From the NCBI GenBank assembly GCA_015143295.1, contig CM026555.1, positions 124,001 through 188,000 on the forward strand: a stretch of 64,000 bases of DNA, in the 5' to 3' direction. The DNA is from Tetracentron sinense. Taxonomy: Eukaryota; Streptophyta; Magnoliopsida; Trochodendrales; Trochodendraceae. Of this stretch, positions 1 through 64,000 are shown in pieces. A model generated the notes under the pieces. That model had not been told where the DNA came from. It saw only the letters and a list, made by a program, of their open reading frames with translations, and made no database searches. The stretch's first letter is position 1. Every line of letters begins with the position of its first letter. Both the position numbers and the translations under genes were made by a program.

Positions 1-740
1 GTTGTTTGAGGAGAGCCTTAATCTAAAAAAGGATGAAATTTCCTTGACTAAAAATGACATATCAATGGAAAAGGAAATTGATGCATTTGACCTAGTGACT
101 TCTTGGTTGAAAGCCCTTGTGTCTTATTAAGATTAAGCTTCTTGAATCTAATTTACATGTTTGTCTTTATCAAAAGACAAGTCTTGAAATCAAGTTAGTT
201 GATCTTGAACAAGATTAGAGGTGTGGAGATGAGAAGGAAACTTCATCCACCTCATGCATTGAGTCTAGTGCTAAAAGGCGCCCTCTTGGTATTGGAAATG
301 ACCTTTATTTACTAAAATTCATTACTATATGTCATAAATGTGGAGTGAAGGGTCATATTAGGGCTCGATGTCCTAAACTTTGGTGTACTCCCAATCATGG
401 TTCTAGGAACTAAAACAATTTAAATTTGAATTTCTAAAGGAGAGTTGAGGTCCTAGTCAATATGCCTAGGAAGTTAAGTAAAGATTTATTTAGAATCTCT
501 CATAACTCTAGACAGTGGCATGGTCGGGACACTCCATTTGCTAGATATAGAGGAGGTAACAGGGACAACCTTGATGTTCGCCATAATCCTAGGACTCAAT
601 CTTGGAATAGGAGGAACAGTAGGAAAAGACAAAAGGTCATGCCAAACTCAACCGAAACGGTTAAAGACCAAAGGGTAGATCAATCTGTTAAAACCGTTTG
701 GATGAGGAACGAAAACTCGAAGGGCTTCACAGCCCGTGCC
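1..740 (+). pseudogene. Sirevirus-type gag fragment with CCHC zinc knuckle
   Basis: The first 125 bases encode a charged Leu/Lys/Glu-rich coiled-coil segment that ends in a stop near 127. A zinc knuckle (C-X2-C-X4-H-X4-C) lies at 330-371 and resembles the knuckle of the intact element at about 54709-54750. From 462 an open frame continues with a basic region ending in a VKTVWMRNENSKGF motif, equivalent to LKTVYVRKEDLKCF near 55089-55130 in the complete copy. After about 740 the similarity jumps to post-pol sequence. Several stops break the frame, so no functional product is expected. Confidence 0.75.
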
Positions 741-1345
741 TGTCATAGCCTAGGGTCTCCAGTTATTGTTATATCTTGTCCTACAACTATGCTTTATGTT
801 TATACTAGTAGTTTTAGTTTTGCTAGTATTTATTTTTTTTTGTTATGTCTTTTCTAATTTATTTATTTAAAAATTCAAAAAGATTGAAAAATAATAAAAT
901 CCAAAAATATTTTGGTCATATTTTCCCTGGATTAACTTGCATGATTTTTATTCCTTGCATGATCTTTATTTCATACTTGTCCAAGGTTAAACATGTTATT
1001 GTTGCTGATTCAGGATATAGTACCTTCTTTAGTCTCTTGGTTAAGCTAAAAATTAGACTAGTTTTAATTTGCACAGTTAGAGACTTATTCATATGTGCAT
1101 GCTTTGCAATTTCACATGCACTCTGACTGATTCTTTTGAGAGGTCTATGTCCTGAACTTGTTATTGTTAGGATTATCCTGAAGTGGCTACTAGGATAATC
1201 AATCTAGATTGACCATATTGTTAGTCATCCCCATTTTGTGTATCCTTCATAAGCAAAAACTGTAGCAATGAAAAGGGCTAACTATTAGGATAGTGTGAAA
1301 GCTACTATTGGGTGTAAAAAGTAGTAATGACTACTTATGTCATGG
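1..1345 (+). mobile_element. Internally deleted sirevirus-type Copia remnant, left end outside window
   Basis: The order seen is coiled-coil gag, CCHC knuckle and basic gag tail, followed directly by sequence like the non-coding region after pol in the complete sirevirus at 51524-62648. Shared landmarks are the A/T-rich tract after the pol stop (845-905 versus 58190-58260) and the CACATGCACTCTGACTGATT block (1109-1128 versus 58467-58486). Protease, integrase, RT and RNase H are missing. No LTR or TSD is visible because the window begins inside it. The right limit is approximate. Confidence 0.75.
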
Positions 1346-1419
1346 TTCACTCATCAAATGCTTCATTATTGCAGCTGAACCAATGTTGAAAGTTTTCCAT
1401 CCTTGTTAATTTTGGACAG

Positions 1420-2618
1420 TCATCGCTCAAGATGTTGTTCTTGATTTTGATAGTTGGATGGTGGTTCTGGGTCATTAGTTCGGAGCGGTGGTGGTTGTTT
1501 GTTCAAAATTGGTGAAACTACTTGTTGCTCGACTATACCCACTAGAACCAATCTGGGTTTAGCTCGAGCTTTCATATCTTCCTCAAGCCGTGTGTACTTA
1601 GTGGCTTTTGTGAGCATATCATCTAGTTTTTTTTTACCAGAGAGTCATACATGAGATTCCATAGGTAATGCATTTTTGAAGGAGAGAATACTGGTCTAAT
1701 CATCACAATCGTCCAGTGCCTGAATTTCCTCAAAACATTTTGTACAAAATATGGAAGAGATTTTGTTGGTTTTATTTTCAGGGTGAATAAAGAATCAGCT
1801 TCCTTTATGTGATTTGCAATATATCAAGAGATGAAAGCTGACCTAAGTGTGCCCATATTGTCAATAGAGCCAGTAGGAAGGTGATGGAACCACGCTAATG
1901 CTCATCCCTATAGACTGAAAAGGTATATACGACACATGAGAATGTCATCGTGCTCTTGTAGTGTCATAGATTGTTGATAATGAAGGAGATGATCCACTAG
2001 ATCCGTTCTTCCATTGAAAAGATTAAATTTTAGTGGAACAAACTTTCTGAGAGGTTCTTGATGAAGAATGGGGAAAGTAAAGGGAGAGTTTTGTACATCA
2101 TGCAAATCTTGTCATGCAGCTTAGTCAGCTTTGGTTTTGCTAGCCATCTTAAAGAACATGTCTCGTTTGGCCTAAATAAGGGCTTAAACTTTGTCTACAA
2201 TTATACCATCAATTCGAGCTGATGGCGAAGGTTGAGACATCCCTGGAAAATATGCATCATATCGGACTATATGAGGGTGATGACGTTGAGGATTTACATG
2301 AGATTGTATATGGAAAACATACACTAAATCATCGAAAGTCTGAGGAATCAGTGGTTAAATTTTCTCTTCAACAACATGCAAATGTTGTTGAATGTCATTA
2401 TGATTTGAATCAAGATGATTCAATTTTTCTTGTTGTTGCCTCATCATTTCGATGAGCAAATCTAATTGGGTTTGAATATCTTTGGGTTGGGATGGTTGAG
2501 GTTTTGAGGCCATAGTTCTAGACGAAGACAAATGAACAAGTAGATCCCAAAGAGAAGTTTCGTATAGATGATGCCAATTTTTGTGGGTGAGAAATTCTCT
2601 CACAGCCACTAGTTCCAC
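1420..2618 (-). pseudogene. Degraded Ty3/Gypsy gag fragment
   Basis: Three minus-strand open segments read in the order 2618-2355, 2105-1908 and 1617-1420. The first gives a Gln/Lys-rich coiled-coil N-terminus starting at MASKPQPSQPKD. The second has the plant Gypsy gag pattern PLRKFVPLKFNLFNGRTD with downstream HLLHYQQSMTLQ. The third ends in TKYTRLEEDMKARAK. Stops and frame changes separate them. No LTRs of this copy were found. The lineage (Tat-like is my guess) is not secure. Confidence 0.65.
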
Positions 2619-2975
2619 ATGTTTCTAGACGATTGGTTGAGGCAAGAAAAGGTTGTTGATGAGTGGTCGTCCGACCTATCAAGGTGTCGCGACCCAAAAC
2701 CCACCCTAGGAGTTAGAGTGAATCTTGAACGACTTATCATGACTTACATGACTTGCTTGAAAAACCAACCTGGAAAATACCTTGAGCATATATAATAGAG
2801 TACAATAATAGCAGAAACATGACTAACATGGCACAGCGGAAGTCTAAACAAACCTCTAAATATATATACGTAATCCAAGTTGTACAAATAAAACAAAAGA
2901 AAGTGTGGACATGCCCGCCAAAAATACATGAATATACTCTCCCAAGCTCACCCATAGTCACTCAGAATCTACCAC

Positions 2976-3095
2976 CTAGAAGTACTCATCTACATGAGGT
3001 TCCTCCGTAGGTTCCTCAACGTACTCCTCCTCCACCCATGGTCTAGGAGCACAGATGTCGAAAGGAGCGGCAACTCCCTCAGTACCTGCCGACAT
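2976..3095 (-). CDS. LTR micro-ORF, conserved 39-residue acidic peptide (copy 1)
   Basis: Open ATG-to-stop frame of 40 codons within the solo LTR. It starts MSAG, has PFDICAP in the middle and PWVEEEYVEEP further on, and ends in EYF and a stop. The same frame, motif and length recur in the other Tekay-type LTRs in the window. A CAG|G acceptor-like site overlaps codons 3-4. Whether it is translated or is an exon end is unknown. Confidence 0.35.
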   Translation of the reverse strand: MSAGTEGVAAPFDICAPRPWVEEEYVEEPTEEPHVDEYF

Positions 3096-5283
3096 AAACG
3101 TACAGCTGAGCATGGAATACTCAGCATGTACCAAATGCTAACCAGCAGCCACAACATAACAATAACGATATATAAATCAAGAAGCAATTCATATAATAAC
3201 AGGAAAGTAAAACAGTTTATATTCATGCTTGCATCACATAAAAGCCGATAAAACTCTAGAACTCATCGTGCACTTGACTTGACTCAAAATACTCTTTTCA
3301 TGGTTGAAAAACTTGTCATGTCTGTCTTTCTTGATCTTGTCGAGCGTGTCATGTCATGCGTGTCATGCGTGCTTGCTTGGAATTAAAACATGCTCATGTA
3401 ACTTATGAGATGCGCTTGTGAAATGCACTTGTGAGATGCACTTGGGAGGGAAGGGAGACCCTTCTTTCAATGACATGTACTTGAGAGGGAAGGGAGACCC
3501 TTCTTTCGATGATATGCACTTGTGAGTGAGGGGAGACCCCTCTTGGAATGGAGGGAAGTGTAAACTCTCTCCTATGCAATGCTTGTTCGTGTCCTTGTCA
3601 AAAGCGAGGCAAAACATATCGTAAGATATGTCCTACCTCTAGACCTTATTCTTGAAAACACCAGTAAGTCATGTCATGCATGCTTTGCTCGTGACATCGT
3701 GTACATGCTTTCACTTGGAAGTAAATATGACATTTGAGATTTCAACAATACATAGAATATCATAATTTTAAACAAGTAAATGTTCATGCCATTTATGGAA
3801 AGCAATTAATCACACTATCATAATCCCTAGCAATTCCATATGCCTTTAAACATGCATTTCTTGATTTACAATTCAATTTCATCACTTTGGCATTTCATCA
3901 AACATATGGTGTGTACATTATTTGTTAAAGCCTATACCATGCTTATCTAGATGGTTTTGTATTCTCAACATACATGTGTATTTATTATTGATACCATGCC
4001 CTTCCCATTTCATTCATCATCACACATCCACACAGCATCCATCGCCCATCATCCTCCTTCATTCATCCCATAACATTTACATACTTAGATAGTAGAGAAG
4101 AGATGGGTTTGTCTTCTCAACATACATGTGTATTCATTATTGATACAATGCCCTTCCCATTTCATTCATCATCACACATCTACACGGCATCCATCGCCCA
4201 TCATCCTCCATTCAATCATCCCATAACATTTACATACTTAGATAGTAGAGAAGAATCATAAAAATGAAGAAGAGAAAGGAGAATGTGAACTAGGAGGGTA
4301 GCGTAAAGTACCGACCTTGAAAAAGCGAGGAAAACCTTCCCAAAACTTGTGTGGAGTCGCTGCCCTAGCTTGGAGAACGTGCTCCTCACGAGTTTGAACC
4401 TTGGATTGGAGAATCCAAGCCTTCAATATGATCTTGGGTTTTCAAAACCCTTGATTTGCTCAAGAGGATGCCCTAGGTTAGAATCCCCTTTTCTCCTCTC
4501 TCCCTTTCTCTCAAATTGTCGCGACCCAAAACCCACCCTAGGAGTTAGAGTGAATCGTGGACGACTAAATCATGACTTACATGACTTGCTTGACAAACCA
4601 CCTGCAAAACACCCACAGAGCATATACAATAGAGGATAACAGCGGAAGCATAACTATAAGACACAGCGGATGTCTAACAAACCTCTAAGTATATACACAT
4701 GGTCCAAGTTTTAATACAAAGAAATCAAAACAAAGAAAGTGCGGACATGCCCGCCAAAATACATGGAAATAATCACTCATGCTCACCCACAGCTAATCCA
4801 CTCAAAATCTAACACCACCTACTGATAACCCTCTATGGGAGTTCCTCCAAAGGCTCCTCGACGTACTCCTCCTCCACCCATGACCAGGAGCACAAACATC
4901 AAATGGAGCAGCAGCTCCCTCAGAACCTGCAGACATAAGAAGTACGGCTGAGCATGGAATACTCAGCGGGCACTAAATACTAAGCAACAGTTATAGCAAG
5001 AGATAGCAATGCATACCCAGGAAACAATATAGATATATATGAATCAGGAACAGTTAATATCATACAAAAAAATAAGAAAATTCATAATCATGCTTACAGT
5101 TCATGAAAAGCCGATAAAATCCTTGAAAAACACCATGCACTTGACTTGACTTAAAATACCCTTCGCGTAATTGGGAACTTATTTACCGTGTCATGCTTGT
5201 CATGCTTGTATCATGCGTGCCATGTCATGCTATGCGTGTCATGCGTGTATCATGCTTGCTTATTCGGAACTTAAACATGTTCA

Positions 5284-5704
5284 CATGCCTAGTTGCCGTT
5301 CATAGTCCGTCGCAACTAGTACCCTATATGCGGAATGACATGCCTAGTTTTCGTTCATAGTCCGTCGCAACTAGTACCTTATATGCGGAATGACATGCCT
5401 AGTTGCCATTCATAGTCCGTCGCAACTAGTACCTTATATGCAGAATGACATGCCTAGTTGCCGTTCACAGCCCGTCACAACTAGCATCCATGCAGAATGT
5501 GTATGACTAATTGCCGTTCATAGCCCGTCGCAACTAGCATCCATGCGGAATGATATGCCTAGTTGCCGTTCACAGCCCGTCGCAACTAGCATCCATGCAG
5601 AATGTGTATGACTAATTGCCGTTCATAGCCCGTCGCAACTAGCATCCATGCGGAATGATATGCCTAGTTTCCGTTCATAGTCCGTCGCAACTAGCATCCA
5701 TGCG
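5284..5704. repeat. LTR tandem array, eight units of about 52-55 bp
   Basis: Units begin (C/T)ATG(C/A)CTA(G/A)TT and contain CCGTCGCAACTAG. The first three units are the 55-bp type with a TATATGC segment; the later ones alternate between two shorter types. The partner LTR has seven units (13004-13369). The array matches no coding or CRISPR pattern. Confidence 0.9.
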
Positions 5705-5815
5705 TGTCATGTCATGCCATGAGTGTCATGAAATGCTATGCTATGCGTGTCATGCGATGCTATGCCATGCGTCTAATGCGATGCCATGCCATGCGTGTAA
5801 TGCGATGGGATGGGG
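5705..5815. repeat. CATG-rich low-complexity tract in LTR
   Basis: Dense irregular repeats of GTCATG, CCATGCG and TGCTATGC follow the tandem array. The partner LTR has the same tract at 13370-13483. Its CATG content suggests slippage or local expansion. No coding potential was recognised. Confidence 0.8.
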
Positions 5816-6740
5816 ACCCTTCCCTATGCAATGCATGATCATGTTGTCCTTGACAAAAGTGGAGTGAAACATATCGTAGGATATGCCCCACCTCTACATC
5901 TCGTCCTTAAAAACATCGGTAAATCACGTCGTTTCATGCCGTGCTCGTGTAGTCGTGTATACACTTGCAATGGAAATTAAATATGACATTTTGGGGAATT
6001 CACAATACATTGCACATCACCATATATACAAGTAATAAATTAAACAATTTAGGGAAAGTGCGAAAACACACTACCATAACCCTAGCAATTTCCATGAATG
6101 TTTAAGCATGCAATTTCTTTATTTATTATTCATTTCATTCATCTTGGCATTTCATCAAACATGGTGTGTTCATTATTGATTTACCCTACAACATGCTTTT
6201 CTAGATGGGTTTTACTCAAATCATGCATGTATGTTCATTATTGGAACAATGCCCTCCCCATTTTAATCATCACAACACAACCATTGGCATCCAATCGCCC
6301 ATTCCATCTCCATTCACCATTCACAACCATCCATCTCATAGTACATGTGTAAATAAAGGAAAATAAAGAGAAATAAAGGGAAAAGAGGAACTATAACTAG
6401 GAGGGTAGCAAGAAGTACCGACCTTGATCAAGTGAGGAAGAAATACCCTTCCAAAAACGACCGTGAGTTGCTGCCCTAGCTTGAGGAGATGCTCCTCACG
6501 AGCTTGTGCCTTGATCTTGAAGAAAAATGGGCTTGAGTTGAGTGTGGGTTCACAAACCCCTTGATTTCTCTCCAAAATGGAAACCCTAGGTTTAGGAATC
6601 GCCCTCTCCTCTCTTCTTATCTCCCAATCTCTTTAAGTGTCGAAATGAAGCCCTAAAGGCTCGGGTTAAACTCTTAAGGTAAGAGTGAACCGACCAAAAG
6701 ACCATAATACCCTTACTGAAATTTCTGCAAAAACGCGAGT

Positions 6741-6924
6741 ACCGAGCGATCCGTATTAATGACCGATCGATCGGTTGCCTACCGATCGATCGGTTTCATA
6801 ACCAAGCGATCGGTTAAAATTTCACTCTCTGGAAAATTTCCCCATACAAAAATCTTGACCAGTCGATAGCCTCCGAGCGATCGGTTTTGGACCGATCGAT
6901 CGCTCCATGGACCGAGCGATCGGT
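6741..6924 (-). promoter_or_regulatory. Palindrome module of Gypsy LTR
   Basis: Repeated 14-mers of type ACCGATCGATCGGT and ACCGAGCGATCGGT, perfect or near-perfect palindromes, are spaced through the segment. The 47-nt spacer at 6825-6871 matches the sirevirus LTR spacer (51889-51935) in the same sense orientation with three mismatches. Its position within the LTR fits a U3 regulatory region, but no convincing TATA box follows it in this family. A regulatory role is inferred. Confidence 0.6.
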
Positions 6925-7136
6925 GGTCTGCAGGTCCAAACTGTTTTGGCCATAACTTTTGACTCGTTCGTCCGATTTTGACGATTCAACTTGCGTTGGG
7001 TTCGTACTTCGAAAACAAACATTTCTGACGTTTTGGAATTTCTAATTTCTTCTTTATTTATTAATTATACCTCTTTAAAGGCAAAATGGCAACGAAAGTG
7101 TCATGCATTAAATGTGAAAAAGTTCGGGGCTCTACA

Positions 7137-7148
7137 TCCTCCCCCCTT
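7137..7148 (-). other. Polypurine tract
   Basis: On the minus strand, AAGGGGGGAGGA abuts the 3' LTR start (TGTAGAGC). This is the plus-strand priming site of the element. The same tract sits at 21577-21588 next to the middle LTR of the recombinant element. Confidence 0.9.
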
Positions 7149-7236
7149 ACAAAAATTTCGTCCTCGAAATTTAGACGCTACTTGCATTACAAACCAAAAT
7201 GAAAATTACAAGTCATATACAAACTTATGCAAAAAC

Positions 7237-10200
7237 TCATTCAAATTGTTCTGGGTACTTCGCTTTTATTTCGGCTTCACGCTCCCATGTAGCTTCTTCC
7301 CGAGCATGGTGTTGCAATTGCACAAGAACCAAAGGGATTGTCTTGTTGTGAAGCACTTGATCTCTTCGATCCAAAATTTGAACCGGCTTTTCAATCAAGG
7401 TGAGGTCCTCTCGAATCTCCAACGGTTCCAAGTCTATGACATACGAAGGATCCGCAATGTACTTCTGAAACATAGACACATGGAAAACATTGTGAACTGC
7501 GGTCATGTGAGGTGGAAGGGCAACCCTGTAGGCAACCTCACCCACTCGCGTGGTGATCTCAAACGGGCCAACATATCGAGGACTAAGCTTGCCTCTTTTG
7601 CTGAATCTCATAATCCCTTTGCTAGGAGATACTTTCACAAAGACTCGATCCCCAACTTGAAATTCCAAGTCCCTACGGCGCGTGTCCGCATAACTTTTCT
7701 GGCAATCTTGAGCGGCTTTCAATCAATCCCGGATGATCTTAACTGTGTTTGCAATTTTCTCAACCAACTCCGGACCAAGTACTTTCCTTTCTCCTACCTC
7801 ATCCCAATAGAGAGGAGACCTACAACTTCGCCCATACAAGGCCTCAAATGGTGCCATTTGGATACTCGTCTGATAGCTGTTATTATAGGCGAATTCAACC
7901 AAAGGCAAGTGCTCTTCCCAACTGCCTCTGAAATCCAACATACAAGCCCGAAGCATGTCTTCAATGACTTGGTTCACTCTCTCGGTTTGTCCATCCGTCT
8001 GTGGATGAAAAGCGGTGCTGAAATCAAGTCGGGAACCCATAGCCTCTTGGAAACTTTTCCAAAATCTTGACGTGAATCTTGGATCCCGATCCGACACAAT
8101 ACTAACGGGCACTCCGTGCAACCTCACCACTTCCTTGATGTACAAAGCGGCTAACTGACTAGAGTTGAAAGTAGTTCGATAGGGTAAGAAATGTGCGGAC
8201 TTTGTCAGACGATCCACTACAATCCAAATCGCATCTGAGCCCCTTGCCGTTTTTGGCAAGCCAACTATGAAATCCAAGGATATGTTCTCCCACTCGGGAA
8301 TAGGAAGAGAATGCAATAAACCGGGGGGTCGCATGTGTTCTGCTTTCACCTGTTGGCACACTAAGCACCGTGCCACATATTCTGCAACATCCCTCTTCAT
8401 ATTCCGCCACCAAAAGTGACTCTTGAGGTTCTGGTACATCTTTGTACCCCCTGGATGCACAGTGTACTTTGCCCGGTGGGCTTCATCCATAATCTCCCTC
8501 CGAAGATCTGCATTGGCTGGGACACACAGCCTTCCCTTGAATGTGATAGCACCTTGGCTAGTGAGAGAGAAGTCCTCACTACCCTTAGCAACTTCCTTGT
8601 CCAGATAAGCCAACAATTCAGCATCCGTGGCTTGGTATTCTTGGATCAAATCTATAATGTATGGCCGACCCGTGACATTTGCTAAGATAGGACTACAGAC
8701 AGAGTCATTCACACTAATGTCCAGATTTGCCAAGTCTTCAAGTAGCTTCCATTCCTGCACTAACATGCATGCTAATAACCCCGGAGGTCTTCTACTCAAA
8801 GCATCAGCCACTACATTTGCTTTACCCAGGTGGTATTGAATGGTACAATCATAGTCTTTCAAAAATTCCATCCAACGCCGTTGCCTTAGATTCAGCTCCT
8901 TTTAGGAAAAGAGATACTTAAAACTCTTGTGATCGGTAAACACATAGAACTCCACCCCATAAAGGTAATGACGCCAAATCTTAAGTGCAAACACGACTGC
9001 CGCAAGCTCCAAGTCGTGCGTGGGATAATTCTTCTCACGCTCCTTCAATTGCCTTGATGCATAGGCAATGACTTTCTTGTGCTGCATGAGTACACACCCA
9101 AGTCCAACGTGTGAGGCATCACTATACACCTCATACTCATAAGGTCCAGATGGCACAGTAAGGACAGGGGCTGTAGTAAGCCTCTTCTTCAGTTCTGTGA
9201 AACTGATCTCGCACTTATCACTCCATACAAACTTGGCGTTCTTCCTTGTCAGGTAAGTGAGCGGTGCTGCAAGGCTGGCGAAACTCTATACGAATCTCCT
9301 GTAGTAGCCTGCCAGCCCAAGAAAACTGCGTATCTCTGTGACACTCTTGGGCCTTGCCCAACTCATAACAGCCTCTATCTTCTTTGGATCTACCGATATG
9401 CCTTCCGCGGAAACAACGTGGCCTAGAAATGCCACCTCTTCGAGCCAAAACTCACACTTGCTAAGTTTGGCATATAGCTTGTGCTCTCTTAGCATTTCCA
9501 AAGCAAGGCGTAGATTACGTGTGTGATCTTCCCGTGTCTGGGAATAGACCAAAATGTCATCAACAAATACAATCACGCACCTATCAAGATATGGCCGGAA
9601 CACCCGGTTCATCAAATCCATAAAGGCTGCCAGCGCGTTCGTGAGACCAAAAGGCATCACCAAGAACTCGTAGTGCCCATATCGAGTCCTGAAAGCAGTT
9701 TTGGGAACATCTTCCACCTCAATCTTCAACTGGTGATAACCCGATCGAAGATCTATCTTCCACTTTGTTCAATTGCCGGTAATCAAAGCACATCCGCATC
9801 GAGCCATCTTTCTTTTTAACAAACAACACCGGGGCACCCCACGGTGAGACACTTGGTCGAATGAAGCCAAGGCCTTGCAATTCCTCCAACTGGGTCTTCA
9901 ACTCCTTAAGTTCAACCGGGGCCATTCTATACGGAGCCCGAAAGATGGGAGCTGTGCCTGGTGCAAGCTCGATCACAAACTCAATCTCCCTGTCTGGAGA
10001 TAATCCTGGCAACTCCTCTGGAAATACATCCAGGAATTCACTCACGACCGGAATAGTCGAAGAGTCCTTTGCCTCGAGGTTCACTAAGCTCAATGCCGCA
10101 AAACGAGCGATATCTCTACTTTTTAACCCCCGAAAGTGAAATGGTTTTCCTTCTACCGGCTTGAAGAGTACCATATTCTCAAAGCAAGCTACATGCCCAT

Positions 10201-10482
10201 GATGTGCTGCTAACCAATCCATTCCCAATATAACATCAAAGTCTTGGAATCCCAGGACGATGGGATCAACCGCCAACTCGTGGCTTCCAACTTGGGCCAC
10301 ACTATTTCTATACACTTTATCTGCCAATACTGTTTTACCGAGAGGAGTCGAAATGGCTAACTCCGGTTTTAGCTGACTAGGCTCCACAGAAAAGCCTTCT
10401 GAAAAACTCGGCGAGACAAACGAATGAGTAGACCCGGTATCAATCAATACTCGAGCCAAATACTCATTGACTAGTAGGGTTC
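7237..10482 (-). pseudogene. pol: Chromovirus pol: protease, RT, RNase H, integrase, chromodomain
   Basis: Sense order: protease with active-site IDTGSTHSF near 10445; RT with [21 protein letters not shown] and [10 protein letters not shown] (about 9500-9800); RNase H with the [10 protein letters not shown] segment; integrase with the CLVCQQVK finger near 8350, LDFIVGLP, and [15 protein letters not shown]; then a chromodomain ending at 7237. Damage: a 74-bp deletion at about 9760, compared with the copy at 24170-24263, removes the RT segment around [11 protein letters not shown] and shifts frame. Stops lie at 9288-9286 (Glu to TAG), 8904-8902 (Gln to TAA) and 7725-7723 (Trp to TGA). The reading frame enters through the proposed acceptor at 10482. 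No enzyme is expected from this copy. Confidence 0.93.
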
Positions 10483-10624
10483 CTGAAATTTTAACTAGTT
10501 ACGTCAATTCAAGCATCAACAGTGTATACACATAGGTATATATATATAGCATACCAAGTACGTACACAAGGAATAAAACATAACATAACAATCACGAATA
10601 AAGAAAATAACTCCAAACGCGTAC
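10483..10624 (-). other. Putative intron between gag and protease (142 nt)
   Basis: The minus strand reads AAG|GTACGCG at the donor (10625|10624) and AAATTTCAG|GAACC at the acceptor (10483|10482). The interior is T/A-rich. Removing 142 nt moves gag (codon starting at 10625) into the protease frame, giving [11 protein letters not shown] across the join. Unspliced, gag ends inside it at 10511-10509. Equivalent intervals of 145 nt occur at 17456-17600 and 24976-25120 in two other copies, with the same length modulo three. Splicing itself is inferred. Confidence 0.72.
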
Positions 10625-11873
10625 CTTGCACCACATCATCAGATGCAAGTACATCACCCTCTGTCAAAGCAAATACATGCCCCTGGTTCGCCTGGCGAGA
10701 CTGAGGTGTAGACCGGGTAGTCTGAGATGACGCCTGATATGATCCTGCTGGGCGTGCTGGTGGCCTAATCCCCTGAGACTGGCCTGGTAAATGCCGGGTA
10801 GGGCAATCCCTGATCACGTGGCCCTGGCGACCACAGTGAAAACATCCACCTGATGCTCTTAGGCAATCCCCTGCCGGGTGCCTTCGGCCGCATGAAGTGC
10901 AGACCTCGTGTGTGCGGGTAGGAGGGGCCTGAGGTGGAGCGTATCTCACCACCTGAGGTGCAACTGGCCGTGGGGCCAGGAGAGCCTGAGGTCAAGGTGC
11001 CTGTGGCACGTACTGCCGTGGTGCTGGAGGCGCATAAGTCGGCCTCATCTGTGGTGCTGGCCATGTATACTGATAAGGGCCGGTACGAGCCCGCCTCTCT
11101 AGAGGTGCTGAACTACTGGATTGGCCTCTCGTTAATTCCCTCTTTTTGGACACCGCCTCAGAGTTGGTCTCAACCAACAAGGCTTTATCCACCACTTCAG
11201 CGTAAGTGGCGTGCCTAAAGACCGATACTTTCTCCATGATGACATCCTTGAGTCCTTGCTCAAACCTCCTCTCCTTCATTGCCTCGGTGGCAATCATATG
11301 TGTCGCGAAGCGTGATAGCTCCGAGAACTTGGCCTCATAAGCGGCCACAGACATCGAACCTTGCTCAAGGTTGATGAATTCTCTCTCTTTCTTTTTCCGA
11401 GCTCCAACCAGGAAATACTTCTTATAGAACGTATCCTTAAACTCCTCCCAAGTCCACGGTTGACCTTGCATAGTCAAGTCCCGTGTCCTCAATGCGGACA
11501 ACCACCAATGGTGGGCTTCACCTTCTAGCATGAAAACTACCCATGCTACTTTCTCTTCCTCTGTAGGAGAGAGCACCGCAAATATCTTCTCAACCTGGAG
11601 GACCCAAGCCTCCGCAGCAAGAGGGTCCACACTCGTATGGAAGGATGGAGGCCTTAATCTCCGGAATGCCTCAACTCCAGCTGTACGATGTACTGGAGCT
11701 CTAGGCGGTGGAGTAGGTGCTGCTGATGCCGGTATAGTTTGCAGAGCCGCCAGGATGGCGAGTGTCTCAGCAATAGAGCCTAAGACCTGAGAGAGGTCCG
11801 GCTGCTCATCCTCATCCCGTGAAGAAGAGGAAGCTCTAGTATGTGATCCACGACCCCGTGTGTTCCGTCTCAT
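10509..11873 (-). pseudogene. gag: Chromovirus gag with CCHC zinc knuckle
   Basis: The start ATG at 11873-11871 gives a basic N-terminus, MRRNTRGRGSHTRASSSSRD. The capsid region follows with AWVLQVEKIFAVL, HHWWLSALRTRDL and WTWEEFKDTFYKKYF, the retrotransposon gag domain. A Pro/Ala-rich linker leads to CTSCGRRHPAGDC and then the knuckle CFHCGRQGHVIRDC near 10840-10800. One in-frame TGA at 10994-10992 replaces an Arg codon (CGA in the related copy), consistent with CpG decay. Beyond the proposed splice donor the unspliced frame adds a hydrophobic tail and stops at 10509. Apart from the one stop it looks nearly intact. Confidence 0.93.
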
Positions 11874-12218
11874 GACTAAAGTCCTGAGAATAATAACACC
11901 ACATGAGTCTAACTTGAAACCACAGTTTATTTCAATGCCATTTCACAATAATTCAATTTGTATTAATTGTATAATACTAATATACATCACATCAAGTCAT
12001 CAGAGTATTCATCACATTATACTTATACTTTAGTGTTCTAGCGTACCTAGGACCCGTACTTGGTTAAAGCAACCATTTTAGACTAAGACTAAAGTTTAGT
12101 CTTACACTTGGAACTAGACTCGCTCCCGACTTACTTCCTTCCTAACTTATTTCCTAACATATGCTCTTGTCAAGCCGTGGTATAAGATTCTAAGTGACCC
12201 TAGAGACCTAAAGCCTAA

Positions 12219-12230
12219 ACTCTGATACCA
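12219..12230 (-). other. Primer-binding site, initiator Met-tRNA type
   Basis: The minus strand carries TGGTATCAGAGT four bases inside the 5' LTR end, matching the usual plant iMet-tRNA primer sequence except for the last base. The related copies at 19189-19200 and 26709-26720 have TGGTATCAGAGC. Confidence 0.9.
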
Positions 12231-12536
12231 CTTCTGTCGCGACCCAAAACCCACCCTAGGAGTTAGAGTGAATCGTGGACGACTAAATCATGACTTACAT
12301 GACTTGCTTGACAAACCACCTGCAAAACACCCACAGAGCATATACAATAGATGATAACAGCGGAATCATAACTATAAGACACAGCGGATGTCTAACAAAC
12401 CTCTAAGTATATACACATGGTCCAAGTTTTAATACAAAGAAATCAAAACAAAGAAAGTACGGACATGCCCGCCAAAATACATGGATATAATCACTCATGC
12501 TCACCCACAGCTAATCCACTCAGAATCTAACACCAC

Positions 12537-12656
12537 CTACTGATAACCCTCTATGGGAGGTTCCTCCAAAGGCTCCTCGACGTACTCCTCCTCCACCCAT
12601 AGACCAGGAGCACAAACATCAAATGGAGCAGCAGCTCCCTCAGAACCTGCCGACAT
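12537..12656 (-). CDS. LTR micro-ORF, conserved 39-residue acidic peptide (copy 2)
   Basis: Forty codons from MSAG to a stop after EGYQ, with PFDVCAP and LWVEEEYVEEP. It lies in the 5' LTR of the complete chromovirus. The 3' LTR copy (4819-4936) has lost two single bases and is out of frame. Confidence 0.4.
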   Translation of the reverse strand: MSAGSEGAAAPFDVCAPGLWVEEEYVEEPLEEPPIEGYQ

Positions 12657-13003
12657 AAGAAGTACGACTGAGCATGGAATACTCAGCGGGCACTAAATAC
12701 TAACCAACAGTTATAGCAAGAGATAGCAATGCATACCCAGGAAACAATATAGATATATATGAATCAGGAACAGTTAATATCATACAAAGAAATAAGGAAA
12801 TTCATAATCATGCTTGCAGTTCATGAAAATCCGATAAAATCCTTGAAAAACACCATGCACTTGACTTGACTTAAAATACCCTTCGCGTAATTGGGAACTT
12901 ATTTACCGTGTCATGCTTGTCATGCTTGTATCATGCGTGCCATGTCATGCTATGCGTGTCATGCATGTATCATGCTTGCTTATTCGGAACTTAAACATGT
13001 TCA

Positions 13004-13369
13004 CATGCCTAGTTGCCGTTCATAGTCCGTCGCAACTAGTACCCTATATGCGGAATGACATGCCTAGTTGTCGTTCATAGTCCGTCGCAACTAGTACCTT
13101 ATATGCGGAATGACATGCCTAGTTGCCGTTCACAGCCCGTCGCAACTAGCATCCATGCAGAATGTGTATGACTAATTGCCGTTCATAGCCCGTCGCAACT
13201 AGCATCCATGCGGAATGATATGCCTAGTTGCCGTTCACAGCCCGTCGCAACTAGCATCCATGCAGAATGTGTATGACTAATTGCCGTTCATAGCCCGTCG
13301 CAACTAGCATCCATGCAGAATGATATGCCTAGTTGCCGTTCATAGTCCGTCTTAACTAGCATCCATGCG
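13004..13369. repeat. LTR tandem array, seven units
   Basis: Same unit family as 5284-5704 but lacking one 55-bp-type unit. The final unit carries CGTCTTAACTAG in place of CGTCGCAACTAG. Confidence 0.88.
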
Positions 13370-14406
13370 TGTCATGTCATGCCATGAGTGTCATGAAATG
13401 CTATGCTATGCGTGTCATGCGATGCTATGCCATGCGTGTAATGCGATGCCATGCCATGCGTGTAATGCAATGGGATGGGAGACCCTTCCTTATGCAATGC
13501 ATGATCATCTTGTCCTTGACAAAAGTGGAGTGAAACATATCGTAGGATATGCCCCACCTCTACATCTCTTCCTTGAAAACATCGGTAAATCACGTCGTTT
13601 CATGCCGTGCTCGTGTAGTCGTGTACACACTTGCAATGGAAATTAAATATGACATTTTGGGGAATTCACAATACATTGCACATCACCATATATACAAGTA
13701 ATAAATTAAAAAATTTAGGGAAAGCGCGAAAACACACTACCATAACCCTAGCAATTTCCATGAATGTTTAAGTATGCAATTTCTTTATTTATTATTCATT
13801 TCATTCATCTTGGCATTTCATCAAACATGGTGTGTTCATTATTGATTTACCCTACAACATGCTTTCCTAGATGGGTTTTACTCAAATCATGCATGTATGT
13901 TCATTATTGGAACAATGCCCTCCCCATTTTAATCATCACAACACAACCATTGGCATCCAATCGCCCATTCCATCTCCATTCACCATTCACAACCATACAT
14001 CTCATAGCACATGTGTAAATAAAGGAAAATAAAGAGAAATAAAGGGAAAAGAGGAACTATAACTAGGAGGGTAGCAAGAAGTACCGACCTTGATCAAGTG
14101 AGGAAGAAATCCCCTTCCAAAAATGACCGTGAGTTGCTGCCCTAGCTTGAGGAGATGCTCCTCACGAGCTTGTGCCTTGATCTTGAAGAAAAATGGGCTT
14201 GAGTTGAGTGTGGGTTCACAAACCCCTTGTTTTCTCTCCAAAATGGAAACCCTAGGTTTAGGAATCGCCCTCTCCTCTCTTCTTATCTCCCAATATCTCT
14301 AAGTGTCAAAATGAAGCCCTAAAGGCTCGGATTAAACTCTTAAGGTAAGAGTGAACCGACCAAAAGACCATAATACCCTTACTGAAATTTCTGCAAAAAC
14401 GCGAGT

Positions 14407-14590
14407 ACCGAGCGATCGGTGTTAATGACCGATCGATCGGTTGCCTACCGATCGATCGGTTTCATAACCGAGCGATCGGTTAAAATTTCACTCTCTTGAA
14501 AATTTCCCCATACAAAAATCTTGACCAGTCGATAGCCTCCAAGCGATCGGTTTTGGACTGATCGATCGCTCCATGGACCGAGCGATCGGT
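14407..14590 (-). promoter_or_regulatory. Palindrome module, 5' LTR copy
   Basis: Same arrangement as 6741-6924: four palindromic 14-mers, the spacer including the complement of CTATCGACTGG, then three more palindromes. As the 5' LTR it would be the copy acting on transcription of the element. Confidence 0.55.
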
Positions 14591-14918
14591 GCTCTGCAGG
14601 TCCAAACTGTTTTGGCCATAACTTTTGACTCGTTCATCCGATTTTGACGATTCAACTTGCGTTGGGTTCGTACTTCGAAAACGAACATTTCAGACATTTT
14701 GGAATTCCCAATTTCTTCATTATTTATTAATTATACCTCTTTAAAGGCAAAATGGCAACGAAAGTGTCATGCATTAAATGTGAAAAAGTCCGGGGCTCTA
14801 CACAAATACCCTAAGTATGGTGAATGAGACCCCCAAGACTCGGGCAAGCCTTAATAGGGAAGGGTGTAACGTCCGAATGAAGAAAAAGCCCTTAATAAAA
14901 TTTTACAAAATGCAGCAT

Positions 14919-15142
14919 ACCGATTGATCGGTGATTAATACCGAGCGATCGGTTGCCTACCGAGCGACCGGTGTTTTGACCAGACGATCGGTCAAAAAAA
15001 TGCTCTCTGGAATTTTTCCCCCTACAAAAAAGTGCACCAGTCGATAGCTACCAATTGATCGGTTGTGGACCGATTGATCTCTACAATGGACCGAGCGATT
15101 GGTTATATACCAATCGATCTCTCTCATGACCGAGTGATCGGT
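14919..15142 (-). promoter_or_regulatory. Palindrome module in the older solo LTR
   Basis: Variants such as ACCGATTGATCGGT and ACCGAGCGATCGGT, with the same spacer, lie in the 14808-15407 half of the solo LTR. It has diverged from the younger copies, but the order of repeats and spacer is kept. Confidence 0.5.
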
Positions 15143-15412
15143 GTTCTGCAGGTTTTGACACTAAGTCCATTTTTCACCCATTCCTACTACTTGGACTTGT
15201 CCTACTTCCCTTTTGACCTCTTCTAAACGCGACTAGGGCCTTTTCAAGGCTTATAGACATTGGTAAATAATTTATTTAATTAATTATAGCATTCTTGAAA
15301 CTATTTTCAAGAGTTTCCAATTCTCATTTCATGAAATTTGGAGATTACAAGGCATCATGCCTTGACACACATTCCAAGGCATACACATAAAGTTCTGGGG
15401 TTCTACACAAGG

Positions 15413-16009
15413 AGACTCTGAAGTTTAAGTCAGAATAGGTTGAATGAGGGTACAAAGAAGTCAGCAAGTTCAAAGATTTCAGAGTTTAGAAAAAGACCCT
15501 TTTGTCTCCTCTGATTCACATATTTATAGGCAACCAATAAGTCCAAGTATTGATGCATGCAAAAGATGGTTGTACATGTCATGTTGTTTACTAACAACTC
15601 TTGATATGGTCAACAAGGTTCTTTCCAAGTGTTTCTTGCTTAACTTGCAAGTCTTTAAGAAGATAACGATAGAGACATAAATATACAATCATAAATGCAT
15701 GTCTTACCACGTGTCCTTGAGCTATAGTTTGTCATTAACGTTCAGTCTGATGATTGGTCCAAATATCTAGGATAATTCATAGATCGTATATGGAGTATAT
15801 ATAGACAATAAATACAATCACCATTGTTGTATAACTGTGATTGGAAATCAAATAAATTCTAATTAAAATTTATTGCAATATAAAATCATGGTCAAATTAA
15901 TAACAGTGATGCTTCAAAATATTTTTAATCACGGTTATTATGTAACTATGATTTAATAGTTCCCATGAGTTTTTGTAATCACGTTTGCTTTTATAACTGT
16001 GTTCTAAAA
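15413..16009. other. Spacer between nested clusters, no gene; DNA-transposon-like subterminal repeats
   Basis: No coding region was seen. From about 15830 the sequence holds repeated AACTGTGATT, AATCACGGTT and TAACTATGATT motifs on both strands. The same motifs continue after the solo LTR at 33025. The two sides were contiguous before the solo LTR inserted. Confidence 0.55.
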
Positions 16010-16286
16010 TGTAGAGACCCAGATTTCATTCCATGTAAATATTGTGTTTATCAAGGGTTATTTAGTCAATTAGACCTCATGTTGAATGTGTCTGTATGCT
16101 AAATAACTTCTATGGTATGTGTGCAAAGTCCAAAACACTAAGCCAAGGTTGGGAGAAGAAGAAAAACTGAGATAGTGGCTCAATCGGTCGACCCCCTAGA
16201 CTGCCCAGTCAACCGAATGTCAAAATGGACAAAAACAGAGGAATGTTAAGGCCCTCGGTCGACCGACCATCACACCTAGTTGACCG

Positions 16287-17360
16287 TGTCGCGACCCAAA
16301 ACCCACCCTAGGAGTTAGAGTGAACATTGGACGACGAATCATGACTTATATGACTTGCTTGATAAACCATCCTGCAAAAACCCACAGAGCATATACAAAG
16401 AAGATATAACAACGGAAACATACTCTAACATAGCACATCAGAAGACTAACAAACATCTATGTATATACATGTAACCCAAGTTTGATACAAAAAGGAAATC
16501 AAAACAAAGAAAGCGCGGACATGCCCGCCAAAATACATGGATATAACTCTCTAGCTCACACACAGCTATCCACTTAGAATCTACCACAACCTAATAGTAG
16601 CCCTCGCCCTGAGGATCCTCCACAGGCTCCTCAACGTACTCCTCCTCCACCCATGGGCCAGGAGCACAGACATCAAAAGGAGCAGCCGCTCCGCTATCAC
16701 CTGCCGACATAAGAAGTACGGCTGAGCATGGAATACTCAGCGTGTACCAAATGCTAACCAACAGTCATAGTACAACAATAATGTTACATATATATAAAGC
16801 AGGAAACAATTCAGATCATAACAGGAAAGTAAAGCAGTTTATAATCATGCTTGCATTTTCGTAAAAGCCGATAAAACCCTTGAAACCTTGTGCACTTAAC
16901 TTGACTGAAAATACCCTTTCCATGCTTGAAAACTTGTCATGTTTGTCTTGTCTTGTCGTATTATGCGTGTCATGCTAGTCATGCCATGTCATGCTAGCTT
17001 GGAAAGTAAACTACTTGTGAGGGAAGGGAAACCCTTCTTCCTAAATGTTCATGCTTGCCATGTCATGTATCGTGCTTGCTCGAAAAGTTAACTACTTGTG
17101 AGGGAAGGGAGACCCTTCTTCCTAAATGTTCATGCTTGCCATGCCATGTATCTTGCTCGGAAAATAAACTACTTGTGAGGGAAGGGAGACCCTTCTTCCT
17201 AAATGTTCATGCATACCATGCCATGTATCTTGCTCGGAAAATAAACTACTTGTGAGGGACGGGAGACCCTTCTTCCTAAATGCACTTGCGAGGGAAGGGA
17301 AGCCCTTCTTTATGCATGGTAGTCTTGTTCTTGCCCAAAAGCGAGGTAAAACATATCGTT
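16287..17360 (-). repeat. Truncated LTR fused to protease sequence
   Basis: LTR-type sequence, including a tandem tract of about 70-bp units (CTTGTGAGGGAAGGGAGACC), stops at about 17360 and continues directly as protease-region sequence equivalent to 24885 onward. The remaining LTR and the RT-to-chromodomain part are deleted. Confidence 0.85.
16591..16710 (-). CDS. LTR micro-ORF, conserved 39-residue acidic peptide (copy 3)
   Basis: Forty codons starting MSAGDSG and ending EGYY-stop, with PFDVCAP and PWVEEEYVEEP. It is intact although the LTR around it is truncated. Confidence 0.4.
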   Translation of the reverse strand: MSAGDSGAAAPFDVCAPGPWVEEEYVEEPVEDPQGEGYY

Positions 17361-18850
17361 GGGAAAACCTTAAGAGAAACTCGACGATACGAATGAATGA
17401 GTAGAACCGGTGTCGATCAATACTCGAGCCAAACATTCATTGACTAGTAAGGTTCCTGAAATTTTAGCTAACTAAGTCAATCCATGCATCAACAGCATAT
17501 ACATATAGATACATAGATATATAACATGCCATATACGTACACAATCGAATAATACATAACAAAAATTTTAAGGATAATTAAATAGACTACAACTGTGTAC
17601 CTTACACTACATCGTCAGATGCAAGTGTATCACCCTCTGTCAAGGCAAAAACTCACCCTTGGTTCGCCTGGCGAGGCGGAGGTGTAGAACGTGCAGGCTG
17701 AGAGGACGCCTGGTATGATCTTGCTGGGTGTGCTGGGGGCCTAATCCCCTAAAACTGGCCTATTAAATGTCGAGTAGGGCAATCCCTGATCATATGGCCC
17801 TGGCGACCGCAATGATAACATCCACCTGATGCTCTTCGGCAGTCTCCTGCCGGATGCCTTTGATCGCATGAAGTGCAGACCTCGTATGTGTAAGTCGGAG
17901 GAGCCGGAGGTGGTGCATACCTCGCTACCTGAGGTGCAACAGGCCGTGGGGCAGGAAGAGCCTGAGGTCGCGGTGCCTGAGGCACATACTACCCTGGAGC
18001 TAGAGGCGCATAAGATGGCCTCATCGGTTGTGCTGGCAACGCATATTAGCAAGGGCCGGTACGAGCTTGCCTCTCTGGAGGTGCTGAACTATTGGCTTAG
18101 CCTCTCGCCAACTCCCTCTTTTTGGACACAGCCTCGGAATTCGCCTCGACCAATAAGGCTTTTTCTACTACCTCAGGGTAGGTAGCATGTCTGAAAACCG
18201 AAACCTTCTCTATGATAACATCTTTGAGCCCTTCCTCAAATCTTCTCGCTTTCATTGCCTCGGTGGCAACCTTGTGAGTCGTGAATCTAGAGAGCTCCGA
18301 GAACTTAGCCTCATAAGCGGCCACAGTCATTGAACCTTGCTCTAGGTTGATGAACTCTCTTTCTTTCTTTTCCCGTGCTCCAACAGGAAAGTACTTCTTA
18401 TAAAAAGTATCTTTGAACTCCTCCCAAGTCCAGGGTTGACCCTGCATGGTCAAATCTCACATCCTCAAGGTGGACAACCACTAATGGTGTGCCTCACCCT
18501 CAAGCATGAAAACAGCCCATGCTACTTTCTCTTCCTCTGTCGAAGAGAGAACCGCAAATATCTTCTCCACTTGGAGGATCCAAGCCTCCGCAACAAGAGG
18601 GTCCACACTCCCACGGAATGATGGAGGCCTCAATCTCCTGAATGCCTCAACCCCAACTGTACGATGTACTGGAGTTGTTAGGCGGTGGAGTAGGTGCCAC
18701 TGATGATAGTATAGCTTGCCGAGCCGCCAGTATGGCGAGTGTCTCAGCAATAGAGCCTAAGACCTGAGAGAGCTCCGGCTGCTCATCCTCATCTCTAGAA
18801 GAAGATGAAGCTCTGGTGTGTGGTCCATGACCCCGTGTGCCACGCCTCAT
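17361..18850 (-). pseudogene. gag: Gag plus start of protease from the truncated unit
   Basis: The gag ATG is at 18850. The capsid segment is in two frames, split by a one-base change near 18677, with a stop at HHW (18481) and another after KKRELARG (18097). The knuckle CYHCGRQGHMIRDC is near 17800. The intron-like interval 17456-17600 keeps GT and AG, but the codon before the donor has become TAA. The protease start lies at 17361-17455. It is not functional. Confidence 0.88.
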
Positions 18851-19188
18851 GACTAAGTCCTGAGAACAATAGCACCACTTGAGTCTCACTTGAAACCACA
18901 ATCTATCACAGTTCCATTTCACAATAATTCAATTTGTATTAGTTGTATACTACTAATATACATCGCATCACAACCATCGGTGTAGTTATAATATTATACC
19001 TTGGTGTTCTAGCGTTCCTAAGACTCGTACTTGGTTTAGGCAACCATTTTGACTAAGACTAAAGTTTAGTCTTATACTTGGATCAAGACTCGCTTCCGAC
19101 TTACTTCCTTCCTAACTTGTTTCCGAACATACGCTCTTGTCAAGCCATGGTATTCGATTCTAAGTGACCCTAGAGACCTAAAGCCTAA

Positions 19189-19200
19189 GCTCTGATACCA
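19189..19200 (-). other. Primer-binding site, truncated unit
   Basis: Minus strand TGGTATCAGAGC, next to the middle LTR. It shows that this LTR once served as a 5' LTR for the left unit. Confidence 0.85.
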
Positions 19201-19510
19201 CTTCTCGTCGCGACCCAAAACCCACCCTAGGAGTTAGAGTGAACTTTGGACAACAAATCATGACTTACATGACTTGCTTGACAAACCATCCTGCCAAAAC
19301 CCACAGAGCATATACATAGAGGATATAACTAGCGGAAACATACTCTAACATAGCACATCGGAAGAATAAAAAACCTCTATGTATATACATGTAACATAAG
19401 TTTGATACAAAAAGGAAATCAAAACAAAGAAAGGGCGGATATGCCCGCCAAAATACATGGATATAACTCTCTAGCTCACCCATAGCTATCCACTCAGAAT
19501 CTACCACAAC

Positions 19511-19630
19511 CTAATAGTAGCCCTCGCCCTGAGGATCCTCCACAGGATCCTCAACGTACTCCTCCTCCACCCATGGGCCAGGAGCACAGACATCAAAAGG
19601 AGCAGCCACTCCGCTATCACCTGCTGACAT
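19511..19630 (-). CDS. LTR micro-ORF, conserved 39-residue acidic peptide (copy 4)
   Basis: Forty codons, starting MSAGDSG and ending EGYY-stop. PWVEEEYVEDP has one Glu-to-Asp change relative to its neighbours. Confidence 0.4.
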   Translation of the reverse strand: MSAGDSGVAAPFDVCAPGPWVEEEYVEDPVEDPQGEGYY

Positions 19631-21137
19631 AAAAAGTACGGCTGAGCATGGATTACTCAGCGTGTACCAAATGCTAACCAACAGTCATACTACAACAACA
19701 ATGTTCACATATATAAAGCAGGAAACAATTCAGATTATAACAGGAAAGTAAAGCTGTTTATAATCATGCTTGCATTTTCGTAAAAGCCGATAAAACCCTT
19801 CAAATTTTGTGCCCTTGACTTGATTGAAAATACACTTTCCGTGCTTGAAAACTTGTCATGTTTGTCTTGTCTTGTCGTATCATGCCATGTTATGCTAGCT
19901 TGGAAAGTAAACTAGTTGTGAGGGAAGGGAAACCCTTCTTCCTAAATGTTCATGCTTGCCATGTCATGTATCATGCTTGCTCGAAAAGTTAACTACTTGT
20001 GAGGGAAGGGAGACCCTTCTTCCTAAATGTTCATGCTTGCCATGCCATGTATCTTGCTCGGAAAATAAACTACTTGTGAGGGAAGGGAGACCATTTTTCC
20101 TAAATGTTCATGCATACCATACCATTTATCTTGCTCGGAAAATAAACTACTTGTGAGGGAAGGGAGACCCTTCTTCCTAAATGCACTTGCGTGGGAAGGG
20201 AAGCCCTTCTTTATGCATGGTAGTCTTGTTCTTGCCCAAAAGCGAGGTAAAACATGTCGTAGGTTATGTCCCACCTCTAATTCTCGTTCTTGAAAACCTC
20301 GGTAAATTCATGTCATGCATGTCGTGCTCATGGAAGCGTGTACATACTTGCATCTAAATTTAAATATGACATTTGGAGAGTTAACAATACATAGAACATC
20401 AATCAATTGAGCAATTTCATATTCATGTAATTTAGGGAAAACAAGAAGGCACACTATCATAGGTCCTAGCAATTTCCGTAATTAATTAAGCATGCATTTC
20501 CTTAATTTACAATTCATTTCCTTCATCTTGGCATTTCATCAAACATGGTGAGTACATTATTTGTTAAGCCTATCACATGCTTTTCTAGGTGGGTTCATAT
20601 TCACAACATGCTTGTATGTTTATTATTGGTGCAATGCCCTTCCCCATTTCATTCATCACATCATCCACACGGCAATCATTCGCCAACATCCATCTCCATT
20701 CACCATTCACACAACCCATCTCATAACACATATATAGATGAAGGAAAAATAAAGGATAATAGGAATAAGGGAAGAAAAAATAAAGAACTATCACTAGGAG
20801 GGTAGCAAAAGGTACCGACCTTGACAAATGAGGGAAGAAACACTCCTCCAAAACGTGAGTGTAGATGCTGCCCTAGCTTGGAGAGCGTAGTCCTCACAAG
20901 CTTGAACCTTGATCTTGAAGGAAAACGAGCTTGAGGATGATTGTAGGTCTTCAACCCTTTGATTCCTCCTTAAAAGAAAACCCTAGGTTAGCAAAACCCT
21001 TTCTCTTCTCTCCTTAGCTCTCAAATGTTCTAAGTGTTGAGAATGAGCCCTAAAGGCTCAGGCAACCCTTAAGAGGAAAGAGTGAAACGTCCAAAAGATG
21101 AAAACGCCCTTACTAAAATTTTTGCAAAAACGCGAAG

Positions 21138-21322
21138 ACCGAGCGATCAGTGGTTATGACTGATCGATCGGTTGCCTTCCGAGCGATCGGTGTTCTTGAC
21201 CGGGCGATCGGTCAAAAACATGCTCTCTGGAATTTTTCCCCATACAAGAAAGTGCACTAGTCGATAGCCTCCGATCGATCGGTTTTGGACCGATCGATCG
21301 CTGAATGGACCGAGTGATCGGT
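21138..21322 (-). promoter_or_regulatory. Palindrome module, middle LTR
   Basis: ACCGAGCGATCGGT and ACCGATCGATCGGT variants with the GCTATCGACT spacer (complement near 21260). The right LTR of this element lost most of its module in the deletion near 28708. Confidence 0.5.
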
Positions 21323-21576
21323 TGCTCTGCAAACTTGATTCTGAGCCCATTTTTCTCACCCATTTCACTACTTAAACTGATCCTAGTTCTCTTTTGACCT
21401 TTCTTAAACATGACTAGGGTCTCTTTAAAGCTTGTATACGTGCTTAAATTAATTATAGCCTTCTTGACACAATTTTATCAAAGTTCCAAATTTCTATTTC
21501 ATGAATTTGAGATTACATAGGCTATATGCCTTGGCACACATACCAAGACATGTACGAAAAGTTCCGGGGTTCTCCA

Positions 21577-21588
21577 TCCTCCCCCCCT
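21577..21588 (-). other. Polypurine tract, full unit
   Basis: The minus strand has a G-run polypurine tract ending GGGGAGGA, directly against the middle LTR. Confidence 0.85.
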
Positions 21589-21655
21589 TATAAAAATTTC
21601 GTCCTCGAAATTTGGACGGGACATGCATTACAGAACCAAAACAAAATTACAAGCC

Positions 21656-24600
21656 ATATATACAAGCCTATTCAAACAACTCGGGATACTTTGCTTTAAC
21701 TTCGGCTTCTCATTCCCAGGTAGCTTCTTCCTCAGCACGATGCTGCCATTGCACAAGAACCAAAGGAATTGTCTTGTTGCGAAGCACTTGATCTCTGCGA
21801 TCCAATATGTGAATTGGCTTCTCAATCAAAGTGAGATCTTCTTGGATTTCCAACGGTTCCAAGTTTATGACATGCGAAGGGTCCGCAATGTACTTCCAAA
21901 GCATAAACACGTGGAAAACGTTGTGAACCGCGGCCATGTGAGGTGGAAGAGCTACCCTGTAAGCATCCACACCAACTTGCGTGATAATCTCAAACGGCCC
22001 AACATACCGATGACTAATCTTCCCTCTTTTTCCGAATCTCATAATCCCTTTGCTAGGAGATACCTTAACAAAGACTTGATCTCCAACTTGAGATTCCAAG
22101 TCCCTGCGGCGTGTGTCCGCGTAGCTCTTTTGACGATCTTGAGCGGCTTTCAACCAATCCCGGATGATCTTGACTATACTCGCAGTTTGCTCGATCAACT
22201 CTGGACCTAACACCTTTCTTTCTCCTACCTCATCCCAGTAGAGAGGAGACCTGCAGCTTCGGTGTCATTTGGATGCTCGCCTGATAGCTATTGTTATAGG
22301 CGAACTCAACCAAAGGCAAGTGTTCTTCCCAATTGCCTTTGAAATCCAGTATACAAGCTCGAAGCATGTCTTCGATGACTTGGTTCACCCTCTCGGTTTG
22401 TCCATCCGTTTATGGACGAAATGCAGTGCTGAAATCAAGTTGGGAACCCATGGCTTCCTGAAAACTCTTCCAAAATCTTGATGTGAATCTCGGATCCCGA
22501 TTCAACACAATACTAATCGGCACCCTGAGTAGCCTAACAAGTTCCTTGATGTACAGAGCGGCCAACTGACTAGAGTTGAAGGTGGTTTGATAAGGCAAGA
22601 AATGCGCGGACTTTGTCAAACGATCCTCCACAACCCATATTGCATCTGAGTTCCTTGCCGTCTTTGGCAACCTAACAATGAAGTCCATGGAGATGTTCTC
22701 CCATTTCCACTCGGGAATAGGAAGAGACTGTAATAGACCTGCGGGCCGCATGTGCTCTACTTTCACGTGTTGGCACACCAAACACCGTGCCACATACTCC
22801 GCAACCTCCCTCTTCATATTCCGCCACCAATAGTGATTCTTGAGATTCCGGTACATCTTTGTACCCCCAGGATGCACTGTGTACTTCGAACGATGTGCTT
22901 CATCCATGATCTCTCGTCGAAGATCTGCATTAGCCGGAACACATAGCCTTCCTTTAAACGTAATAGCACCTCGACTAGTGAGAGAAAAGTCCTCACTACC
23001 CTTGGCAACTTCCTTGTCCCAGAAAGCCAACAATTCAGCATCCGTGGCTTGATATTCTTGGATCAAATCTATAATGTATAGCCGAACCGTGACATTTGCC
23101 AAAACAGGACCGCGAACTGTATCATTCACACTAATGTCCAGATTTTCCAAATCGTCCAATAATCTCCATTCTTGCACCAACATGTGTGCTAATAACCCCG
23201 GAGGTCTTCTACTCAAGGCGTCCGCTACAATGTTTGCTTTGCCCGGGTGGTATTGGATGGTGCAGTCATAGTCTTTCAAAAATTCCATCCAATGCCGTTG
23301 CCTTAGATTTAGCTCTTTTTGGGAAAAGAGGTACTTAAGGCTCTTGTGATCCGTGAACACATAGAACTCTACCCCGTAAAGGTAATGATGCCAAATCTTA
23401 AGTGCAAACACGACTGCAGCAAGTTCCAAGTCGTGCGTGGGGTAATTCTTTTCATGCTCCTTCAATTGTCTCGATGCATAGGCAATGACTTTCTTGTGTT
23501 GCATGAGCAAACACCCAAGCCCAACATGCGAGGCATGACTGTACACCTCATAACCACCATGTCCGGATGGCACAGTAAGGACGGGAGCTGTGGTAAGTCT
23601 CTTCTTCAGTTCCGTGAAACTGATCTCGTACTTGTCACTCTATACAAACTTGGCATTCTTCCTTATCAAATAAGTGAGCGGTGCAGCAAGGCTGGAGAAA
23701 CCCTCTACGAATCTCCGGTAATAGCCTGCCAACCCAAGGAAACTGCGTATCTCTGTGACACTCTTGGGCATTGCCTAACTCATGACTGCCTCTATCTTCC
23801 TTAGATCTACCGAAATGCCTTTCACAGAAACGACTTGGCCTAGGAATGCCACCTTTTCCAACCAAAACTCACACTTGCTAAGTTTGGCATACAGCTTGTG
23901 CTCTCTCACCATTTCCAAAGCAAGACGAAGGTCTCGCATGTGATCTTCTCGTGTTTGGGAATACACCAAGATATCATCAACAAACACGATCACGCATCGA
24001 GATCCAGGTATGGTCGGAACACCCAGTTCATTAAATCCATAAAGGCTGCCGACGTATTTGTGAGACCAAAAGGCATCACCAAGAACTCGTAGTGTCCGTA
24101 TCGAGTCCAAAAAGCAATTTTTTGTACATCCTCAGCCTTAATCTTCAACTGGTGATAGCTCGATCGAAGATATATCTTTGAGAAAAATCTTGCTCCTTTC
24201 AACTGATCGAACAAGTCATCAATTCTAGGCAATGGATACCTATTCTTCATAATGACCTTGTTCAATTGCCGATAATCGACACACATCCGCATCGAGCCAT
24301 CCTTCTTCTTAACAAATAACACCGGGGCACCCCACGGTGAGACACTTGGTTGAATGAAACCAAGGCCTTGCAATTCCTCCAACTGAGTCTTCAACTCCTT
24401 GAGTTCAATAGGGGCCATTCTATACGGAGCCCTGAAAATAGGAGCTGTGCCTGGTGCAAGCTCGATCACAAACTCAATCTCCCTGTCTGGAGGCAATCCT
24501 GGCAACTCCTCTAGAAACACATCCAGGAATTCACTCACGACTGGAATAGTCAAAGAGTCCTTTAACTCGGGGTTCGCTAGGCTCAACGCCGTAAAACGGG

Positions 24601-24975
24601 CAACATCTCTATTTCTCAACCCCCAAAAATGAAATGGCTTGCCTTCCACTGGCCGGAAGAGTACCATCTATTCAAAACAAGCCACATGCCCATGATGCGT
24701 TGCTAACCAATCCATTCCCAAGATGACGTTGAAGTCTTGAAATCCGAGGATGATTAGATCAACTTCCAAATCGTGGCTCCCCACATGAACCACACTGTTT
24801 CTATACACTTTATCCGCTAATACTATCTTGCCAAGCGGGGTTGAAATGGCTAACTCTAGTTCCAACTGGCTAGGCTCGAAGGGAAAACCTTGAGAGAAAC
24901 TCGATGATACGAATGAATGAGTAGACCTGGTGTCGATCAATACTTGAGCCAAACATTCATTGACTAGTAAGGTTC
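21656..24975 (-). pseudogene. pol: Chromovirus pol of the full unit, heavily mutated
   Basis: Protease at 24952-24668 has IDTR in place of the catalytic IDTG and ends in a stop before [11 protein letters not shown] at 24667-23990 is longer than in the other copy and keeps [12 protein letters not shown] one-base shift near 24003 separates it from [10 protein letters not shown] at 24110-23775, followed by a stop at 23775. RNase H and integrase run 23573-22410 with the CLVCQHVK finger and stop in the integrase core. A small deletion near 22260 precedes the integrase end and chromodomain (22213-21710), which also stops early. It has more lesions than the 4517-14802 element, so it is older or longer inactive. 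Confidence 0.9.
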
Positions 24976-25120
24976 CTGAAATATTAGCTAACTAAGTCAA
25001 TCCATGCATCAACAGCGTATACATATAGATACATAGATATATAACATGCCATACAGGTACACAATCGAATAATACATAACAAAAATTTTAAGGATAATTA
25101 AATAGACTACAACTACATAC
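24976..25120 (-). other. Putative gag-protease intron (145 nt), second copy
   Basis: Donor AAA|GTATGT and acceptor ATTTCAG|GAACC on the minus strand. The exon-end phase matches the 142-nt copy: the last exon base is the first base of a codon. The unspliced frame meets TAG within three codons of the donor. Confidence 0.65.
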
Positions 25121-26369
25121 TTTGCACTACATCGTCAGATGCAAGTGCATCACCCTCTGTCAAGGAAAAAACTTACCCCTGGTTCGCTTGGCGAGGTAGA
25201 GGTGCTGAACGTGCAGGCTGAGAGGACGCCTGGTATGATCCTGCTGGGCATGCTAGGGGCCTAATCCCCTGAGACTGGCCTAGTAAATGCCGAGTAGGGC
25301 AATCCTTGATCATATGGCCCTGGCGACCGCAATGATAACCTCCACCCGATGCTCTTCAGCAATCTCCTGCCGGATGCCTTCGGCCGCATGAAGTGCAGAC
25401 CTCGTATGTGTAAGTCAGAGGGGCCGGAGGTGGTGCATACCTTGCTACCTGAGGTGCAACAGGCCATGGGGCCGGAAGAGCCTGAGGTCACGGTGCCTGA
25501 GGCACATACTGCCGTGGAGCTGGAGGCACATAAGATGGCCGCATCGGTGGTACTGGCCACGCATACTGACAAGGGCCGGTACAAGCCCGCCTCTCTAGAG
25601 GTGCTGAACTATTGGCTTGGCCTCTCGCCAACTCCCTCTTTTTGCACACTGCCTCGGAATTCGCCTTGACCAATAAGGCTTTGTTTACTACCTCAGGGTA
25701 GGTAGCATGTCTGAAAACCGAAACCTTCTCTATGATAACATCTTTGAGCCCTTCTTCAAATCTTCTAGCTTCCATTGCCTCGGTGGCAACCATGTGAGTC
25801 GCGAATCTAGAGAGCTCCGAGAACTTAGCTTCATAAGCGGCCACAGTCATCGAACCTTGCTCTAGGTTGATGAACTCTCTTTCTTTCTTTTCCCGTGCTC
25901 CAACAAGAAAGTACTTCTTATAAAAAGTATCATTGAACTCCTCCCAAGTCCAGGGTTGACCCTGCATGGTCAAATCTCACGTCCTCAAGGCGGACAACCA
26001 CTAATGGTGTGCCTCACCCTCAAGCATGAAAACAGCCCATGCTACTTTCTCTTCCTCTGTCGGAGAGAGAACCGCAAATATCTTCTCCACTTGGAGGATC
26101 CAAGCCTCCGCAGCAAGAGGGTCCACACTCCCACAGAATGATGGAGGCCTCAATCTCCTGAATGCCACAACCCCAGCTGTACGATGTACTGGAGTCGTAG
26201 GCGGTGGAGTAGGTGCCGCTGATGATGGTATAGCTTGCCGAGCAACCAGTATGGCGAGTGTCTCAGCAATAGAGCCTAAGACCTGAGAGAGGTCCGGCTG
26301 CTCATCCTCATCTCTAGAAGAAGATGAAGCTCTGGTGTGTGGTCCACCACCCCGTGTGCCCCGCCTCAT
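25121..26369 (-). pseudogene. gag: Chromovirus gag of the full unit
   Basis: Begins MRRGTRGGGPHTRASSSSRD. Trp-to-stop at 26003-26001 and a further stop before MTMQGQPW break the capsid. The second half (25973-25488) reads WTWEEFNDTFYKKYF through YVPQAP and stops where an Arg codon became TGA, the same site as in the other element. Knuckle region YHCGRQGHMIKDC near 25320, with its first Cys changed to Gly/Tyr context. Confidence 0.88.
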
Positions 26370-26708
26370 GACTAAAGTCCTGAGAACAATAGCACCACAT
26401 AAATCTCACTTGAAACCACAATCTATCACAGTTCCATTTCAGAATAATTCAATTTGTATTAGTTGTATACTACTAATATACATCGCATCACAACCATCGG
26501 TGTAGTTATAATATTATACCTTGGTGTTCTAGCGTTCCTAAGACTCGTACTTGGTCGAAGCAACCATTTTGACTAAGACTAAAGTTTAGTCATATACTTG
26601 GATCAAGACTCGCTTCCGACTTACTTCCTTCCTAACTTGTTTCCGAACATATGCTCTTGTCAAGCCGTGGTATTTGATTCTAAATGACCCTAGAGACCTA
26701 AAGCCTAA

Positions 26709-26720
26709 GCTCTGATACCA
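26709..26720 (-). other. Primer-binding site, full unit
   Basis: Minus strand TGGTATCAGAGC, five bases from the LTR end at 26726. Confidence 0.88.
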
Positions 26721-26725
26721 CTTCT

Positions 26726-28738
26726 TGTCGCGACCCGAAACCCACCCTAGGAGTTAGAGTGAACTTTGGACGACGAATCATGACTTACATGACTTGCTTG
26801 ACAAATCATCCGGCAAAAACCCACAGAGCATATACAAAGAGGATATAACAGCGGAAACATACTCCAACATAGCATAGCGGAAGACTAACAAACCTCTATG
26901 TATATACATGTAACCCAAGTTTGATACAAAAAGGAAATCAAAACAAAGAAAGCGCGGATATGCCTGCCAAAATACATGGATATAACTCTCTAGCTCACCC
27001 ACAGCTATCCACTCAGAATCTACCATAACCTAATAGTAGCCCTCGCCCTGAGGATCCTCCACAGGCTCCTCAACGTACTCCTCCTTCACCCATGGGCCGG
27101 GAGCACAGACATCAAAAGGAGCAGCCACTCCGCTATCACCTACCGACATAAGAAGTACGGCTGAGCATGGAATACTCAGCGTGTACCAAATGCTAACCAA
27201 CAGTCATAGTACAACAACAATGTTAAACATATATAAAGCAGGAAACAATTCAGATCATAATAGGAAAGTAAAGCAATTTATAATCATGCATGCATTTTCG
27301 TAAGAGCCGCTAAAACCCTTGAAACCTTGTGCACATACTTGACTGAAAATACCCGTTCCGTGCTTGAAAACTTGTCATGTTTGTTTTGTCTTGTCGTATC
27401 ATGCGTGTCATGCCATGTCATGCTAGCTTGGAAAGTAAACTACTTGTGAGGGATGGGAAACCCTTCTTCCTAAATGTTCATGCTTGCCTTGTCATGTATC
27501 ATGCTTGCTCGAAAAGTAAACTACTTGTGAGGGAAGGGAGACCCTTCTTCCTAAATGTTCATGCTTGCCATGCCATGTATCTTGCTCGGAAAGTAAACTA
27601 CTTGTGAGGGAAGGGAGACCCTTCTTCCTAAATGTTCATGCATACCATGCCATGTATCTTGCTCAGAAAATAAACTACTTGTGAGGGAAGTGAGACCCTT
27701 CTTCCTAAATGCACTTGCAAGGGAAGGAAAGCCCTTCTTTATGCATGGTAGTCTTGTTCTTGCCCAAAAGCGAGGTAAAACATGTCGTAGGATATGTCCC
27801 ACCTCTAATTCTCATTCTTGAAAGCCTCATAATTTAAGTCATGCATGTCGTGCTCGTGGAAGCGTGTACATACTTGCATCTAAATTTAAATATGACATTT
27901 GGAGAGTTAACAATACATAGAACATCAATCAATTGAGCAATTTCATATTCATGTAATTTAGGGAAAACAAGAAGGCACACTATCATAGGTCCTAGCAATT
28001 TCTGCAATTAATTAAGCATGCATTTCCTTAATTTATAATTCATTTCCTTCATCTTGGCATTTCATCAAACATGGTGAGTACATTATTTGTTAAGCCTATC
28101 ACATGCTTTTCTAGGTGGGTTCATATTCAAAACATGCTTGTATGTTTATTATTGGTGCAATGCCCTTCCTCATTTCATTCATCACATCATCCATACGGCA
28201 TCCATTCGCCAACATCCATCTCCATTCACCATTCACACAACCCATCTCATAACACATATATAGATGAAGGAAAAATAAATGATTATAGGAATAAGGGAAG
28301 AAAAAATAAAGAACTATCACTAGGAGGGTAGCAAAAGGTATCGACCTTGACAAATGAGGGAAGAAACACTCCTCCAAAACGTGAGTGTAGATGCAGCCCT
28401 AGCTTGGAGAGCGTAGTCCTCACGAGCTTGAACCTTGATCTTGAAGGAAAACGAGCTTGAGGATGATTGTGGGTCTTCAACCCTTTGATTCCTCCTTAAA
28501 AGAAAACCCTAGGTTAGGAAAACCCTTTCTCTTCTCTCCTTAGCTCTCAAATGTTCTAAGTGTTGAGAATGAGCCCTAAAGGCTCGGGCAACCCTTAAGA
28601 GGAAAGAGTGAAACGTCCAAAAGATGAAAACGCCCTTACTAAAATTTCTGCAAAAACGCGAAGATTGAGCGATCGGTGGTTATGACCAATCGATCGGTTG
28701 CCTACCGAGACATGTACGAAAAGTTCTGGGGTTCTACA
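26726..28738 (-). repeat. 5' LTR of the recombinant element, with internal deletion
   Basis: 2,013 bp. It matches the middle LTR until about 28708, where sequence jumps from the second palindrome to the ACATGTACGAAAAG segment near the LTR end. Most of the palindrome module is lost, and with it probably some promoter function. Confidence 0.88.
27030..27149 (-). CDS. LTR micro-ORF, conserved 39-residue acidic peptide (copy 5)
   Basis: Forty codons. It starts MSVGDSG, has PWVKEEYVEEP and ends EGYY-stop. The Ala-to-Val and Glu-to-Lys changes are conservative at base level. Confidence 0.38.
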   Translation of the reverse strand: MSVGDSGVAAPFDVCAPGPWVKEEYVEEPVEDPQGEGYY

Positions 28739-30035
28739 GACCGACTGTATAACTTTTGCAAAAATAGTGCCTTCCTAGCCTAGCCGGTCGATCGCCCATC
28801 ACCTCGGTCGACCGACTATATGATTTTTGGGAAAACAAGGGCTTTCAGCTTAGCCAGTCGACCACCCATTATAGTCAATCGACCGACTGTCGTAATTTGG
28901 AGATTTATTTATTTTCTGAGAATCTTAAGTGCATTTAGGGGTTTTCATATTCCTATTACTATAAATAGGGGTCTATTTCGTGGGTTTGAGATTCCTAAGT
29001 CTCTCAAACCCTAATTTGGCAAAGTAGAGGAGAAACTTAGGGTTTCTAAGAGATTACTTGATTGTGAAGGAGGAAATTGCTCAAGGGAGAAGAAGAAAGC
29101 TTGGAAATCACCCCCCCCAAGACTTTTTGGAGTGATTTAGATTGAAGGGACCGATCCCTAAGGTCGATATCCTTTCTAACTTAAACCTATTATGATATGT
29201 TACTTGATTAAACATGAGTAAGGTAAGATTATTGAAGGTTTAGCATGGATATGAGTAGATTATCATACATTAGGTTTATTGATTACTGTATGTGTTTTAG
29301 GGTTTTTGTTAAACATGATAATTATAATAATTGATGATCTTATATTGAATTGAAGGATGAAAATTAATGATGGATGGGTTTAATAGCATGAATATGAATT
29401 GTGGATTGAAGGGAAATGGTGATGGATGGGTTTGGTGGCATGATTATTGTTTATGGATGGATATAAATGGAGGATTGAATGTTAAAAATGGAGAAAGGGA
29501 AATTTATACATCAATAATGGATTAGATGTGTTAATGTGGATACTTTGAAATGTGAAATGCTAAAGTGGTGTTATTGAATCTGTGAAATCTGGTTAAAGAT
29601 ATATTGATGTTTACCATGATAAATTATGCCCTATTTATACTATATGGTGATCGATATTCGGGTAGGCCAAAACTTAGAAGAAGTCTTCCAGGTCAAGAAT
29701 TCTCTAACCAGGTAGATGTATCCTGACCGAGTTTCTTGGCATAGGATCAGAAACTAAGGGATGACCAATTCTGAATCTTAATCACGACACTCAAGCACAA
29801 GTTCACCTGTGTGATAGATTACATGTAGAACCCCGGACTTTTTCGTACTTAATGAATAGCACTTTCGTAGTCAATTGGCCTTTAACGTATTACAATTAAT
29901 AAATAAGGGAGAAATTGAAAATTCTGAAACGTCAAAAATGTTCCTTTTCGAAAGACGAATCCAACGCAAGTTGAATCGTCAAAATCCGACGAATAAGTCA
30001 AAAGATATGGCCAAAACAAGTAGGACCTGTAGAGC

Positions 30036-30250
30036 ACCGCTCGCTAGGGATCGATCGGTTCACAACCGATCACTCGGTCATTTTTAGCGATCGATCGGTC
30101 CACAACCGATCGATCAGTAGCTATCGACTGGTTAACTTTTTTGGATGGGAAAATTTTCCAAAGAGCATGTTTTTGACCAAGAGCTCGGTCAAGAACACCG
30201 ATCGCTCGGTAGGTGACCGATCGCTCGGTATTTACCACCGATCAATCGGT
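30036..30250 (+). promoter_or_regulatory. Palindrome module of solo LTR
   Basis: GATCGATCGGT, ACCGATCGCTCGGT and ACCGATCAATCGGT repeats flank a spacer with CTATCGACTGG and GGATGGGAAAATTTTCC. Same sense orientation and order as in the other LTRs, though more diverged. Confidence 0.52.
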
Positions 30251-31661
30251 ATATCGCGTTTTGTAGAAATTTCAGTAAGGGGTTTTTCATCTTTTGGGCG
30301 CTAAACCCTTGCCTCTTAAGGCTTGCCCGAGCCTTTAGAGTCTCATTCACCTCACTTGGAGTATTTGAGAGATAAGAGAGAGGAGAAAGGGGTTTCGAAA
30401 CCTAGGGTTTGCATTTGAGAAGGAATCAAGGGGTTGGAAGACCCTAGATCATCACAAACTCAAAGTTCTTCAAGTCCACAGCTCAAGCAAGCGAGGAGCA
30501 CGTTCTCCAAAGCTAGGGCAGCGTTCAACCTTGACTCTTACAAGGGGTTTTCTTCCTCTATTCAAGATCGGTACCTTATGCTACCCTCCTAGTTCATAAC
30601 CTCCCTTTTCTTTCCTTCTTTATTGTTTTCTAAATGTATGAATATAATGAGATGAATGGGTGTGGTGTGAGAAGGAATATTGGGCGATGGATGCCGTGTG
30701 GATGTGTTGTGATGAATGGAATGGGAAGGGTATCGTACCAATAATGAATATAGATGTATGTGGTGAACAAAACCCACTTAGAAAATCATGTGATAGGCTT
30801 AACAAATAACGTACGTACCATATGTTTGATGAAATGCCAAGGTGAAGAAACTGAGTGATAAATCAAGAAATGCATACTTAAATACTTATGAATTTGCGAG
30901 GGCATATGATAGTGTGATTCCTCGCTTTCCTTAAATTGAATAAATTGTGACTTGCTCAATTGTGATCTTCTATGTATTGTTAAAATCCCCAAATGTCATA
31001 TTTAATTTCAGATGAAAGTATGCACATGATTCCACGAGCACGGCATACATGACATGGTTTACCGATGCTTTTCAAGAGGAAGGATGTTAGAGATGGCACA
31101 TATCTTACGATATGTTTTACCTCGCTTTTGACAAGAGGATAAGAACTAGCATGGCATAGGAGGGAGTTTACACTTCCCTTCCATGAGGGGTCTCCCCTCA
31201 TTCACAAGTACATCTCATTAAAGAAGGGTCTCCCTTCCCTCTCAAGTGCATATCATGAAGAAGGGTTTCCCTTCCCTCTCAAGTGCATATCATGAAAAAA
31301 TGGCCTCCCTTCCCTCCCAAGTGCATCTCACAAGAGCATCTCACAAGTGCATCTTACAAGTACATGAGCATATGGAAATTACAAGCAAGCATGCATGACA
31401 CACATGACATGGCACGCTCGACAAGATCAAGCAAGGACATGACAAGTTTCAAGAACGAAAAGGGTATTTTAAGTCAAGTTAAGTGCACGATGATTTCAAG
31501 AGGTTTTATGACTTTTCTGTCATGCAAGCATGAATATAAACTGCTTTACTTTCCTGTTAGTATATGAACCTCTTCCTACTTTATATATTGCTATTGCGAT
31601 GCGATGACTGTTGGTTAGTATTTGGTACCCACTGAGTATTCCATGCTCAACCGTACTTCTT

Positions 31662-31781
31662 ATGTCGGCAGGTGATAGCGGAGCAGCTGCTCCTTTCGAT
31701 ATCTGTGCTCCGAGCCCTTGGGTGGAGGAGGAATATGTTGAGGAACCTGTGGAGGAACCTCCGGTAGAGGGGTACTACTAG
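31662..31781 (+). CDS. LTR micro-ORF, conserved 39-residue acidic peptide (copy 6)
   Basis: Clearest plus-strand example: ATG at 31662, MSAGDSGAAAPFDICAP, then PWVEEEYVEEP and EGYY-stop. Upstream an imperfect palindrome, CTGAGTATTCCATGCTCA (31632-31649), precedes TATGTCGGCAG|G, which also resembles a splice acceptor. No known family was recognised. It could be a translated micro-peptide or the start of an exon within the LTR. Confidence 0.42.
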   Translation: MSAGDSGAAAPFDICAPSPWVEEEYVEEPVEEPPVEGYY

Positions 31782-32603
31782 GTGGTGGTGGATTCTGAGT
31801 GAGTGAGCTGTGAGTGAGCTTGAGAGATTATATGTATGTGTTTTGGCGGGCATGTCCGCACCTTCTTTGGGTTTCTTTTTGTACAAAACTTGGATCATAT
31901 ATATATACTTAGAGGTTTTTGGTTAGACTTCCGCTGTACGTTGTAGTTTATGTTTCCGCTATTATTGTCCTCTATTGTATATGCTCCAGGTATATTGTAA
32001 GTTGGTTGTCAAGCAAGTCATGTGGGTCATGTCAAGTCGTCCAAGATTCACTCTAACTCTTAGGGTGGGTTTCGGGTCGCAACATTACAAGTCGCATGAG
32101 TACATGAGCATGACATGGGTTTTGTATGGACATGGGCATGGTACAAATTCTGGAAATCATTTCATGAGCATCATACAAGAACTCTATACATGGACTCTGA
32201 ATTACAAGGACAAGTATTGAATCATGGACTCTGACTTACAAGGAGCATTGGGAAACCGTGTGTGCTCTCCATGGATACGGTTGCAAGTCTTGGATAATGC
32301 ATCTTGGATTTTGATCACAAGGAGCTCTGAGAGCATAAGCTCACATCGATGATCTCCATGGATACCATATAATGCATCACGGTACAAGTGAAGTGTCACA
32401 CAAGTACACGAGTCAAGGTTTTGTTATGATATGCCTACATGTCCTTCCACACTCTGATTATACACATATTATATGAGACTACTATTGATTATATAACTGT
32501 TGCATTAACTGTTATCGATTATGAACATGTGGTACTATTATGGTTTGTTAGACTAGATATCCGTTGAGTTATTCAATACTCAGTCGACCTGTCATTGTCG
32601 TCA

Positions 32604-32723
32604 GGTATAGAGCAGGAGCCAGTGGTAGTCCCTTGGATTGAGGAGGAGTATCCGGAAGAAGTAGAAGAAGGTGATCCATTCACAGAGGGAGTGAAGGACC
32701 TGGATAGTTTCCCTTACTATTAG
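32604..32723 (+). CDS. Diverged LTR micro-ORF region in the older solo LTR
   Basis: An open frame with PWIEEEYPEE, an acidic stretch and FPYY-stop lies after GTCGTCAG|G and an AATACTCAG motif, the same order as in the Tekay-type LTRs. The ATG of the other copies is TTG here. Most of the surrounding LTR does not obviously align with them, so this segment stands out as conserved. Confidence 0.35.
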   Translation, partial: GIEQEPVVVPWIEEEYPEEVEEGDPFTEGVKDLDSFPYY

Positions 32724-33024
32724 TTTTATATACATTTAGTTTATTTGAGAGAAAATTTGTAATAGACTTGTTATACTTCTAGATGATGTTGCTTTAGACT
32801 ATGTTTCATTTGGAGACCATGATGGTTGGTCAAGTTGATGGGTATGTTCATATTGATAAGAGGTTATACATGATGGTTTGTCCATATTGGAATTTTATTA
32901 CTGTCATTTTTGGAGACTCGAGTTAAGTATACCTTGTATGCTATGGAATTGGACAGGTTAAGCAGTGTCATGACCCAAAGTCCCATTTTGTCCAAGGTGG
33001 GGTTTTGGGGTGCGACATAAAATC

Positions 33025-33535
33025 CTGTCAAAATGTTCATGCGATCTCACTCGCAATTTATAATGGGCTGCATCACAGTTTTTGTGAACACAGTGATTGT
33101 ACTTGAAAATGCAACTGTAATTAATAAGCATATTTGTAGTAGTGATTATTCATGGAGGTACATATAGTTAATTATATTATTTGCAAGTTGGTGTGTGGAT
33201 GGAGGTTGCATAAAGAAGGATTTTAGCTGAAAAAATAAATAGAGGAAGATCATAGAAAAAAAAGGATAAATGATCATGGTTAATCAAGAACCGTGAGCTT
33301 TTAATTGTAAGCAATCACAGTTAATATTTAAACCGAGATCGTAAGAACAACATGAAATGACCGTATTTTGAATGTATAATCTCGATTAATTGACATCTAC
33401 AATTACTGATAAATAACTGTGATATTTGATTCGACATATGATCACGCCTTGAAAGACCACGGTTCATTCTGCACGCTCTAACTGTGATCAATGACTTACA
33501 GTCATGAATGAAAATCGTGAGTGATGAGCCGATTT
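33025..33535. other. Possible remnant of a DNA transposon with subterminal repeats
   Basis: Continuation of 15413-16009 across the solo LTR. Motifs such as AATCACAGTT, AACTGTGATA, AACCGTGAG and CACAGTGATT are frequent in both orientations. TTTGTAGTAGTG at 33133-33144 resembles the reversed end of a CACTA element, but no matching partner end or 3-bp TSD was found. No coding sequence. Confidence 0.4.
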
Positions 33536-33539
33536 CTTA

Positions 33540-33940
33540 TAGCAGTTGATTCGAGCGATAAACAATTTGCTTGAGCCAAGATGATTCAATTTTTCAACTG
33601 CGCAATTGGGTAGCAAACCCGATGCCAACTCGCTCGAGCAAGAGGAAGTTCGCTCGAGCGAGTGCCGCATAGTCAAAATTAGAATTCCGACAATTTTGAT
33701 TAGTTTCAAACCAAGTGAATATTACACTTTCGGGCTTATGATTTTTAAGGCATTCCAAACTATTCCGAGAGAGAATTTTGTTTGAGGGTCTGTACGTAAG
33801 GGAGTGATTTTGTATTCTTTTTGCTTTAATTTAGTGAAGAAGATGATCTCTCTATGGACGTAGCCCATACCGGGTGAACCATGTAAATCTAGTGTGTTCT
33901 TGTGTATTTTCTGTTTGAAATTTGCAGGTTATTTTCATCA
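33540..33940 (+). repeat. Fragment of a Copia-type LTR with CGCTCGAGCG palindromes
   Basis: Contains CTCGCTCGAGC and TTCGCTCGAGCGAG near 33628-33662, followed by GGACGTAGCCCATACCGGGT and TGAACCATGTAAATCT, the type of 3' LTR sequence seen in plant Copia elements. No termini or TSD were resolved. It is a fragment. Confidence 0.45.
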
Positions 33941-35514
33941 CAAACACGTCTTGTGTAACTAATTGGCAATGACATTCACATACGTGCTCAGGGGCGCATG
34001 TAATAGCAGCTCCTTTACTAATTTCATTATTGGAAATCTATACCTCCCCCATGAGGATCCAAAATTCTGGCAAGTCTCTCCCTCTGGCCATTACACATTA
34101 AGTATTAGCACTGGTCAAGTAGTATTCATTCCTACTCCCACTACGTAGCCGGAGTTTTTATTCTAACTCTTCATCACCAACAGGACAGTATTACCACTCT
34201 CGGTTTAGGTGGTTTACCTCACCCTCTCATCGAAGGAACTTGGTTACCAGTTTAATTCCACTCCCACTTACACGTTAGGCCTTATCAACGTCACCGTTTA
34301 CAATTTTTTTTTTTGGGTGGGGAAAGGAGGGCGGTAAATTATATATATTGGACGGTTGGAAGTTTCCAATAAGTATGCATTTCATTCTGCCTTCCACCAA
34401 AGAAGATGATGGTGATCTATTGATTGACATTAATCTGAGTATAAGGGGCTCGTGGGGTCCATTTACAATAATGGGCATCAGCTCCATCATATACCTTTTT
34501 TTTTATGGTACGAGACACACGGTTAGGCCGCAGCCATGGTTAGGTGTTAGTATATGTTCTAAGTTCAGACTGGGCGGAGAGTACAACCACTCCCACCCTC
34601 TCGGGATCCCTGCACTTCACACTCAAGGGGAGGATACGCCGACCACTGGGATATACCCAGGGCCATCATATACTTCATCTCATGAAAAAATAAAACTTAA
34701 AAAAGTCAGTACGTGGTAGCTTCTTAATATTAATTTTTTAGTGAAGTGGGTAGGAATAATCTTTCCTAACTTTCATCATCCTTCTCGAACCTCTCTCTTC
34801 TTTCAACAAAGTCACTTTTCTGGATGGAGATATAGCTGCCCTTGATAACATTTTACTTAGTCTTCTTCGTCTACACTTGTTTTAGATGGCCTCCTCTTTT
34901 TCCATGATTCCTGAGGACCCATGTGGGTGTCTTTTGTTTCTCTAATGAGACACGGTTTGGCTTTTACGTAACGAAGCAAAAACGTTACATTAAAACGAAA
35001 CTGAACGGATAAGAAGAGTGATGGAGTGGTGAATGGTGGTGAGCGAGAGAAATAGATAGTGGGTTTGAGGCGACGGGCATGATTGATTGGTCCATGAGAG
35101 CAAACAACTTGTAATTCCAATAAATGCAAAAAGCGCTCTAGAAGATCATGCGGTGCTTAGTGGTCAATATTTATAAATAAAAGTAAAATCAGAAAAAGAT
35201 ATGCGAGGAAATAAAACAAAAGAGAAGAAGGCCTTGTTCTTGTCATCATCAGGAGAGTGGTCACGGGCTTCCCTTGACTCCTCCCATACACAAACACACT
35301 CACCTCCAACCCATCATCCCCATGCTTACAAGGAATTTTGCATACCCAAGCCCCACCCCACCGCCACCTCCCTGCTATTCTCTACTTCTGTATATATACA
35401 TTCATTCATGTGTAGATTTATGTGTGAATGCAAAGATTGATTGATAGGATAATTGGATAAGTGTCTTTATGTAGAGAGAAAGAGGTAAAATGGCTAAGTG
35501 AGGGGTATTTGAGT
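33941..35514. other. Intergenic stretch, no feature recognised
   Basis: Short open frames exist (for example 33963-34148 and 34348-34719) but have no recognisable domain. Includes a T-run near 34304-34313. Confidence 0.5.
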
Positions 35515-35690
35515 AGAGTTAATATTTTTAACCTTGATTTCTAAAATAAAAGAATTTTAAAAAACAATATTAACCCCAAGGATTAAAGCTTCTTAGCCCC
35601 AATTAATTAAAGGGATACGTGAGGCACTGTGAGTGCGATTGAACTCTCCTGTGTTCAATTGCAATTGACTGTGATCCAAACTCTATTTTC
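35515..35690. repeat. Half copy of the ACACGTGTCC/ATCACAGCC foldback family
   Basis: The right half only of the family seen complete at 37402-37701: a TTAGCCCCAATTAATT stretch, GTGCGATTGAACTCTCC and CAATTGACTGTGATCC. The left half is absent. Confidence 0.6.
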
Positions 35691-35845
35691 AAATACTGTA
35701 TTAAACTCTGATGTGCATACTATATTGGTCTAAGCATTCTATTGCTCTTTGCTACAAAAACCATTGTTGTCATAGGAATGCTAATCATACTCACCCATTT
35801 TTGGTAACCAAAAAATGACTTTTTGTGAGCCCCGGATGACAGAAA

Positions 35846-35870
35846 ATATATATATATATATATATATATT
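35846..35870. repeat. (AT)n microsatellite
   Basis: About twelve AT units in a row. Confidence 0.95.
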
Positions 35871-36049
35871 ATCAAAAGAAAGGAGAATAGGAACATTGAC
35901 TTGTAAGAGTATGTGCTTAGCATTCACTCTTGTTGTCAAGTTCTACTCATTTAAGCGAGGAAACCGGAAAAATAGCCAAGTATAGATATGTGAATGCAGG
36001 AATCCTAAGCATACTGCACTTTATTGTGTGGTGTTTCCTTTGCTATGAC

Positions 36050-36375
36050 CTTCAGCTTCGGGCCTCGGATTGTCTCTGGCGAAGCCAGAAAACCCTCTCG
36101 GGGTTCCGTACATTGTGCGACAGTTGGCAAAAAATTGGGGAGAAGTCATTCCATAATTTTGACTTCTCCCCATAATTTTGACTTCTCCCCATTTGATATC
36201 TCTCCCCTTTATTCTCATACACTTATTGCCACATGTCTTAATATGTGTGGAGAAGTCAAAATCATGGGTCCCATGATTTTGACTTCTCCACCACTTGTCA
36301 CTTATTCTATGGAACCCGAGACAAGCCCTTTCTGGCTTCGCCAGAGGCAATCCAAGGCCTCAGCTTCGAGTAGTG
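36050..36375. mobile_element. Foldback/MITE-like element with long imperfect inverted repeats
   Basis: Outer arms share GGCCT(C/T)GGATTG(T/C)CTCTGGC and a following GAAGCCAGAAA (36062-36095 and the complement of 36325-36358). Inside, ATTTTGACTTCTCC occurs three times on the plus strand and once inverted; 36249-36289 is a perfect palindrome with 20-nt arms and one central base. No TSD was resolved. Confidence 0.65.
36249..36289. repeat. Perfect 41-nt palindrome
   Basis: Arms 36249-36268 and 36270-36289 are exactly complementary around a single T at 36269. It lies at the centre of the foldback element and could form a cruciform or hairpin RNA. Confidence 0.95.
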
Positions 36376-36434
36376 TTGTTGAGTTTGACCAAAAAGAGGA
36401 GAGAGTATGAAAACTTTTAGAATTCTAGAGTGAG

Positions 36435-37229
36435 TAGGGTTGTCAAAGGGCAGGGTCAGGGCTGAGTCGGGATCAACCCTAGCCCTACCCTTCCCTATAA
36501 GAGTAGGGCCCTAGCATAGCCCTAGCCCTTCAAGGGCTGGGATTGATTGGGCCCTAGCCCTGCCCTCAAGAGTCAGGGCAGGGCCGGAAGGGCCGGAAGA
36601 AAGAGCGGGATTTTTTTGTGATTTGAGATGATGAGATTTTTTTTCTACACCGACTGTCAACTTGACATGGAAATGGATACCCTCCTCTTTTATCCGGGTT
36701 TGGGACCGATATTGCAACAAAAAGAGCAATGATAAAGTCAATTTTTTTCCCTTGTCAACGACAAGCATACACGATAGAATAAAACAAAGTAAAACTATAT
36801 ACAACAAATTTATATATCAAAATCCTCTAAGCAGGAGGAGGCGAGGATGCGATTTCACATACGAGATTAGGGTTAGGGTTCGTAACGATTGTCGAGGCCT
36901 CGAGAGATTTTATAACGATGGTCATGTGAAATTACTCATTTAACCATACTATTAAACCATTTGAAATTGTGAAATGAGTAATTTCATAAATATAATATAT
37001 AAGTATATATTATATACTTTTATGGTTTATAGACCTTAGCTACCGTGTAGCAACTAAGGAGAAGGGCAGGGCTTTAAAGGGCAGGGCCGGGGTGAGCCCT
37101 GGCCCAGCCCTGTAGAAGCAGGGCTTCCGGATTTTGAGCCCTGCCGAGCCCAAGGGCAGGGCTTCAGAGGGCTTTGGAGGGCAGGGCAGGGCCGGGTACC
37201 CTTCTACGTAGGCTTTTTTGACAGCCCTA
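36435..37229. mobile_element. Non-autonomous hAT element
   Basis: Ends TAGGGTTGTCAAA and, on the complement, TAGGGCTGTCAAA, a typical hAT terminal pattern. Perfect 8-bp TSD AGAGTGAG at 36427-36434 and 37230-37237. The 795-bp interior has no transposase. Both subterminal regions are packed with GGGCAGGG/CCCTGCCC and GGGCCGG motifs (36455-36600 and 37063-37200), the likely transposase-binding zones. Confidence 0.93.
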
Positions 37230-37401
37230 AGAGTGAGCAATTCTACCCTAATCAAGAATTTCCTAACTAACACTTGTCATTGCTTTCAATAATTAACTAA
37301 CACTTGCCCTTGTTTTAACCGGTGTTGGGTTTTTGGCTGAGGGTAGGGCTAGCACGCCTATTGTCAAAGTATGCTTAACATTCCTCAATGTGAAGATATG
37401 G

Positions 37402-37701
37402 AATCACAGCCAATTGCAATTGAATCGCATCCACAAGTCAACACGTGTCCTTGTTAATCCTTATTAACTATGGTTAAGATTCAATAAACCTTAGGATTCA
37501 ATAATCTAACCTGGTTTTTTGAAAAAAAAATGTTAACCCTAAGGGTTAAAAGTTTTTAACCACAGTTAAAAGTTTTAATAAAGGTTAGATTTTTGAACCC
37601 TAAGGGTTAATGAATCTTAGCCACAGTTAATTGGGGACACGTACTGTTGACCTGTGGTGCGATTAAACTCTCCCCGAATTCAATCACCATCGGCTGTGAT
37701 T
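37402..37701. mobile_element. 300-bp foldback MITE-like element
   Basis: The left arm begins AATCACAGCCAATTGCAATT and the right arm ends CGGCTGTGATT. Inner inverted segments include GTCAACACGTGTCC and AACCCTAAGGGTTA. Its arms resemble sequence inside the Helitron-like copies at 45748-46381 and the half copies at 35515 and 45345. No clear TSD. Confidence 0.7.
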
Positions 37702-38091
37702 GGATCTCCTATGTGAATGGTAGATCGTAATTGGGTGCGTGAGTGTAGGAATGGGTTGTGTAAAAAGGAAAAGTAAAAGGAAAAAACATAGATACAAACA
37801 AAGATGCTGGTAGAGCAAGAGGGAGGGGTCCAATGCCACCGCTAACGGACTATGGCCAACCTGTCCTTCTTGAGCTGTCTTTTTCACATCTTTAACACCG
37901 TAATGCATGCCTCTTCCATGTAGGGCCTGAAAGCTACGTAGATCTTTCTCCAACTCCTCTTTCTCTCTCTTTCTTTCTTCTTTCTTCTTCATTGAGAGAG
38001 AGAGATTAACTTTGGGGGGTGGTATGACATTTTAACCGTTTCCCTTATCTTCCCACCACTTGCACCACTCTCAAAACGTGTAAGGCTGGTG

Positions 38092-38097
38092 TATAAA
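38092..38097 (+). promoter_or_regulatory. Candidate TATA box of the NAC gene
   Basis: TATAAA in a GTGTATAAAGAAGG context, about 50 bases before the first ATG. This would give a very short leader, so a start site further upstream is also possible. A pyrimidine/GA-rich tract lies at 37960-38006. Confidence 0.35.
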
Positions 38098-38144
38098 GAA
38101 GGGAGCTAAAGTTAGAGTTGATTGCCTTAATACTAGAATAGTAT

Positions 38145-40095
38145 ATGATAATTGCAGCAGCCATGAGCCGTGATGACGACAACGACGAGCACGACCATGA
38201 CATGGTTATGCCCGGCTTCCGTTTCCACCCTACTGAGGAAGAGCTTATCGAGTTCTACCTCCGGCGCAAGGTCGAGGGCAAGCGCTTCAACGTTGAACTC
38301 ATATCATTCCTCGACCTCTATCGCTATGACCCCTGGGAGCTACCTGGTAAAGCTCTCCTTACTTGTAGAGAAGGACTCGTTTGGCTTCTGATTCTTCAGT
38401 CCTCTTTCTTTTCTTTGAACATACTAGTCTAAATGTCTAATGCATACCATCTACAATTCTGCCATATGGTATTGGTTTTACACGTCCCAGTTCTTTGCCA
38501 ATTATCATCTTTTTGTTTTGAAAACAATCCTAAATGTTTTATTCTTCTCAGCGTTGGCAGCAATTGGAGAGAAGGAATGGTTTTTCTATGTACCTCGAGA
38601 TCGCAAGTATAGGAATGGTGATCGACCCAATCGCGTGACCACTTCTGGCTACTGGAAGGCAACTGGCGCTGACCGGATGATCCGAACTGAGAGCTTTCGA
38701 TCAATTGGGCTGAAAAAGACGCTGGTCTTTTACTCCGGGAAAGCTCCTAAAGGCATCAGGACCAGTTGGATAATGAACGAGTACCGTTTGCCACAGCACG
38801 AGACCGATCGGTATCAAAAGGTACTTGCCTTCAGTCATAATATCCTTTTGTCCCGCCAGTTATGAAGATTGAAGATTTATAAATTTAAGAGAGAAAAATG
38901 GAAAAGAAGAAAGGGGCTTTAGTACAATTCCTTAAAAGTGGGTCTCCCTATCTGATGGCTGCTGCAATTCATCAATTTGTATTTATCCTGAGAGTATATC
39001 CTCTTCAATTTCAATCTTATTGCTTTCCTTGGATTATGCCTAGTTAACAGAAGTCCATAGTCTTAACAACAACAAAAAAAACCGAAGTCCATAGGATCAT
39101 CTTCCCCTTGGAGCTTCTTTGCTAGCTCCCCTCCTCCCTTAATCTATAGACAGCGCAGATCCTATCAAATTCATGATTGCAAGGAACACCACCAGCAATT
39201 GGGTATCTAACTATCTTTTTCTTTTCATGGGTTTGCTGCACCTTATCACAAAGAAATTCAAGGGCATCATCAATAAACTATAAGCTAAGCGCAGTGATCC
39301 CTAAAAACCCTTAGCTTAAGTATTACTAACATTTCTCATAACTTTCGTAAATGCTCATTGTTGGCGAAAATTTCATTTCCTGTCCCTCTTTTCATTGGCC
39401 TAGCTTAATTTATTCATTTCTTTCCTTCACTGAGTCTTGAGTTTTACCTTCAGGGGGAAATTTCACTTTGCCGGGTCTACAAGAGAGCTGGAGTAGAAGA
39501 TCACTCCCCACTCCCCCGTTCTATTTCATCCGGATCATCTTCGTCAAGAGGAATTCAGTCAGATAAAAAGCAGCGCAAAACGGATCATCGGGCCATAAGA
39601 GGCTTCAAAGCTCTTGGAGGACATTCACTGCCATTTGACATAGAGAAGTTGAAGGAAGCAGATGGAAGCAGCAGTACTGACATTGGGACCGCTCTTGGGC
39701 TGTGCAAACATATGACTTACAGTGAAATAGCTCCAATACACTCCACACTAGCACTGACTCCCGTGGAAGAGGATAGGATGCTCCAGCGACACTCGAATCA
39801 AGTGGGCTCTCTACTCCCAACCTGCACCACCCTCTTTGCTTGCTCTTCTTCTGTGCCCGTGAATGCAGTTGACCATGATCTCCATAGACTAGTAGACTAC
39901 AAACATTTTTACACCCATCAACAACAGCAGCATAATCATCCTCACCATCCCACACAATACACCCCTTTACCACCCCAATCACAATCGCTAGCCCTCAATA
40001 CCCAACCAAGCTCGCTTCCAGCCTTCCCCGACAAGCTGTGGGAATGGAATCCCATCTCAGAGGCTAACCGGGACTACACTAGTCCGTTCAAGTAA
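38145..40095 (+). CDS. NAC035: NAC-domain transcription factor, LOV1/ANAC035-like
   Basis: Three exons: 38145-38346, 38552-38820 and 39454-40095, with GT-AG introns (38347-38551, phase 1; 38821-39453, phase 0). Starting at the first ATG gives 370 residues; the ATG at 38163 gives 364 and is also possible. The acidic/His N-terminus [16 protein letters not shown] opens the NAC domain, with [52 protein letters not shown] (the DNA-binding subdomain) and [20 protein letters not shown], ending in [11 protein letters not shown] at about residue 165. The C-terminus is variable, with a Gln/His-rich stretch and the ending [14 protein letters not shown], both as I recall from Arabidopsis LOV1 (long vegetative phase, cold response). 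It acts as a nuclear DNA-binding regulator. The exon joins keep frame and every domain motif, so it appears intact. It is the only host gene in the window. Confidence 0.93.
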
Positions 40096-40457
40096 TCAGT
40101 AAACTGCACATACATATATACCTACATACATTTTATATTTACTGATTTATTATAACTCTTTCTATTTTAAAATATGTAACTTCCAGAGCTAATTGATGTT
40201 GGTCGCATATATGTTTGCTGCCTTAGGGTTCTAGGTCCAACGGGTTCTTTAATGCCTTATAGTAAATTATCTTTTCAGCTTCTCAGATCTATATCTTATA
40301 GCCTTAGGAAGTTTTAGGGAGGAAAAGTCAGAGGTACTTTAAACTTCTAGATACAATGGGGCCTAGTTCATTTCCTTCTAGTAAATTTTGTAGTAATCCT
40401 CTCAAAAATATGAGTCCTAGCCTGATAGGAGCTTTAAGGAAAGTAAATATTGATCTT

Positions 40458-40495
<38 letters not shown>

Positions 40496-40862
40496 GAATG
40501 AGTCTTAGCCTGATAGGAGCTTAAAGGAAGGTAAATATGGGGTGGGGAGTTAAAAGAGCAAAAGAGACTTCTCACCCTCTCCTTTTCTATTATTTAGTGG
40601 ACAGAAAATTCAGTTGTTTTTTGTTGCATTTCTATGCGACAAATCTTCTGAAAAAAATATTTATTTGAATGTCGAATGCTGGAAAATGTTTATGGGGAGC
40701 TACAAACCCTTTTTGTGGGCACCAAAGCTGTGATAGACCTAGGAATGAAAGTAACGCATGCTTCTCCAAACCCGCAAAACAAACAAACGAAAGAAAATAT
40801 TTTCAAAACACAAAATCAAGTCAGATTTAAGGAATATGCTTTTATTTTTAATAATTTTTTTT
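40096..40862. other. Downstream flank of the NAC gene
   Basis: A/T-rich 3' region without a recognisable gene. Two imperfect direct copies of GAGTC(C/T)TAGCCTGATAGG (40412 and 40500) flank a CT microsatellite. Confidence 0.6.
40462..40494. repeat. (CT)n microsatellite
   Basis: About sixteen CT units between two copies of an 80-90 bp duplicated segment. Confidence 0.95.
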
Positions 40863-42074
40863 AGGGTGTGCGTAATAAACACCAATCTTCAAAAACCACT
40901 GAGTTAAACACCAAAAAAAAGTTAAAATGACAAAAAAAACTCCTCTTTTACCTAAACAGGAGGAGAGCTTTTCCAGTTAGTCTAGCAATGGTTTCTTGTG
41001 CTCGTTGCTGCCTCTGTACACCGACCCCAATATCTCACCTCAGAGAGTATCTAAGCCCACAGATGTGACGAGCATGTGGGCTTCGCCCCTGACTACTTTG
41101 GATTGTAAAAATAGAAAAAAGTAATCCTACCAATGGAAACCTATTAGGAACCTACTCCTAACGTGCCTTCTTTGACGAGAGAAAAGGCGGATCTCAACCC
41201 ACTCAAACAAGGGAAAGGGTAATCTTGTCGTGCAAGAGCACAATTTAGCTTGTCCCAAAAACGTCTACCTCCTTATTCCTTGAAGAGTAAATTATATAGG
41301 CTTACATTCCCACTTCATGCAAAAATAAAAACTAAACAAAACTAGGAAACTGGCTGTAGAATCAATTTAAGATTCTCTAAAAGAGCAGCCCCTACTAAAC
41401 AAAGAAAACAACTTCTACTAACAAGGAAAGTAAATCTTACTAATCAAAGAACATACTAAATACGATGGTAGGTCCCTAACAATGCCCACCACTAAAAGCC
41501 GCCATGTCCTCATGGCGCAAACCCTAGAAAACATTGATGCATGTCATACGCCTCACCTTCTTCCTATTCTACCAGGATCTTGGTTTGATGATGATCATCA
41601 TCCAACATGAATATTTGCATTTGTTTGCACTTGTGTCGTGGTGCAAATTTTTCATCACAATTGAAACAAAGTCCTTTTTCACATCGATTCTGCATATCCT
41701 CGGCTAAAATCCTTCAGACCGGAGCAAATACATTGTTGGAGTTAGCTCGTGTTAGTGGTCTAGCCGTAGTAGTTGTGGTTGATCCAACCACCAAGATAGA
41801 ATTTGGGGCAAACAATTGGCTTTGTCAGCGCAGCTTTTGCAACTTTTCTTCTTCTCACCTCGCAAGGGCCATAGCTTCTTGGAGTGTAGACGGTCTAAAC
41901 ATTAGCACTTCTTGACCAATCTCATCCCATAGACCTTGAATAAAGGTTCCCATCAGTAAGCGATCAGACCATCCTTCAACCCGATTGGCCAATTTTTCAA
42001 ATTCCTCTTGATAGCCTGAGATAGTTGACACTCCTTACTTAATCTTGGCTAGCAAACCATCTAAATTCTCGAAA

Positions 42075-42631
42075 TCAACATGACCAAAACGGTTTAACAT
42101 AGCCGATGTCATGTCCCTCCATGTAGAATGAAGATGAGTGACTATACCATTGATACCATGTCAAAGCCACTCCCACCATATGGAAGGAAGCTAATAGTGC
42201 TTGTTCATGTTCAGTGATATGATGGTAGGCAAAAAATTGTTCTGCCTTGTTGATGACGTGTCCATCAAATTTTGGAAATTCGATTCTCGCGTACCTTGTT
42301 TGAACTCGACCCTCAATCTGATCTTGCGCTCGAGTCTGAACCATGTCTTCAATCAACACATTGCGATTACCTACACTTGTTTCCCCGTTAACATATCCAG
42401 CTGGGCGGTTAGGTGAATGGTCTAAGGATTTTATTTGGATCTAAGACGCTCTACAAGTTGCCGTGTTTGTTCCCGAACCCTCTCTTGTTGTCGTCCCTGA
42501 TTCTCTAAGGTCTGTTGCATGGCTGCAAGAATGGATTGCATGTTCAATAGGGATTCTTCAAGAATACCCACACGTTCCTCCATGGCTTCTCGTTTTGATG
42601 ATGTATTGTCCTTTATCTTCCTTCTTGGCAT
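42075..42631 (-). pseudogene. gag: Partial Gypsy gag
   Basis: The start MPRRKIKDN at 42631 leads to a coiled-coil region, ERVGILEESLLNMQSILAAM, ending in a stop near 42431. A second open part has ARIEFPKFDGH, AEQFFAYHHITEHEQALLASF and GVALTWYQWY, the capsid domain of plant Gypsy gag, and stops at 42075. The rest of gag and all of pol are missing. Confidence 0.82.
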
Positions 42632-42643
42632 GCCCAAGAAGGA

Positions 42644-42657
42644 CCACTCTAATACCA
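42644..42657 (-). other. Primer-binding site, degraded
   Basis: Minus strand TGGTATTAGAGTGG lies two bases inside the LTR end, an altered iMet-tRNA complement. Confidence 0.7.
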
Positions 42658-43016
42658 AATGTTAAGAACCTATTCCTAACGTGCCTTCTTTGACGAGAGA
42701 AAAGGTAAATCTTGACCTACTGGAACAAGAGAAAGGGTGATCTTGTCATGCGAGAGCACAATTTAGCTTAACCCAAAAAATCTACCTCTTTATTCCTTGA
42801 AGGGTAAATTATATAGGCTTAAACGTCTACCTCTTTATTCCTTGAAGGGTAAATTATATAGGCTTACATTCCCCCTTCTTGCAGAAATAGAAACTAAACA
42901 AAACTAGGAAACTGACTGTCTCCTTGGCTTACATCCCCCCTGCTCTCCTTGGCTATCTCAGGATCCAAGTCTAGTTCTAAAGCATTCCCTTTTATCAACA
43001 AATCATCAGCCACAAC

Positions 43017-43220
43017 TCAATCACCGATCCCCAGCCATCCCTCTTGATCCACAACATTGTCAACCACGACATCAAGGATGGAAATCTTTTGCATCTCTCC
43101 GCTTCGGATCGCATTGACATTGATTTTTCCATACTGACCTGAATGCATCTCAATCAGTTTGGGATTGCAGAATTTCTTAAGTTGGGAGACACCAAAGACT
43201 AAGAGGAGAAGGAGAAACAT
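43017..43220 (-). CDS. Unrecognised 67-residue ORF inside the MULE-like element
   Basis: MFLLLLLVFGVSQLKKF at the N-terminus is hydrophobic and signal-like; the rest (GKINVNAIRSGEMQKISILD) matches no family I know. It lies between the Gypsy derivative and the solo LTR. It may be a captured gene fragment or a chance frame. Confidence 0.25.
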   Translation of the reverse strand: MFLLLLLVFGVSQLKKFCNPKLIEMHSGQYGKINVNAIRSGEMQKISILDVVVDNVVDQEGWLGIGD

Positions 43221-43268
43221 AGCTCCTCCGTCGTACCAGCCGTCTTTCCAGTCATCCCTCTTGATCCC

Positions 43269-44498
43269 TGATGAGTGTGCAAAAGTACACTCAAAACTAG
43301 TTATTTTGTAACCCTTTAAAGTCCCATCAAGTCTGAATCCAAGATTTAAAGTCTATATTCTGAACTTGTTTCCTCATTTATAGATTATGAATTCTAAGCA
43401 TTTTTATGTTATTTCATGCGGGGAATTCAAGTAAAGAAGTTTCATGAAAATCAACAGATAAAGCCCAAGTCTAAGAAGCCAAGTCTCAAGTCAAAGAGTC
43501 AAAGCCTAAGACCAAGTATAGAAAGATTCTCACAAATGGGTGGAGAATCTTAGCAAGATATGGATGAATGTGATTTTGGCATAAAAAGGATGGAACTCTC
43601 TTGAATTAGAAAGAAGAACTGTGCTATATTGATATTTCTATTTTAGAAAAAAGGAGAAAGCCTATTTTGGTCACGGGAACTCTCTATTTTGAGTGGATTT
43701 TGGAATTCAAGTAAGGATCTTAATGGAAGTCAACTAAATCTAGAAGAAAAGTAAGAAATTTCGTGGATGGCTAGAGGAGTACTATCATATAGCAACCAAT
43801 CCCCCAAAAAGGAGGATTTCCCAGATTCTCGCCTAATCTGAGCAATACTTACTATTTTCCTCGTAACTTTTGACTCAAAAATCAGATTAAGGCAAGGCTA
43901 GATGTTTTGGAAAGACGATTCAAAGGGGAAAAAAATTGTATTTCACAAAGATCTCATAATTCGGACGTTTAGGGGTTCAAAATATGTCGTCAAGTAGAGG
44001 GAAGTGTGATTTTGATTGAATTTTGTAACTAAAAGTTTCCCTTTTTCTCACTTCCCCTTCTCTTCTTTCCTTTAGTCTATATAAACATAGAGAGGGAGAG
44101 TTTTTAGGAACTCTCTAGTCCAATCTTCTCCTCTCTTTTATTATTATTGTTTTAGTTTTTCATTTGTATGGATTGCTAAATCTCTAGCCTTGGCTAGGGT
44201 GGAATTTTCTTAATGAGGTGATATTAGTTTGATTTAATCCATTGAATGTTCTATGTTTATGATTTCTATATTAATTCTTCTTTTTATTTGATCTCTCTTT
44301 CAATTGAATCTCTTGGATTTAAACCTTTTCACCAGTTAATTGTTCTCTCATTGATATTCTCCCTAAATTAATTAAATTTTTTCAACCAAAAATTCTACAA
44401 ATCCCTTCTCTATTATTGTTCCTTATCTTCATTGTTTTTTGTGGATCGACAACCCCTTTATTGTACTGTAAAGTACCGCATATCTTTGAGCGATATCA
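43269..44498 (+). mobile_element. Solo LTR (Athila/Tat-like termini)
   Basis: 1,230 bp, beginning TGATGAGTGTGC and ending GAGCGATATCA. Perfect TSD ATCCC at 43264-43268 and 44499-44503. A TATATAAA box at 44078-44085 marks its promoter. The lineage is inferred only from the terminal pattern. Confidence 0.9.
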
Positions 44499-44611
44499 AT
44501 CCCCAACACCAGAGAGAGCATATATATAAAATGAGAAATGCGATATCTTTGAGGGATTCTATTAGGAATGTGGGTAGTAGATGTAGGGGTGAGTAAGTGT
44601 TAGAACCAAAC

Positions 44612-44803
44612 ATGGATCGTCGTAAGCGGAGATCTCTATCATATCCTTTGATTCCTCTCTATGTGAGAGTCCATAGCCTTGGTAATTCCTCTGATTCGTC
44701 CAAAGTGGTCAAGATGCTCCAAGTTGTACTCCTTGACAAGTGTGGCGACTGGCGAGTTCGTCTTGGCTACTATCCAATAAGAGATATTGGAAGATCTTCA
44801 TGA
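44612..44803 (+). CDS. Unrecognised 63-residue ORF inside the MULE-like element
   Basis: Starts MDRRKRRSLSYPLIPLYVRV and ends DIGRSS-stop. Basic N-terminus, no recognised domain. It could be a captured exon fragment. There is no sign of introns or of a promoter of its own. Confidence 0.25.
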   Translation: MDRRKRRSLSYPLIPLYVRVHSLGNSSDSSKVVKMLQVVLLDKCGDWRVRLGYYPIRDIGRSS

Positions 44804-45194
44804 GGGGGTGTCTCTAAAAGGAACTCATGACGGTTGAGATGGTGGAATCTAACCACAGAAAGACAATTACCAAGAAGGGTTTTTTTGTCCATTCGGCTTG
44901 TTTTTGGTGTTTAACTCGGTGGTTTTTGAAGATTGGTATTTTTAAGTAAAGGTTGGGGTGCGCATAGCACTATCCTTTTTTTAATTTTTATACAGCATAA
45001 AGCATTTTAGCCGGTTTCTGTGGACAAGAAACATTTTGAGGCCAGAAACTTTTTACAGAATCTCAATCAAATTCAGCCTTAACTTTTCATGGGACGACAA
45101 TAAGGCCTCGAATTTGCTTTGGTGGACCCTTGACCAAAATTTTGCCCAACAATAAATATAGATGTGATCCAAATCTAAGGCTAGACCTCATTGG

Positions 45195-45268
45195 TCCATG
45201 CCCCCCCCCCCCCCCCCCCCTTAAATACTCACCAACTATGGTGAGTATTTAAGAGGGGGGGCATGGGC
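45195..45268. repeat. Hairpin with a C20 homopolymer
   Basis: CCATG, C20 (45201-45220), TTAAATACTCACCA, a short loop, TGGTGAGTATTTAA, then A, G7 and CATGG. The arms pair except that C20 faces G7. The C-run length may be an assembly or sequencing artefact. Confidence 0.85.
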
Positions 45269-45344
45269 CTAGGTTTGGAAATGGATTTCCTAGGTACGCC
45301 TATCACTGCTCAAATTATTTATGGTAATAACCCGACTCCTTGGA

Positions 45345-45480
45345 CTCATGTTACATCGCACAAGTCAACACGTGTCCATCATAATACCCCTTAACTGTGG
45401 TTGAGATTCACTAACCCTTAGGGTTCAACCATCTAACCTTGGTATTTGGGAAAAGTACTAGAAAATATCAACTCTAAAGG
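45345..45480. repeat. Half copy of the foldback family
   Basis: GTCAACACGTGTCC, AACTGTGGTTGAGATTCA and AACCCTTAGGGTTCAA match the left half of 37402-37701. The right half is not present next to it. Confidence 0.6.
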
Positions 45481-45747
45481 CTAAAATTGTTAACCAGAGT
45501 TAAAAGAAAGGTTTTGTATTGTAACCGGACTCCTTGTGCCCGGTTACAACCGTAGAAAATTTCAAGTCATAAACATATCCAATCCCATAATGTAAGATAA
45601 AATAGAAAAAAAAAATCTCTTGGTTTTTAGATTTTATAACCATAAAATTCATTTATTGATGAAATTGGAAAAACTACAAACACTCACGGTTTTATGTAGA
45701 TTAGAAGATAACTAATATGGAAATCAAAACTTTCCATATTAACATAA

Positions 45748-46381
45748 CTAGTGGGTGGCACGTGCGATGCACGTGAGAGAGGGGGGAAGGAGTTAACCAT
45801 AGTTAATAGGAGTTAAAAGGGACACGTGGTAACCCGCAAGTGCGGTTGAACTGTCCCCGAGTTTAATCACAATCGGCTGTGATTCTATTTCTTTACTATT
45901 ATAATGCGAGAGCCTTGTGTAGATGAATTTTCCGAAATTCCCAAACCACCCTTATATAAAAACAAAACATTGATTTAATGTTTTACTTTAATTCCCAAAC
46001 TACCCCTTACCTTTGATTTAATGTTTTACTTTAATTCCCAAACTACCCCTTGCTTATCTATCTATTTAGAATCACAGCCAATCGCAATTGAACTTGGGGA
46101 GAGTTCCATCACACTCGCGGGTTAACACGTGTCCCTTTTAACTCCTGTTAACTGTGGTTAACTCATGTTAACTATGGTTAACTCATGTTAACTGTGGTTA
46201 ACTCCTTCCCCTCGCTCTCACGTGCGTCGCATGTGCCACCCGCTAGTTTTAAATAGATAGATGAGCAAGGGGTAGTTTGGGAATTAAAGTAAAACATTAA
46301 ATTAAAATTTTATTTTATATAAGGGTAGTTTGAGAATTTCAAAAAAATCAGGCTACGCCTGCCTCTCGCATTATAAGAGTA
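45748..46381 (-). mobile_element. Helitron-like element, host of an inverted copy of itself
   Basis: Sense (minus) start TCTTTACTCTTATAATGCG (complement of 46381 down), preceded by A. End: CACGTGC-ATC-GCACGTG hairpin then CCACCCACTAG, followed by T. This matches the Helitron pattern of 5' TC, a 3' hairpin and CTAG. Parts 45748-45889 and 46248-46381 are separated by the copy 45890-46247. No Rep/helicase, so it is non-autonomous. Confidence 0.72.
45890..46247 (+). mobile_element. Helitron-like element inserted inverted in a relative
   Basis: Starts TCTTTACTATTATAATGCG and ends CACGTGCGTCGCATGTGCC, ACCCG and CTAG. 358 bp. A 40-bp segment (TTGATTTAATGTTTTACTTT and onward) is duplicated near 45971 and 46013. 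It contains AATCACAGCCAATCGCAATT, shared with the foldback family. Confidence 0.72.
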
Positions 46382-46600
46382 AAGATAAGGAAAAAAAAAC
46401 CTAATCTAAAGTCAGTAATAACCTTAATTAATATTCTGTACTGGTGCTAAATTCTAGATTAGTTGCTAATCGGATTACATCTTATATGATGTCCTAATAA
46501 GCCTACTCAATTATATCCACTCAAACCATAAGGGAATGAAAATCTTCAAGAGTTTGCTTTTGATAGAGAACTAATTAATAACTAAAAGATATTGAATTTT
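46382..46600. other. No feature recognised
   Basis: A/T-rich spacer between the Helitron-like pair and the Copia remnant. Confidence 0.5.
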
Positions 46601-47040
46601 GGTGAAGTATTTTTTGCCTTCTATTGATCATTGTATTTCTCATTTACAGGATTACAGATTGAGTACATAACAGAAACGTGGTTTACAGAGAGTGATGATC
46701 CTTATCCTTTAGTTGATAAGGATAGATAAGATTTACACCCTTAAGTGATAAGGGTTGCCACTATTTATCAAGAGCTCTGATTGTATCTTCTAACATTCTC
46801 CCGCAATTTGATGACTATGACTTGGTAAGGCAACAACTTGGAATGTAAGTATCGAAATTGGGGTCCCGGCCCGGAAGAGCTTGTGTAGATATCTGTTGTT
46901 CAATATTTGGTGGAGACAAAGAATATTTGGAGATCACACTGGACTATAAGTTCACGAATGAGATGGTAGTCAATCTCAATATGTTTATTTCTTGCATGAA
47001 AAAACTGTTAGATATTGAGATCGTGTGGCTATAAGCACTC
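46600..47040 (-). pseudogene. Copia remnant: 3' LTR part and RNase H end
   Basis: The complement of 46941-47000 reads FHARNKHIEIDYHLIREL, the conserved C-terminal RNase H segment of Copia pol. A purine tract (complement of 46796-46810) precedes an LTR start TGTTAGAAGATACAATC at 46795. The LTR extends to about 46600; its other end is unclear. It is an old fragment. Confidence 0.72.
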
Positions 47041-47278
47041 GATCAAACGACTATATTCATTGTTGGGTAGATCTAACCTTAATGATATAGATTCTCACAT
47101 GCATTACACTCATGCACATCATTACACATGCATGTTCATATTTTTCCAAATATACTATATGATATCTATTTATATTCAACATCATGCATTCTTCGGTGCA
47201 CAGTTTCATGTTAATATTGTGAGATATGGAGTGTTGGATCATCTCTAAGCCAGATTAGGTATCTTGGTGAAGGGTGAC

Positions 47279-47885
47279 TGTTGGATCTTAGTCAAAGGCT
47301 TAACAGCTAGTTTGACCAAGCCATTAAGACTCTAAAGAGCCGTTACTTGATCTAAGGGAGCTATGGTAAATGTAGTTAAATCTGGACTGTTGATTCAGAT
47401 TCTAATTGCTTGATACAAGAGAATATTTATAGAGGAGTCTAACGACCCAAGAAACCAAAAGTGGAGACTTTCCATTTATGTGAAAGAAGAGAACTTTGTC
47501 TCTCTTGAGAATATTCCCTATTTTGTGTAACTTGAGTTTTGCTCAAGTGTGATCAACCACATACCCAAGTTTTGTATGAAATCCCATTGTGGAGAAATCC
47601 TAGCTCAACTTAGATCATATTCTTCTCAAAGGCTCTAGCTCTACCTCTATATCTCATTTTATTGACCGGATCCAATTTCCGCTGTCAGAACATAGTGTTC
47701 ACCATCTTATCCTTTACCAAGAAGCACCGTATAAAAACTTGCTAGCATCTTCTCTTGAGAATAATTCTCTATGATAGCGTAGTGATATTTTCTCCTTTTC
47801 AAGGAAACTTACCTTACAGGTAAGCACGTAAAGGTGTTTTCCTATTTTGTCTTTGGAGATTTTTTATTCTAGTTTTTCCCCAACA
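47279..47885 (+). repeat. Candidate 5' LTR of the old Copia element
   Basis: Begins TGTTGGATCTTAG and ends TTTCCCCAACA, matching inverted ends (TGTTGG/CCAACA). No clear PBS follows, and the partner LTR is not in the window, so the boundaries are tentative. Confidence 0.5.
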
Positions 47886-49122
47886 CATTAGAGATTCTTC
47901 TCATCTTCTAAAGGAAACTTCTTGAATAAGTTAATTAAGAGAAGAAAAGGAAAAGAAACAGCTACGAACAACTCCATCTTCAACATTTGCTTGTTCATGT
48001 TCCAAGGAAAAACAACCACGGCTAGGCATCCGATCGGTATCTACTATGACTTCAAAAGACGGGCGTCCCACTCATACAAATAATTCTGTCTATTTTTCTA
48101 TGCAATCTGAAAATCTACAGCAGTACGAGAGGCGATTGCATTTCAACTAATTTTCGATCTGACTAACGTGATCTACTGCGAAACGTTTTGTGCTTACAAA
48201 ATTTCCATTCAAGAAAAAGTGTGAGCACCTACTTCTCCGTTTGGGTCGATCAAAGGTTTTTGGAATTTCTGGAATTCATCATATCCGACGAAATCAGGTG
48301 CACACGTTTCAATTATTTTAGTAGTGTATATCAAATATTACAAATAAATAGATTCTTGCCTGATTGATTATTTACCAATAAAATTTAGTGAAAGTGATTA
48401 ATTTTTGCATAATATTACATCCCCAAAATATCTAGAAATTCTGAAAATTTTTGGTAGCATTTTATCATTATCAAAAATCTAATTTTATAACACATTGTTT
48501 TAATTAATAATACAACATGATGTATTGTTAAGAATCAGTGTTGCTGGATGATAATCTGAAATTAAGGCCGTATTTGTTCATCAAATTTCTGGTATTGCAA
48601 TATGAAAATTTGATAATATTGTGCATATATTTATTGAGAACCAGAGACTGATTTAATATAGTATTCTATAATTTTGAAATCAACTGAAATCTTAAATTTA
48701 ATGAAACTTAATTAGATTCTGAAAATTACAGTGATGCTATATTTGAATCTCTGGACTATATACTTGAAATAAAATATGTTTTTGCTGGAATATAAATTAG
48801 AAATATTCAAAAATAATATTTTGGGAATTTGATATATGCTGAAAATGATGCTATTGTTTGATTAAAAATTTGAAGTTTGCAAAAACATAGCACCTAAAAT
48901 TTTATAGAGCATATTTAGACAATTTATATAAAAATCAAATTTAGTGAAAACAGAAAATGTTATAAATCTGTTTGCATACAGTAATTGTTTTACTATTATT
49001 TTTCTGAGATATTATGTCTTTTAGAGCAGTAAGTTCAGAATTAAGTAAGACTGAAAAATTAATGAGACTAATTTTCTATTTGGAAGAGAAGAATAAGGCA
49101 TATTCTTTTTCAAGATAAAGTT
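47886..49122. other. Leader region of the old Copia element, no gene
   Basis: A/T-rich non-coding sequence between the LTR and the recognisable gag frame. No repeat or RNA gene was recognised. Confidence 0.5.
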
Positions 49123-49821
49123 GAATACGTAATTGATACATTGTACCCTAATGAACCTCCTCTGAGAGCTAGAGAAGCTGCTAGAAATGTTTATGATAAA
49201 TTTGTGGAAGATGATAAATTAGCTAAGTCAATAATGACCACCTTTATGGACCCTGACTTAGAAATAATTTTTGAAGAACATAAAACTGCAAATGACATGT
49301 TTGAAGAGATTAAGTTTTCCTATGGTAGTGCATCAGAAACTTACATACAACTAGTAATAGAACAATTTAATACTTGTATGATGAAAGAAAATGATAATGT
49401 AACAGAACATGTTAATATAATGATAGTGATTGCTAAAGAATTAGCAGCATTTGATAATCCTATACCAGATAAGATGCAAGTGTCTACTATTTTGCATAGT
49501 CTACGACCATCTTGCAAATTTGTTGTAATAGCATTGAACTTGTCTAGACAACAAGTTTCTATGAAAACTCTTCCTATGTTATTAGGAGTGGAAGCTCAAA
49601 GAAGAGCTAAGAAGAACATTAATGAAACCAATATGGTAGAAACTCCTACATCATCTTTTAAGACAAAACCACATAAACCCTTCAGGAAAAATTTCAAACA
49701 TAAGTCTTACAAATCTGAAAAGAGAAATGACAAGAATAACAAGACTTTTGGAAACTGTTATAATTGTGGAAGACCAGGCTACCACAAAATCAATTGTCCT
49801 CAAATTAAAAATGACACATGA
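49123..49821 (+). pseudogene. gag: Copia gag, 5' part broken
   Basis: The open frame continues back to about 49106, without an ATG at the proper place. EYVIDTLYPNEPP leads into the Copia gag domain: IMTTFMDPDLEIIFEEHKTA, MKENDNVTEHVN, TILHSLRPSCKFVV. A basic stretch and the knuckle CYNCGRPGYHKINC follow (49757-49798). The stop is at 49821. Upstream coding sequence is shifted or degraded. Confidence 0.82.
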
Positions 49822-49840
49822 GAATCTAAAGACATTGTTT

Positions 49841-51268
49841 TGTTGCCCAGTAAATGGATCCTAGAGGGGGGGGGGGGTGATTAGGGTCAATGACAAAATA
49901 AAATTTCTATTTAATTTTCCCTAAGCAGAATTTCAACTTTTAATTATGTTAAAGGGAAATTAATGATTTAGCAATTCTACACAAGCATTCAAGTAATGAA
50001 ATAAAGAGAGAGAGAGAGAGAATGCAAACACATAACACGAGATATTGTTCTCAAGGTTCGGCAACCTACCTACTCCCCGCCTTTAAGCTTCCCGCTTTAA
50101 GGATTCACTATGATCCATTACAAATTGTCAACATTGCTAGGGAACAATCCTCCCTAGACTTAGTCCACTTCTCGGGTAGCCACCACACCCAGTCTTCTTA
50201 CGGGTCGAGACCAAACCCAGTCCCCTTTCCGGGCAGAGACCAAACCTTACAAAGCTCCCGGCTTCACGGACAAGACTCCCACGGTTGTCTTGATTTCATT
50301 AACACTCTTTGACAAGAAGTGCTTTACAATCATAATTTCTCCTTTATATGAGTTGAATGATCTCTCTAAGCTCACTGAAAATTTCCCAAAGTTGGAGTGA
50401 TAAAGCTCAAGAACATGGATTTGGGGATTTTAGGTATAACTCAATAGAATTAGAAATCTAAGCATTGGAGTGAAGGATTGAATGATAGGAGTGATAAAAC
50501 CTTTTGTTCTAAATCATAGAACATTCTATTTTATAGGCCTCTCTCAAATATAGTTGTTGGAGGCTTTAATCAAAGCAAGAGAGCCGTTGGAAAGATAGCC
50601 GTTAAGGCTTTTTTGCGTTTTGCACTACCTATCGTCGACGGAATCACCTGGGTGTTGCTCACTCGTCGACGGCACAAGTGAAAAACAGGACACAGACCTT
50701 TATGTTCTTTCACTCATCTACGGATGATGAGTCCTCAGACCCATCCGTCGACGGGTACTCTGTTTTTTCATAGAATACTCTCTTTTTTAAGACCAAAATG
50801 ATGGGAATGAATTTCTATGGTCTTCTAGTATGATTCTTTTCATGTTTTAGGTCCTTTGAATGATTTTCAATATGTTCTAAGGTACATAAGGTCAATCTAA
50901 GTAATTAAGCTTTAATCACTATCAACCTTTGAGGACTTTTTACAAAAGTCTCTTGATTCAAATTGAATAAACATTAAACCTCCTTGAGTCTTCAACTTGA
51001 TCTTGGATCTTCATTTGATTTTCTTTGAGATCTTCCAAGATAGCTTCCTTCTATGGTCTTCATCTTGATCCTCTTTGACTTGATGATGATCCTTCTCATG
51101 AATGGCTTCAATTTCATGATATTTCACCTTGATTGGTTTTGTCTAATGCTCTTCATCACTAATTTACAAGTAAAATCATTGAGACATTAGTAACAAAAAA
51201 TCTCATTCTATTATTGTGTTATTATCGAAATAATAAGGAGACCTATGGTGGAAACCTATAGGCTAACA
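49841..51268 (-). mobile_element. Solo LTR of sirevirus-type Copia
   Basis: 1,428 bp. Sense start TGTTAGCCTATAGG, end CTGGGCAACA. Perfect TSD TGTTT at 49836-49840 and 51269-51273. A G-run (49866-49877) near the end corresponds to the C-run ahead of the CTCTAGG motif seen at sirevirus LTR ends. It carries a palindrome cluster with CGTCGACG cores at about 50630-50755. Confidence 0.92.
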
Positions 51269-51289
51269 TGTTTGTGTGGTGTCAGATTC

Positions 51290-51523
51290 GCTTCTTGCTG
51301 ATTGCGACTCTGAAGCCTGGTGGGTAGACTCAACTTCAACAAGACATGTGGCAAGATCTAAAGACAACTTTGTAGAGATTCAAGGATATCAAAGCCGGCG
51401 ACCACAAGCTCTATACGGGCAATAACACATATTGTGAGGTTCAAGGAATAGGAGCTCTCAAGTTTTCATTTCCTGGAGGAATGAACCTTGTACTCACTGA
51501 TGTATTGTATGCGCTTGGAATGA
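51290..51523 (+). pseudogene. Copia protease fragment of the old element
   Basis: WWVDSTSTRHV has the Copia protease active-site context with Asp-Ser-Thr in place of Asp-Ser-Gly. A one-base shift near 51390 separates it from HKLYTGNNTYCEVQGIG and LTDVLYALG. The sirevirus insertion cuts it at 51523. Confidence 0.8.
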
Positions 51524-51835
51524 TGTAAATCCCTAAATAGGTGTTGGCAAATTCCGTGATCATTAGATAGGTCAGTTGAGTCGAGTCGTCGAGTCATGTT
51601 TAACTTGTCAGAAGAGAAGAGCTAAAGCTTAAAGAAGATTGAAGCAAGTGAAGGAAAAAGCTTATACTCCGGATCTAGACAGGTAATGGACTTAGAGACC
51701 CTACCTAGGTTGGATTTGACTTAGATAACCCTAAAAATACCTAGGAGGATAGTTTTAAGCCTACCAAAGTTATTTGATCTTAGTTGAATCAAATAAAAAT
51801 AAAATGAAAATGGTTTTGGCAAAAATTCTGTCTCA

Positions 51836-52020
51836 ACTGATCGCTCGGTATTGCGACCGATCGATCGGTGGCCTACCGAGCGATCGGTGGCTATCGACTG
51901 GACCAAATTTTTGTATGGGGAAATTTTCCAGAGAGATGATTTATAACCGAGCGATCGGTCATTAGAACCGATCGATCCGTTTTGAACCGAGCGATCGGTA
52001 GTGAGCACCGATCGATCGGT
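51836..52020 (+). promoter_or_regulatory. Palindrome module upstream of the sirevirus TATA box
   Basis: Seven copies of ACCGAGCGATCGGT/ACCGATCGATCGGT-type 14-mers surround the spacer 51889-51935. The last palindrome ends 46 bases before the TATA box. As I recall, palindromic repeat motifs near the core promoter are known in sirevirus LTRs; the match to the Gypsy module is the unexpected part. Confidence 0.65.
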
Positions 52021-52065
52021 CCCCGTAAAAAGAATTTTTCTTTTTCTGGATTCTTTTTTAAACCC

Positions 52066-52073
52066 TATATAAA
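52066..52073 (+). promoter_or_regulatory. TATA box of the 5' LTR
   Basis: TATATAAA within CCCTATATAAACAAA. The 3' LTR copy is at 61963-61970. Transcription should start roughly 30 bases downstream. Confidence 0.8.
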
Positions 52074-52750
52074 CAAATTTTGGGAGACCTAATTCGTGTC
52101 TTTGATATTTTTGAAAGAGTAGAGGTCTGAGAAACTCTTCTAGGGTTTTTCTTATTGCTTTTATTAGATCTTTGTTGATCCCTCTTTCTTAGATCCTAGA
52201 GAATGCAAGTATAGATCTAAATCTTTGATCTTGCATTGTGTGATCTCAGATCTGTATGAGATCCCTCTAGGGTTTGAAATTTACTAAATTGATTCACAAC
52301 CCTACACCTTGTGTGTGTGTCTGGTGTTTGATCCGGAGCCTTCGTGGAAGGAGATCGATCGTGTGTGATCGTGGATTTGAAGTCGCTTGAAAAGATTTGG
52401 TCGGTGTGGAACCGAAGCTGCTAAGGCGGAGATCGAACCTGCTGGTTCGTGGAAATCAAGAGTAAGAGTCTATACCTAGGAACGTCGTTTCTGTTTTGGT
52501 AAGGTCTTGTCTTGTACTTGATATCTTTTCATAGTGAAGTTTATTGCTGGACAAAGTCCCGTGGTTTTTTCCCGTTAGGGTTTTCCACGTAAAAATCTTC
52601 TGTGTTTGATTTGTGTGGATTGTCTGATTGTATTATTCATTGATTTCTAAACATATTAATTGAAAACTTAAAATTGGTTAGAAATTATTAGATAGACCTA
52701 TTCACCCCCCCTCTAGGTCTTAGAGATCATTGATCTGGATAAATTTCAAT

Positions 52751-52762
52751 TGGTATCAAAGC
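52751..52762 (+). other. Primer-binding site
   Basis: TGGTATCAAAGC, two bases after the 5' LTR, an iMet-tRNA complement with one change from the usual TGGTATCAGAGC. Confidence 0.88.
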
Positions 52763-52815
52763 TTGTTCACTGATAAGGCTAATCCCTTAAGTGTGATCCT
52801 GTATTATCCGTGATC

Positions 52816-54483
52816 ATGAGTACTCTAAGAGAAGGAGGATCCGTCTCTCGTCCCCCACTTTTTGATGGAAATAATTATGCATACTGGAAAGCTAGAATGA
52901 GAGCCTTTCTCAAATCTATTGACGAGAGAATTTGGATGTCTATACAGAATGGGTGGACTACGCCCATAAAAACTGTAGGTGATTTGACTGTCGTCAAATA
53001 TTCTGATGAATGGACCAGAGAAGAGCTTGATTCAAGTGGATGGAACACTAAAGGTCTCAATGCTATCTTTACTGCAGTCACTGCTGAGGAATTCAGACGA
53101 ATTTCTTCATGTGAAACAGCAAAGGAGGCTTGGGACATTCTTGAAATTACCCATGAGGGTACTACCACTGTTAAAATCTCAAAACTCCAAATGTTAACCA
53201 CCAAATTTGAACATTTAAACATGGAAGACAATGACACTTTTGATGAATTCTATGCAAAACTTAGTGACATTGTCAATGCTAGTTTCAATTTAGATGAGAA
53301 AATATCTGAGTCCAAAATAGTTAGAAAAGTCCTTAGATCTCTCCCAGAGAGATTTCAACCCAAAGTCACTGCAATCGAAGAGAGTAAAAATGTTGACTCT
53401 CTGAAGATTGAGGAATTGGTTGGATCACTCCAAACCTATGAACTCAATCTACGTCCATCCAAGAAGAATAAATCTTTAGCCTTGAAAGCCATCAAGGAAA
53501 CTTTGGATGAGGATGACAGTGATGGAGATATGAATGAGGAAGAAATGGCTCTTTTCGTTAAAAAATTTTGAAAATGTTTTAGAACGAAAAAGAGATTTAA
53601 TCCCAAACAGGGAGGAAAATCTTTTGAGAAGTCAAAGTCTAAGCCCTGGGAAAACAAGAAAAATTCCAAGAGTGGCGATAAGAAATCCCAAGGTGTTCAA
53701 TGTTATGAATGCCATGGCTTCGGTCATATTTCACCTAACTGTCCTAACAAGAAGAAGAGTAAGGGCAAGGTGATGAATGCCTGTTGGGATGACAGTGATT
53801 CCGAGAATGAAGAATCGGAAAGTTCCTCTTCAAGTGAAGATACTGGAAATCATACGGCTTTCACTGTTTCCCTTTCTGGGATTCTTGAGACTACCTCTAC
53901 GGTTGATGAAAAGGATAGAAGTGATGAGAGTATTCATACTGAGTCTAGTGATGACTTACAGAAGAGTCAAACTGACTCTGAAAGTGATGAAGATTTGAAA
54001 ACAACTTATGATAAGTTGTATGCTGAAAGTTTGAAATTGACTAAAAAAAAAATCTCTTTGAGCAAAAAACTCAAACTCATTCAAAATGAAAGAGATATCT
54101 GTAAACTAGTAGCAGAAGAGAAGAGTGCACTAGTTAGTCAGTTGGAAAATGAAAAAGAAGCATTTGTTATAAAAGTTCAATGTCTTTTAGAAGAGAATGT
54201 CTCATTGACTAATGTGGTCAGAAAATTAGAAGTTGAAAGAGACACTTCCATGAAAGAAATTGAAGAGTTAAGAACTCTGCAAATGGAGCTGGAAACTTTT
54301 AAAGTCTCTCTTGTTGATAAGGTGAAATTTCTTGAAAAAGAACACCAAATTACCCTTAAAGACAAGACTGACTTGATTCAGAAGGTCTATACTCTTGAAA
54401 AAGAAGTAAGAATGTTTGGTAACACTAGCTGCCTAGATGAATTAGTTAGAAAGTATGGATCAAATTCGAGTAGATCTGGATAG
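52816..54483 (+). pseudogene. gag: Sirevirus gag, first part
   Basis: ATG at 52816 (MSTLREGGSVSRPPLFDG). The N-terminal gag domain has YWKARMRAFLKS, a Trp-rich early part, ISSCETAKEAWDILEITHEG and VRKVLRSLPERFQPKVTAIE. One TGA at 53569-53571 interrupts the frame; the same frame then continues into the knuckle CYECHGFGHISPNC (about 53701-53742), an acidic Ser-rich region and a long coiled coil (54000-54430). It ends at 54483 because of a one-base shift near 54480. Otherwise well preserved. Confidence 0.93.
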
Positions 54484-54524
54484 GACATGTTGACACACCA
54501 GCTGGTCCTTTAGCTGTTGGTACA

Positions 54525-55703
54525 ATGGCTAGTGCAGTGTTTGAGCCAATACATTCTGAACCTAAAGAAAATTTACCTTCTACATCAAGTACTAAGGCTT
54601 ATACAAATTTTGTAAAGCCTAGAAATACAGCTCCTAGAGTGAATGCTTTAAGGAATCAAATTCCTGTTAGAAGAAATCCTCCTCCTCTACCAAGATTCAT
54701 ACCCACATGTCACTTTTGTGGTGTGAGAGGTCACATTCGACCTAATTGTAATGCATTTAGGAGAGCTCCCCGAAATGGTTCATGGAACCAAAATCAAAGT
54801 CAAGGGACTCTTCAAAGGCAGATTCAGGTTCTAGCTGAAAAGTCTAGAATGTTGAGCGATGATGTTAATAGAATTGCTCAAATCTCTAGGACAAGAACTG
54901 GTCAATTTATTCCAAATGATTATTCAAGAGGAAATAATTTGACTTATCAAAAAACTAGAACTGAACAAAACAGAAAAAGGTCAAGGAGGACAAAAAGGAA
55001 AAAGGTCTCTACTACACAGATTAATGATCAAAGATCTAAACAAAGTTTAAAGACTGTGTATGTAAGAAAGGAAGACCTTAAGTGCTTTGTCATTCATACT
55101 GCCTTGAAAGCCCAAAACACAGAAATGTGGTACTTCGACAGTGGGTGTTCTCGGCATATGACAGGTAACAAGTCCTTATTTATTCAATTTGAGGACTGTC
55201 CTGATGGGACTGTTACTTTTGGTGATGGAAGCAAGTCTTTAGTCAAAGGAAAGGGTATCATCGATTCACCAGGCATACCTAAATTGAAAGATGCCTTGTT
55301 TGTTGAAGGACTGAAAGCTAATTTAATTAGCATAAGTCAACTATGTGATGATAATCATGCTGTGCACTTTACCCAAAATAAATGCTTAGTCATTAATGGT
55401 AAAGGTAAGTGTGTTCTAGAAGGATTGAGAACCACTGACAATTGCTACGGCTTAACTCCCAGTCCTATTCCCTCAAATGTCTGTTATAAGACTAAAATTG
55501 AGGAGGTTGATTTGTGGCACCGAAGACTAGGTCACATGAACTTCAAAGACCTATGTAAAATCTCTAAGCAAGAGCTTGTGAGAGGTATTCCCAAACTAGG
55601 AAAGCCTTCTACTGCTGTGTGTGGGCCATGCCAAATTGGTAAACAAATTAGAACCCCACATAAGAAGACTTCAAGTATTGCACTTCATATCCACTGGAAT
55701 TAA
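54525..55703 (+). pseudogene. pol: Sirevirus gag end, protease and pre-integrase region
   Basis: The frame is open from about 54465; the first ATG is at 54525. A second knuckle, CHFCGVRGHIRPNC, is followed by a basic segment, protease WYFDSGCSRHMTG (55129 on, Asp-Ser-Gly active site), VKGKGIIDSPGIPKL, and the pre-integrase motif LWHRRLGHMNFKDL with CGPCQIGKQ. A shift near 55685 ends the frame at IHWN-stop. Confidence 0.93.
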
Positions 55704-55708
55704 TTCAT

Positions 55709-57580
55709 ATGGACCTTATGAGTCCTACAAGAACTGAAAGTCTAGGTGGAAAGCGATACATCCTAGTTATGGTTGATGATTTCTCAAGAATGTCATGGGT
55801 GGCATTTATAAGAGAGAAATCCGATGCTTTTGACAATTTCAAAAGTATTTGCCTGAAAGTTCAAAATGAGAAAAGATGCCCAATCACTCGAATTCGAAGT
55901 GATCATGGAAAGGAGTTTGAAAACTCTAAGTACAACGACTTTTGTGATGAGTCGGGTATCAAACATGAATTTTCTGCTCCTATTACACCTCAGCAGAATG
56001 GTGTAGTAGAGAGGAAGAACAGGGTTCTCCAAGAGATGGCTAGAGTTATGCTTCATAACAACAATCTAGCTTCTCATTTCTGGGCTGAGGCAGTTAACAC
56101 TGCTTGCTATATAGTTAATAGAGTTTTTGTAAGACCTGGAACAAGGAAAACCCCATATGAGTTATGGAATAACAAGAAACCTAGTGTCAAGTACTTTCGA
56201 GAATTCGGAAGTAAATGCTATATCCTTAAGGATAGAGAGCAACTAGGCAAATTTGAATCCCGGAGTGATGAAGGGATATTTCTTGGATATTCCACCAACA
56301 GTAGAGCTTATCGAGTGTATAACTTGAGAACCTCTATAATTATGGAGTCCATAAATGTAGTTGTGGATGACTCCGGTGTTGAAAATGTGCAACGTGAGGA
56401 TGATGAAAGTGCTGAAAATGAAAATGTTGAAATTATTTCAACTCCACCTATTGATAAGTAAACATCTCCATCAAAACATACACATCCTAGGGTCATGAGT
56501 CCTCACACCCCCATTGATATAATTGGTGATGTTGAAAGTGGAGTGAGAACGAGGAAACAAATTGAAAATGAAGTTAGCTACATTTGCTATACTTCATCTT
56601 TTGAACCCAAGAATGTAGCTGAAGCTCTTGCAGATGATAATTGGATAAATGCAATGCAAGAAGAGTTACTTCAGTTTACTAGGAATGATGTTTGGTATTT
56701 AGTACCTAGGCCTAACAATACAAATGTGATAGGAACCAAATGGATTTTCAAGAACAAATCTGATGAAAAAGGTACTATCATAAGAAATAAGGCTAGGTTA
56801 GTTGCACAAGGATACACCCAAATTGAAGGTATTGACTTCGATGAAACTTTTGCTCCTGTAGCCAGGCTAGAATCAATAAGAATTCTTCTAGCTGTGGCTT
56901 GTCATATGAAATTCAAACTTTTTCAAATGGATGTTAAGAGTGCCTTTCTGAATGGCATTCTACATGAAGAAGTCTATGTGGAACAACCAAACGGGTTTGA
57001 AGATCCACATCACCTTGATCAAGTTTATCGACTAAAAAGGGCCCTCTATGGTTTAAAGCAAGCTCCAAGAGCTTGGTATGAGAGACTGACTACTTATCTC
57101 TTGGAAAACGGATTTTCGAGAGGGGGAGTAGACAGAACCCTTTTCATAAAGAATGTGAAAGGTGATATTGTCATCGCCCAGATATATGTTGATGACATAG
57201 TATTTGGTTCCACATTAGACTTACATGCTCATTCATTTGCTGAACAAATGAAAAATGAATTTGAAATGAGCATGGTTGGTGAGCTAAGTTTCTTCCTTGG
57301 TCTTCAGATCAAGCAATTGGATTCTGGGATCTCAGTATCTCAAATCAAATATGCAAAAAATCTAGTGAAGAAATTTGGAATGAGTTCTGCTAAGCATGCT
57401 AGGACTCCTATGAGTACTACTATAAAGCTTAGTAAAGATACTTCACGGAAGGATGTCGATCAGACTAATTATAGAAGCATGATTGGTAGTTTGCTCTACC
57501 TAACTGCTACTAGACCCGACATAGCCTTTAGTGTTGGAGCATGTGCCCGTTATCAAGCAAATCCCAAAGAGTCTCACTAA
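55709..57580 (+). pseudogene. pol: Sirevirus integrase and reverse transcriptase
   Basis: Integrase core: HMDLMSPTRTESLGGKRYIL, IRSDHGKEFEN and QQNGVVERKNRVLQEMARVM give the D-D-E residues. A TAA at 56459-56461 breaks the same frame before RT. RT has [46 protein letters not shown] and the catalytic [14 protein letters not shown] at 57578-57580 follows KESH. Both stops look like single-base changes; the frame is otherwise unbroken. Confidence 0.94.
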
Positions 57581-58129
57581 GTTGCTGTCAAGCGTATCAT
57601 TCGCTATGTGAGTGGAACTATGTCCTTAGGCCTCTGGTATTCTTTCGATACCAATGTCATTGTCGTGGGGTATTCCGATGCTGATTGGGCTGGAAATACT
57701 GATGATAGGAAGAGCACCTCCGGCGGGTGTTTCTATATTGGAAACTGCTTAGTTGCTTGGCTTAGCAAAAAGCAGAATTCCATTTCCTTGTCTACAGCCG
57801 AGGCTGAGTATATAGCAGCTAGTAGTTGTTGCACCCAACTTCTGTGGATGAAACAGATGTTGAAGGATTATGGGATTGATCAAAGCACTATGATTGTGTA
57901 TTGTGATAACACAAGTGCAATCAATATCTCCAAAAATCCTGTACAACACTCTCGCACAAAGCATATAGACATTAGGCATCACTTCATCCGTGATCTTGTT
58001 GAGCAAAAAGTTGTGTCTATTGAGTATGTCCAAACAGAGAATCAATATGCGGACATTCTCACAAAACCTTTAGATTCCCTTAGGTTTGAACTCCTTAGGA
58101 AATCCATCGGTTTGTGCGGAGTTGAGTAA
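57581..58129 (+). pseudogene. pol: Sirevirus RNase H
   Basis: Same frame as the RT after the stop at 57578. GYSDADWAGNTDDRKSTSGG, SLSTAEAEYIAAS and RTKHIDIRHHFIRDLV carry the RNase H residues. The natural end is CGVE-stop at 58129. Confidence 0.93.
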
Positions 58130-59300
58130 TGGTGTACTTGTTTCATAGCCTATGTGTTCTTCATGTTCTATTTATGTCATAGAGCTATTTTTTGTTATTT
58201 TCTTTAAGTAATAAAAATCCAAAAACATTCAAAAAATTGAAAAATATTGCAAAAAATAATGTGTTTGTATGACCGTATTTGTCCTATCTTTTTGCTTAAT
58301 GTTATTTCCTTGAAATCATATTTAACCATATAATCCAAGGATAAATATTTCATAGGATTGAATAAAATAGGATAGTTCAATTGTTGGTTCGATCTTGTGA
58401 TTGAATTTGGTCATGCTAATTAACCTCAGTTAGAGTTGAGCATACAAAGATGTTCTAATTTGCACATGCACTCTGACTGATTCTTTAGATGGTTTTAGTT
58501 CCTATTTAAAGGTTCTGATATTATACCATATGGTTCCCTAGATTAATCAAATCTAGAATAACCAATGTCATAAAAAATTCCATAAGGTGAGCCCCCTAGT
58601 TATAAAAATTATTGACATGGAGAGGACTACCTGTGAGTTTGTGTGATAGCTACTAGTGAATGCAAACAGTGAGTAATGGCTACCTAGACAAACAGTAGGT
58701 ATCTATATGGATTGCTAGTGTGAAAGCCCCTACTGTCATTAGAAAGAGCTACCTTCTCACTTGAGTGAAAGTCACCAGTGTGCTAGAATCTATATATGTG
58801 TACTCCAAAAAGAATTTTCACAATGAGTACAATTTGACTGAAAAAGAAATGAAATAAATTTGTTAGTCAAATTTGGGGTAAAAATTGCTCATCATATAAA
58901 TATGGATGATTATTGGTTTTAAAAACTAGTTTTTGAAAATTTTAGAGTCTCATTTGAAATATAATGTCAAAATCTAGATAAAGGAAGGAAACCAATTCAA
59001 AGAGTCAAGTAATGAATTTTGATTTCATACTCACATTACTTCTAATTGTATCTTGACTCTGATTGTGAATTTGATGCAAATACCATATTTAATCACAGGT
59101 GAAAATCAATTAATGATTACATAATCCTTGTTTATGCCTATACTTGATATATCAATTCTTGGGTGATTATTATTAATGATTTTTATGAAATCACATGTTG
59201 CATATTTTTTTTGGTCAGTTGGTCATTTTGAGGTGAAATTGTATTTTCAATATTCCATTGGTTGAGGGGGAGAAAAGGTTTTAACTGTAAAATTTTTGAA
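58130..59300. other. Non-coding spacer after pol
   Basis: A/T-rich region with the CACATGCACTCTGACTGATT block and repeats around GTGAAAG and GCTACTAGTG (58630-58790). The same region is the part retained in the deleted copy at 1-1345. Confidence 0.7.
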
Positions 59301-59313
59301 AAGTTTTCAGACC

Positions 59314-59371
59314 ACCGATCGCTCGGTGCTAAAGACCGATCTATCGGTCTTTCGTGAACAGAGTTATAAAA
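59314..59371 (+). promoter_or_regulatory. Internal palindrome pair and TATA box before the extra ORF
   Basis: ACCGATCGCTCGGT (59314-59327) and ACCGATCTATCGGT (59335-59348) precede TATAAAA (59365-59371). The extra ORF starts 200 bases after it. The arrangement copies the LTR layout at smaller scale, which suggests an internal promoter. Confidence 0.5.
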
Positions 59372-59570
59372 CCCTCATTTCTATTTTTTTTGTTCACTTG
59401 TTCTCCGACCTCCAGAGCGATCCCTCGGTTCCTACTCCTCCAAATCCTCCATACGGTCATTCCTTTCTATTCTAAAGGTCTCCCAAGCATCTAAAAGGTA
59501 AGATTTGTGCATTTTCTTCGATTTAGATTGATTTTCTCGTCTAGGGCATCGTTTTCTTGCATTTTCTTCC

Positions 59571-60814
59571 ATGGCTTTCGTTTTGTCGTTAATCCTTTTT
59601 GCCTATCTCATGTCTGGCGTTCCCAAACGTTGGAGGTTGGTCCTCAACAACCAAGAGGATCCTCCTCAAGATGAGGAAAACCTAGAGCCATTTACTTTCA
59701 CTCCAATAGGGCATGGTATTTCCATTGGGGACAGGCCAACTCGTAGAATGATTGATTCTACTGCTGAGAATCGCCAAAAGGCTTTGGCTGATAAAACTGG
59801 TAAAAACAAGGGTAAAGCCTCATCTTCTCATGCCAGTCGATCATCTTCTTTCATTAATCCTTCGGCTGCTCAACTTTACCGTGAATATTTTAGCAAGAAG
59901 GCTATCATGGTTGAGCGAGGAATTCAAATTTCAGACTTTGATGATTATTACCTTCCTAAGCTCATTGCCGATCGTCAATGGGAAGGTATTCTCCATCTAT
60001 CATGTCCAGCTCCTATTCAGTTGGTTCAGGAATTTATTCCAATTTTTCTAATATCAACTTGAAAACTTGGTCTTTCAAAACTAGAGCTTTAGAAAAATCT
60101 GTGGTAATAAATCCTGATTTGATTGCTGCTATTCTTGGTTGTCCTCGAGTTCCAAATGCTTATTATCCTTATAGATATAAGACTGATGAGGATAAAGAAA
60201 CCATGGAACAAGTTGTTACCTTTCTAAGTGGCACTCCTTCAGTTTGGGTTGGTTCTCTCATTGAAGTGTCTAAACTCACTAGGGATGCAAGACTTGTAAA
60301 CCTAGTCATGAGTGCCAATATCTACCCAAAGGTTCATACTGCGGACCTTAGGGAAGAAAGAGCTCGTTTTCTATTCAGTCTTCTTCGTGGGCATGATATT
60401 GATCTTGCAGCACATTTTATCGATTTGATGATCCAAGCTCATCGATCTGACACTGTAGTTGGAGCCCTTCCTTTTGGATCTCTTATCACTAAACTTCTTG
60501 GTTTACAAGGGGTATTTGCACCTCCTGGTGCTCCTACTCGAGTACCGAAGGGTCCAATCAATAAAAAGACCCTATCTCAGAGTTTCTCACATGCCTCGGT
60601 TCGAGATACAGAGGAGGGAGCAGAAGTTGGTGCTGGGTCATCTCGTCCTCCTCCGACCACTATGGATGATCTTGGGAGGATGATGCGAGAGATGCAGATG
60701 GATCTCCGGACTCATATTTCATCATACGAGGAGTTTACTACAGAGGTTTGTGGTAGACTTGGATCTCTCGATGTGGCCGTGCTAGGAGTACAGAGAGATG
60801 TTCGAGATTTTTGA
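59571..60814 (+). pseudogene. Extra 3' ORF of the sirevirus (plant transposon protein domain, env-like position)
   Basis: ATG at 59571 begins with a hydrophobic stretch, FVLSLILFAYLMSGV, possibly a signal anchor. A polar region and a Ser/Lys stretch follow, then DFDDYYLPKLIADRQWEGIL. A one-base shift between about 60020 and 60050 moves the frame; the second part runs to 60814. It contains INPDLIAAILGCPRVPNAYY, MSANIYPKVH, ARFLFSLLRGHDIDLAAHFI and FGSLITKLLGLQGVF, the layout of the 'putative plant transposon protein' domain as I recall it. The C-terminus looks like a coiled coil (MRE/MQMDLRTHISSYEEF). Env-like genes occupy this place in some sireviruses, but an envelope function is not shown. 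Product broken by the frameshift. Confidence 0.72.
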
Positions 60815-61420
60815 GCTTACTATGAGTCACAGCTCACTTCTGATGATGAGCAGGAGTGATAGTTCGTGATAGGAGTTTATCTTAGTCGAGTAACAGTTTT
60901 TATTTGACATTTTGATGTATTTTGTTTTGGTTGTACTTAGTACAAACCTACTTGGATATTATTGACATGTTATGGATGTATACATTTGAATGATTTATGC
61001 TCATTATTTTCTATCTCATCTCATTTCAATGGTTTATGCATTCCTTTTCTAATCCACCTTTGGCATTTCGAGCCAAAAAGGGGGAGAATGTGTTGATAAG
61101 ATAATGTGTTGATAGTATTATTTGATTTTGGAATGCTAACCTGTTATGGATTGTGGAATTGTGAATGGTTGTGAATGGTTATACATATGTTCATTCTTAT
61201 CCTATATTTTATTTCCCATGCTTCACAGGTTTTTGATTTAGCATGTGCAGGCAAACAGGTTCTAAGTTTGGTAAATCATGACAAGTTAACATGTCAAAAG
61301 TCATGTAATTATTTTTGAGTCATGTAAAGGTCAATTTTCCATTTTTGAATCAATTGGGAAAATTTGAACCTAGTATATGAATTAGTCTTGTTTTGTCCCG
61401 GAATTGCCAAAGGGGGAGAT
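60815..61420 (+). other. 3' non-coding region with two polypurine tracts
   Basis: AAAAAGGGGGAGAA at 61075-61088 and AAAGGGGGAGA at 61409-61419; the second abuts the 3' LTR. More than one tract upstream of the 3' LTR is, as I recall, a sirevirus trait. Confidence 0.8.
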
Positions 61421-62648
61421 TGTAAATACCTAAATAGGTGTTGGCAAATTCCGTGATCATTAGATAGGTCAGTTGAGTCGAGTCGTCGAGTCATGTTTAA
61501 CTTGTCAGAAGAGAAGAGCTAAAGCTTAAAGAAGATTGAAGAAAGTGAAGGAAAAAGCTTATACTCCGGATCTAGACAGGTAATGGACTTAGAGACCCTA
61601 CCTAGGTTGGATTTGACTTAGATAACCCTAAAAATACCTAGGAGGATAGTTTTAAGCCTACCAAAGTTATTTGATCTTAGTTGAATCAAATAAAAATAAA
61701 ATGAAAATGGTTTTGGCAAAAATTCTGTCTCAACCAATCGCTCGGTATTGCGACCGATCGATCGGTGGCCTACCGAGCGATCGGTGGCTATCGACTGGAC
61801 CAAATTTTTGTATGGGGAAATTTTCCAGAGAGATGATTTATAACTGAGCGATCGGTCATTAGAACCGATCGATCCGTTTTGAACCGAGCGATCGGTAGTG
61901 AGCACCGATCGATCGGTCCCCGTAAAAAGAATTTTTCTTTTTCTGGATTCTTTTTTAAACCCTATATAAACAACTTTTGGGAGACCTAATTCGTGTCTTT
62001 GATATTTTTGAAAGAGTAGAGGTCTGAGAAACTCTTCTAGGGTTTTTCTTATTGCTTTTATTAGATCTTTGTTGATCCCTCCTCTTTCTTAGATCCTAGA
62101 GAATGCAAGTATAGATCTAAATCTTTGATCTTGCATTGTGTGATCTCAGACCTGTATGAGATCCCTCTAGGGTTTGAAATTTACTAAATTGATTCACAAC
62201 CCTACACCTTGTGTGTGTGTCCGGTGTTTGATCCGGAGCCTTCGTGGAAGGAGATCGATCGTGTGTGATCGTGGATTTGAAGTCGCTTGAAAAGATTTGG
62301 TCGGTGTGGAACTGAAGCTGCTAAGGCGGAGATCGAACCTACTGGTTCGTGGAAATAAAGAGTAAGAGTCTATACCTAGGAACGTTGTTTCTGTTTTGGT
62401 AAGGTCTTGTCTTGTACTTGATATCTTTTCATAGTGAAGTTTATTGCTGGACAAGGTCCCGTGGTTTTTTCCCGTTAGGGTTTTCCACGTAAAAATCTTC
62501 TGTGTTTGATTTGTGTGGATTGTCTGATTGTATTATTCATTGATTTCTAAACATATTAATTGAAAAATTAAAATTGGTTAGAAATTATTAGATAGACCTA
62601 TTTACCCCCCCTCTAGGTCTTAGAGATCATTGATCTGGATAAATTTCA
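61421..62648 (+). repeat. Sirevirus 3' LTR
   Basis: 1,228 bp, TGTAAATACC to AAATTTCA. Palindrome module 61733-61917, TATA box 61963-61970. Three bases longer than the 5' LTR because of a CTC duplication near 62080. Confidence 0.96.
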
Positions 62649-62653
62649 AATGA

Positions 62654-62850
62654 GATATAATTTCTTATCTGTACCACGCCTAGATTAAAAACATTTTGAA
62701 GTCTGTTTCCGTTCGTCAAAAGTATCTATAGGAAAACACATACTTATTCTTGTTTGGGGAATTAAAACAGATGGCTTGTATCGTTTCAATGTTTTCTAAT
62801 AAAACTTCTAATTCATTATATTGATGAGTGTTTTATGAATGTTAATTTTT
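62654..62850 (+). pseudogene. Continuation of the old Copia protease region
   Basis: Reads RYNFLSVPRL, then a stop, KHFEVCF and ... IKTDGLYRFNV, joining with the frame before the sirevirus insertion. Confidence 0.7.
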
Positions 62851-63079
62851 TTATTATGAGACATATGATTTAGACATATAAACCATAATAAGATGAAATA
62901 ATAAACAAAAACTTAAAGTTTTACGAATCTTGCATAATTAGTAATATTAGAAGAAACCTTTTTGGTAAAGGTGAAAGATCTAGCGAATTATTAGAAATAA
63001 TTCATTTAGTTAAGAATTATATTTCACCATTATGATGGTTCTCTAAGAATGACAAAAAGTAGAGATGCCTATTTTTTAG

Positions 63080-63855
63080 AAGACAATTTAGAACAAAATA
63101 AACCAAATAAAATAGTAGAAGTATTTGAAATTAGTATAACTAGAATACAATGGGAGATAAAGCCTTCTAGTTATTTAAAAGATCATTATACAATGATAAA
63201 TAAAGAAATATCAAATGATTCTATATAACTTTGATTATTGTATGTATATTTGGATTAGTGGGAGTCATTACATAGTAATATCTCTTTATGTAGATGACAT
63301 ACTAATAGCTGGAAATGATTTAAATTTGGGAATCAAAATTTCAAGAGATAAAACATGTAAAAAATTAGTGTATCTCAAAAACCATATTTAATAAATATTT
63401 TTTAACAAAGTTTATGCTCAATTGATAGGTAGCCTAATGTATGCAATGTTGTGTACTAAACCAGATCTTAGTTTTGCAGTATGTTTGATTGATAAATTTC
63501 ATAGTAATCTTGGATTAGCACACTAGATAGCTGCAAAATGTGCATTGAAATACATCAACCTTGAGTTATTTTCCAATAAGATGATTTGGAAGTTGTGGGA
63601 TTCTGCAATGTAGGTGCAGGAGATCCTAATGATAGAAAATCCACCTCAGGATATGTATTCTTGATTGTGGTTCGACCATTACTTGGTCAAGTAAAAGACA
63701 AGAATGTGTTGCTAGATATACTATAGAAACGGAATACATCGCTTGTAGGGCTACAACAAATGACGCAATATGGATATAGATATTCTTAAATGACTTAAGA
63801 ATTGATAAATTTATTCACATATATTGTGATAATGAGGCTTTGAGCATGGATTCCG
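63080..63855 (+). pseudogene. Old Copia RT and RNase H remnants
   Basis: ISLYVDDILIAGNDLN marks the RT active site near 63285-63325. QLIGSLMYAMLCTKPDLSF, DPNDRKSTSGYVF and YIETEYIA-type residues follow for RNase H, with CDNEALSM near 63830. Many stops and shifts; 5' RT and integrase are lost. From 62851 to 63079 only traces are visible. Confidence 0.75.
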
Positions 63856-64000
63856 ATTACTCACATTTTTGGCATGATTAAGTTATGTTTAAAGTCGCTA
63901 CTTATTGATTCGGTAGGGACAAGTCCTAGGTAACGGATAAAGTCTTAGTCTGCTTAGAGTTCTAGGTAAGAGGTTCTATTAAGCCCGAGGAAGGTATTAG
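63856..64000. other. Window end, unrecognised
   Basis: The Copia similarity stops near 63855 and different sequence follows. It may be another insertion, but too little is visible. Confidence 0.4.

Follow-up and report, generated by a model that had tools for sequence, protein, structure and literature searches.

Two components of the arrangement described here are already known from published work, namely the palindrome boxes of sireviruses and one LTR motif shared by Gypsy and Copia elements. In the parts of the literature consulted, the sirevirus boxes (RM boxes) are described as specific to sireviruses in comparison with classic Copia elements, and are placed in the LTR and before ENV (Bousios et al., 2010, PMC2829016). 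The shared motif, QuinCent, is common to the LTRs of the Gypsy family RLG_Quinta and the Copia family RLC_Gisela in einkorn, and its authors propose that it was acquired, for example by gene conversion (PMC11302176). In the Del (Tekay) lineage of Gypsy elements, the 5' part of the LTR carries a CpG-rich island of variable length (PMC4029996).

In this study, a module of about 185 nt was found to be common to the LTR of a sirevirus (Ty1/Copia) and to those of Ty3/Gypsy chromoviruses (Tekay-type), in the same sense in both. The window, i.e., the whole stretch of 64,000 nucleotides of Tetracentron sinense analyzed, is part of a 1.16-Gb genome. The Vitis RM box CGGTCGACCG (PMC2829016) resembles the GGTCGACC class of palindromes occurring in this genome. 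Unlike the RM boxes as presented in the consulted parts of that account, which describe no such spacer, the palindromes of the window recur in Gypsy LTRs with the same class, the same spacing and a non-palindromic spacer. QuinCent, as far as the sections of its report used here go, is a centromeric element associated with nucleosome placement, whereas the present case involves Tekay-type and sirevirus elements, a palindrome array and an older divergence. Like the Del islands, the modules are CpG-rich: the observed/expected CpG ratio ranges from 1.53 to 1.88 inside the four modules measured (three of them Tekay; 1.87 in the sirevirus) vs 0.46–0.78 in the remainder of the LTRs. For eudicot Del (cluster A), and unlike what is seen here, CpG islands are reported to be absent in the parts of the Del account consulted, which describe neither palindromes nor sharing with Copia elements (PMC4029996). 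No report of a module shared by sireviruses and Tekay elements was found in a literature search conducted mostly at abstract level, which makes this a weak absence.

The Copia element has the following features:

51524..52748, + strand: 5' LTR, from the blast pair and the junctions, with the CA end at 52747-52748 and the 5-bp flank AATGA
51836..52020, + strand: module in the 5' LTR, with palindrome units at 51836, 51856, 51875, 51946, 51967, 51986 and 52007
51889..51935, + strand: 47-nt central spacer of the module, with its 27-nt core at 51909-51935
52066..52073, + strand: TATA box TATATAAA, at LTR position 543, 45 bp downstream of the module
52783..58126, + strand: gag-pol ORFs (Retrotran_gag_2, rve, RVT_2)
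59314..59429, + strand: three extra palindromes of the LTR class, without the spacer, around TATAAAA at 59365 in the linker that precedes the env-position ORF
59960..60811, + strand: env-position ORF (PF20167)
61421..62648, + strand: 3' LTR, preceded by AGGGGGAG-AT and followed by AATGA
61733..61917, + strand: module in the 3' LTR

The 5-bp target duplication AATGA matches on both sides of the element, and 15 substitutions separate the two LTRs over 1226 aligned sites. Copia-type gag, integrase and RVT_2 place the element in Copia, and it carries the junction signatures of sireviruses given in the parts of Bousios et al. (2010, PMC2829016) used here. The PPT AGGGGGAG stops 2 bp short of the 3' LTR (61411), a further PPT lying upstream (61079); the LTR/PBS junction CA/ATTGG TATCAGAGC is present with one change in the window copy (TATCAAAGC) and in its exact form at two loci (L002 and L010); and the LTR end has near it a poly-C integrase signal (CACCCCCCCTCTAGG), recognized from the published description of a C-rich signal. 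Palindromes ending in CGG and CCG occur seven times in the LTR before the TATA box and three times before the env-position ORF. The placement of the latter three matches that of the RM boxes in the consulted parts of PMC2829016, and their position around TATAAAA suggests a second sirevirus promoter under the same control. Among the 120 RT homologues listed out of 7988 matches, the rows naming an organism were eudicot plants, and the list gave no lineage label.

The Gypsy chromoviruses form a cluster at about 4.5–32 kb of the window, mostly on the - strand, in which the following features were identified:

4517..14802, - strand: Gypsy chromovirus (Tekay-type) element A, with LTRs at 4517-7137 and 12235-14802 and the 5-bp flank ATTTG on each side
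6741..6924, - strand: module in the 3' LTR of element A, at LTR position 214-397
14407..14590, - strand: module in the 5' LTR of element A
14919..15142, - strand: module with extra palindrome units, in LTR B (Tekay-type, truncated)
21138..21322, - strand: module in Tekay-type LTR C, with the same unit spacing as in the sirevirus
30036..30250, + strand: module with extra palindrome units, in the Tekay-type LTR at 29823-32084

The pol domains RVT_1, RNase H, integrase and SH3_Tf2-1 were found in these elements, together with a chromodomain whose matches are weak and below the Pfam cut-off (E 0.02 and 0.0096 for the window, 2e-4 for L024). The long LTRs begin with TGTAGARCCCCG and end in GGGTCGCGACA, where GGG is one position further in than in the U5 attachment site of type A (-8 to -10); the label "Tekay-type" is based on the domains and these LTR ends. 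The 5' LTR of element C starts at about 28737 and appears to have lost most of its U3 module, the last units being all that is left (28667-28709). Short tandem repeats of about 55 and 80 bp were also observed by self-comparison inside the Tekay LTRs (5283-5704 and 16970-17282).

Seven palindromes of 14 bp, with the form ACCGANCGNTCGGT, make up the module, and the central spacer lies between units 3 and 4, separating the first three from the last four. These units start at module positions 1, 21, 40, 111, 132, 151 and 172 in the sirevirus, and the same seven are found in Tekay LTR C, with identical intervals of 20, 19, 71, 21, 19 and 21. In blastn comparisons, 51836-51999 matched 6762-6924 on the opposite strand with 80% identity, and the module matched 14407-14590, 14919-15099 and 21137-21324 on the opposite strand and 30060-30250 on the same strand with 75–79% identity. 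A previous sequence-only reading of the window had named seven stretches carrying palindromes of one kind in a single sense orientation. All seven do hold the palindromes, and the sense is the same everywhere, since the Copia genes are on the + strand, the Gypsy genes at 7237-11942 and 21710-25976 are on the - strand, and the LTR carrying 30036-30250 is on the + strand. The kind of palindrome is also the same, but the number of units is not constant, extra ones being present at 14919-15142 and 30036-30250. The three mismatches counted by that reading between the 47-nt spacer and the complement of 6825-6871 were found exactly: the best Gypsy copy, in the 3' LTR of element A, is identical at 44/47 positions, and the other Gypsy spacers of the window show 4 to about 9 mismatches over 46–47 nt. 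Between the sirevirus and Tekay copies, the palindromes agree at 83–90 of 98 positions and the spacers at 42–49 of 57, while the linkers between the palindromes agree at 7–9 of 30, which is the random level. Among the Tekay copies themselves (four copies vs LTR C, row L024a being left out because an insertion puts it out of register), the linkers agree at 20–26 of 30. In Tekay LTRs A, C and P, no TATA box resembling TATATAAA was detected within a short distance downstream of the module.

Linkers at the random level are what would be expected if the two superfamilies had independently built arrays for the same palindrome-binding factor, with the spacing set by the DNA helix. Palindrome arrays with other cores occur in several LTR types of this genome (L014, L026, L042 and L043), and nearly identical boxes have been reported in distant sireviruses (Bousios et al., 2010, PMC2829016, in the parts consulted), both of which are in line with an independent origin. 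The spacer argues against it: with the five Gypsy modules it gave scores of 52–79, the 44/47 match with element A scoring 79, vs a maximum of 22 among the 1262 other segments of the window. The whole modules scored 124–168 vs shuffle maxima of 27–32 (500 dinucleotide shuffles per Gypsy copy), and there is further agreement in the layout of seven units and in the central interval of 71 nt. The sequence-only reading had argued that the convergence of short motifs would not suffice, and these scores bear it out; on the spacer match, convergence alone was rejected, and we regard independent origin as improbable. The likeness is confined to the module. When the remainder of the sirevirus LTR was compared with those of the Tekay LTRs, five of the six comparisons were unremarkable (the observed score was reached by 41, 34, 1, 76, 67 and 11 of 100 shuffles each), the upstream part of LTR C being the borderline case (1/100). 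This is the pattern that a cross-superfamily exchange of the QuinCent kind would leave: a segment that is homologous across the superfamilies, set in LTRs that are otherwise unlike.

The module is not restricted to the window. The sirevirus version was present at the 40 best-scored LTR places in the genome, with 98–100% identity over the module, on 15 contigs, and that of element A at 40 places with 89–100% identity, some of them partial. The 10 sirevirus LTRs examined in full, eight of which (all but the window pair) were chosen by their module, all carry it and are 95.5–98.5% identical to the 5' LTR of the window. A chimeric assembly, or the recent insertion of a piece of LTR into a single copy, would not give a module repeated in both LTRs of an element with matching target duplications and at this copy number in both superfamilies. 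This explanation was ruled out and its probability is negligible; the sequence-only reading had named chimerism, along with the absence of the module from other copies of one family, as fatal to its claim, and the module is multicopy in both superfamilies. Diversity across these 10 sirevirus LTRs amounts to 0.0084 within the module vs 0.020–0.025 elsewhere in the LTR, despite the high CpG ratio. This low diversity agrees with constraint, though 38 of the 1041 segments of 185 nt along the LTR, counted with overlap, show equally few variable sites. A profile search was also performed on a random sample of 200 kb, made up of 20 10-kb stretches located at 20 Mb of C1–C20, in which seven strong modules were found, all seven in Tekay-type LTRs and none in a sirevirus, as well as two weak ones.

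The two weak modules of this sample (L024:1706 and L021:7814) have GGTCGACC palindromes, and their spacer cores show 3 and 6 mismatches in 27, respectively. The flanks of the former are weakly Tekay, and the latter is adjoined by a chromovirus-type integrase that is 55–75% identical to that of element A. The reversed-sequence control of the spacer-core search gave no match in the 200-kb sample. A core match at L028 (7/27 mismatches), which has no array around it, was put down to chance. Searches from the two weak modules (40 scored places each) yielded two groups, L024b/L033/L034 and L021/L036, in which the spacer core is present and is followed downstream by a TATA box; L033, L034 and L036 are assigned on the basis of the LTR sequence, without a protein check. 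The L033 array (about 1417-1807) mixes CGATCGATCG (ACCGATCGATCGGT) and GGTCGACC units and is possibly an intermediate between the palindrome classes. No such array was detected at the Tekay-type LTR starts L019:1258 and L024:2827, and those at L014 and L026:8628 carry other palindromes without a clear spacer. The L026 LTR, which starts near 8628 on the - strand, has TGCGATCGATCGCA palindromes, another class. The Tekay-type LTR of L014, which starts near 2329 on the - strand, has the core TCGTCGACGA, which is also found behind a sirevirus-like PPT in L042 and L043. Homology between L014 and the latter two is not claimed, since they have only a palindrome core of 10–15 nt in common; the TCGTCGACGA class is perhaps a second palindrome class crossing the superfamilies.

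Other sirevirus-type LTRs were sought with the pattern AAGGGGGAGATTGTTG, which occurs at 18 sites in the genome. Among the 12 sites examined, which the pattern alone does not prove to be all sireviruses, two (L040 and L049) have GGTCGACC arrays and a diverged spacer, mismatched at 5 and 7 of 27 positions, respectively, two (L042 and L043) have TCGTCGACGA arrays without the spacer, and the other eight have neither array nor spacer in the stretch examined. Searches by tblastn with the ORFs of the window sirevirus and Tekay elements gave no match in L038, L039, L041, L042 and L043. L040 shows weak collinear homology to the window sirevirus in the linker and LTR, spacer included; a sirevirus gag with 62–69% identity lies upstream of it, and the module copy before that gag (L044) is probably the 5' LTR of the same element. 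None of 2000 shuffles gave a core with as few as 5 mismatches, the shuffle minimum being 8. The classification of L049 as a sirevirus is based on a linker-like start and the PPT; its 7/27 match is in itself no better than the chance-like match of L028, and it is the array setting that supports it. The diverged spacer with GGTCGACC palindromes occurs in one other sirevirus-type LTR (L040) and probably in a second (L049).

When 59 nt around the spacer were compared, the window sirevirus was identical at 44–51 positions to nine Tekay rows of the CGATCG class, at 34–39 to five other Tekay-type rows, and at 30–33 to three other sirevirus-type rows, two of which are copies at one locus. The 13-nt segment GGCTATCGACTGG of the window sirevirus is identical in element A and less exact in the other CGATCG Tekay LTRs; a shortened form occurs in the Tekay-type group of L033 (11/1000 shuffles), and L040, L049 and the Tekay-type L036 are at the shuffle level (144/1000 in the case of L036). 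The window sirevirus and the Tekay copies also share the 20-nt gap before the core. In trees built without L026:2-108, which is cut off, the window sirevirus grouped with the CGATCG Tekay rows over 92 columns (86/81) and over 59 columns (66/86), where it stood next to element A (46/80). The best tree over 53 columns lacks this grouping; a tree constrained to it is 1.31 lower (p 0.315). A single sirevirus clade gives a tree that is higher by 0.11 log units. Such a clade was not rejected by the AU tests (p 0.526, 0.21 and 0.355, the last with 59 columns). In a 185-nt tree without the other sireviruses, the rooting of which cannot decide the direction of an exchange, the window sirevirus was placed next to, but not among, the 11 CGATCG Tekay rows sampled (96/95), so that none of the sampled Tekay copies is the donor. 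The sequence-only reading had proposed testing whether a module tree joins the superfamilies: such a tree was obtained in two of the three cases including other sireviruses and not with 53 columns, and the AU tests do not reject a single sirevirus clade. As for the exchange that it had put forward, homology beyond convergence is upheld, while an exchange after the two lineages had the module, or the direction of such an exchange, is not established, given the random linkers and the AU results.

The fact that the linkers are random across the superfamilies and alike within Tekay suggests that the modules separated long ago and have been held by constraint on the palindromes, the spacing and the spacer. 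With linkers at 7–9/30, recent wholesale copying of the LTR was ruled out. The spacer relatives in L040, more weakly in L049, and in two further Tekay-type groups make the module look old in both lineages. It might therefore have been ancient in both, owing to one very old exchange or to a common source, and vertically inherited since, the palindrome class having shifted in parallel under the same host protein. This alternative is a genuine possibility, though not one that we consider probable. The diverged spacers in the GGTCGACC arrays of L040 and probably L049 and of the two Tekay-type groups speak for it, as do the collinear homology of L040, the saturated linkers and the AU tests, which leave sirevirus monophyly standing, slightly the better with 53 columns. 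It accounts less well for a window sirevirus spacer that is closer to the CGATCG Tekay copies than to those of other sireviruses, and for what the window sirevirus has in common with Tekay, namely the unit spacing, the 13-nt segment and a gap of 20 nt ahead of the core; nor is the L049 match, which draws on array position, a strong point in its favor. The greater closeness of the window sirevirus to the CGATCG Tekay copies favors exchange, probably in the direction from Tekay to sirevirus. As judged from these comparisons, we hold an exchange to have a little more than an even chance, an ancient shared module being the main rival.

Taking the evidence together, we lean, with no great confidence, to the combined reading in which a promoter-proximal array, homologous modules and an old transfer from Tekay to sirevirus are all involved. 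The module is likely to be a protein-binding promoter array. Its palindromes would be the sites of a dimeric host DNA-binding protein, set 19–21 bp apart, i.e., at about two helical turns, and flanking the conserved spacer with a central interval of 71 bp; in the sirevirus the array sits 45 bp upstream of the TATA box, and it may act as an enhancer. The modules of the window sirevirus and of the CGATCG-class Tekay elements are homologous on this reading, and this sirevirus lineage would most likely have taken its present module, not recently, from a Tekay-type LTR. Template switching between RNAs packaged together may have brought about the transfer, or else gene conversion. In LTR elements, the genomic RNA has U3 at its 3' end, so that a switch of template in that region would reach both LTRs in one cycle; gene conversion would serve equally. 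Selection would since have kept the palindromes, the spacing and the spacer, while the linkers drifted.

A broader proposal, which we advance only tentatively, is that there is one pool of promoter modules used by both sireviruses and Tekay elements, and that modules have moved between the superfamilies more than once. The classes CGATCGATCG, GGTCGACC and perhaps TCGTCGACGA might then have spread across the superfamilies, both of which would track the same host palindrome-binding factor, and the regulatory phylogeny of the LTRs might be a network cutting across the protein phylogeny. Outside sources were also sought: 601 bases spanning the module had no match among plasmids, and the viral contigs held no exact match to the 23-nt core. 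In the contigs of prokaryote genomes, one match to the 20-nt core was found (L031:6699-6718, a goat omasum MAG), which extends to 23 nt exactly; since there are no palindromes in the 200 bases around it, it is probably due to chance.

The sharing of the module gives the impression of control DNA exchanged long ago and preserved by selection, rather than of coincidence. If this is true, two superfamilies whose replication proteins are separate have control DNA in common in their LTR promoters, which could link the bursts of both and could make LTR-based classification unreliable in this region. It would also qualify the report that palindrome boxes are specific to sireviruses, and would provide a defined sequence, of 185 bp, that could be used to look for the host factor driving two abundant lineages of plant retrotransposons.
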